From the IMG/VR virus record IMGVR_UViG_3300028372_000232, positions 1-36,957 of that record: a DNA stretch of 36,957 nucleotides, one strand, 5' to 3'. Every line of letters starts with the position of its first letter. Within the stretch, counting starts at the first letter, position 1. The notes beneath the pieces are model-generated. The model was not told where the DNA came from. It searched no databases and was given only the letters and a program-made list of their open reading frames with translations. The translations under genes were made by a program, and so were the position numbers. Of this stretch, positions 1 to 36,957 are shown piece by piece. The stretch comes from a virus.

Positions 1-1
1 T

Positions 2-1003
2 ATGCACGGCACTGATACTATCTATCAATACTCATTGTCAACAGCGTACGATGTTACTACGCTAGCATACGACAGTGTTAGTATTTCACTCGGTAACGAA
101 GATTTCCAGACAAATGGTATCGAGTTTGGCGATTCTGGTCGAAGGCTTTACTTCATAGGAGCAAGCGACAACGAAATTAACCAATATAATCTAGGAACTC
201 CGTACGATCTAGCAACAGCCTCTTACCAAACCAGAGAATTCGTCGGTGACCAGGCAAGTTCGCCTAGATCTGTGCGATTTGCAGGTGACGGTACAAAGTT
301 CTTTGTGTTAGACGCTTTCACCGACACTATATATGAATACGAGTTGCCTTCTCCCTTTGCTAACATTGATGGTTCAACATATACCGGTAACAGTTATATA
401 TTACCTTCAGAACTTACTAACCCGGAAGACTTTGTTTTTAAAGATAACGGCAATTCGATGCTGATCCTCGACGGAAATCAAGACTCAGTTTTTCAGTTTG
501 TAATGAGCTCTCCGTATAATATCTCAAGTCTTGTCTATATACAAAACTTGATCGACGTCGGCACGCAAGAAAGTGCACCTAGGGGAATTGTATTTAACGC
601 AGACGAAACTAAAATCTTTATAATAGGGCCTGGCTCTGACTCTGTGTATCAGTATTCAATAGCAGAGACTGAAATTATTGCATTTAACTTCAACAACCTA
701 GGATATGCACCTGTTCAAATAGACATACCAAACACAGCAACACGTCTAGATAATCCTGCTAGTGAATTATGGACTGGCAATAATATCGAGAGAATATCAC
801 GCCAACAATTCACACCTCTAGGCTCAAGACACCTTCAATTTAGGTTTGACGGTGACCCTGACGCAGAAGTATTCCAGGTGCAATACAATCTCACGAAGTT
901 CAGGCCAGGATTTTTGCCTGTGGAGCCTTCTGCTTCCGAGACTATAGTTGTTACAAACTTTGAAAACGAAACAGATATCAACCAAGGAATAAGCCAAATA
1001 TGA
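2..1003 (+). CDS. Beta-propeller repeat fibre/adhesin-like protein, 5' partial
   Basis: The reading frame is open at the window edge and begins in the middle of a repeat, so the true start lies upstream and the apparent ATG at position 2 is probably internal. The 333 visible residues hold about five repeats of roughly 45-65 residues. Each pairs an 'F..DG.K.F..G' half with a 'D.IYQYSLSTPYD' half, resembling WD40/NHL-like propeller blades. The repeats are followed by a non-repeat C-terminal domain (about residues 225-333) starting near 'FNFNNLGYAPVQI'. The next gene ends in a related domain, so the two are tandem paralogues. The stop overlaps the next ATG (ATGA). A virion surface or tail-fibre-associated binding protein is the best guess from repeat type and phage context. 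There is no catalytic signature. The family is not one I can name. Confidence 0.8.
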   Translation: MHGTDTIYQYSLSTAYDVTTLAYDSVSISLGNEDFQTNGIEFGDSGRRLYFIGASDNEINQYNLGTPYDLATASYQTREFVGDQASSPRSVRFAGDGTKFFVLDAFTDTIYEYELPSPFANIDGSTYTGNSYILPSELTNPEDFVFKDNGNSMLILDGNQDSVFQFVMSSPYNISSLVYIQNLIDVGTQESAPRGIVFNADETKIFIIGPGSDSVYQYSIAETEIIAFNFNNLGYAPVQIDIPNTATRLDNPASELWTGNNIERISRQQFTPLGSRHLQFRFDGDPDAEVFQVQYNLTKFRPGFLPVEPSASETIVVTNFENETDINQGISQI

Positions 1004-3380
1004 CAATCCTAAGATCAAATCAGACTAACGGAACATTCGTCGGTCTTACTAAAGAACAAGACACTGGCGATCCAGACTGGCTTCTTATACTCCAAGTTTT
1101 AAAGGAACCAGTGAAAAATACACTATTGACGGTACTAGTACTAGCACCGAACTAGTAACATCAGCCGGTGCTATTCCTGTAGAGGGACAAAACATAATTG
1201 TTAAAGTTGGAACTGATTCAACTGTGATCAAAGGAACTGTAGGCGCTGTTACCAATAACAGCGGAACATACACTGCTGATATTAGCTCCTTGAATCTCAG
1301 TGGTGTCCCCAGTGTAGTATGCAAAGACAATCTACCAAGAATGTTTACTTCCTTTGAACAACAGCCGCCGAGGTGTTTGTGCCTAAACTCATTTATTGCT
1401 ATAAACACTGCATCAACAACCAATATAACAGGTGAATATACAGGCGGATTGGCATTCGAAGCCGGTGACGATGTTATACCTTATCCAAGCGGTTTCGGCA
1501 CAAGTATAGATAACGCCTCGTGGGACAGTGTTTCTTTTGATGCCCTTGCGTTAGACTCCGATCCTTGGAAAATACAGTTTAACAACAACGGCACTAGATT
1601 GTTTATGCTAGGCATAGGTAGCAGTAACCTGTATCAATTAGATTTAACTACTCCGTACGATATATCAAGTTCTAGTATGTCATACAGCGGCGTAAGCTAC
1701 AATGTAAATGATGTAATGTTTATTCAAGGAGGTTTCAGATTTAACGATGACGGTACAAAGCTGTTTATGGTGGGCAGAGCAGGCGCCGATCAAGTTACAC
1801 AGTATAATTTAAGTACTGGATTTGACTTGTCGACCATGTCATACAGTGGCATAAGTTTCGAAATAACTGAAGGATTTAATTCGCCTCAGTGTCTTGCGTT
1901 TAGCGACGACGGATTAAAGTTGATCATCGTAAGATCAGGAAGGCTTTATCCTTATAGTATGGTTACGCCGTATGATATAACAACACTGACCTACGACGGC
2001 GCGTCCTTCGATGCAGGTGCTCAAGACGACCCTATCGATATAGCATTTAACGCAGACGGCTCAAGGCTGTTTACAGCTGGGTCAGGTGGACGGTATGCAT
2101 ACCAGTACAGTCTAGATACGCCATACGAGTTAGCTACAATAACATACGGCGGTATTCGTTATGATTTTGGTCCTGAGTCCTTTGATAGTCGAGGCATTAC
2201 TTTTACACCTGACGGTACAAAAATGTACATGGTAACTGACTTTTCTAATAACACAAATGCAAACGACGATACAATTTATCAATATTCTATAAACGGGTCG
2301 ATTAATTCCACAGAAGCAAATCCAGGCACAGCAGTAACTATCTCTAATGTCACAGAGTCAGGAGTTAGTAACAAGCCAGTAATATCTAGAGCAGTTTACG
2401 ATAATGTTAACTTTGATCCGAGCACTGACCCGTTGGATTTTCAGTTTAACGACGACGGTACTGAGCTCTTTATTCTTGCCGGTTCTTCAGAAATTATAAG
2501 AAGGTACACTCTACCAACTGCTTACGATATAACAGGTGCAGTAGACTCCGGTGACGTCTTGATACTTAACATCGACTTTGCTTATTCTTTTAAGTTTAGC
2601 AACGACGGCACAAAAATATTTGGGTTAAGTCGTAGTACTACATTGATTACTGAATGGGTACTTCCGGGCGGGGCGTTTACTATTACCGGCGGAAGTACCG
2701 ATAGCGGAACGTTTAGTGTTGGCAACGAAGAAACCGAACCGCAAGGATTTACGTTTAACGGCGACGGAACTAAGATGTATGTTGTAGGCAACAACACAAA
2801 TACTGTCTACCAGTATACCCTGTCAACTGCGTTCGAAATAACATCAACAACATACGACAGCATATCTTTAAACGTAGAATTTGTCGGCAGTCCGGAAGGG
2901 TTAACGTTTAACTCAGACGGCTCAAGAATGTATGTAATCGGCGATACTAATAACAGCGTATACAGGTTCGACCTCTCAACACCGTACGATCTTAGTACTG
3001 CATCCTATGCCAATGAACGATTCAGTGTACGACTACAAGGAGATCGTACCCGAAAAGTACAATTTAGTCCAGATGGATCAAAAATGTATATGTTAGACCT
3101 ATCCAACGGATTATTTCAATACTCGGTGCCTGAACTGCCTGTTAGAAGTGTTGATGTAGATTTTGCCGACGCTGGGTTTGTACCGGAGCTTATAGCAGTT
3201 CCGGACAGATCAATTGAACACACTGCTATAGACACTCAGGCCTGGGTCGACGAACAAGTAGAAACAATCTTTGCTCTAGTTGAGAATCCGACGGCTCGTG
3301 CATTGCAATACAAATTTGTAATGCCACAGAACAGCGAAGTAACTGAAGTAAAGTACGTACTAGATAACGATATTTCGTAA
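1000..3380 (+). CDS. Large beta-propeller repeat fibre/adhesin-like protein with a reading-frame break near its start
   Basis: The long open part (718 residues from GTG 1224) has about ten propeller-type repeats of the form 'FN.DGTK.F..G...N.VYQY.LSTPYD..T..Y', then a C-terminal domain starting near 'VDVDFADAGFVPEL' that resembles the end of the preceding gene. The same frame is open back to 1053 with sensible coding ('YTPSFKGTSEKYTIDG') but has no ATG, GTG or TTG before 1224. A natural start exists in another frame: ATG 1000 overlaps the upstream stop and reads 'MTILRSNQTNGTFVGL' up to about 1085. Joining the two needs a -1 shift or one missing base. A T TTA AAG heptamer at 1098-1104 lies exactly where a -1 slip would restore the frame. 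Residues coded at about 1365-1395 (cysteine- and proline-rich) look out of place and may hide a second, compensated shift. Role inferred: host-binding or fibre structural protein. Confidence 0.75.
1098..1104 (+). other. Candidate -1 frameshift heptamer (T TTA AAG)
   Basis: In the frame that starts at ATG 1000 the codons here are GTT TTA AAG, which gives the classic X XXY YYZ slippery pattern T TTA AAG. A -1 slip moves reading into the frame of the downstream 718-residue ORF ('TTT AAA GGA ACC'). Without a slip, translation ends at the TAG near 1147. A plain one-base deletion a few bases upstream, at the TGGCTTCTTAT stretch, explains the same pattern equally well, and I see no obvious downstream stimulatory stem. 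Confidence 0.35.
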
Positions 3381-3386
3381 ATTACA

Positions 3387-3404
3387 GCCTTACTCAGTCA
3401 AGGC
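3387..3404. terminator. Weak hairpin between convergent genes
   Basis: The 44-base gap between the converging adhesin gene and the oxygenase-like gene contains GCCTT (3387-3391) and AAGGC (3400-3404) around an 8-base loop. The stem is only 5 bp and no T-run follows on either strand, so this is at best a weak terminator. Confidence 0.2.
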
Positions 3405-3424
3405 GAAATAACACCGGTTAACTC

Positions 3425-4291
3425 TCAGTCTTCTTTATAGTAGTATTCTAAGTTATCAACACCGATTTGTTTTCTAAACTCATCGGTGAACTTACCCTCA
3501 ACTTTAAGAGTAATCGAAGTATAAGGACTGCCTTTGAAACACCCATGCCAGTTGTGGTGATTAAAGAACGCCGAATATCCTTCAACAGGGTATTCTTCTA
3601 TTACCTTGCCGTTTTCGATATCCATATCAAATAGAGAAAAAGGACGATCAAGGTCAAATCTTAACCAAATAAGTTCTTGTCTATGCGGAAACGTCTCTGG
3701 CGCATCACCTTTTTCATAAGGAAAGTAATTAAAGTCTCGATGGAAGTTTTGAACAACAAAATGTTCGTTAAAGAATAGTGTAACAACACCTATTTCTTCC
3801 AACGGTAAATCGTTCATGATAAAGTTTTTAATTTCAGGATATTCATCCATGTAACTTTCCCAGTAATACTTCTCCCAATCTTCCGCTGTAAATATATACG
3901 AATCAGCAGCATAGAACGAGCCAAATGTTTTACGAATATTGAGTATGTTATACGGGTCATATGCATCGTAACGGAGTTTGAGATATCTTGACAATCCGTG
4001 TAAGTCTTCTTTATCTTCAAAGTTTTTTAGATGCTTGTCAAGTTTTTCGTCTGTTTTTCTATCCTCGTTAGCTTGGCGATACACATAATACAGCAGTCCT
4101 TTTTCTCTAAAAATCTCTGGAGCATTATAGTAGTCATCTGGTGCGTGGCCTCCTGCATTCCATACTCCAGTTCTGATATGTTCCCAACTGTTTGCCACGA
4201 GAAACTCGAAGTCATTTCTCAAAGATAAAAACTTTGGAATGTCTAAATATTTGTCTAAGGTGATATAAGGTTGTCCGTTAAGTGTGAGCAT
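3425..4291 (-). CDS. 2OG-Fe(II) oxygenase-like protein (paralogue of the 5478-6260 gene)
   Basis: 288 residues. The start is placed at ATG 4291 because 'MLTLNGQPYITLDKYLDI' aligns with the N-terminus of the 5478-6260 protein ('MIRGINGSPYVNLDSYIDV'); an upstream in-frame start would run into the divergent gene. The C-terminal half looks like a double-stranded beta-helix: HRD at residues 184-186 would give the H-x-D metal ligands and H249 ('HNWHG') the distal histidine. Where the paralogue has Arg ('SLRIDGKF') this protein has Lys263 ('TLKVEGKF'), so 2-oxoglutarate binding may differ. Both end with a shared 'KFTDEFRK.IG' tail. Substrate unknown. It is transcribed alone, divergent from the 4301 gene, with a CATAAATA box four bases upstream of the ATG. 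An Fe(II)-dependent hydroxylase of protein or sugar is inferred. Confidence 0.7.
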   Translation of the reverse strand: MLTLNGQPYITLDKYLDIPKFLSLRNDFEFLVANSWEHIRTGVWNAGGHAPDDYYNAPEIFREKGLLYYVYRQANEDRKTDEKLDKHLKNFEDKEDLHGLSRYLKLRYDAYDPYNILNIRKTFGSFYAADSYIFTAEDWEKYYWESYMDEYPEIKNFIMNDLPLEEIGVVTLFFNEHFVVQNFHRDFNYFPYEKGDAPETFPHRQELIWLRFDLDRPFSLFDMDIENGKVIEEYPVEGYSAFFNHHNWHGCFKGSPYTSITLKVEGKFTDEFRKQIGVDNLEYYYKED

Positions 4292-4295
4292 ACAA

Positions 4296-4303
4296 TATTT
4301 ATG
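4296..4303 (-). promoter_or_regulatory. Late-promoter-like box CATAAATA overlapping a divergent junction
   Basis: On the minus strand CATAAATA is followed by TTGT and then the ATG of the 3425-4291 gene. It matches the T4 late consensus TATAAATA at seven of eight positions. The box overlaps the first codon of the divergent 4301 gene. A transcript starting the usual few bases downstream would carry almost no leader. Confidence 0.45.
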
Positions 4304-4864
4304 AGCAAAAATTACCAGCGTATTAAAAAAGAGTTCGACTTTGAAGCCCTCGTAACTACTCTCGACATCGACAACGGCCATTATAAAACAGCCAAACGGC
4401 CTTACGGCGACGATATAGATCTTAGTAGCGACATTCAGCAGTCAGTTGACCAGATGATGCATCAATGGAATAGTGGCGGATACTTCGACAACGACTCTGT
4501 AGAATGGATAAACTTTTACCCCAACACACATTTCGACAAATCATACGTAGACGATATTGCAGCACAATTAAAAGTAACTCCAAAAAATGTATGGATAAGT
4601 ACTATACGCCCAGGCAAGTGTGTACCTTACCATTGGGACATAGAAACCGAGTCAGGCAAGTGGGCCGAAGAAGGTAAACTTGTTAGGTACACAGTCTTTT
4701 TAAGTAAGCCTGAGATAGGACAGGTGTTTATAGTTGGCGACAACTGCTTTCATATGATTTCGCAAGGAACTGTATACCGATGGGATAAATGGAACGAATA
4801 CCATCTCGGGTTTAATTGCGGATTTAACGTCAAGCACGTGATGCATATAGTAGGAATAGAATGA
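4301..4864 (+). CDS. 2OG-Fe(II) oxygenase / aspartyl-hydroxylase-like beta-helix protein
   Basis: 187 residues. ATG 4301 ('MSKNYQRIKK') is preferred over an in-frame start at 4271 because the longer version would overlap the divergent gene. Around residues 98-115, 'ISTIRPGKCVPYHWDIE' has the typical strand plus H-x-D metal motif (H111, D113). It is followed by 'RYTVFL' and a C-terminal 'WNEYHLGFN......HVMHIVG' strand with H168 or H182 as candidate third ligand. This layout resembles the aspartyl/asparaginyl beta-hydroxylase and cupin group. Its stop overlaps the ATG of the next gene (ATGA), so the two oxygenase-like proteins are probably translationally coupled. Substrate unknown. Confidence 0.65.
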   Translation: MSKNYQRIKKEFDFEALVTTLDIDNGHYKTAKRPYGDDIDLSSDIQQSVDQMMHQWNSGGYFDNDSVEWINFYPNTHFDKSYVDDIAAQLKVTPKNVWISTIRPGKCVPYHWDIETESGKWAEEGKLVRYTVFLSKPEIGQVFIVGDNCFHMISQGTVYRWDKWNEYHLGFNCGFNVKHVMHIVGIE

Positions 4865-5481
4865 AAATTACAAGCGCAGCAGACAAACGAGTACTAGATT
4901 ACTTAAAAAGAAATGGAACTGGAAACCCTAGTTACGTTGGCATGTGGAAGGACGCCGTTAACAACGAAGTACTTGACGCTATCAGAGCACATGACTGGAG
5001 CGAAGTTCCTATACGTAACTACGATATATACGAAGGCGCTTCGGCATCTGGATACGACGAGCTACGAGAAGTAACGTTTACGTCTGCATTTGTTAACAAA
5101 GATAGTATTAGGTGGCAAATTATAAACACAAACAGTCTTGACTACTCTTTAGAAAAGCTGTACAATAAACTGTACAACGATTTCGATAAGTTTAAAGTAT
5201 GGATTACTAGAATAGATCCAGGATGCTGTATTCCTCAGCATATCGATACTGTTGATGCTTTTATTGAGGAGTTTGACATTGCTGAAAAAGATATTTCGAA
5301 CATCAAAAGGCTTGTGATCTTACCTGAAGATGTAAAACCTTGGCATCACTTATGGTATGGTAACACAATCATATCCGACGGAAGGCAGGGTGACGTGTGG
5401 TCTTTTAGCTTCTGGGAACCACACGGCGGAAGTAACTTAGGACCCGAACCTAAGTATACTCTACAAGTAATTGCAATTTAA
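4861..5481 (+). CDS. 2OG-Fe(II) oxygenase-like protein
   Basis: 206 residues, overlapping the previous gene by ATGA. 'VWITRIDPGCCIPQHIDT' (residues 113-130) has the pre-metal strand and H-x-D motif (H127, D129). A C-terminal 'WSFSFWEPHGGSNLGPEPKYTL' region supplies H188 as likely third ligand. The 'R.DPG....HID' signature is shared with the 6257-6952 and 4301-4864 proteins, so these form one broad family. The gene ends against the convergent 5478-6260 gene with overlapping stops in the TTAA at 5478-5481. Substrate not recognisable. Confidence 0.6.
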   Translation: MKITSAADKRVLDYLKRNGTGNPSYVGMWKDAVNNEVLDAIRAHDWSEVPIRNYDIYEGASASGYDELREVTFTSAFVNKDSIRWQIINTNSLDYSLEKLYNKLYNDFDKFKVWITRIDPGCCIPQHIDTVDAFIEEFDIAEKDISNIKRLVILPEDVKPWHHLWYGNTIISDGRQGDVWSFSFWEPHGGSNLGPEPKYTLQVIAI

Positions 5482-6260
5482 TACTCGTCAACGTCGTCTA
5501 GACCGATCTTCTTACGAAACTCGTCTGTAAACTTACCATCTATACGCAAGCTAAATGTTTGGGTAGGCGATGTACCTCCAGCGTGCCAGTCTTGATCATT
5601 AAAGAACGTAGCACGGCTTTCGGTTAGTATCTTTTCGTCAGTCTCTGGATCCCATATATAGAACGGCTTGTCTAAGCAAGTTCGCATATGAATAAACTCA
5701 TGACGGTGCCCGAAGTAATCGTGTTCGTCTGGCAATATTAGATCTCTATGCAACGGCATCCAACAGTCGTGTTCTGCTTTGAAGAAAATCACTCTACCTA
5801 AATGCGTCAAGATATTATTCTCTACAAGACTTTCGAGCCATGCCTTTAACTCTGGAAAATATTGAATGTCTGGTGTCCAAGACTTTTCTTCAAACCTCGA
5901 TTCCCAGCCGCCTGCTTCTGTTTTTAGAAACACAAACTGATAAGGATCGTATGCGCCCATTGCTAGCTTGAGAAACAGCATAAACTGGTCTCTGTTGTCA
6001 TACTCGCCCAACTCTCTGCCCTGTACTCGTATCTCGTGATCATAGGGCAACTCGTGGTATTCTTCAAGAGCTAAGTATAACGGTTTGATAGGTAACTCAA
6101 AAGCACCATCACAGCCACCGGGCTTTACCATATTGCCTTCTTTTTTATACTCTGCTTGCACTAGGCCTCGGCATATCTTATAATGAAGGCTTGAGAATCC
6201 TTCAACGTCGATGTAAGAATCTAGGTTAACGTATGGACTACCGTTAATGCCTCGTATCAT
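5478..6260 (-). CDS. 2OG-Fe(II) oxygenase-like protein
   Basis: 260 residues. The start at ATG 6260 is supported by a strong ribosome-binding site (AAAGGAG, six bases before the ATG) and by its match to the paralogue at 3425-4291. Residues 169-173 (PLHRD) give H171 and D173, 'DWHAGG' gives H226, and 'SLRIDG' gives R239, a full H-x-D...H...R set for Fe(II) and 2-oxoglutarate. The N-terminal 150 residues are specific to this pair and rich in aromatic and acidic residues. It is the last gene of the minus-strand operon 9138-5478. Confidence 0.7.
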   Translation of the reverse strand: MIRGINGSPYVNLDSYIDVEGFSSLHYKICRGLVQAEYKKEGNMVKPGGCDGAFELPIKPLYLALEEYHELPYDHEIRVQGRELGEYDNRDQFMLFLKLAMGAYDPYQFVFLKTEAGGWESRFEEKSWTPDIQYFPELKAWLESLVENNILTHLGRVIFFKAEHDCWMPLHRDLILPDEHDYFGHRHEFIHMRTCLDKPFYIWDPETDEKILTESRATFFNDQDWHAGGTSPTQTFSLRIDGKFTDEFRKKIGLDDVDEY

Positions 6261-6952
6261 TCATTTCTCCTTTGTATTTTATATTGGACTTCTAATTTGC
6301 TTAACTCTTGTGCGATTCTATCTAATGCTGTATCGTTTACTTCTACAATAATGCGATCGGCAGCATATTCGATAAACTTCATATTCTTTTCTTTTATCAA
6401 CCTTGACATTAGGACCGACACAGAATTGTCTATGTTGTAACGCAAGTCGTATGGTCTATCTGTAAACACTAATTCAACACGTTTAAAGTCGGCGATTTCA
6501 TAATCTGTCAACCTAATTCTTGCAACTAACTGAACACGCTCGCTAGATCCAAAGTTTGCCGCAGTGTGTATACGACCTCCGTCCATATGGTACAACTTAC
6601 CATCAGCCTCTAGTTTATGCATCTTGCTACTACTTAGATCAATCAAATAGCACTGACTATTTGATAACAAATTTAAGTGCACTCGGTCGTCGATATCAGC
6701 ATGGGAGCAATAACAGGTTCCTGGATCAAGTTTAATAAGACGAGCTTCGCCGATCGAGTATTGTTCTAACTCTAACAACAGCTCTTCGAACGGAGTTCCC
6801 CTCCACTCTTCGTTTATTTCGTAGGGATCGTATAGCCAGTGGCCAGTCGGATGGTTAAGGTTTGCTCTGTTTGCATCGTTCCATTCAACATCAGATAGGC
6901 ACTCTACTAGTGCCGAAACATCTATTGCATGTTTTAGGTCTTTAAGAAACAT
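6257..6952 (-). CDS. 2OG-Fe(II) oxygenase-like protein with extra C-terminal domain
   Basis: 231 residues. 'ARLIKLDPGTCYCSHADIDD' (about 70-89) carries H84 and D86. 'GGRIHTAANFG..ERVQLVARI' (125-146) supplies H129 and an Arg (R139 or R145), giving a complete beta-helix oxygenase core. The last 80 residues form a separate mixed alpha/beta tail not seen in the neighbouring oxygenases. It overlaps the upstream kinase-like gene by 11 bases and the downstream gene by four, so it is translated within one operon. A peptide or small-molecule hydroxylase is inferred; substrate unknown. Confidence 0.65.
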   Translation of the reverse strand: MFLKDLKHAIDVSALVECLSDVEWNDANRANLNHPTGHWLYDPYEINEEWRGTPFEELLLELEQYSIGEARLIKLDPGTCYCSHADIDDRVHLNLLSNSQCYLIDLSSSKMHKLEADGKLYHMDGGRIHTAANFGSSERVQLVARIRLTDYEIADFKRVELVFTDRPYDLRYNIDNSVSVLMSRLIKEKNMKFIEYAADRIIVEVNDTALDRIAQELSKLEVQYKIQRRNE

Positions 6953-7634
6953 AAATCTGTTTGGCTCGATCGATAAAGCTGTCAGGGTAATTGAACCGGA
7001 AACTTTCTAGCGCAATAATTTGATAATCTGTCCATGTTAACGTACTGTCCCACGATAGTCCTACTTCCTTAAAATAGTCTAATAACTTAGCTTGTCTGTC
7101 GTGACTGATATGACTTTGGAATATCTGCATTGGTTGCGGAACTTCGGTTGCAGAATGACAAAAGAAATAGTTGATACTCTTTAACTGTCCGTCTATTAGA
7201 AAATAGCTACTAGGATGAAGACTATACTTGAAAAATCCTAGATCTTTGTGAGCCTGTAGAATTTCGAGCATTTGTTCTTGCCAGTCTGGCAATATCTCAT
7301 GAAACTCTTTGCCAGCATCGAGACATACTTGCCAAAAGTCAACGCCGTTGATTTTTAGATAAAGTTTTTTCTGCTCACGATCAACAGTTTCTGTCTCTGG
7401 CACAAGATGCGGGTAATGCTTCTGCATCATCTCTAGATAATAGACTTCTCGGTCCCATTTTTCGTTCATTAACTCGGGGTCTATTACTTGATTCTGATCT
7501 TGATGATACACTGTGTCGTTATAAAACCATTGCACAAAAGTCTTTTTATCTTCAGAAATTAAACTTGTGTAAACTAGGTTGTTTCTTACCTTGCCGTGCT
7601 CAGGAGTATCGTTGTAGTAGTACTCATAGCTCAT
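6942..7634 (-). CDS. Protein-kinase-like fold protein, possibly a pseudokinase
   Basis: 230 residues. The order of elements suggests a small protein-kinase-like fold. There is an N-lobe with 'FVQWFYNDTVYHQDQ', an alpha-C-like helix ('W.REVYYLEMM', about 60-70), a hinge ('KLYLKINGVDFWQ', 90-102), a helical C-lobe, then 'LHPSSYFLIDGQLKSINYFF' (139-158). The last segment sits where kinases have the catalytic loop and DFG segment. The usual catalytic Asp and the DFG Asp are not evident (H140-P-S-S; I-N-Y-F), so activity is doubtful. It begins with an ATGA overlap with the 7631-7894 gene and a GAGGA ribosome-binding site. It sits among oxygenase-like genes. Fold assignment is by pattern only. Confidence 0.45.
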   Translation of the reverse strand: MSYEYYYNDTPEHGKVRNNLVYTSLISEDKKTFVQWFYNDTVYHQDQNQVIDPELMNEKWDREVYYLEMMQKHYPHLVPETETVDREQKKLYLKINGVDFWQVCLDAGKEFHEILPDWQEQMLEILQAHKDLGFFKYSLHPSSYFLIDGQLKSINYFFCHSATEVPQPMQIFQSHISHDRQAKLLDYFKEVGLSWDSTLTWTDYQIIALESFRFNYPDSFIDRAKQIYVS

Positions 7635-7894
7635 TTGTAGTCCTCTTCTTGTCTATGAAACGGAGCATCGTCCCTTATAACAAAAGTAAAGTCGTCAAAG
7701 TAGACTTCGATTCTACGATAATTGCCAGGATAGTCTTCTACATCTGGCCCCCACTCAGCTAACCACATACCTTCTAAGGAACTGTCACCGCCTCGTCCTG
7801 CCTGTACTAAATGCAGGGGAATTTCACCACTTATTAGCGGCTCGTCTGCTTCAAACACTGTGTACTTTACAATACAATTTTTATCCATTTTCAT
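7631..7894 (-). CDS. Small acidic protein of unknown function
   Basis: 87 residues or 85 if ATG 7888 is used (a GAGA lies upstream of the second ATG). It overlaps both neighbours: the upstream stop TAA is inside its first codons and its own stop overlaps the next ATG. It is acidic, has no cysteine pair, signal peptide or membrane segment, and looks like a compact beta-rich fold ('YRRIEVYFDDFTFVIRDD'). I do not recognise the family. Operon position suggests a partner of the neighbouring oxygenase or kinase-like protein. Confidence 0.7.
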   Translation of the reverse strand: MKMDKNCIVKYTVFEADEPLISGEIPLHLVQAGRGGDSSLEGMWLAEWGPDVEDYPGNYRRIEVYFDDFTFVIRDDAPFHRQEEDYK

Positions 7895-8468
7895 TCTCGA
7901 TTGGTAATTTTTCTATTAACTGGGCCCAGTTGACCCTATGCTCGTTGCTGTTTGTTTCTTTCAACACCAGTGTAACTGCACACCATGGCTCATTGGAGTT
8001 GTTTGTCACTCCGTGTAGCTTGTCTACTCTGATCAAACTAGGGTTTTTTATAATTGTGGACTCGGCAAAGTAGTAATTATCCGGATCACAGGTAAGGTAG
8101 TACCCGCCTATAGAATTATTTTTACGAACAACGTTGTCTTGATCGTACACACCGTACCAAAGCAAAGGCACGCTGTTACTCCCGTATGTCCAAATTAGTT
8201 TGCAGCACCCTTCAGGCTCTATATCATCAAAGTGATCCGGAACTTTTGACCCTGGCATACAATAAAACATCTCTGCCAGCTTAATTTCTAGCCCAAGGTT
8301 ACTAAGCCAAGTAACTAGTTCGGGATTAACTACATCTTTGTCTATTTCTTTTTGTACAAAACTATTTTTTGCACATTCAACTTCTAAAGCCGAGTTGCTC
8401 TGCAATGCCTCAGGTATTTCCTGAGACAACGCTACAACGTAATCACTTGGTCCATTGCTCTCTTGCAT
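7881..8468 (-). CDS. Beta-helix oxygenase-like protein (paralogue of the 14558-15142 gene)
   Basis: 195 residues. It aligns with the 14558-15142 protein through 'FVQK....D.VNPEL..WL...G.EI' (37-62), 'DHFDD' (78-82) and 'LHGVTNNSNEPWCAVTLVLKE' (151-171). H79 and D81 would be the H-x-D ligands and H152 the third. The Arg of the paralogue ('PRIAVSLQLKE') is replaced by Trp-Cys here, so the 2-oxoglutarate site may be altered or inactive. The start overlaps the upstream gene by 26 bases and the ribosome-binding site is weak. Putative Fe(II) dioxygenase; substrate unknown. Confidence 0.55.
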   Translation of the reverse strand: MQESNGPSDYVVALSQEIPEALQSNSALEVECAKNSFVQKEIDKDVVNPELVTWLSNLGLEIKLAEMFYCMPGSKVPDHFDDIEPEGCCKLIWTYGSNSVPLLWYGVYDQDNVVRKNNSIGGYYLTCDPDNYYFAESTIIKNPSLIRVDKLHGVTNNSNEPWCAVTLVLKETNSNEHRVNWAQLIEKLPIENENG

Positions 8469-9138
8469 AGTCTGCTAATTCCCATCCTATATCTTGGCCG
8501 TTGTGAGCTGCTCGGTTAATTGCCTTTTGTACTTCGCCTAGATGCTTGTTAAAAAACCACTCGAAACTCTTGTCCCAGAACTTAATATCCTTCCAAAAGA
8601 AGCCTTGATCGTCTTTTAGACGATTAGTCATTTTAACTTTCGAAGGATATTTGCACCCAAACTCTTTATCCAGCTTGTGGAAGTACTTTATCAGTATGGT
8701 GATATCGTCAATCCAGTGTCTTGTGTACTCATAGGTATCTTTTATTAGTCCTTCAAAGTGGGCAGAATATCCTATGTCGTCGCCCGGATGACGGATTTCT
8801 GTATAGACCCATTCCTCGCCGTTGATAATTATTGTTTCACGGTATACAGGTTCTGATATTCTAAACTCACCAGATTCGACACTGTACTCGTATAGTCTTG
8901 AATGACACTTCCAGTCATTCTCAGCACAATTTCGCTGCACAGAAAATACCATACCGTCGTGTCGATAAAAATCAACAGAGTCTTTCCCCCAGTAGTAAAA
9001 CCCGTTGTCTTCCGGCAGCCAGATATAACTGCCTTTAACTGGGTTTACTCGAGGTATATTGTTGTGAAACTGGTTAGCACGCTTGGCCGACCAGTTCTTT
9101 ACCTTACTTGTTAAATCGTGTTTAAAATCGTGTGTCAT
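8443..9138 (-). CDS. Phage protein of unknown function
   Basis: 231 residues from ATG 9138, chosen over the in-frame ATG at 9144 because AAGAGG ends six bases before it. It is the first gene of the minus-strand operon that runs to 5478 and is driven by a perfect TATAAATA box at 9155-9162. It is rich in Trp, Tyr and charged residues, with a beta-rich first half ('IIINGEEWVYTEIRHPGDD') and a helical second half ('FWDKSFEWFFNKHLGEVQKAINRAA'). It has no metal or nucleotide motif that I can see, and no signal peptide or membrane helix. I do not recognise it. Confidence 0.75.
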   Translation of the reverse strand: MTHDFKHDLTSKVKNWSAKRANQFHNNIPRVNPVKGSYIWLPEDNGFYYWGKDSVDFYRHDGMVFSVQRNCAENDWKCHSRLYEYSVESGEFRISEPVYRETIIINGEEWVYTEIRHPGDDIGYSAHFEGLIKDTYEYTRHWIDDITILIKYFHKLDKEFGCKYPSKVKMTNRLKDDQGFFWKDIKFWDKSFEWFFNKHLGEVQKAINRAAHNGQDIGWELADYAREQWTK

Positions 9139-9154
9139 AAGCATCCTCTTTTTC

Positions 9155-9162
9155 TATTTATA
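9155..9162 (-). promoter_or_regulatory. T4-type late promoter TATAAATA (leftward)
   Basis: Exact match to the T4 late consensus on the minus strand, followed by GAAAAAGAGG and the start of the 8443-9138 gene. It is back to back with the rightward box at 9176-9183, only 13 bases away. Confidence 0.7.
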
Positions 9163-9175
9163 ATCGGTTGGCGAC

Positions 9176-9183
9176 TATAAATA
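9176..9183 (+). promoter_or_regulatory. T4-type late promoter TATAAATA (rightward)
   Basis: Exact consensus on the plus strand (CTATAAATA), followed by ATTTC and the ATG of the QueC-like gene at 9189. The box ends five bases before the start codon, leaving no room for a ribosome-binding site. Confidence 0.65.
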
Positions 9184-9188
9184 ATTTC

Positions 9189-9929
9189 ATGAACCCATAC
9201 CAAAGTGTTAATATCGACGGAGTAGACCTGCCTACTTCTGAAAAATGGAAGCGAATAGGAGTTAGTGTAAGCGGTGGTGCTGATAGTGCTCTACTAGCTT
9301 TTCTAGTTTGTTTGCACACCGATGCAGAAATTCATATTGTTAGTCAAATACGAGGATGGAAAACTAAACCTTGGCAGCGTCAGAACAGCTTAGACGTCTT
9401 TAACTGGCTGGTCAATCACTTTCCTAATACCTCTTTTGAACGTCACGAAGGGTTTATCCCGCCTGATTTAGAATGGGCTGATAAAGGACCAAACATCGTT
9501 GACGAATACGGCAAACTCAAAAGCGGTAACCAGATTATCTTACGCAGTCATAACGAGTACATTGCTCATAAAGAGAACCTAGATGCTTGGTTCGCTGCCG
9601 TAAATAAAAACCCTAGCGTTCACTTTGACGGAGCACTAGAAGACAGAGACGAAAGCCACCTTCCGTTAGTCATGGAACACATGGGAGTAACTGTATGCCA
9701 CCCGTTTGCGTTTACTATGAAGGACTGGATCGTTAAACAATACCAAGAATACGACATCTTAGAACTGCTAAACATTACTAGAAGCTGCGAAGGCGATCTA
9801 AACGACTATCCAGAAGTGTTTGGCAACCTAGATTATCGAACTTATAAACCAGGGCAGCTAGTACCTACCTGCGGAAAGTGTTTTTGGTGCAAAGAGAAGG
9901 AGTGGGCAATTGAACAAGCAATCAAATAG
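9189..9929 (+). CDS. QueC-like PP-loop ATPase
   Basis: 246 residues from ATG 9189; an in-frame TTG at 9168 would place the late promoter inside the gene. 'SVSGGADSALLAF' (SGGADS at 28-33) is the PP-loop of the adenine-nucleotide alpha-hydrolase superfamily. C-terminal 'TRSCEGD' (C200) plus 'TCGKCFWC' (C228, C231, C234) reproduces the four-cysteine zinc site of QueC, the 7-cyano-7-deazaguanine synthase that uses ATP and ammonia on a carboxylate. The middle region is unlike classical QueC and none of the other deazaguanine genes is nearby, so it may adenylate a different substrate. It is the first gene of a rightward operon with two radical SAM genes, and its last codons overlap the first of these. 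Confidence 0.65.
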   Translation: MNPYQSVNIDGVDLPTSEKWKRIGVSVSGGADSALLAFLVCLHTDAEIHIVSQIRGWKTKPWQRQNSLDVFNWLVNHFPNTSFERHEGFIPPDLEWADKGPNIVDEYGKLKSGNQIILRSHNEYIAHKENLDAWFAAVNKNPSVHFDGALEDRDESHLPLVMEHMGVTVCHPFAFTMKDWIVKQYQEYDILELLNITRSCEGDLNDYPEVFGNLDYRTYKPGQLVPTCGKCFWCKEKEWAIEQAIK

Positions 9930-11184
9930 TTGTACGTTTTGTATGCATCCTTTCACAGGACTAGCAACACGCGAAGACGGTGCTGTAAAAGTTTGCTGTC
10001 GTTCGCAGCCTGTTGGGTGGATACAAGAAAATTCACTAGAAGAGATATGGAACAACGACAAGATGCGAGAGGTTCGCAGGCAGGTTTTGAACAACGAAAG
10101 GCCAGATGTGTGTAAACCTTGCTTCGACTTAGAGGATCAAGGCGTCGAGAGCTTACGACAGCGTCATATAGCTGGGGTTATCCCTGAGGCCAGGGTCAAC
10201 TTATATCCTGATGCATTGGACAGTTTGGACGACGACTACACAATGCCCTTTGAGATACCTACAATAGAAGTTAAAATCAATAACTTATGCAATCTCAAAT
10301 GCAGAATGTGCAACCCACTGGACAGCACTAGTTGGAAGGACTGGAACGAAGTCACTGAGTTCTACGAAAAAGAAAACAACTACCTTATTCCTACTGTAGA
10401 TGCGCTAGTTGACAAGCCCGGACAGTATATAGGGCCGTTTGACGATACCGAAAATTGGTGGATTAGCTTTGAGAAGCTGCTTCCTTACTTTCGCAGAGTA
10501 GAATTTGCAGGCGGCGAACCTCTAATGGACCCGAACCATTACAAGATTCTGGATATGCTAGCACCGTGGGGCGACAATATAGAGCTAAAGTACGCTACAA
10601 ACGGTACTACAACCGGTATAAGCAAGGGTCGTAACATACATGAATACTGGCCCAAGTTCAAAAGTGTAGCTGTAAACGTGAGCATAGACGGCTTAGGCGA
10701 CGTATATGAATACATTCGCGGCAACGGCAAGTTCGCAGACGTAGAAGAAAACGTCAAAATAATGAAATCTATCCCTACTGTTACAAGAATTGTCGGTGCG
10801 TTTACTGTGCAGGCCAACAACATTATGCAGATCGACAAGGTTATTGAATACTTTATCAACAAGATGGGCATAGTTTTTTACAGTCACCGTGTAAATTATC
10901 CTCAAGTATTAAGTGCTCAGGTCTTGCCCAACGAGCTAAAAGAGCGTATAATTGTAAATCTAGAACGTATGAAAACAGAAGTGTTATCCTATCCACTAGT
11001 ACAGGAGCATAGCCTATTAGAAACTGTTACATTACAGCAAATACAAGATAACATCAACTATCTAAAAGCAAAAGACCAGCATCACTTATGGGCTGATTGC
11101 GTTGAGTTCAACAGGCGCTTGGACAAAACACGTAATCAAGGCCCGTTTGAAGAAGTTAACCCGGAGTTTAAGCCCTACGTATGA
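9910..11184 (+). CDS. Radical SAM protein with N-terminal twitch/SPASM-type domain
   Basis: 424 residues. The TTG start at 9910 is supported by AAGGAG seven bases upstream, and starting at the later ATG 9943 would lose two cysteines. An N-terminal auxiliary cluster domain has C8, C11, C29, C30, C68 and C71 with 'EIWNNDKMREVR'. The radical SAM core then starts with 'CNLKCRMC' (C127, C131, C134) and has a GGEP motif ('FAGGEPLM'). This order matches the twitch-domain radical SAM family known from marine phages. It would use a [4Fe-4S] cluster and SAM to make a deoxyadenosyl radical; substrate unknown. It overlaps the QueC-like gene by 20 bases and the next radical SAM gene by ATGA. Confidence 0.85.
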   Translation: MNKQSNSCTFCMHPFTGLATREDGAVKVCCRSQPVGWIQENSLEEIWNNDKMREVRRQVLNNERPDVCKPCFDLEDQGVESLRQRHIAGVIPEARVNLYPDALDSLDDDYTMPFEIPTIEVKINNLCNLKCRMCNPLDSTSWKDWNEVTEFYEKENNYLIPTVDALVDKPGQYIGPFDDTENWWISFEKLLPYFRRVEFAGGEPLMDPNHYKILDMLAPWGDNIELKYATNGTTTGISKGRNIHEYWPKFKSVAVNVSIDGLGDVYEYIRGNGKFADVEENVKIMKSIPTVTRIVGAFTVQANNIMQIDKVIEYFINKMGIVFYSHRVNYPQVLSAQVLPNELKERIIVNLERMKTEVLSYPLVQEHSLLETVTLQQIQDNINYLKAKDQHHLWADCVEFNRRLDKTRNQGPFEEVNPEFKPYV

Positions 11185-12065
11185 AGAGTGTTACAAGTAA
11201 GTGGAACCATCAAAAGCAAATTAAAGTAGAATGGAACCTTGGCAAACGCTGTAACCTCGATTGTGCATATTGTCCTGCAGAAATTCACGACAACTTTTCA
11301 CCTCATACAGATATAGAAGTGCTAAAATCTACTGTAGACAAACTGGCTGCACTGCCTAAGTCTGTAAGAATAAGTCTCACGGGCGGTGAACCTTGTGTAC
11401 ATCCGAAGATAGACGAACTGTTAGAGTACGCTAGTACCAGGGTAGACTGGATCAACGTAACAACAAACGGAACTCGAACCTCGGAATGGTATGCAAAACA
11501 ACCTGTTAACCATTACGTGTTTAGTCTGCACTTTGACAACAAAGTAGTAGACAGAGCAATTAACACCATTATTGATTTCAATCACAAAACTATACTGCCG
11601 TTTCACGTCAATGTAATGGCTCACCACGAACACATGCCAGCAGTAAAAGAAGCAGCGAACCTATTTCGTGCTGCTGGAATCAAGTATGCTGTACGCAGGA
11701 TACGCTGGACTGAAAAGCATGACTGGTTTGACGACCTAAGATATAACCACGAAGACTTAAAATGGATACTGAACCAAGATGCGACTGCTCAAGCAAACTG
11801 CGTAGTAGACCATTACAAAGAAATGCACGCCAACGACATTATCAAGAAAAATCAAAATCAGTTTGAAGGTTGGAAATGTTACGCCGGAAGAGAAAGTCTT
11901 ATGATAAACTGGGACGGCGATGTTCATCGTGCTACTTGTAGAGTAGGCGGTAGTTTAGGCAACATTTATAACGGCACCTTCGAACGCCCCGAAGATGCTG
12001 TTATCTGCACAAGAAAGTGGTGCACCTGTGCTGCTGATATCCCTCTTACGAAGAGGAAGCAATAA
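11181..12065 (+). CDS. Radical SAM protein with SPASM-like C-terminal region
   Basis: 294 residues. 'CNLDCAYC' (C24, C28, C31) binds the SAM [4Fe-4S] cluster and 'LTGGEPCVHP' is the SAM-binding GGEP motif. The C-terminal part has more cysteines ('WKCYAGRESLMINWDGDVHRATC' and 'CTRKWCTC'), suggesting an auxiliary cluster. It ends with a basic 'PLTKRKQ' tail. Related ends occur in the 12046-13062 ('CQCQPDTHISKRK') and 20367-21371 ('SADSKIPKVK') proteins, so the three form one subfamily. ATGA-coupled to the upstream twitch-type radical SAM gene. Its 3' end overlaps the convergent 12046-13062 gene by 20 bases. Substrate unknown. Confidence 0.85.
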   Translation: MKSVTSKWNHQKQIKVEWNLGKRCNLDCAYCPAEIHDNFSPHTDIEVLKSTVDKLAALPKSVRISLTGGEPCVHPKIDELLEYASTRVDWINVTTNGTRTSEWYAKQPVNHYVFSLHFDNKVVDRAINTIIDFNHKTILPFHVNVMAHHEHMPAVKEAANLFRAAGIKYAVRRIRWTEKHDWFDDLRYNHEDLKWILNQDATAQANCVVDHYKEMHANDIIKKNQNQFEGWKCYAGRESLMINWDGDVHRATCRVGGSLGNIYNGTFERPEDAVICTRKWCTCAADIPLTKRKQ

Positions 12066-13062
12066 CCTTACGCTTTGAGATATGCGTGTCTGGCTGACAT
12101 TGACACTTTGAAAAAGGACACACAATTGATTTTAGCTCAAACTTGCCTGCGTTAAAGTCGTCCTCAAACGTTTCAGAAAACATGCTGATGTTGTAGTCGT
12201 CAAACAAGTCAGCATTACAACTTCCTCTTACTGTGCCATCGAATGTTATAACTAGATTCTCTAGCGGCACATCACAAAGCCACCCTTCAAAGTTGTTCAC
12301 ATCGGCGTTGATATAATCACTTGTACGCTTCGGCTCTACCGTTTCGTCGCTGTAGAACGCAATGCTGTCGTGAGTTCTAAACAGGTGCATGTTCTTTAGA
12401 ATAAAGTCGCTGTCCGGAATACGCTTTAGGTCACTCTTCATATACTCTTGCTGATCCGGGTTATAGTTAAGGTGATCTTTGCCAGGAAACTCTACTATAG
12501 GCTTTGCTTCGATAAACCAAGGATATTTGCTTTCTGTCTTCATCTTTTCTACAATAGACTTGCACTTTTCAAACTCGCTTGCGTCCATAAGCACCAGTGC
12601 TGTACCGCTGATACCTTGACTGTACAAATAATCGAGCACTTGTATCGAGTGGTCTATATCAGCAAACTCATGATGTACACTTAGAGTAACCTTGTCAAGG
12701 TGTTTGCAGTTATCTCTCCACCAGCGCAGGGTTCGGCTGCCGTTAGTAGTAACCGTAAGTTCAACTTCATGACGTTCTTTTATTTCACGGCAGAATTCTC
12801 CGAAGTGAGGCCACAATGTAGGTTCACCGCCGCCTACAAGATTGATATCAAATTTTGACTTGTCGTACTTTTCGGCATACATATCAAACAACAATCTAAA
12901 GTTCTTTACAACTGTGTCGACGTTCTTAGGATATCTAAAGTTAGCATCTTTGCTGCCAGGGAAGCAATAGGTGCAATTAAAATTACAAATGTCAGTTGGC
13001 CAGAATCTAATATCTAATACGTTCTTTGGCTGCAAGCTAAAAATTCTTTCTAGTTCTTTCAT
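12046..13062 (-). CDS. Radical SAM protein with SPASM-like C-terminal region
   Basis: 338 residues. 'CNFNCTYC' (C26, C30, C33), 'GGGEPTLWPHF' for the GGEP motif, and a C-terminal cysteine set ('WLCDVPLENLVITFDGTVRGSC', 'VCPFSKCQC') that aligns with the 11181-12065 protein. It is second in a leftward operon after the twitch-type radical SAM gene 13059-14471 (ATGA overlap). It lies tail to tail with 11181-12065, giving a mirror-image arrangement of two radical SAM pairs. Likely a post-translational or small-molecule radical enzyme; substrate unknown. Confidence 0.85.
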   Translation of the reverse strand: MKELERIFSLQPKNVLDIRFWPTDICNFNCTYCFPGSKDANFRYPKNVDTVVKNFRLLFDMYAEKYDKSKFDINLVGGGEPTLWPHFGEFCREIKERHEVELTVTTNGSRTLRWWRDNCKHLDKVTLSVHHEFADIDHSIQVLDYLYSQGISGTALVLMDASEFEKCKSIVEKMKTESKYPWFIEAKPIVEFPGKDHLNYNPDQQEYMKSDLKRIPDSDFILKNMHLFRTHDSIAFYSDETVEPKRTSDYINADVNNFEGWLCDVPLENLVITFDGTVRGSCNADLFDDYNISMFSETFEDDFNAGKFELKSIVCPFSKCQCQPDTHISKRKVIASSS

Positions 13063-14471
13063 AGTAAATGTGCTAACTCCGGGAATACTTCTTTAGCGTC
13101 TAAACCGCGTATGCTGTCTAGTTTGGTTACGTATTCTTTGAAACCCGATAACAAGTGGCTATTGTCTTGTGCGTCCATGTGTGCCAAGACTGCTTCCCAG
13201 CGTTTCCAGCCATAAGGATTAATATGCCAGAAATCGTCGTCTTGTCTATAATTGTCCCATAGCCATTCCTTGAACTCAGCGAATATCTCGCGCACTTCTT
13301 TCTTATCCTCCTCTGGCAGAATCTGTATACTGAGAAACGTAGGAATATACAGTAGGTGCATGTTTACTAGGCCGCCGCCCATCTGTACTCCGCCCGGAAC
13401 TGTACCTGCATTGAGCTTCTTAAAATTTGAACGTATCTTCCACTTCATGAACTCTGGCAGGTGCTTGATGTTAAAAATTTGAATAGCTGTTGCTAGACTG
13501 GTTTGAATGTTGTCTGGCGTGTTGTCTAACATATGAAGCGTCTTTTCAACCTGAGCAAAGTCTGTAGGAAATCGAATGTACTCGTCTCGACCGTAACACG
13601 CATCCATGCTAATAGCAAACTTGACCTTTCTAAACTTCTTCCAAAGTTCAATCAACTCGTCGTCAACTAACAGCCCGTTTGAATTATAACGCAACAATAT
13701 TTTGTCTTGATATCCTTGTCGAATTATTTCTTCAATAAACAGCTTATGCTCTTTAATCATCAAGGGCTCACCACCTGCAAAATATACCTGACGAAGGTTT
13801 GGAATTTGATTGTACATTTCATTCCAAAACGTGTCCTTCTCGTGCCACTTGTTGTCAAACTCTTTCTGATCCCACTGCATCTGACGCTTAACGTCAGGAT
13901 CTTCTAAAACCGGAATTAACTTTTTATGATCAGGTACCCACTTCGAACTGTCGTGCGGCGAACACATAACGCATTTGATGTTACAGGTGTGGCCTAAACG
14001 CAAGTCAAGATATTGTAACTTCTCTGGTACTGTACCGTCTTCTTCGGTTTGCTTTATTAAGAAAGGTATGTCGACGCCGTCTTGGTCCCATGTAAGTGTT
14101 TCCCATATACGTTTTGACACAACCCCTTGACTCTCTTCTTTGAAACACTTTGTACAACTCGCTGGTACTTCGCCTTTGAGCATAGTCTTGCGAACGTCTT
14201 TCATGTAGTCGTTGTTCCAAGCTGACATAGGTGTGTCTTTACCAAAGTTTGCAGGTTTGCCATCTTCCATTTTGACCAGACCTACTTCGTGGTCACTGCC
14301 CGCGCCTGAGGCATTTGCACTGCAACACAAGCGCATGTCGCCGTTAGGACGGGTGGCAAAATGAATCCACGGGAGCACACAATAGCTGGGTGACTCCGAC
14401 ACTGCTTCTATTTTGCGTTGGTAATCGCCTAAAGATGTATCCTCGGGCTGCATCCACGAATTGTCTGTCAT
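13059..14471 (-). CDS. Radical SAM protein with N-terminal twitch/SPASM-type domain
   Basis: 470 residues. An N-terminal cluster domain with C31, C49, C50, C106 and C109 ('YCVLPWIHFATRPNGDMRLCC', 'AWNNDYMKDVR', 'CTKC') comes before the core 'CNIKCVMC' (C163, C167, C170) and 'YFAGGEPLM'. Same architecture as the 9910-11184 protein but diverged. The start at ATG 14471 has a good ribosome-binding site (CGGAG, six bases upstream). It opens a two-gene leftward operon, divergent from the 14558 gene. Reaction: SAM cleavage to a deoxyadenosyl radical on an unknown substrate. Confidence 0.85.
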   Translation of the reverse strand: MTDNSWMQPEDTSLGDYQRKIEAVSESPSYCVLPWIHFATRPNGDMRLCCSANASGAGSDHEVGLVKMEDGKPANFGKDTPMSAWNNDYMKDVRKTMLKGEVPASCTKCFKEESQGVVSKRIWETLTWDQDGVDIPFLIKQTEEDGTVPEKLQYLDLRLGHTCNIKCVMCSPHDSSKWVPDHKKLIPVLEDPDVKRQMQWDQKEFDNKWHEKDTFWNEMYNQIPNLRQVYFAGGEPLMIKEHKLFIEEIIRQGYQDKILLRYNSNGLLVDDELIELWKKFRKVKFAISMDACYGRDEYIRFPTDFAQVEKTLHMLDNTPDNIQTSLATAIQIFNIKHLPEFMKWKIRSNFKKLNAGTVPGGVQMGGGLVNMHLLYIPTFLSIQILPEEDKKEVREIFAEFKEWLWDNYRQDDDFWHINPYGWKRWEAVLAHMDAQDNSHLLSGFKEYVTKLDSIRGLDAKEVFPELAHLL

Positions 14472-14544
14472 TAATTTCTCCGTTTGTCTGTGCTAGTATA
14501 TAGTCATAGCGTGTACAACTTATTCAGATTCTGACAGTAACAGA

Positions 14545-14552
14545 GATAAGTA
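14545..14552 (+). promoter_or_regulatory. Late-promoter-like box GATAAGTA
   Basis: GATAAGTA is followed by ATTTT and ATG 14558, the same spacing as CTATAAATA-ATTTC-ATG at 9176-9189. The identical octamer also precedes the 24909-25976 gene on the minus strand, which suggests an accepted variant of TATAAATA. Unproven. Confidence 0.4.
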
Positions 14553-14557
14553 ATTTT

Positions 14558-15142
14558 ATGATTCCCTACTACTTTGAACTCAGCAATCGCATTCCTTTCA
14601 GCAAAAACGAATTGCTGAATACAAATCTTATAGAAATGCTCGACGCAATTGAAACAGACAACTTTGTGCAAAAAGACAACTACTCCGTTGATATTATAAA
14701 CCCGGACTTTATAGAATATCTAAAAGCAAAAGGAATAGAAATAAGAAAAGTAGTAGTCTGGCATTGGCTTGCTAAAGATCCTTATATTGCGCACATAGAC
14801 TCAGGGCCAGACGGTGATACAATTACTGCCGCAATAAACTGGACTCTTACTAAGAACTCTAGGGTAAACTTTTACGAACCACAAGACGCCGATCTCGAAG
14901 TAAAGTTTGGTAACCAAGACTTACCAGACTGGAGCACTTCAAACGTAGGTTCCTATATTCCTATAAACGTTAAAGACGTAGATCCAGTTACAGCGTGGAC
15001 TAGTGAGGGTCCTTGTTTAATTAATCCTGCACTGCCTCATATGATAGTAGCAGACGTTCCTAGAATAGCAGTGTCTTTGCAACTGAAAGAAAATATACCG
15101 TTCAACGATTTAGTAGAGAGGTTTGATAATGGCTCAAAATGA
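14558..15142 (+). CDS. 2OG-Fe(II) oxygenase-like protein
   Basis: 194 residues. 'PYIAHIDSGPDG' gives H79 and D81, 'PALPHMIVADVPRIAVSLQLKE' gives H161 and R169, a full H-x-D...H...R set of the beta-helix oxygenase fold. It is the better-preserved paralogue of the 7881-8468 protein and shares 'NFVQK' and 'INPDF..YL...GIEI'. First gene of a five-gene rightward operon, with a GATAAGTA box just upstream. Its 3' end overlaps the next gene. Substrate unknown. Confidence 0.7.
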   Translation: MIPYYFELSNRIPFSKNELLNTNLIEMLDAIETDNFVQKDNYSVDIINPDFIEYLKAKGIEIRKVVVWHWLAKDPYIAHIDSGPDGDTITAAINWTLTKNSRVNFYEPQDADLEVKFGNQDLPDWSTSNVGSYIPINVKDVDPVTAWTSEGPCLINPALPHMIVADVPRIAVSLQLKENIPFNDLVERFDNGSK

Positions 15143-15818
15143 ACTTTCTAAACAGGTAGACTGCATTAAAGATTACGATGAACTCGAAACCGACTGGCGT
15201 ATTAAAAGATGGATTCCTATAGATCAACAGAAAATAGTAGAATGGTACAACAACCTAATCAACGAATACAACGACTGGATATGGACTTATAGCAAACATA
15301 AGAGCATGTGGAAATACGATCCTAACGAACAGCTAGGAAAATTCATGGCCGATGACGCTTCCTGGGTAATGCTAACGTGGGGTGATGACACAAAAGGCCC
15401 TGTACCTTGGATGCGGGCTATTGCCGAAGAACAATACAGTCCTACTATGCCACACGACAAGCTAGGAGAACGAGAGTGCTTTGCAGGTTATGCACTAGAC
15501 GTAGTAAAAAGTTTGCCGGCGAGAGCAAGAGACATTCAAGTGTCTATACATACTCCAGGAACAAGCCTGCCACCACATCAGGACAGTCCCGAAAAGTTTA
15601 GATTCCACATTCCTATAGAAACAAACGATCAAGCAACGTTTACTATAGACGGTAAAGAGGTTCATATCCCAGCAGACGGCTGGATATACCTTGTAAATAC
15701 CACGTACTTACACAGTACAGAGAACAGTGGCTCTAGCACTAGAACACACATATATGGCGGTGTTATGACCGAAGATATCCTAAACTTAGATTTAAGCGAT
15801 TGTGAAACATTTATATGA
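15129..15818 (+). CDS. Aspartyl/asparaginyl hydroxylase-like 2OG-Fe(II) oxygenase
   Basis: 229 residues from ATG 15129, chosen over TTG 15123 because GAGAGG sits seven bases upstream. 'VSIHTPGTSLPPHQDSPEKFRFHIPI' gives H150 and D152. 'ATFTIDGKEVHIPADGWIYLVNTTYLHSTENSGSSTRTHIYGG' spans the C-terminal strands with H195 and R205. This is the clearest aspartyl beta-hydroxylase-type core in the window. The first 110 residues are Trp-rich and specific to this protein. It is ATGA-coupled to the downstream short-chain dehydrogenase gene. Likely hydroxylates a protein side chain or small molecule. Confidence 0.75.
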   Translation: MAQNELSKQVDCIKDYDELETDWRIKRWIPIDQQKIVEWYNNLINEYNDWIWTYSKHKSMWKYDPNEQLGKFMADDASWVMLTWGDDTKGPVPWMRAIAEEQYSPTMPHDKLGERECFAGYALDVVKSLPARARDIQVSIHTPGTSLPPHQDSPEKFRFHIPIETNDQATFTIDGKEVHIPADGWIYLVNTTYLHSTENSGSSTRTHIYGGVMTEDILNLDLSDCETFI

Positions 15819-16381
15819 AACTACTAATTACAGGACATACCAGCGGATTGGGCAGAGTCTTATACGATTCACTAAAAGTCAAACACGAGTGCACAGGTAT
15901 ATCTCGTTCAACAGGGTATGATTTAACAGATAGAGAAACAGTAAACAACATTGTTGAGATGTCTTTAGACTACGATCACGTGTTAAACGTGTGTAAAGTT
16001 TTTCCGGCTCAGGTCGACTTGCTGCTACAGATTCACCAAATGTGGGAACAGAACAACAAGAATGGAAAGATTGTTAGTATAGGCGGGTTAACTACAGAAT
16101 TCTCCTGGAACTTAATCAGACAGGCTCCTATACATCAAACAGATTACATTGCTGCAAAACACGCTCTGCTCAAAGCACATCAAGATCTAAGTGTGATACA
16201 CCCGTACGATGATCAACCGCAAAGCGTATTGATACGTCCGTTGAACATTGGCACAAAAGATCAAGAACGATCAGACGAACCGTTTAACACAGAAGAAGAA
16301 ATCGCAGACCTTGTAAAACTCGTGCTAGAGAAAGACTTTTATATATCAACTATTGATGTAAGGAAACTAAAGTGTTCTTGA
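15815..16381 (+). CDS. Short-chain dehydrogenase/reductase
   Basis: 188 residues, slightly short for the family. 'TGHTSGLG' (6-13) is the NAD(P)-binding TGxxxGxG motif. 'HVLNVC' stands where NNAG is usual. 'KIVSIGGLT' provides the catalytic Ser region and 'YIAAK' (111-115) the YxxxK pair, followed by 'IRPLNIGT'. NAD(P)-dependent oxidoreduction of an alcohol, carbonyl or nucleotide-sugar is expected. Between two oxygenase genes in one operon, it could oxidise a hydroxyl group introduced by a neighbour (inference). Confidence 0.8.
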   Translation: MKLLITGHTSGLGRVLYDSLKVKHECTGISRSTGYDLTDRETVNNIVEMSLDYDHVLNVCKVFPAQVDLLLQIHQMWEQNNKNGKIVSIGGLTTEFSWNLIRQAPIHQTDYIAAKHALLKAHQDLSVIHPYDDQPQSVLIRPLNIGTKDQERSDEPFNTEEEIADLVKLVLEKDFYISTIDVRKLKCS

Positions 16382-16926
16382 CTCCGCATTTAAAAGTGGA
16401 CGGTAACCTACTGTTCAGCAACCTATCTACCTTTCAGAGAGATTACAAGTTTCTCAAAGACTCTAATATGTTTTACGATTACAACAACATGGACGACATT
16501 GTTGAAAATCGCAAAAACACAGGACACTTTTGGCAGGTTGCTCCCTTTATCTATAACAAAGAACTGCTCAACGGTTTGCCTAAAGAATTTGCAGATCTTG
16601 AGACTGTAAAAATTATTCAGTCATTCAAGGTACAACCTATTCTTGCAACGTTTTCTGTACTGAAACCATTTAGTAAAATAGATGACCACGAGGACCACGA
16701 CGAAGACTGTATTGCAGGAGCAGACGACACCTATGTTGTCAAATACCACTTCGGCATCGACGTACAAGGATCGGCTGGTCTTGTTGTAAACAACGAAACT
16801 AGCGTACTCGAAAACGGCAAGCTAAATGTATTCAACGAAAGTATGCCTCACTACGCATACAACGATTCACCTAATGACAGGTGTGTATTAATTCTTTCTT
16901 TCTTAGCGAGTGACTTAAATGAGTGA
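16372..16926 (+). CDS. Aspartyl/asparaginyl beta-hydroxylase family protein
   Basis: 184 residues from GTG 16372, with AAGGAA about eight bases upstream. 'FSVLKPFSKIDDHEDHDED' gives H106 and D108. 'YVVKYHFGIDV' and 'LENGKLNVFNESMPHYAYNDSPNDRCVLILSF' give H160 and R170. The 'KYH.G', 'G.L.VFNES..H...N.S...R' pattern is typical of AspH-type oxygenases, which hydroxylate Asp or Asn in proteins. It overlaps the end of the dehydrogenase gene by ten bases and the start of the next gene by eight. Confidence 0.8.
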   Translation: MFLTPHLKVDGNLLFSNLSTFQRDYKFLKDSNMFYDYNNMDDIVENRKNTGHFWQVAPFIYNKELLNGLPKEFADLETVKIIQSFKVQPILATFSVLKPFSKIDDHEDHDEDCIAGADDTYVVKYHFGIDVQGSAGLVVNNETSVLENGKLNVFNESMPHYAYNDSPNDRCVLILSFLASDLNE

Positions 16927-17491
16927 TTTTGAAATTGTACCTTGGTCAGAAGACCTAAGCCTTTCTAACTTCTATAAAGAAGCAGACAGAAGAGGGTTTA
17001 CTAATAATGCTTCGCGTAGGATGCTAGTAGATTGTTTCCGCAACGAACGTGAAAAACAGACTTGGATTCTGTATTACCAGGGAAATGCTGTAGGCTCAGT
17101 TGCTGCACACTCTTTCGACGATGTTATGGGTCCGAACAGCTATAGAATAGCTGCAAGAACCTGCGTGTTCACTGACAAGCTCAAAGGAATGACCTACTCT
17201 AACGGTCTTAGAGGCATCTATGTAATAACTAAACACCAGAACCCTACGTCACAGTTCCTTATACCGACTTGCATTGATTGGGCTCCTAAGGACGCAAAAC
17301 TGTATATTACATCTAACGAACTTGAAGCAGGCACACAACAAAGAGTGCACAATATCTTCGGACCTGCACTAGAAAGGACTGGCGTTATGCAAAGAGTAAA
17401 GGAAGTAAACTATCGAGGAACTGACCAAACTGTGTGGCGCTTTAATCAGTCCCTGTTCTTAGAACAGCTAGAATCAGCCGGTAGATGGTAA
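16919..17491 (+). CDS. GNAT-like acetyltransferase fold protein
   Basis: 190 residues. The layout 'EREKQTWILYYQGNAVGSVAAHSFDDVMG' followed by 'SYRIAARTCVFTD' resembles the central beta strands of GNAT acyltransferases. A clear acetyl-CoA Q/RxxGxG/A loop is not evident, so the assignment is tentative. The later part ('FLIPTCIDWAPKDAKLYITSNELE') looks like the usual end strands. Last gene of the rightward operon; its 3' end overlaps the convergent TauD-like gene by 18 bases. May acylate a sugar amine or protein if active. Confidence 0.45.
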   Translation: MSDFEIVPWSEDLSLSNFYKEADRRGFTNNASRRMLVDCFRNEREKQTWILYYQGNAVGSVAAHSFDDVMGPNSYRIAARTCVFTDKLKGMTYSNGLRGIYVITKHQNPTSQFLIPTCIDWAPKDAKLYITSNELEAGTQQRVHNIFGPALERTGVMQRVKEVNYRGTDQTVWRFNQSLFLEQLESAGRW

Positions 17492-18547
17492 CTTAAAGTT
17501 CTGAATATTTGCTGTATCTACAAAGTCTGTGATGATCTCTTCGTACCTACTTTGGTAAGGCTCTTGTAAGTAAGGCTGCCAAAAACCGTCCTGTAGGTTA
17601 GAATAGTCATGCTGGATACGATAGCACAAACGATCCTTAATATCACCTAACCTTCTGTGCAGAGTAATCGAGTTATCAAACATCAATAGGTCATTGTTGC
17701 TTTTGTATTCGTGATCGTAGATATATTTGTCAACAAACAATTCTTTGTTGATCTCATCAAACACTTTCTGACTGTCTTCCTCTGACATACCTTTGATGCT
17801 GTAGATTGTGTTTATAGAATAGTGCAGTCCTTTGATACCGCCCGGGCTTTGAATTACCATTGGAATCTCAACGCCATCTGTAGGACACATATTACTGTGC
17901 ATTACTTCGTCCTGCTCCATACGCAACCCTGGGTTGATCTTGCCTGGTGTAAACTTATGGATCAGCACCATCTCGTCGAGCTCAGAGCGAAACCTTTCCG
18001 ATACGTTTTCGTAGTAATCTGGCGTAGTTAAAAAGCCGGTTGAAGACCCGATCATGTTCTCAGAACCTAATAAACTAACACCTGGCGTGAATGCTAAGTT
18101 GCCGCTTTCGTTTGAGTGCCATAATAGCTCGCCTTCTGCGAACATGCCCAGGGCATTGCCGTTTTCATCACGACGTCCGCTCACTCGCATAACGTGTTTG
18201 CCTTCCGGACTATGCTCCTGCATTCTTGCAATGCTCTGCAGACGTAACTTATCAACGTCTTCGATTTCAGGACTGTCTGCTATCGATGCTTTGACAACCT
18301 GTGTCCACGTCATGCCAGGATACTTCTTCAAGATATTATAGCGTATTCCGTAGCGTGTATCGCCCCAACGCAAAACTCGATCTGTTTGCTTTTCCCATCC
18401 CAGATTACAATCTCTTAGAATTGTAACAAGGTTGTCCATTTGCAGTTTGCCAATCTCCATCCATTCGTCATCTGTTAGGTGATCAAAATCTACACCGTCG
18501 ATGAATATACCGTAACTGCCAAGTCCTGGAATTTTTGATACTTTCAT
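17474..18547 (-). CDS. TauD/TfdA-like dioxygenase with an Asn in place of a metal-ligand Asp
   Basis: 357 residues; start at ATG 18547 with AGGAG five bases upstream. 'GMFAEGELLWHSNESGN' (134-150) aligns with the first metal motif of the TauD family (normally WHxD), and 'LMFDNSITLHRRLGDIKDRLCYRIQHD' (about 288-314) with the second, giving H297 and R306 or R310. The first motif reads H144-S-N146, so the usual carboxylate ligand is replaced by Asn; the codon is AAC. It would otherwise be a 2OG-Fe(II) hydroxylase. The change may alter metal binding or chemistry. Last gene of the long leftward operon 25976-17474. Confidence 0.75.
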   Translation of the reverse strand: MKVSKIPGLGSYGIFIDGVDFDHLTDDEWMEIGKLQMDNLVTILRDCNLGWEKQTDRVLRWGDTRYGIRYNILKKYPGMTWTQVVKASIADSPEIEDVDKLRLQSIARMQEHSPEGKHVMRVSGRRDENGNALGMFAEGELLWHSNESGNLAFTPGVSLLGSENMIGSSTGFLTTPDYYENVSERFRSELDEMVLIHKFTPGKINPGLRMEQDEVMHSNMCPTDGVEIPMVIQSPGGIKGLHYSINTIYSIKGMSEEDSQKVFDEINKELFVDKYIYDHEYKSNNDLLMFDNSITLHRRLGDIKDRLCYRIQHDYSNLQDGFWQPYLQEPYQSRYEEIITDFVDTANIQNFKLPSTG

Positions 18548-18567
18548 TTGTTCTCCTAGTTCTGAAC

Positions 18568-19173
18568 TTAAATAATATTCTTATATCCAATGATCATAAA
18601 TCTCGTATACTTTGGCGTATTAAACGATCCTTTGAACACAGGTAGTACATTTGACTGTTTTTCAAACTCTTCTAATGTTTCAGCGCAACGAACATGTTCG
18701 TCACATTCAAAGTAGTTATTACCCTGAAGTACAACGAGAGAATCTTTGTCTACTAAATTCAACCATCGGTCATATTGTTCTTGGGTAAGGTGCTCGCAGA
18801 TTGTGTTGATGGTGATGTCGCTGCGATAAAGTTGCTTAGTGCAGTCACCCGTAACTGCTTGAAATCTTCCTTGCATCTCTTGCCGTTTATTTATTGTGTT
18901 GGCAATTTCCTCGCACTTAGGATCGATATCAAACGAAACTATTTTGTCAATCTTTAGGTTACTGTTGAACAACAAACTAGCAAGGACACCGTGCCAGCCA
19001 CCGTGGATAGAGATAGTGGTTTGATCGTTCATCTGCAAAGGTTGTAACTGTTCTACTAGCCAAACTTTAGAGCGTATCTGTCCCTTCCAGAAACTTTCAA
19101 GAGTTCTGTACTTGTCTAGCGAGTTGCGTATAGCGTCCATCCAAAACAGGACGTCTTCTAGTTCTACTTTCAT
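18568..19173 (-). CDS. Class I SAM-dependent methyltransferase
   Basis: 201 residues from ATG 19173 (GAGG six bases upstream). 'ISIHGGWHGVLASLLF' (55-69) is a motif I-like glycine loop, 'KIVSFDIDPKCEEIAN' (77-92) has the acidic ribose-binding residue D82 or D84, and 'FQAVTGDCT' (104-112) places D110 near adenine. 'INTICEHLT' follows where motif IV occurs. Acceptor unknown; small size and sugar-gene context suggest a sugar, lipid or small-molecule methylase. It overlaps the upstream glycosyltransferase-like gene by 77 bases, unusually much for this window. Confidence 0.75.
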   Translation of the reverse strand: MKVELEDVLFWMDAIRNSLDKYRTLESFWKGQIRSKVWLVEQLQPLQMNDQTTISIHGGWHGVLASLLFNSNLKIDKIVSFDIDPKCEEIANTINKRQEMQGRFQAVTGDCTKQLYRSDITINTICEHLTQEQYDRWLNLVDKDSLVVLQGNNYFECDEHVRCAETLEEFEKQSNVLPVFKGSFNTPKYTRFMIIGYKNII

Positions 19174-20386
19174 TTATAACCTCAAATATTGATAATATGT
19201 CATTTGCTTTTGTGGTTTGAGCTTGAAGAATATAATTCTTTCTGTTGTGTATTAGCTTGTTCTTTACTGATTCAAACCTTTTTATCTTTTCGTTGCTGGA
19301 CAAGTTACAGAAGTTTCTTATCTGTTCAAGCACTGCTTTTACTCGTTCGAAATGATCTTCGATGCTGTCGTACGATTCATCAAACAGTTCAGGAAACGTT
19401 TCGTATCCTTGTCCTTTCAGATATGATAACATGCCGGGTGCAGCAATTAATATAAAAGGATGTTGATTAAATATCGGCTTGTATGTCTTTTCAGTTACAA
19501 ATCGTGTTGTCATCGACATTTCGCTTACTATGCTGAAAAAAGTTCTATCATAGTGACTCTGGACAACCTGGTTTTGATTCTGAAACGAGAAGTCACTAGG
19601 ATATTTGTCTAAAATCATAGGCGTCCTGTTTTTGAAAAAGTTTCGAGCATAAGCTGTATCAATGCCTAGATCGGCAAGCGTGTTAATACAACCGTCTATA
19701 CTGTTCGCAGACTGCATATAAGTATCAAACACAAAACTTACTAAGCTATGATCTAGCAATTCCATCCTATCAAGTTCACTTACAGCGTATACTCTTGAAA
19801 TACGAACTTTGCCATTATAGAATAAAAAGTTTTTATCTTTGCTATCGACAGAAATCTTCTTATACTCAGAAACGTCTGTTGATATGTCAACAAGTGTATC
19901 GTAATACTCTCCTTTAAAATAATCAAAGTTGATTATTCGAGTAAAAAAATCATCGATTCCGTTGTCTGTCAAAAACCTTTGATAGTTATATTGGAAGTCT
20001 AGATCCGAAAACACAAGGTAAACATCTGCTGACAGCAGGTTCTCTTTCTTCAGGTAATTGTAAATACGTAACAACCAATCGCCGGCATCAAATCCTTCTT
20101 TACCGAAATTAAGCAATAACGAAACGCCATCTCTGATCATCTGCTTTGTTACTTCGGGTATTTCCTTGAATACATTTACGTCTTGTTCTACTTCTTTTAG
20201 TTCAATTACATAGACATTTAGATCATCGTAGTCGACTGCATCTGTAGTTTTCTTAAGACAATAATTGATCTCAATGAGATCTAACTTTTCTTTAAGCAGT
20301 CGTTCAGAATATGCGTAACTTGTCAAGGAACAGTTACCAATATCAGAATCGTACCATAATACTATGTCAAAGCAACTTTGTGACAT
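19097..20386 (-). CDS. Glycosyltransferase-like protein, paralogue of the 26059-27303 gene
   Basis: 429 residues. It has the two landmarks of a phage glycosyltransferase-like family: a mid-protein 'KNFLFYNGKVRISRVYAVSEL' (about 185-205), resembling 'LNRRPRPHR', and a C-terminal 'FVTEKTYKPIFNQHPFILIAAPGML' (296-320). The latter 'EKT.KPI...PF' motif is shared with the 26059-27303 protein. It probably transfers a sugar from a nucleotide-sugar donor in the cytoplasm; donor and acceptor unknown. The start at 20386 has AAGG six bases upstream and lies within the end of the preceding radical SAM gene. The C-terminal 25 residues run into the methyltransferase gene. Confidence 0.55.
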   Translation of the reverse strand: MSQSCFDIVLWYDSDIGNCSLTSYAYSERLLKEKLDLIEINYCLKKTTDAVDYDDLNVYVIELKEVEQDVNVFKEIPEVTKQMIRDGVSLLLNFGKEGFDAGDWLLRIYNYLKKENLLSADVYLVFSDLDFQYNYQRFLTDNGIDDFFTRIINFDYFKGEYYDTLVDISTDVSEYKKISVDSKDKNFLFYNGKVRISRVYAVSELDRMELLDHSLVSFVFDTYMQSANSIDGCINTLADLGIDTAYARNFFKNRTPMILDKYPSDFSFQNQNQVVQSHYDRTFFSIVSEMSMTTRFVTEKTYKPIFNQHPFILIAAPGMLSYLKGQGYETFPELFDESYDSIEDHFERVKAVLEQIRNFCNLSSNEKIKRFESVKNKLIHNRKNYILQAQTTKANDILSIFEVINESRTRRRPVLDGRYTQLARQVQNS

Positions 20387-21371
20387 TTTTTACCTTGGGT
20401 ATCTTTGAATCAGCAGAGCTAACACAGGTCGGCGTAACACAGGGCATTGCACCTTTGAACAAATCAAAACCTTGGTCGATTGTACCAAGTGGTGCGTCAT
20501 GACAGCTATACGAACGTTTTATTTCGCCGCCGGGCTCTCTAATAATGCAACTCTGAAACCCTGCGTTACAGTTCCAGCCCTGAAACTTGTTAAACCCAAA
20601 TGCGTTAAACCGTTCTGCTTGATCTATATAATACTTATTTCCTTGGTCATCCTCTAGCCTAACTTGCGGCACTACTTCTCCGTCATACTTTTGTGGGAAC
20701 CCAATTCGGAGAAGTTCTTTTTGCCGGTCAGTATACCCTGATACAACAAAACTTGCTGTAGGGTCGCTCTGAGGCTTTAACGTGACGTTTATGCCACGAT
20801 TCGCAAAACGCTTGCACCGTTCGTAGTACTCTTCAAACAACTCAGGCACCATTACCTGATTGATTGTGACATACACACCTGCTCGCTGTAACTGCAAGCA
20901 TTTATCGCCAAACTCTTGTTCGTTTGCAAACTCACCGTGAAAGCTAGCTGTAATTGATCGACGGTCTAGTTTATCTGTAGAGTCTAACCACTTATTCCAC
21001 CATTTACTTCCTGGTGACATATTAGTAGTCATGTGAATACTTTGGTATTCCGGCAATTTGTCGTTTGCGTAATGATCTATTAACTCGCCGAAATGTTTAT
21101 ACGCTGTAGGTTCGCCGCCTGAGAAAGAAAAGTGAAAGTCTGTAAAACCGTTAGCTCTTGCCTGGCGTTTTATCTCGTCAATAGTCTGCTTATAAACTTC
21201 TAACGGGCGATGGTCCGGAATACTTGTACGAGCATAGGGCCAGCAGTAAGAACACTCGTAATTGCAGAATCGCGCTAATATCCAAGACACAGAAAACAAG
21301 TCGTTATCGAGAAGAGTTTGTTGTCCGAAACTAGTAATGTCTTTGAACGGAATACTGTTATAGTTTGTCAT
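20367..21371 (-). CDS. Radical SAM protein with SPASM-like C-terminal region
   Basis: 334 residues. 'CNYECSYC' (C36, C40, C43) and 'FSFSGGEPTAY' mark the radical SAM core. C-terminal cysteines in 'WNCNAGFQSCIIREPGGEIKRSYSC' and 'CVTPTCVSSADSKIPKVK' align with the 11181-12065 and 12046-13062 proteins. It overlaps the upstream radical SAM gene by ATGA and the downstream glycosyltransferase-like gene by 20 bases. Substrate unknown. Pairing with another radical SAM gene repeats the pattern seen twice at 9910-14471. Confidence 0.85.
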   Translation of the reverse strand: MTNYNSIPFKDITSFGQQTLLDNDLFSVSWILARFCNYECSYCWPYARTSIPDHRPLEVYKQTIDEIKRQARANGFTDFHFSFSGGEPTAYKHFGELIDHYANDKLPEYQSIHMTTNMSPGSKWWNKWLDSTDKLDRRSITASFHGEFANEQEFGDKCLQLQRAGVYVTINQVMVPELFEEYYERCKRFANRGINVTLKPQSDPTASFVVSGYTDRQKELLRIGFPQKYDGEVVPQVRLEDDQGNKYYIDQAERFNAFGFNKFQGWNCNAGFQSCIIREPGGEIKRSYSCHDAPLGTIDQGFDLFKGAMPCVTPTCVSSADSKIPKVKNVTKLL

Positions 21372-22432
21372 TTCTTACCACCATCATAAATTGCCGACGA
21401 ACATTGTCTTGCGCAAGTGAGGCACTTATTTTCGCCCTGCCAGTGATCTTCTATCTTTTGCCATAATACATTTTGCGTGTGTAACACACCGTCATTACAG
21501 TTAGGAATGCCTATATCTTCAAGCATTTCTTTTGAACGCTGAACAGCGATGTTACGCAGCTTATGAATGGGCAAATTTTCTTCCACTGGCTGCTCGAGAT
21601 AGTCGCCGCCTATCCAACAGCAAGGAAATATATTGCCGTACGGATCTACATATATCCCTTGCTCTGTTTCACATTGCGGATCTATTACGCTCTGGGCCGC
21701 TACGTTTCTTCTGAAGTCGTTGTCTAATAACTTATCAATTTCTTTGTTCGGAGTCTGCTTAAACTCGGGCAACTGTGCAGGCTTAATACTGTATGCATGA
21801 GAACCATCCAAGTTTTGCACTTCGAACTCTGACATTTCATAGAAGCGTTTGGTGCTGACAAAGTTTACTTGACTAACACCTCTGTCATACAAGTAAGTCT
21901 CAAGCTCTTTAGTTTCATGCTCGTTATGTTCAAAAACTAAACTGTCAACTTTCGCAGTGCCGCCTGCTTGCACGTATGCAACCATGTTTTCGATAACTTT
22001 TTCAAACTTAGTGTTACGTCGGTATAACTCGTGCTTCCCTGCAAATCCGTCAACAGCAAATACTACTTCACTGTTTGATTGAGTTCCTAATACGTTGGCC
22101 AGTTTTGCCCACCATTCAGTAGAACGCATTCCTCCGTTTGTATGAATGGCTAGCCGAACTGTCGGATTGCATTCTCTAATGTATCCGAATATTTCTAAAC
22201 AATCACGAGCAAAAGCAGGATCACCGTAGTTTCCGCAACTGTAAACATTGTCGAGCTGAGATAGGAAGCTAGGAGGGAACCATGCTTTAAAAACGTCAAG
22301 TGAGATATCACCGTTGCGTATAAACGAACGAGTAGCTCCGCCATGAAAGTTTCTAGCACACATCGGGCACTGTGCTTGACATTTGTCTGTTAACTCTAAA
22401 TGTAGAGTGCGTATGTCTTTAACTGGCTGCAC
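21368..22432 (-). CDS. Radical SAM/SPASM protein
   Basis: 354 residues from a GTG start at 22432, supported by a strong GGAGGA five bases upstream. 'CQAQCPMC' (C18, C22, C25) begins the core. The GGEP region is replaced by 'SCGNYGDPAF', a GNYGDP variant seen in some SPASM proteins. The C-terminal auxiliary domain carries 'CETEQGIYVDPYGNIFPCC' and 'CLTCARQC', fitting one or two extra [4Fe-4S] clusters. It overlaps the upstream GT-A gene by 14 bases and the next radical SAM gene by four. SPASM enzymes usually modify peptides or act as dehydrogenases; the substrate here is unknown. Confidence 0.85.
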   Translation of the reverse strand: MQPVKDIRTLHLELTDKCQAQCPMCARNFHGGATRSFIRNGDISLDVFKAWFPPSFLSQLDNVYSCGNYGDPAFARDCLEIFGYIRECNPTVRLAIHTNGGMRSTEWWAKLANVLGTQSNSEVVFAVDGFAGKHELYRRNTKFEKVIENMVAYVQAGGTAKVDSLVFEHNEHETKELETYLYDRGVSQVNFVSTKRFYEMSEFEVQNLDGSHAYSIKPAQLPEFKQTPNKEIDKLLDNDFRRNVAAQSVIDPQCETEQGIYVDPYGNIFPCCWIGGDYLEQPVEENLPIHKLRNIAVQRSKEMLEDIGIPNCNDGVLHTQNVLWQKIEDHWQGENKCLTCARQCSSAIYDGGKK

Positions 22433-23456
22433 TATTGTCCTCCAGGAACCTTGCGTACAGCCAGTCGTAATCGTTTATCTTGCCCAACTGAACGCTAGAC
22501 TCAATAGAAAGCCCAAATTCACGACCGTGTATAGCGCCTGCTCGCGCAAACCTGCCATATAGACTATTACCATTGCTTCGGCTACACCAGGTCTCGAGTC
22601 TTGCTTCTGTTTCTTCATCAATTTGTCCTCTAATGTTTTTACTTGCTAGTTTTGCACATTCTCTAAAAGCACTTCGCCAAGTTGAAAACTCATCTGTATC
22701 GAAACGTGTTACATTTGACACCTCCTCAACTGCTTTAAATTTGTTGCTAATACTAGTTGTCATATCTGCTGACTCTACGTCTACTCGTTTTGTCAGCTCT
22801 GAGGGTAATAGTTTAACACCTCCGTAACCATAAGTCAAGTCATTTACAGGATTTTTACTTCGCCAAACATGTACGCAATCGTGTTCCCACCTAGGCACTT
22901 GATAATCAAAGTTAAAATCGTCGACAATTTCTGCGTCGCCATCGACTACCCAAAACATCTCAGTGTCACATAGGTTAGCTGCTTCAATGTGCGCCTGATG
23001 AATGCCCTTAACGCCGTGCACACGCTTTGCACGAGGTGCAATTTTTAGCAACCGTTCGTAGTTTTCGTCTGCGTTAGACTCTTTGTACGAAATAAACACA
23101 ATGTCAAATGGCTTAGGACGGCTGGCTATTTCGTCAACTTCTTTCTTTTTAATAAAGAACCGATATTCTAATTCTCGACGATTGAGCTTGATTCTTTTCG
23201 GACATAACACTATGCCATCGTAATACTCACCGTTTTTAAAAACATGAACATACTCCTTGCTCCATTCGTCCGGTTGCAATGAGAAGTCAAAGTTGTCACA
23301 AACGTTTATATCATTCCATACAACCCAAAACATTTTAGTCATTGACTTGTTTTGTGCTTTGGCAAAATCATCGGCTCTTTTAGCAGTAGGATACTTTTCT
23401 TTAAGTTTTTTCCATTGGTCGTTCTCAGGACCAACAAAGATAATATCGCTGGTCAT
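22419..23456 (-). CDS. GT-A glycosyltransferase-like protein with internal module duplication
   Basis: 345 residues. The C-terminal module (about 117-345) has 'FDIVFISYKESNADENYERL', 'RVHGVKGIHQAH' and 'MFWVVDGDAEIVDDF', where D172-G-D174 is the DxD donor/metal motif. It is clearly related to the 28695-29600 protein. Residues 4-107 repeat the same plan in shorter form ('IIFVGPENDQWKKL', 'MFWVVWNDINVCDNF'), but the DxD reads W47-N-D49, so this copy is probably non-catalytic. The start overlaps the stop of the upstream dehydrogenase half (TAATG) and has GAGG five bases upstream. Likely sugar transfer from a nucleotide-sugar, perhaps one made by that dehydrogenase. Confidence 0.65.
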   Translation of the reverse strand: MTSDIIFVGPENDQWKKLKEKYPTAKRADDFAKAQNKSMTKMFWVVWNDINVCDNFDFSLQPDEWSKEYVHVFKNGEYYDGIVLCPKRIKLNRRELEYRFFIKKKEVDEIASRPKPFDIVFISYKESNADENYERLLKIAPRAKRVHGVKGIHQAHIEAANLCDTEMFWVVDGDAEIVDDFNFDYQVPRWEHDCVHVWRSKNPVNDLTYGYGGVKLLPSELTKRVDVESADMTTSISNKFKAVEEVSNVTRFDTDEFSTWRSAFRECAKLASKNIRGQIDEETEARLETWCSRSNGNSLYGRFARAGAIHGREFGLSIESSVQLGKINDYDWLYARFLEDNSAAS

Positions 23457-24064
23457 TAAAACCTCGTGTTTCCATAATATATAACTTCGCTTACGCTCGA
23501 AGTCAGCTTCCTCCAGGGATCTACTACGATGCTAAACGGCGGTATCGAGCAATATAACTCGTCCTTGGTCGATTGCCCTGTGTATTCATACGTAATTGCT
23601 GCTGAGTGCGCCATTAGAAACACGCCCGGACGCTCGGGCTGATAATCGTCGCCTGTATAAGGATCTATATAAATCGGTGGTATGCCGGCCTTTTCACAGT
23701 AGTAGCCTACTAATAAGCTATAGCTCCCATCAACGTAAGGTACTTTAGGTTTATATGCCTTACCATGGATGTATAGAGGCATATTGTTTTCTCTAGCTAG
23801 ATCGACTAGTTTAGTTGCTAAGTTTTCAGCCTGCGACTCCCTCGACGTCATTACTGCATCAAACAAGTCATATCCTAGGTCTAGCTTTTCTGCCATATAA
23901 CGCAGGGCAATATTGTCTCTCGGGTGACAATTGTGTACTACTATACCAGTATCACTTTGTAGGAAGTACTGGTCGTCTTTCGTTGGATGATTTGGCTCAA
24001 CTTCTACGTTGTATACCGGACCTTGGTAATAAAAAGACTCTATTCTGTCAATGCTTTTTTTCAT
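23456..24064 (-). CDS. Split-intein C-part fused to C-terminal half of UDP-glucose/GDP-mannose-family dehydrogenase
   Basis: 202 residues. Residues 1-45 are a C-intein: block F-like 'GPVYNVEVEPNHP' (15-27) and block G 'GIVVHN' (40-45), followed by Cys46 as the +1 nucleophile. From Cys46 on, 'CHPRDNIALRYMAEKLDL' is the dehydrogenase segment right after the catalytic Cys (family pattern GGxCxPKD..AL). 'IHGKAYKPKVPYVDGSYSLLV' and 'FSIVVDPWRK' match the second Rossmann domain. Splicing with the 24909-25976 product would add 157 residues to 249, giving about 406, the usual size. Such enzymes oxidise a nucleotide sugar to its uronate with NAD. The ATG overlaps the stop of the endonuclease gene (ATGA). 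Confidence 0.9.
   Translation of the reverse strand: MKKSIDRIESFYYQGPVYNVEVEPNHPTKDDQYFLQSDTGIVVHNCHPRDNIALRYMAEKLDLGYDLFDAVMTSRESQAENLATKLVDLARENNMPLYIHGKAYKPKVPYVDGSYSLLVGYYCEKAGIPPIYIDPYTGDDYQPERPGVFLMAHSAAITYEYTGQSTKDELYCSIPPFSIVVDPWRKLTSSVSEVIYYGNTRF
23930..24064 (-). other. C-intein segment (45 residues)
   Basis: It spans the ATG to the terminal His-Asn of the intein and ends exactly before the catalytic Cys codon TGT at 23929-23927. Length and motif order (block F then block G ending VVHN) are typical for the C-part of naturally split inteins. Confidence 0.88.
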
Positions 24065-24870
24065 AACTTAATTCCTAAGGCTTTTAGATCTCTTTCTAAG
24101 AGTATGCGTAAGTTTAAGTCCGGATGCTGCTCGGCCATCAGCTCAAACTTTCTTTTTTGTATTCTATACCAGTGTGTTGCTTTAGGGTCGACGTAAGATT
24201 GCCATTCGTACACATAAAAATCAGGAAAATAATGGTGAGTTAGTCCGTCATCAGCTACATACGGTATCTTTCCCTTGTGACATTCAAATCTTAGATTATT
24301 ATTATCGAGATACTCGATAAATTTTAACTCGTACCGTCCTTGAACTTTGTACGCAGTTCCGTTACTATGTATATAAGTATGCCAGTTAGCTCGTCCAGAA
24401 GTATTAGCATTATCATAACATCCTCTTGCCCAGGCATCGATTGAACCTTGTTTAAACTTAGAACGAAATGTCTTATCTTCCATGAGCTTAGACCTAGTTT
24501 TTGAAACCTTTTCTCTAATCTCAGGGCGTTTCATGCCGTTGTTATTGCCTAAATTCATACCTTTTAGTTTTTCAGATATCTTCTTTTTTATCTCGTTACC
24601 TCGAGTAGCATACGCAGTTCTTACTCCTTGCGTCACTTTTTCTTTTATACCTGGCCTGGAAGAAAGTATCGGTTGCCAACAAGTATTACAATAATCTTTG
24701 TTAAACCATTCGTTTTTCATCATCTTAATATAATGGCTTTTTAAGCGAGAATGTATCTTGTTGCAGTTGTCGCACGTTAATTTTAGATATAGTTTATTAA
24801 CTTCTCGATAACCAGTCTTGTTTTGTTTAGATTTTTCCTTTACTCTTAAAACATATTCTTCTATAATCAT
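24061..24870 (-). CDS. Free-standing homing endonuclease between split-intein halves (Vsr-like, PD-(D/E)xK)
   Basis: 269 residues from ATG 24870; a TTG at 24912 touching the upstream stop would add 14 unconvincing residues. Domains in order: a zinc-finger-like segment (C33, C36, C61, C64); a basic repeat region (about 70-130) with NUMOD3-like motifs 'KKKISEKLKGMNLGNNNG' and 'IREKVSKTRSKL'; and a C-terminal nuclease domain with E181 ('YELKFIEYL'), D217 ('YFPDFYV') and 'VDPK' (D228, K230), the Vsr-like PD-(D/E)xK pattern. Endonucleases of this type are known next to split inteins in phage fractured genes. It probably cuts intein-free copies of the dehydrogenase gene so that the whole cassette is copied in. 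It lies between the two halves with an ATGA overlap at its end. Confidence 0.85.
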   Translation of the reverse strand: MIIEEYVLRVKEKSKQNKTGYREVNKLYLKLTCDNCNKIHSRLKSHYIKMMKNEWFNKDYCNTCWQPILSSRPGIKEKVTQGVRTAYATRGNEIKKKISEKLKGMNLGNNNGMKRPEIREKVSKTRSKLMEDKTFRSKFKQGSIDAWARGCYDNANTSGRANWHTYIHSNGTAYKVQGRYELKFIEYLDNNNLRFECHKGKIPYVADDGLTHHYFPDFYVYEWQSYVDPKATHWYRIQKRKFELMAEQHPDLNLRILLERDLKALGIKL

Positions 24871-24908
24871 ACTAATATTTAACAGTATATTTGAACATAA
24901 CAAATGCC

Positions 24909-25229
24909 TCAATTGTCCAACATATACAACTTGTCTGTTTCTAGTATATCTTCTGCTCTTACTACTAGTCTAGTGTTATCTCGCAACACTGGTATTAAAT
25001 GATCATTAGTGGTTATTAGTTCACTGCTACCAACTATAAATCTATACATATTCCCTTTATATTGCCTAGTAGTAACCTGGTCTATCTTTTTATACTCGGC
25101 TGAAGAACACGCATAATTTGACGATTTAATTACCCTAGTTTGATCTTTGTCGACGTTGTATTGCTGGTACAGTTCTTCTATAGGCATCTCAATGTCATCT
25201 ACGTTAACAAGAAAATTAGGCAGCACACA
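24909..25229 (-). other. N-intein segment (106 residues)
   Basis: It begins at the TGT codon 25229-25227 (Cys1, right after GGG) and ends at the TGA 24911-24909. Block B has the T-x-x-H-like 'TTNDH'. Length of about 100 residues with no endonuclease domain is typical of N-parts of split inteins. Confidence 0.88.
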
Positions 25230-25976
25230 GCCACCGCCGTCGCCCATGCCTGCTGTCATATACTGTGGACTCATGATACGCATAGTAGAATCTGCTAAGG
25301 CTTTGGTTACTACATCTACGTCTATGTTTCCTTGTTTTTGTGCAACATCCTGAATCATGTTTACAAGGCCAATCTTAGTGGAGATGAACGTGTTGTAAAA
25401 TACTTTGATGCACTCGCACTCGTCCCATGTGCCTACAACGTACCTTGGTTCGTTTTCCATTACAGTCTTGTAAAACTCAATAAGCTGCTTTGCATCGCCC
25501 GAGCGTTCGCCGTCCTCAGTACCGATCATTATCATCTCTGGGTTTACCATATCCCACTTTACTGAGCCCATTGCAATTAAGTAGGGATTGTACACAAAGC
25601 GAGTGTCCGGAACAAGATCAATAAGTTGTTCGCGGGTGGTACCTGGCAACACTGTAGAAACTAACACGAGCAACTGGTCTGCATTCATGTTTAGATTCGC
25701 TTCTACTAGTACTTGCTTGACTATGTCGTAACTAAAGTCTTTAGGTGGCAGGTGCGACGAAGGAGCACTACCGTCATACGCAGGGTCGTGGGGAGTAGGC
25801 ACAGCAACAAATACTATATCCTTGTCTACAACACATTCGCCTATAGTGTCTACAACGTCTACAGTATCGCTACTGACCTTAGCAATATCATACCCTGAAA
25901 CTGCATGACCTTTATCTGCCATAGCCTCTGCACATGGCATGCCGAGTTTACCTACTCCAATAAATCCTATATTCAC
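24909..25976 (-). CDS. N-terminal half of UDP-glucose/GDP-mannose-family dehydrogenase fused to split-intein N-part
   Basis: 355 residues from GTG 25976 (AGGAG five bases upstream). Residues 1-249 are the NAD-binding and central domains: 'MNIGFIGVGKLGMPCAEAMA' Rossmann loop, 'DIVFVAVPTP', 'LVSTVLPGTT', 'FVYNPYLIAMGS', 'ECIKVFYNTFISTKIGLVNM' and 'GMGDGGG'. Cys250 then starts the N-intein where the catalytic Cys of the enzyme should be. Residues 250-355 carry block A ('CVLPNFLVNVDD...PIEELY') and block B ('YRFIVGSSELITTNDHLIPV'), then a stop (TGA 24911-24909). First gene of the leftward operon and preceded by a GATAAGTA box. It would be inactive until trans-spliced to the 23456-24064 product. 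Confidence 0.9.
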   Translation of the reverse strand: MNIGFIGVGKLGMPCAEAMADKGHAVSGYDIAKVSSDTVDVVDTIGECVVDKDIVFVAVPTPHDPAYDGSAPSSHLPPKDFSYDIVKQVLVEANLNMNADQLLVLVSTVLPGTTREQLIDLVPDTRFVYNPYLIAMGSVKWDMVNPEMIMIGTEDGERSGDAKQLIEFYKTVMENEPRYVVGTWDECECIKVFYNTFISTKIGLVNMIQDVAQKQGNIDVDVVTKALADSTMRIMSPQYMTAGMGDGGGCVLPNFLVNVDDIEMPIEELYQQYNVDKDQTRVIKSSNYACSSAEYKKIDQVTTRQYKGNMYRFIVGSSELITTNDHLIPVLRDNTRLVVRAEDILETDKLYMLDN

Positions 25977-26000
25977 TTGAGCTCCTAGTTTGTGTCAAAA

Positions 26001-26008
26001 TACTTATC
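26001..26008 (-). promoter_or_regulatory. Late-promoter-like box GATAAGTA
   Basis: Minus-strand GATAAGTA is followed by TTTTGACACAAACTAGGAGCTCAA and GTG 25976. It is the same octamer as at 14545-14552 and stands in the divergent gap opposite the AATAAATA box of the 26059 gene. Confidence 0.4.
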
Positions 26009-26046
26009 GCTAAAATAGTTCAGAGTTGCCAGGTCTGAAATTCTTT

Positions 26047-26054
26047 AATAAATA
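26047..26054 (+). promoter_or_regulatory. Late-promoter-like box AATAAATA
   Basis: AATAAATA is followed by TACG and ATG 26059. Seven of eight bases match the T4 late consensus. As at 9176 the box sits four to five bases from the start codon. Confidence 0.5.
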
Positions 26055-26058
26055 TACG

Positions 26059-27303
26059 ATGAAAAGAAAGAACAATGTAATCAGTAAAAACCCATTTATT
26101 AGAGAAGCGAGTGAAAACCACACCAGTCTGAGGATGTTAGATTCTATTTTCGACGATATGTTTTATAACACAGACAACGAACTCGGTCATTTAAAAAACT
26201 TTGATTACATACTTGCTCAACTAGAATACGGAGACTGGAGTACTGCTCCTGACGTATTCAAGTATCTTAACAAAAAGCTCTTAAAAGCTATGAAAAAGAA
26301 AAGAATGTTCTTTATTTTTGATGCATCTTTAGAAGGGTTTAGTCCTACCGGCGATTATTCTATATTTGATTACTTATACAGAAGCTGTGAAATACGTAAA
26401 ATAGATCCGCGTATGGTAATTTACCTTTCAGGAAACCTCAAAGACGAGGAGAACATAAAGGCATGGGCAGAAAGAACTAATCAACGGCCTATTCATGTTG
26501 TCTCGTATCTTGCGTTCGAGAATTTTACTAAGTACACCAAAAAAGCAAAACATCCGAGGACCGGTAAACCCCTAGATGCAGACGAACTTTATAAACAATC
26601 TGTGGAACTATGTAAAAAGAAATTCGAGTCAAGATACTTTTCTAGTTTAAGTAGAGTGAATCGACACGAACGAACAAACGCAACTTTTATGCTATGTGAT
26701 CACAACGTATCAAAGTACGCTCTTATTAGTCACAACACCCTCGACGAAGAAAGAATAGAGCAGCTAAAAGAATGGGGTAAAAATCATAAATTCAGTGAAG
26801 TTTCTATACAGCGATGGATTGATAAACTGCCGTTTATTGTCGACTATAAAAACTTCGACGTTAACTGGGCCGATGAACTCCCTTGGGGTCATATCTTTGA
26901 TCAAACTATTTTTCAGCTGACTAACGAGACTTTGGTGGATGATTTAGATAATACTAGTTTGTTTTACAGCGAGAAGACGTTTAAACCAATCTTAAAATTT
27001 CAACCGTTTGTTATCTACGGGCAGGTAGGTTGCAATCATGCACTAAAAGACTTAGGGTACAAGCTGTACGACGAGTGGTTTGATTTGAGTTTTGACTTCG
27101 AAGAAGACGACACTCTTCGATACAGAAAGTTATTACTAAGTATCAATAAAGTTTGTAAACACCTAGACACATTAACTAGACAGGAGAAAATAGAATGGCG
27201 TTTTAAAAACGAAGAGATTCTACGTCACAATTACAATGTAATGAAAAACTCAGCTTACTCAAAGAATAAGCTGTATCAGTTTTTTAAGAATCTAAGCGTT
27301 TAA
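26059..27303 (+). CDS. Glycosyltransferase-like protein, paralogue of the 19097-20386 gene
   Basis: 414 residues. ATG 26059 is preferred because an in-frame upstream start (26026) would include the late-promoter box. 'FSSLSRVNRHERTNATFML' (194-212) is the 'LNR..R.HR' landmark and 'FYSEKTFKPILKFQPFVIYG' (302-321) the 'EKT.KPI' motif shared with the 19097-20386 protein. Middle segments ('MFFIFDASLEGF', 'MVIYLSGNL', 'IHVVSYLAFENF') look like alternating strands of a Rossmann-like domain. Probably a sugar transferase. It is a single rightward gene between two leftward operons; its end overlaps the convergent radical SAM gene by 12 bases. Confidence 0.55.
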   Translation: MKRKNNVISKNPFIREASENHTSLRMLDSIFDDMFYNTDNELGHLKNFDYILAQLEYGDWSTAPDVFKYLNKKLLKAMKKKRMFFIFDASLEGFSPTGDYSIFDYLYRSCEIRKIDPRMVIYLSGNLKDEENIKAWAERTNQRPIHVVSYLAFENFTKYTKKAKHPRTGKPLDADELYKQSVELCKKKFESRYFSSLSRVNRHERTNATFMLCDHNVSKYALISHNTLDEERIEQLKEWGKNHKFSEVSIQRWIDKLPFIVDYKNFDVNWADELPWGHIFDQTIFQLTNETLVDDLDNTSLFYSEKTFKPILKFQPFVIYGQVGCNHALKDLGYKLYDEWFDLSFDFEEDDTLRYRKLLLSINKVCKHLDTLTRQEKIEWRFKNEEILRHNYNVMKNSAYSKNKLYQFFKNLSV

Positions 27304-28698
27304 CAAAGACTTCCATTCGTGATAAACATCTTCCATTTCTGGAAAAGTTGCTAAAAAGTCTGTGCCGCGTCGACAGTCATGTTCGTCAACGAATATAACA
27401 AAATCTCTTCTTAAAGTATCTAGTTCTTCTTGACTTAGATTCTCGTTGGAAAACACTTCTTGCAGCCTCTGAAACTTGTCAGCTTCAAACGAATAAAATC
27501 CGTAATTAGCTTTTGCCGGGGCGCTAGGGTCTTCTAGATTATTACGTATAAACTCTAGTTGCTTAGTGATATACTTGCTATTCCATCCTGGAGGAGCAAT
27601 CTTTATTGCTTGATGTTGAGGATACCTCAAATACGGAACATCTAGAATAATAGGGATTCCTCTCCGCGAGCTTCCAAATTCTTGCTTGATAGACAGAATA
27701 TCTTCGAGAAACTTATCAAACGACATCATGCTCAATAGGTTGTAAGTACACATACAAGTAAAGGTACACTCAGGAACTTCTGTCAAAACACGTCGAATGT
27801 TGAATAACCATTTATCGTAGTCCAGTCCATGACGGATATATTCTGCCTGTGCTCCGTATGCTTCGGCGCTAGTAAACACCTTGAACTTTTTGACTAGTTT
27901 GTTATCGCAAATGATCTTTACTTTGCTGAGGAACTTTTCAAAAAGTTCGTCTGGAATACACATATTACTATTGATAGAAAACTCAACCTCTGGTAGCGGG
28001 TTCTCTATGATATAATCCAGCATCTTAAAAGTATCTTTAGAAAGTAGTGGCTCGCCGCCTGTTATCCTAAAGTGATTTAACTTGTCAGAAATCTCAGGCC
28101 ACCATTTCCAAAATGCATCTACATACGGATTGTATTCTCTTACAGGAATAGGCACTGTATCATCTCGTTGCATCGGATACAAGCTGTTGAACGGAACACT
28201 GGTGTTGTATGCGCCGTGATGCTGAATTTCGTCCATCCATTTACTACTAAACTGTGGCCCGCAATAGCTACACTTGAAATTGCAAACACTACTAAAGCTA
28301 ATCTCTAAATAACTAGGGACTACATCATGATCCCATGGCATTGACTTAATCTCGTTCAGATGCGGCAGTGCCCAAGGCTCCTGCGACTTGTAAGTACGAT
28401 CACTAAACGAGTCGTCGTTGTTATCCTCAACACGCCAGCAGTAGTCACATTCACTCGGGCGTCCGCCCTCTAACATAGTCTTTCTTTGTTTTTTCTTAAA
28501 CTTGGTGTTGTGCAATGCACTAGGATTGTCTTCTAGTTCTTCAACAGGAATCTTATGCGCTGCCGGATGGTGACAACTATGCGTTTGACCGCTGTGAAGG
28601 TGCAGAGTGACCTGTTGCCATTTAGCTAAACAAAAGCCTGGGCCAACTTCGTCTAGTGCATTAGTCACAGCTATTAATCTATTATTGGGGTTACTCAT
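27292..28698 (-). CDS. Radical SAM protein with N-terminal twitch/SPASM-type domain
   Basis: 468 residues; ATG 28698 with AGGAAG six bases upstream and an ATGA overlap with the preceding gene. The N-terminal auxiliary region has C23, C42, C84 and C87 with His-rich 'SCHHPAAHK' and 'CDYCWRVED'. The core has 'CNFKCSYC' (C139, C143, C146) and 'RITGGEPLLS'. Third member of the twitch-first group, after 9910-11184 and 13059-14471, and the only one without a radical SAM partner next door. The His near the N-terminal cysteines could replace a Cys ligand of the auxiliary cluster. Substrate unknown. Confidence 0.82.
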   Translation of the reverse strand: MSNPNNRLIAVTNALDEVGPGFCLAKWQQVTLHLHSGQTHSCHHPAAHKIPVEELEDNPSALHNTKFKKKQRKTMLEGGRPSECDYCWRVEDNNDDSFSDRTYKSQEPWALPHLNEIKSMPWDHDVVPSYLEISFSSVCNFKCSYCGPQFSSKWMDEIQHHGAYNTSVPFNSLYPMQRDDTVPIPVREYNPYVDAFWKWWPEISDKLNHFRITGGEPLLSKDTFKMLDYIIENPLPEVEFSINSNMCIPDELFEKFLSKVKIICDNKLVKKFKVFTSAEAYGAQAEYIRHGLDYDKWLFNIRRVLTEVPECTFTCMCTYNLLSMMSFDKFLEDILSIKQEFGSSRRGIPIILDVPYLRYPQHQAIKIAPPGWNSKYITKQLEFIRNNLEDPSAPAKANYGFYSFEADKFQRLQEVFSNENLSQEELDTLRRDFVIFVDEHDCRRGTDFLATFPEMEDVYHEWKSLLNA

Positions 28699-29600
28699 TT
28701 AATTCTTCCTATAATTCTTGGTGTGTTTTCGTAAACTTGCTTGAAGAACCTAGAACCGTTTGCATCGATTTCTGCTAGTTCAAGATCTAGACTCTCACGC
28801 AAAACCATTCCAAAATAACCTACTTCTTCAAGAGCATCATCGGCGTCAGCAATCTTTTCAGACTTCTTTGCCCAGTAATCTGTCAAGTACTCAAAATCGC
28901 GCACCTGTGTATAATCCCAATCTGTGCAGTTTGTAAGCCATGCGCCTTCACGAGCACCTAACATGCTCCATATCCCATTTTCAACGTCGGCTCCTACGTT
29001 ACACCAAACTAACAGCCTATCGTAATTTTGCCACCATACTGACTTTATGTCAGAAGTCTTTTCGCCTTGGTTAAGACTCATCTTTACACCTTCACGAAAC
29101 CCTGCACGCCACGCTTGGAACGGGCTAGCATTTGTGTAACTAGTACAATAGTTGGCATTGAATTGATAGTAAAGGTCATTGAAACAAAATTCTACTACAC
29201 TGCGATGATCTTTGGAGTCTGAGTTTTCATGAGTCTTCATGTTGTTGACAAACTCTCGTGTCCACATTTTGAGGCCGCCGTTGCCATACTTCAGACCGTT
29301 TACATGAACATTGCCGCACCAACTGAAAACATGCTTATCTGTAAGGGCGAGCTCGTCTAGATCAACTTCTACATTTAAAAAGTTTGGATCGATGATATTG
29401 TCAGCGTCTACAGTAACAAAGTATTCTGTTTCGCTGATGTCTGCACAGGCTTTGTGTGCTGCATCGCTGCCTTTTACACCGTGTACGCGCTTTGCCCAAG
29501 GTAACTTAGAGCAGAGATCTGTGTAATTTTTATCCGCGTTGGGCTCATCGTAGCTTAAAAATATAATGTCTTGATCTACTACTCTAATCTTGTTCGTCAT
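28695..29600 (-). CDS. GT-A glycosyltransferase-like protein
   Basis: 301 residues from ATG 29600, chosen over an in-frame ATG 29651 because AAGAGGA lies six bases upstream and the protein then starts where its relative does. 'DIIFLSYDEPNADKNYTDL' (11-29), 'RVHGVKGSDAAHK' (38-50) and 'YFVTVDADNIIDPNF' (60-74; D65-A-D67 is the DxD motif) match the C-terminal module of the 22419-23456 protein. 'GNGGLKMWTREF' corresponds to the acceptor-side glycine strand. Likely nucleotide-sugar transferase acting in the cytoplasm. The start overlaps the upstream gene end by 17 bases. Confidence 0.65.
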   Translation of the reverse strand: MTNKIRVVDQDIIFLSYDEPNADKNYTDLCSKLPWAKRVHGVKGSDAAHKACADISETEYFVTVDADNIIDPNFLNVEVDLDELALTDKHVFSWCGNVHVNGLKYGNGGLKMWTREFVNNMKTHENSDSKDHRSVVEFCFNDLYYQFNANYCTSYTNASPFQAWRAGFREGVKMSLNQGEKTSDIKSVWWQNYDRLLVWCNVGADVENGIWSMLGAREGAWLTNCTDWDYTQVRDFEYLTDYWAKKSEKIADADDALEEVGYFGMVLRESLDLELAEIDANGSRFFKQVYENTPRIIGRIK

Positions 29601-30171
29601 TAAAAATCCTCTTAAATTGGTATGTGTCAAACTTGCGCGACGTGTACACACTTATCGGTTGTTCTGTGTGTTCAAACGGCATTGTAAACGGAAGTACTAC
29701 GTAGTTATTGCGTACCACTTCACCTAGTTCAACAAAAAGAGTTTTATACAGAACGTTAGGATCGCCTTTAGCTGTAATACTCAACATCATCGTGTCATTT
29801 ATACTGACGCCTTTCTGCCTTAGGCTATCTCCTAGTGCACGACCCATGTGCACTTTCCAGCATGTATTCTTAACATCTTGAACAATTAGTATATCCGGAG
29901 ACTTACCGTTTTTAGTTGGTACTTCGTAGATAAAGTCATTGATATGGTCGCCTTTTACACTAGTGATTCGACGATGCCCAAATTCGAGGCGTTTGAGTTT
30001 AGGCTCGTACCTTACTTCATAGTCGTCAGTAAGTTCTTCTCCGTCGATTAGTTTGCGCACTTGTTCAAGAGGAACAGGCATAGAGTTTTCGCCTGGGTAT
30101 TCTTTACCTTTGATTCCTAGAATGCTGCCTGTTTCTTTGTCGAACTTTACGTACATCATTTTTTCAGACAT
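29584..30171 (-). CDS. Conserved-looking phage protein of unknown function
   Basis: 195 residues. The sequence is beta-rich, with 'YEVRYEPKLKRLEFG', 'SPDILIVQDVKNTCWKVHMG' and 'NNYVVLPFTMPFEHTEQPISVYTSRKFDTYQFKRIF'. There is a single Cys and no nucleotide or metal motif, signal peptide or membrane helix. The start at 30171 has AAGGA nine bases upstream and overlaps the GT-A gene 30156-30992. The style of alternating short strands would fit a small virion-associated or accessory protein, but I cannot name it. Confidence 0.7.
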   Translation of the reverse strand: MSEKMMYVKFDKETGSILGIKGKEYPGENSMPVPLEQVRKLIDGEELTDDYEVRYEPKLKRLEFGHRRITSVKGDHINDFIYEVPTKNGKSPDILIVQDVKNTCWKVHMGRALGDSLRQKGVSINDTMMLSITAKGDPNVLYKTLFVELGEVVRNNYVVLPFTMPFEHTEQPISVYTSRKFDTYQFKRIFNDEQD

Positions 30172-30992
30172 TGTTCGTATTTCCTTATGATGTCAGTGGT
30201 AACAAAATCGTTTTCGGTGTAGTGGAAAACACCAGTTTGTAAATGGTTACCTACTTTAAGCTGGACATTATCTGTGAGATACACACCAACATACTTCTGC
30301 CATTTATCTGGAGTTATTTCCCAGCCCTGAAGAGCAGGCTTCATATGTTTTATGTAGGGAGCTGAATATCCTCTGTTTGAAATGTCATCGTCGATGTCTA
30401 AAATACGTGACACAATTGCGGTGGTAATATCCATACTAGATTCTTTCGGATAATGCTCCTTACAAAAGTTGCCATAAAACAACTCCCAATTCTTTGTTAC
30501 CAGTTCAACCCAATCAAAAAATGTATGCGCAAACTCACACTTCCTAAAATAGTGAACTGCATTATAAAAGTTAGGTAAGTTGTTTTCACGGAAAGCTACT
30601 CGATAAGGATTTATCTCTTCATCGACTTTTTCGTTACGATAACTAAAGACTCGACAAGGATAATATATATCGTAGTTGTCAAGAAACTCCCAAAACGGTT
30701 CCTGATCGTCTAGTACCAACGTGTCACTGTCTAGTACAATAGTCTGTTCGTAGGGCGAGGCATGGTACAACTTCCATCGGTTCTCTGTTTTGAAACGACT
30801 GTCTACAGACACGTACCAGGGTATTTCGATTACCTTGTCAAAAACCCTTTCCTGTTTTTTGAGCAGTGTGTCGTTCGTTACAATACTCACAGGATGCTTA
30901 TTTCCGGCAGCTTTTATACTTAAAGCACACAGGTATGCTTGCTTAACGTACTCTTTGCCTTCTGCAAATATCAAAAATCCTTTACTGTTCAT
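30156..30992 (-). CDS. GT-A (GT8-like) glycosyltransferase-like protein
   Basis: 278 residues. 'KGFLIFAEGKEYVKQAYLCALSIKAAG' (4-30), 'PVSIVTND' (34-41), 'ENRWKLYHASPYEQTIVLDSDTLV' (70-93; D88-S-D90 is the DxD motif) and a late 'GVFHYTEND' fit retaining GT8-type or related transferases that bind a metal-nucleotide sugar. It is a clear relative of the 30982-31827 protein, next upstream and overlapping by 11 bases, so the two arose by tandem duplication. Donor and acceptor unknown. Confidence 0.65.
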   Translation of the reverse strand: MNSKGFLIFAEGKEYVKQAYLCALSIKAAGNKHPVSIVTNDTLLKKQERVFDKVIEIPWYVSVDSRFKTENRWKLYHASPYEQTIVLDSDTLVLDDQEPFWEFLDNYDIYYPCRVFSYRNEKVDEEINPYRVAFRENNLPNFYNAVHYFRKCEFAHTFFDWVELVTKNWELFYGNFCKEHYPKESSMDITTAIVSRILDIDDDISNRGYSAPYIKHMKPALQGWEITPDKWQKYVGVYLTDNVQLKVGNHLQTGVFHYTENDFVTTDIIRKYEQCLKK

Positions 30993-31827
30993 CGATACAC
31001 CTATTCAAACTGAATTTATTCATTACATGTACATTGGCATCTTTTATTCTAAGTGCAGTATACTCGCCTTGGTAGTCTGGCTTTTCCAACAACATAAACA
31101 AACTGTTGTCTTTAATTTCGTATAACAACGACTTGTCTGTAATATAGTAAAGTGTGCCTGGCATAGGCTTAACGAAATGGCCGGATTGATAACCGTTCAT
31201 GATGTGAACTGCAATACTAAACGAAAAATCATTTCGATATTGACTGCTTCTTAGTTGGAAAATGTATCTGTAGTGGTCCCAGTTCTCTTTGATATGTTCT
31301 ACTAGGCCAAAGAATATTTCGTTCTCTGCGGTTTTACGAAAGAACATTGCTGTTGCCCAGTAAAAATCAACACTGGTATCCGATATACTAACAAACTCAA
31401 GACCGCGATCTATTCCAGTAATGTCAGTACAATCCTTGTACATCAATAAGTCATTCTTGTTATCAAAACACTTTAAAAAGGTATCATTGCAGATTACTAC
31501 ATCAGTGTCTAAAACTAAGGTCTCGTCGTAGGGAGTAAGTTCAAACGCCATCGGCCTGTCACCGTTCCTCCATTGAAGAGTCTTAGACGCAAATGCGCCG
31601 TCATTAAAAACCTTGTCGTTTGAATCTTGGCGGCGGCCAACTGTAATGATATTATCGAATACAGACTCTGCATCAGAAAACCTATACAGTAAATACTTTT
31701 TACTGTCTGTAACAAGCGTAGTAGGTAACCCTAGATATTCGGAGACTCTGTGTGCAAGAAAGTAGGCTTGTTTGACGTAGTCGATCTGATTATTGTTGTG
31801 TGCAAATACTAATACACCTTTAGTCAT
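30982..31827 (-). CDS. GT-A (GT8-like) glycosyltransferase-like protein
   Basis: 281 residues. 'GVLVFAHNNNQIDYVKQAYFLAHRVSEYLG' (4-33), 'TTLVTDS' and 'FELTPYDETLVLDTDVVICND' (95-115; D107-T-D109 is the DxD motif) parallel the 30156-30992 protein. The later half differs more ('YQSGHFVKPMPGTLYYITDK'). Start at ATG 31827, inside the end of the 31820-32170 gene, with GGAGAAA about 13 bases upstream, probably translated by coupling. Likely sugar transferase working with its tandem relative. Confidence 0.65.
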   Translation of the reverse strand: MTKGVLVFAHNNNQIDYVKQAYFLAHRVSEYLGLPTTLVTDSKKYLLYRFSDAESVFDNIITVGRRQDSNDKVFNDGAFASKTLQWRNGDRPMAFELTPYDETLVLDTDVVICNDTFLKCFDNKNDLLMYKDCTDITGIDRGLEFVSISDTSVDFYWATAMFFRKTAENEIFFGLVEHIKENWDHYRYIFQLRSSQYRNDFSFSIAVHIMNGYQSGHFVKPMPGTLYYITDKSLLYEIKDNSLFMLLEKPDYQGEYTALRIKDANVHVMNKFSLNRCIDEQ

Positions 31828-32170
31828 AATCTGTTAGTTTCTCCACAGATCGATTTTTTCTAATTTCTTCGTAGGCTGCATGGAAGGAGTTTGTTGCAGA
31901 GAAATACACATCAAAGATGTTGTCGTTGAAGTCAACGAGGTCGCCGATCATTGTCGGAGTTTCGTTATCGTCAATTAAAATAACTTCCTCAAATCCCTTA
32001 TCAACAAGCATGTTTACAAAGGTCATAAGCTCTTTGCTTACAGTAAATTGACTGCCTTTGTAATAGTAGATGGTTTGTTCGCGAAATTTTTCTTTGAGGA
32101 TACGCTTTTGGTTGTTGAGCGTAATCATATAATTTGAAAAGTCTAATGCTTTTTCAAGTCGTTCGTCCAT
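31820..32170 (-). CDS. Small phage protein of unknown function behind an RBS-hiding hairpin
   Basis: 116 residues; the ATG at 32170 follows AGGAG with six bases between. A predicted coiled or helical N-terminus ('MDERLEKALDFSNYMITLNNQKRILKEKF') leads to a short alpha/beta part ('FEEVILIDDNETPTMIGDLVDF'). It is acidic with no cysteine or recognisable motif. It is the first gene of the leftward run down to 28698. Its ribosome-binding site sits inside the 12-bp stem at 32173-32214, so translation from read-through mRNA is expected to be low. Confidence 0.7.
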   Translation of the reverse strand: MDERLEKALDFSNYMITLNNQKRILKEKFREQTIYYYKGSQFTVSKELMTFVNMLVDKGFEEVILIDDNETPTMIGDLVDFNDNIFDVYFSATNSFHAAYEEIRKNRSVEKLTDYD

Positions 32171-32172
32171 AG

Positions 32173-32214
32173 AAGTCTCCTAGTCATACTATATTTTATG
32201 ACACTAGGAGACTT
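32173..32214 (-). promoter_or_regulatory. Hairpin sequestering a ribosome-binding site, with an embedded promoter-like box
   Basis: AAGTCTCCTAGT (32173-32184) and ACTAGGAGACTT (32203-32214) pair perfectly over 12 bp. CATA/TATG (32185-32188 with 32197-32200) extends the stem beyond a two-base bulge. On the minus-strand RNA the AGGAG of the 32170 gene (32181-32177) is locked in the stem. The apical region reads CATAAAATA (32192-32200), a near match to the late box, so a late transcript starting there would lack the 5' arm and free the ribosome-binding site. The hairpin also lies just after the stop of the 32225-33190 gene and may act as a terminator or processing site, though no T-run follows. 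Confidence 0.6.
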
Positions 32215-32224
32215 TAGTCAACCA

Positions 32225-33190
32225 TTATTGGAAGCTATTTACTATAGAATAGGGTGGGAAAGCTACTGTTACTGAACCGTCTGCACGGCGTCCGCCGTAA
32301 CGCATTGTGATGTCAGCAGTTACTGGTTCGTTGACGCCGCCGTATACACTACCTCTTGCAATGCCGTCTGGATCGCTCTCTGGGCCGCCGTCAAACAATC
32401 GTATTCTAAATCTTAAAGTAGAACTAGACGGTGCACGTACTTCAACAGTCCAATAACTGTTTGAATACACTGCGCCCGAGGCGTTCTTTCTAAAAATTTC
32501 AGTATAGTTCTGGTTTACTTGATCATTACCGTAGTTGTTAGTTTGTGGAAACTGAATGTTTAACGACCCAGTGTTCGTAACGTTTACAGAGTTACGGTCA
32601 AATAGTACTATACCAGGATTCTCAATTAGCTGTTTCCAGCCTAAGTTTCTCTGGTAACTGGCAGAGCCTGACGCTAGGTTAGACACTACTCCTGACAAGC
32701 GAACCTGTCCGCCTGAATTGAAAAAGTGTCGTCTTGAATTTGATGAAAGAAAGGAAAGTTCTACTTCAGAAGTAATTGTAACACGACTCCAGCTATTAGT
32801 TCTCGAGTCAGATGCAATCGCCGGAACTATTTCGACCTGCGAAGCATCAAAATTAAACCTATTTGTTTCTAATGTTGTCATTAGATCTAGGTAGTCTCGA
32901 AAACCCTTTGTGGTGTCGACGCCTGTTTGCTCTGCTGCAATCAAGTCGCCGGCCTCTATTAGACTAAGCGGAATTGGATCACCTGTTTGTAACGTATAAG
33001 CCGTTTCAAGATCATCGCGCACTTCTGCTAGTTTAGCAGCGGTTACTGTTCTTCCTATACTTACAGGCGAACTAGTAACAGGCTGTCCGTAACCGAAAGA
33101 AGTAGTACCGTTGCCTAGTAATCGCTCTATTCTGCTCTGCAAGCTGTTGTATTCTGCGGCTAAAATTCTTCCGCCTGTAGTAACTGCCAT
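32225..33190 (-). CDS. Phage structural / tail-fibre-associated protein
   Basis: 321 residues. N-terminal 'MAVTTGGRILAAEYNSLQSRIERLLG' and 'VTAAKLAEVRDDLETAY' resemble virion structural proteins of marine T4-like phages. The rest is Ser/Thr/Asn-rich beta structure ('SRVTITSEVELSFLSSNSRRHFFNSGGQVRLSG', 'ADITMRYGGRRADGSVTVAF'). No cysteines or enzymatic motif. A perfect TATAAATA box (33217-33224) lies about 27 bases upstream and AAGGA six bases before the ATG, so it is expressed late. Followed by the strong hairpin at 32173-32214. Fibre or neck/baseplate appendage protein is inferred. Confidence 0.7.
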   Translation of the reverse strand: MAVTTGGRILAAEYNSLQSRIERLLGNGTTSFGYGQPVTSSPVSIGRTVTAAKLAEVRDDLETAYTLQTGDPIPLSLIEAGDLIAAEQTGVDTTKGFRDYLDLMTTLETNRFNFDASQVEIVPAIASDSRTNSWSRVTITSEVELSFLSSNSRRHFFNSGGQVRLSGVVSNLASGSASYQRNLGWKQLIENPGIVLFDRNSVNVTNTGSLNIQFPQTNNYGNDQVNQNYTEIFRKNASGAVYSNSYWTVEVRAPSSSTLRFRIRLFDGGPESDPDGIARGSVYGGVNEPVTADITMRYGGRRADGSVTVAFPPYSIVNSFQ

Positions 33191-33216
33191 TCTGAATCCT
33201 TATTATGTAAGTGTTT

Positions 33217-33224
33217 TATTTATA
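33217..33224 (-). promoter_or_regulatory. T4-type late promoter TATAAATA
   Basis: Exact consensus on the minus strand (GTATAAATAAAACAC), overlapping the last codons of the upstream fibre gene, followed by AAGGATTCAGA and ATG 33190. This is the classical T4 late arrangement with a normal leader. Confidence 0.75.
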
Positions 33225-34686
33225 CTTTGAGAACGCACTCAACTAAGCCTTCTGACTCGCCTAACTTGTCTTCCAGCGCAACACCTACTAAAGATACTGA
33301 AGGAATGCTTGATGCAACACCGTTGTTAGCAGCAAATACACTTTCGCCTTTCTTGATTTCGCCAACTACTCGAACAGGAACTCGGCCTTTAAGAGCAAGG
33401 GCCTGGCCTTCGGAACCTGAGTTCATTAAGAAAGCAGGATCTGCTGACACAACGCCTATAGCCACAGAGTCGCTCTGAGCTTCGGTTGTTTCTGCTGTGC
33501 CGCCAACAGCCATTACAGTTCCTGTTGGGTACTCAACGTCAGTTGTATATTTTTCTGCCAAGTCAGCGTACTGAGCGTTAGTAGCAGTACCGTTAAATTC
33601 GTTTGCAAAAATAACATTGTTCGAAGAGCGAGCTACGATCGTATTTGGCACTGCTGTAACTGAAGCACTAAGGTATGTTCCAGCTGATATCTTTAAAGTG
33701 TCAGCCTTTAATGCCGGGCCGCCTTCAAACGACGAAGCATATATTCCTCTAAACGGAAGCGACTGTGACCCTAAGTCAAATGTGTCGCCTATTGCAGGGA
33801 AGATGCCTTCACTGGTAATAGAAACACTGTGTATGCTAGCATCGTTTGAGTTATTTGCTTTGAACTGAATCTCGTTTTCTGCGCCGCTGGTGTTACTAAT
33901 TACACCACGCACAGGTTCTGACCCACCTGTCTCAGCTGAGAAGCTGAACGAGCCACCTATCAGCATACCGTCGATGCCTGTTGTAATTTGGTTTACAAAA
34001 TCTGGGTTCGCTACTGTAACAAATTCACTAGCTAGACGGTTGTTTAGCTTGTCGGCGTTTGTTGCTGTACCTTTAAAACGGTAAGCCGATGTAGTTACAC
34101 CGTCGGATGAATCTCGTAGTGTAATACCTCTTGATATTCTATCAAACGGACCGCTAAGTTCTTCTTGATCACTAATCTCAAATTCAGTAGGGGAAAAGAT
34201 AGAAATCGGAGTATCATTAACGTAAGAAACAATAACTGATCTAGGAGTAATATTTGTGTCGTTAACTTCTTGGCTAACCATTTGTGTCAGGCCGTCACCT
34301 GCGTCTTGTGGTCCGATAAGAATAAATTCAAACCCGTTATATACATACAACTGGTCGTTACCATTGTCCCACCAAAAATCACCGACACTAAGGCCAACTG
34401 GGGCTGACATAGAAACTTCACTGCCGCCTGTTGATCTCCAAGATGTACCGTCGAAGAATTTTAATTTTCTCTCTGAACTATCATACCAGGCTTGCCCAGA
34501 CAACGCCTTAGGCGGTGGGTTTGCGTTTGAAAAGTTCTCCAGCAAGAACAGGAAGTTCTCGTTGTGAATCTCGCCGTAGCCGGCATAATTTTTGCCGATG
34601 AACCTTAGATCAGTGGTTTGATCTAGTGTTCCGTCTTCGACTACTGTCAACAGCTCCCTGTTGTATCTATCTATCTGATAAGCCAT
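33220..34686 (-). CDS. Tail fibre-like protein (marine T4-like family)
   Basis: 488 residues. 'FIGKNYAGYGEIHNENFLFLLENFSNANPP' followed by 'LSGQAWYDSSERKLKFFDG' and 'VGDFWWDNGNDQLYVYNGFEF' is the N-terminal signature of fibre proteins I know from marine T4-like phages. The 34738-36651 gene is a paralogue in this part. A central beta-rich shaft follows. The C-terminal 100 residues ('TVMAVGGTAETTEAQSDSVAIGVVSADPAFLMN ... LKGRVPVRVVGEIKKGESV') form a separate small domain resembling C-terminal modules of other phage fibre proteins. Start ATG 34686 with AAAGGGG about ten bases upstream; late box GATAAATA at 34717-34724. Confidence 0.8.
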   Translation of the reverse strand: MAYQIDRYNRELLTVVEDGTLDQTTDLRFIGKNYAGYGEIHNENFLFLLENFSNANPPPKALSGQAWYDSSERKLKFFDGTSWRSTGGSEVSMSAPVGLSVGDFWWDNGNDQLYVYNGFEFILIGPQDAGDGLTQMVSQEVNDTNITPRSVIVSYVNDTPISIFSPTEFEISDQEELSGPFDRISRGITLRDSSDGVTTSAYRFKGTATNADKLNNRLASEFVTVANPDFVNQITTGIDGMLIGGSFSFSAETGGSEPVRGVISNTSGAENEIQFKANNSNDASIHSVSITSEGIFPAIGDTFDLGSQSLPFRGIYASSFEGGPALKADTLKISAGTYLSASVTAVPNTIVARSSNNVIFANEFNGTATNAQYADLAEKYTTDVEYPTGTVMAVGGTAETTEAQSDSVAIGVVSADPAFLMNSGSEGQALALKGRVPVRVVGEIKKGESVFAANNGVASSIPSVSLVGVALEDKLGESEGLVECVLKV

Positions 34687-34716
34687 GTTTGCATATCCCC
34701 TTTATGTGCTTTTTAT

Positions 34717-34724
34717 TATTTATC
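34717..34724 (-). promoter_or_regulatory. T4-type late promoter GATAAATA
   Basis: Minus-strand CAGATAAATAATAAAAAGC in the gap between two fibre genes, about 30 bases upstream of ATG 34686. Matches the late consensus at seven of eight positions (first base G). Confidence 0.6.
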
Positions 34725-34737
34725 TGTTTTACAAGTA

Positions 34738-36651
34738 CTAGATGTTTTGTACATTGCCGTCTTCAGGTTCAACACCTGTTGCTGTCCAATTGCCGCTAAC
34801 AACTTCGAAACTTCTAACTTCTCTCACAATCGGCGGAGTATAAGGAACAGACAGGTTACTAGGCAAAGTTATAGACTCAACTACTTCTAATCGATTGATT
34901 TGATTAACGTTAGTTACCGGGTCAGGACCTACTAATACCTGTGCTGTGTCAATAGTAGTGTTGCTGAAAACATCGATACCGTCGATTACCTCACTGTCAA
35001 TCTTAGTAGTGATCACTTTTGCCTGTTTGCCATTGTTATCAACTGTTGTTGGGAAGACTTGTTCTAAGAACAGAATAATGTTTCCGCTCACAACGCCCGG
35101 TGACCATCCTGTAATATCAAAAGAGAATACTATCAATGAGTTATCTATCTCTTGATCTACATAGGTTTTGTTTGCAGCATCTGATCCAATATCTGGGCCG
35201 ACCAAGTCTGTAATTTTACTGTTTGTAACGCTTATATCGCCCGGTGAACCGCCAAAGCTAGCATCTAAAATTAGTCCTGGGTTATTAATTTTGTTAATAG
35301 TCGACGGTTCGTCAACTCCTACTTGTATATCTGCTGACGTAACGTTGTCTAAATTACCAACCCTAACCAGTCCTGGTGCATCTGTAATAGCTATTCCAAG
35401 ACTACTTACATCAAGTACCTTTGTGTTATCAATCCTATATTCTTTACCAAAAGCAAGATCTACGTTCTCGCTAAGAGTCCAACTATCTGTAGCATCAATC
35501 CAGTTAAACGTTTTGTCAGTGTCGCCTCTTAAAGTTATGCCGCCACCGTCTGCTGTAACGTTTGTAGGATTAGCTGTTACTCCCAACTCCAAATTCTTGT
35601 CACCGACTGAAATTGTTGTCGACTCAATCGTTATAGTAGTGCCTTCAACGATTAAATTGCCGGTAATCCTTGTGTCACCGTCGACATCTAGTGTATAAGC
35701 AGGCGCAGGACTGAATAAGCCGATGTAATTGTTAGTGCTATCAATCGAAATAGCTTCTACCGGGTCTGGTGCGCCGGCAACTTTTATACGAATGTCACTA
35801 CCTAAGCGAGCTGATTCTATTACTAGGTCGCCGTCTTCGATAACAACTCGGGTTCTGTCGTCGATTAAACGTAGCTCCGGTAGTGCTCCAGTGTCAACAT
35901 CGCCTTGGATTGTAAACCTGCCAGCCAGTATACCATTCTCGTCGTTTCTTAATACCTGCGATGCAGAAAACTCAGTAGCAGGATCTGTTCCACTAAGTAA
36001 GTTCTGTGCTCGGGTTGCTGTGCCTCGGTACTGAAAGTCATACGAATTTACAATATTCAAACCTGGGAATATTGTTCCGTCTGTATTTTCCGCTGTTACC
36101 AACTCAGGAATAATGTTGCCTGTAGTATTCCTAGGTCTTATTTCAATGCGAGAAACAACAGCTTGTAGTGTCTCGCCGATTCTAACTTCTAATACTGTTC
36201 TAAAGTTGAGGTTAGTGTCCTGCACTGTTCGAACAAAGACACCACTTTGGCCTTGCTGCAAGGTAAATTGCGGACCTACCAGCTGAAATTCCTCGCCGTC
36301 ATACAAATAAAGCTGGTTAGTTGACGTGTTGTACCAAGTATCACCTGCTATAGGGTCTTGTGGTTCAACAATTCCAACAAAACTGCCAGCAGCTGGTTGA
36401 AATTCCTCGCCGTTGTATATCTTTAGTTTGTTAATACTAGTGTCGTACCACAACTGGCCTTTTAACGGAGCTAATGGAACTGTAGAGTTGGAAAAGTTTT
36501 CAAGCATCTTGATAAAGTTTTCGTTGATAAACTCACCGTAGCCTGTAAAATTCCGTCCTACTAACGAAATATCAGTAGTGTCAGTGTCTAATATTCCGTC
36601 CACTAGCTCTACTAGTATAGTTCCGTCTGTTCTATTTAGAATATAACTCAT
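34738..36651 (-). CDS. Tail fibre-like protein (marine T4-like family), long paralogue
   Basis: 637 residues. 'LVGRNFTGYGEFINENFIKMLENFSNSTVP' and two copies of the 'GQLWYDTSINKLKIYNGEEF' / 'GDTWYNTSTNQLYLYDGEEF' unit define the same family as 33220-34686. The middle has fibre-shaft-like segments ('YIGLFSPAPAYTLDVDGDTRITGNLIVEGTTITIESTTISVGDKNLELG'), a pattern common in trimeric phage fibres. It lacks the C-terminal module of the shorter paralogue and ends in a different beta-rich domain. ATG 36651 overlaps the upstream stop and has GGGAA seven bases upstream. Likely a distal tail-fibre subunit. Confidence 0.8.
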   Translation of the reverse strand: MSYILNRTDGTILVELVDGILDTDTTDISLVGRNFTGYGEFINENFIKMLENFSNSTVPLAPLKGQLWYDTSINKLKIYNGEEFQPAAGSFVGIVEPQDPIAGDTWYNTSTNQLYLYDGEEFQLVGPQFTLQQGQSGVFVRTVQDTNLNFRTVLEVRIGETLQAVVSRIEIRPRNTTGNIIPELVTAENTDGTIFPGLNIVNSYDFQYRGTATRAQNLLSGTDPATEFSASQVLRNDENGILAGRFTIQGDVDTGALPELRLIDDRTRVVIEDGDLVIESARLGSDIRIKVAGAPDPVEAISIDSTNNYIGLFSPAPAYTLDVDGDTRITGNLIVEGTTITIESTTISVGDKNLELGVTANPTNVTADGGGITLRGDTDKTFNWIDATDSWTLSENVDLAFGKEYRIDNTKVLDVSSLGIAITDAPGLVRVGNLDNVTSADIQVGVDEPSTINKINNPGLILDASFGGSPGDISVTNSKITDLVGPDIGSDAANKTYVDQEIDNSLIVFSFDITGWSPGVVSGNIILFLEQVFPTTVDNNGKQAKVITTKIDSEVIDGIDVFSNTTIDTAQVLVGPDPVTNVNQINRLEVVESITLPSNLSVPYTPPIVREVRSFEVVSGNWTATGVEPEDGNVQNI

Positions 36652-36957
36652 TGTGTGTTCCCGGTATAGATAATATAGTTAACTGTTGTATATGGATTCA
36701 TAGTGTTTAACGGAGAGCCTAATTCTTCACCAGCTTCGAGCCTGTAGTCGTCGTTACCTGTTTGACCGCCGTTTAGAATCTGTCCGCTAGTCGGAATCCC
36801 TGATACTGAGCTCGAAGCAGCCCCTACAGTGTCTATATTCAAGGAAACAACCTCTGGAGAATCGTTTAAATTGTCAAGGGCAGCGTCTCTAATCGCAAAA
36901 TACTGCTTTGCATTAATGCCCGACGAAGTTAAGTTATGCTCGTGAGCTGGTAAGTTA
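36648..36957 (-). CDS. Tail fibre / tail collar tip protein, C-terminal fragment (5' part outside window)
   Basis: The frame is open to the window edge, so only the last 101 residues or so are seen. They include 'LPAHEHNLTSSGINAKQYFAI' with an H-x-H pair, 'SGQILNGGQTGNDDYRLEAGEE' and a terminal 'NPYTTVNYIIYTGNTQ'. An L-P-x-H-x-H motif and an ending on 'VNYII' are typical of phage tail collar or fibre-tip domains, where histidines of a trimer can bind a metal ion. It directly precedes the long fibre gene (ATGA overlap). An internal TTG at 36842 is not the true start. Receptor-binding tip is inferred. Confidence 0.7.
   Translation of the reverse strand, partial: NLPAHEHNLTSSGINAKQYFAIRDAALDNLNDSPEVVSLNIDTVGAASSSVSGIPTSGQILNGGQTGNDDYRLEAGEELGSPLNTMNPYTTVNYIIYTGNTQ

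What the first reader, a model, noticed from the sequence alone, without database searches (positions are those of the whole stretch)
23456..25976. Nucleotide-sugar dehydrogenase gene fractured by a split intein with a homing endonuclease gene in the break
Seen directly: one ORF ends in an N-intein (Cys250 to residue 355, blocks A and B), a second starts with a C-intein (45 residues ending VVHN|C), and a third encoding a zinc-finger/NUMOD3/Vsr-like nuclease lies between them, all on one strand with overlaps. The two exteins join precisely across the GGxC motif of the UDP-glucose/GDP-mannose dehydrogenase family into about 406 residues. Fractured genes of this layout are known for phage helicase, ribonucleotide reductase and IMP dehydrogenase genes. 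I do not recall one in a UDP-sugar dehydrogenase, so this may be a new host gene for split inteins.
Basis: partly seen in the sequence, partly recalled or inferred. Interest (0 to 1): 0.95.

Follow-up and report, generated by a model that had tools for sequence, protein, structure and literature searches.

The report
Split-intein-broken sugar dehydrogenase in phages
A virus of bacteria carries an enzyme gene cut exactly at its catalytic residue by a two-piece self-splicing protein (a split intein) with a DNA-cutting gene in the gap, and related viruses show the same gene uncut, cut and in intermediate states, so one can see how such broken genes arise and spread.

Summary
On the minus strand a UDP-glucose/GDP-mannose dehydrogenase (UGDH) gene is broken directly before its catalytic cysteine by a class-1 split intein (106 + 45 residues), with a nuclease gene in the break; the exteins total 406 residues. 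About 40 other viral contigs have the same break; about 75 relatives have the intact gene with an exact junction. One contig pair, near-identical in its flanks, differs by the element; that element is 99.8% identical to the window's although the host genes are only 70-78% identical, and 33 bp of flank look co-converted: a footprint of recent homing. Corrections: the nuclease resembles T7 endonuclease I, not Vsr/EDxHD; and UGDH is not a new intein host, since contiguous inteins sit at this exact residue in archaea and bacteria (the known 'udp' allele). I found no report of a split one. Beyond the finding: this one gene occurs intact, with a contiguous mini-intein, split without a nuclease, split with an EndoI-like nuclease and split with a GIY-YIG-like nuclease; one genome has two inteins in it. 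Trans-splicing and DNA cleavage are inferred, not shown. Verdict: real; a new variant of the 'fractured gene' kind in a non-DNA-metabolism host.

The parts
24909..25976 (-). N-half ORF (355 aa): N-extein plus N-intein
25230..25976 (-). N-extein, UGDH residues 1-249 (NAD-binding and central domains)
24912..25229 (-). N-intein, 106 residues; Cys1, TxxH motif (T74, H77)
24061..24870 (-). Homing-type endonuclease gene in the break, 269 aa from ATG 24870
24679..24774 (-). Four-cysteine zinc-knuckle-like stretch of the nuclease (C33, C36, C61, C64)
   Evidence: zinc binding inferred
24079..24339 (-). T7 endonuclease I-like nuclease domain; E181, D217, D228, K230
24073..24076 (-). AGGA, 8 nt upstream of the C-half ATG: possible ribosome-binding site
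   Evidence: inferred
23456..24064 (-). C-half ORF (202 aa): C-intein plus C-extein; start overlaps the nuclease stop (ATGA)
23930..24064 (-). C-intein, 45 residues ending VVHN (H44, N45)
23459..23929 (-). C-extein, 157 residues, beginning CHPRD; first Cys (23927-23929) is the +1 residue and aligns with the catalytic Cys of UGDH
23897..23929 (-). 33 bp of C-extein shared by the window and L002 but not by L005: apparent co-conversion tract

Best explanation
A nucleotide-sugar dehydrogenase of an uncultured, probably T4-like aquatic phage is encoded in two pieces, each fused to half of a class-1 split intein. The intein halves associate after translation and splice in trans (inferred), using Cys1, the TxxH motif, His44/Asn45 and the +1 cysteine, and join the exteins into a 406-residue enzyme. 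The +1 cysteine is also the enzyme's catalytic cysteine, so neither half should be active alone. The gene in the break encodes a homing-type endonuclease (T7 endonuclease I-like) that would cut intein-free alleles near GGG|C so that repair copies the element in (cleavage inferred; the footprint of such a transfer is shown).
For: Intein blocks and extein domains by profile. All splicing residues kept in five divergent homologues. About 75 intact relatives with an exact junction. About 42 contigs with the broken gene. +1 Cys aligns with the catalytic Cys of solved UGDH and GDP-mannose dehydrogenase. L002 (occupied) and L005 (empty) 99.95% and 99.6% identical in flanks; L002 element 99.8-100% identical to the window's versus 78.3% and 70.5% for the exteins; 33-bp co-converted flank. 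L088/L091: element dS 0.24-0.50 versus extein dS 2.2-3.1. Purifying selection on all parts: window vs L084 dN 0.17-0.23 with dS 1.8 or saturated. Nuclease profile matches T7 endonuclease I at 3e-7 with active site in register. Scattered occurrence on the dehydrogenase tree, at least five changes.
Against: No splicing, enzyme activity or DNA cleavage was measured. The window's own N-intein scores are below curated cut-offs. The TxxH histidine is Gln in one relative (L230). Foldseek found no significant structural match for the nuclease. Some dehydrogenase-tree branches are long and unsure.
Confidence: 0.9

Rival explanations
1. The intein is dead and the gene is decaying: two fragments plus a selfish nuclease, with no spliced enzyme made.
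For: No experimental splicing data; in some CFPKD-type relatives the C-extein is only 51-55 residues, so those enzymes may be reduced.
Against: Strong purifying selection on both intein halves, nuclease and exteins; catalytic residues of intein and enzyme kept; same open layout in divergent phages.
Confidence: 0.05
2. The two halves are not spliced but work as a non-covalent two-subunit enzyme, as reported for T4-like ribonucleotide reductase broken by a homing gene (doi 10.1073/pnas.0609915104, cited in PMC3322345).
For: Gene pieces without splicing exist in phages; active-site parts could assemble from fragments.
Against: Every residue needed for splicing is kept, and the half-inteins would sit on both sides of the catalytic cysteine if not removed; intein halves evolve under constraint.
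Confidence: 0.04
3. On origin: the phage split intein descends from the contiguous UGDH ('udp') inteins of archaea and bacteria at the same residue, split by nuclease invasion, rather than being an independent invader of this site.
For: Identical insertion point GGx|C in cells; a profile of the phage inteins hits cellular UGDH inteins at about 1e-13 in a small set; a contiguous mini-intein (L245) of the phage family exists.
Against: Class-1 inteins all resemble one another; the best solved-structure match is another intein, MJ0781; conserved active-site codons attract inteins independently (L222 is a different contiguous intein at the same residue); no inteins of other host genes were put on the tree.
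Confidence: 0.35

Closest known systems
Fractured genes with split inteins in phage-like metagenomic loci (Dassa et al. 2009, doi 10.1093/nar/gkp095; not held, recalled from memory)
   Same: Enzyme gene broken in two by a split intein, with a free-standing homing endonuclease gene between the halves on one strand.
   Different: Host is a sugar-nucleotide dehydrogenase, not a DNA synthesis or repair enzyme; the nuclease is T7 endonuclease I-like (or GIY-YIG-like in relatives), not Vsr/EDxHD.
UDP-glucose 6-dehydrogenase inteins ('udp' allele) of Halobacteria, methanococci, Thermococcus, Dictyoglomus (PMC4071816)
   Same: Same host family, and the cellular UGDH inteins I retrieved sit at exactly the same residue, GGx|C.
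   Different: Those are contiguous, mostly about 450-490 residues; the phage ones are split and have a separate nuclease gene.
T7 endonuclease I (PDB 1m0d, 1fzr, 2pfj)
   Same: Nuclease core with E, D, (E to D), K in register.
   Different: The window protein has an added N-terminal region with four invariant cysteines and lies in an intein break; its substrate is unknown.
EDxHD (Vsr-like) homing endonucleases such as I-Bth0305I (described in PMC3943268)
   Same: Phage homing-type nuclease with a metal-dependent core and extra DNA-binding parts.
   Different: Motif here is E...PDF...(V/I)DxK; no profile hit to that family was obtained.

Membership tests
Fractured gene with split intein | Conserved enzyme gene broken into two ORFs that end and begin with intein halves | tested here: met
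Fractured gene with split intein | Free-standing endonuclease gene between the halves | tested here: met
Fractured gene with split intein | Host in DNA synthesis or repair (all types reported in 2009, from memory; not a definition) | tested here: not met
   UGDH
Fractured gene with split intein | Protein trans-splicing | not testable with these tools
   needs expression
Class-1 intein | Cys1, TxxH, penultimate His, terminal Asn, +1 nucleophile | tested here: met
   curated intein_Cterm cut-off passed, intein_Nterm cut-off passed only by relatives
UDP-glucose/GDP-mannose dehydrogenase | NAD-binding and central domains, catalytic Cys in GGxC | tested here: met
UDP-glucose/GDP-mannose dehydrogenase | UDP-binding C-terminal domain | tested here: inconclusive
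   C-half aligned by TIGR03026 (E 0.012), TuaD 4e-5 and PHROG 9148 2e-18; no Pfam UDPG_MGDP_dh_C hit
UDP-glucose/GDP-mannose dehydrogenase | Substrate and activity | not testable with these tools
   needs assay
T7 endonuclease I-like PD-(D/E)xK nuclease | Profile similarity and E/D/E(D)/K active site | tested here: met
T7 endonuclease I-like PD-(D/E)xK nuclease | Shared fold by structure comparison | tested here: inconclusive
   no significant Foldseek match
EDxHD (Vsr-like) homing endonuclease | EDxHD motif | tested here: not met
   motif is E...PDF...DxK; best match is another family
Mobile (homing) element | Occupied and empty near-isogenic alleles; element more similar than its host gene; co-conversion at the border | tested here: met
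   L002/L005/window; L088/L091
Mobile (homing) element | Site-specific cleavage of the empty allele | not testable with these tools
   needs assay

The most novel reading that the evidence does not exclude
Phage UGDH shows in one gene the full natural series by which a split intein is made and unmade at one residue: empty site, contiguous mini-intein, split without nuclease, split with either of two unrelated nucleases. The contiguous form (L245) nests among split ones in a small tree, so a split intein may have been re-fused into one gene in nature.
Probability: 0.3. Interest if true: 0.8.

Novelty: new variant of a known kind. Interest (0 to 1): 0.66.

Why it matters
It extends fractured split-intein genes to carbohydrate metabolism and to a different nuclease family, and it puts the break at the catalytic cysteine, so splicing should fully control enzyme activity. 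With near-isogenic occupied and empty alleles, a co-conversion footprint and intermediate architectures in one gene, the question of how natural split inteins originate (nuclease invasion, nuclease swap, nuclease loss, possible re-fusion) becomes directly testable. The family also supplies many new natural split inteins for protein ligation.

Tried and rejected
Foldseek of the full nuclease model and of its nuclease domain against PDB: no significant hit; the assignment rests on profiles. Distant nuclease relatives L094-L107 were checked for intein halves around them: none seen, they look free-standing. Annotated phage records hold intact relatives (e.g. Synechococcus phage Bellamy, Pelagibacter phage HTVC008M) but no split UGDH; tblastn with the N-intein alone gave only weak matches to other phage proteins, mainly polymerases. 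Halobacterial UGDH ORFs L148 and L170 look broken inside the intein: probably decayed or frameshifted, not pursued. An apparent insert in gp23 of the L246 contig showed no intein features on reading. Pfam gave no GIY-YIG hit for the L216 nuclease; that label rests on its YIYK...WYIGS motif and on a PHROG homing endonuclease match at 3e-11. A search for a different copy of the gene in the window's record found only the broken one, but the record is a 37-kb fragment. The fractured-gene papers (gkp095, PMC3239194, PMC3436554) are not held.

Full report
Check. Cys250 begins an N-intein (intein_Nterm aligns from exactly residue 250; Intein_splicing at 261-352) and the C-half begins with a C-intein (intein_Cterm above its cut-off) ending VVHN|C. 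The window's N-intein scores are below the curated cut-offs, but relatives L084 and L245 pass. The exteins are a UDP-glucose/GDP-mannose dehydrogenase. The strongest check is comparative: about 75 intact viral relatives continue from residue 249 into the C-extein without an extra residue.

Anatomy. The break lies immediately before the cysteine that aligns with the GGSC cysteine of solved UDP-glucose dehydrogenase (3vtf) and GDP-mannose dehydrogenase (1mfz). That this cysteine is the catalytic nucleophile is established knowledge of the family. It is therefore at once the +1 splicing nucleophile and the enzyme nucleophile. The nuclease most likely starts at ATG 24870: in L002 a 5-bp indel upstream shifts the frame of any longer version. 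The nuclease stop and the C-half start overlap as ATGA, with AGGA 8 nt upstream.

Nuclease. Six homologues keep C33, C36, C61, C64 and E181, D217, D228, K230 invariant. A profile matches T7 endonuclease I structures at 3e-7 to 7e-7, with the active-site D and E/K positions in register; the correspondence of E181 with T7 E20 lies at the edge of that alignment and is my reading. Pfam and PHROG point the same way. This is not the EDxHD/Vsr type. The nuclease domain model is good (pLDDT 90), but Foldseek gave no significant match.

Distribution. Searches by sequence and by back-translated junction patterns found about 42 viral contigs whose C-half starts inside the intein: about 37 of the CHPRD type and 5 of a second UGDH type with CFPKD or CLPKD. 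Several contigs are near-identical to each other, and in a few only the C-half lies in the stretch held. Architectures: split with the EndoI-like nuclease (most); split with a GIY-YIG-like nuclease (L216, L217, L237, L241; motif plus PHROG homing endonuclease); split with only 16-21 nt between the halves (L225, L233); split with 195 nt and no nuclease ORF (L247, CFPKD type); a contiguous 154-residue mini-intein (L245); and a different, contiguous 368-residue LAGLIDADG intein at the same residue (L222, L229). In L084/L085 the gene also holds a contiguous 355-residue insert with intein-like ends (FYN|C...QGN|TFIS) besides the split one. Two contigs with the broken CHPRD-type gene (175.7 and 230 kb) carry a T4-type gp23 capsid gene.

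Mobility. L002 (occupied) and L005 (empty) are 99.95% identical for 1981 bp upstream and 99.6% for 1148 bp downstream. The element in L002 is 318/318, 850/852 and 135/135 identical to the window's in N-intein, nuclease and C-intein (plus a 5-bp indel before the nuclease), whereas the N- and C-extein DNA are 78.3% and 70.5% identical. Differences stop at the last extein base upstream and resume 33 bp into the C-extein, where L002 carries the window's bases and L005 does not. L088/L091 show the same contrast: element dS 0.24-0.50, extein dS 2.2-3.1. On the dehydrogenase tree the intein is scattered (L002 beside L005, L004 beside L036, the window near L006; at least five changes; some deep branches are long and unsure). 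These are footprints of transfer; cleavage by the nuclease is inferred.

Selection. Window versus L084: N-intein dN 0.23, nuclease 0.17, C-intein 0.18, with dS about 1.8 or saturated. All parts are kept as functional proteins.

Origin. The intein tree places L245 (contiguous) with L212/L230 (split; support 92-94, quick method), and L225/L233 (no nuclease) among nuclease-bearing ones. That suggests nuclease loss and possibly re-fusion, but repeated splitting is not excluded. One genome-wide pattern scan found contiguous UGDH inteins at the identical residue in Halobacteria, Omnitrophota, Planctomycetota, Anaeromyxobacter, Heimdallarchaeota, Aquificota and others. This agrees with the known 'udp' allele in UDP-glucose 6-dehydrogenase (PMC4071816). 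The residue is an established intein target; common descent versus independent invasion is open.

Novelty. In the held literature only PMC4071816 links inteins with UGDH as a host, as an allele with no mention of splitting; no paper found reports a split one, and annotated phage records have none. The key 2009 paper is not held; from memory its eight host types were DNA synthesis and repair enzymes. I class this as a new variant of a known kind.

Noticed in passing
L084 2836-4968 (also L085): The same UGDH gene holds a second, contiguous insert of 355 residues with intein-like ends after the active-site Asn (FYN|TFIS), besides the split intein at GGG|C: two insertions at active-site motifs of one gene.
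   Followed up: partly
L246, L247, L248, L249, L250: A second phage UGDH type (CFPKD/CLPKD) is also broken by a split intein with an EndoI-like nuclease (none in L247), and its C-extein is only 51-55 residues long, as if the UDP-binding domain were missing.
   Followed up: partly
L216, L217, L237, L241: The same break carries a GIY-YIG-like homing nuclease instead of the EndoI-like one: nuclease exchange or independent invasion of the same split intein.
   Followed up: partly
window 22419-23456 and L002 8524-10152: The gene downstream of the C-half encodes a protein with repeated modules; the L002 homologue is 542 aa against 345 aa here and aligns in several registers. It is also related to window 28695-29651. 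No family was found.
   Followed up: partly
window 9910-14471, 20367-22432, 27292-28698: Several genes for radical-SAM-like proteins in one phage fragment; two were tested (21368-22432 weakly, 27292-28698 clearly a twitch-domain radical SAM protein), the others judged by eye.
   Followed up: no
L148 and L170 (halobacterial contigs): UGDH intein ORFs appear broken in two inside the intein, about 100-125 nt apart: frameshift, decay or incipient splitting in archaea.
   Followed up: partly
L094-L107: Distant relatives of the window's nuclease are free-standing in phage contigs, without intein halves around them.
   Followed up: partly
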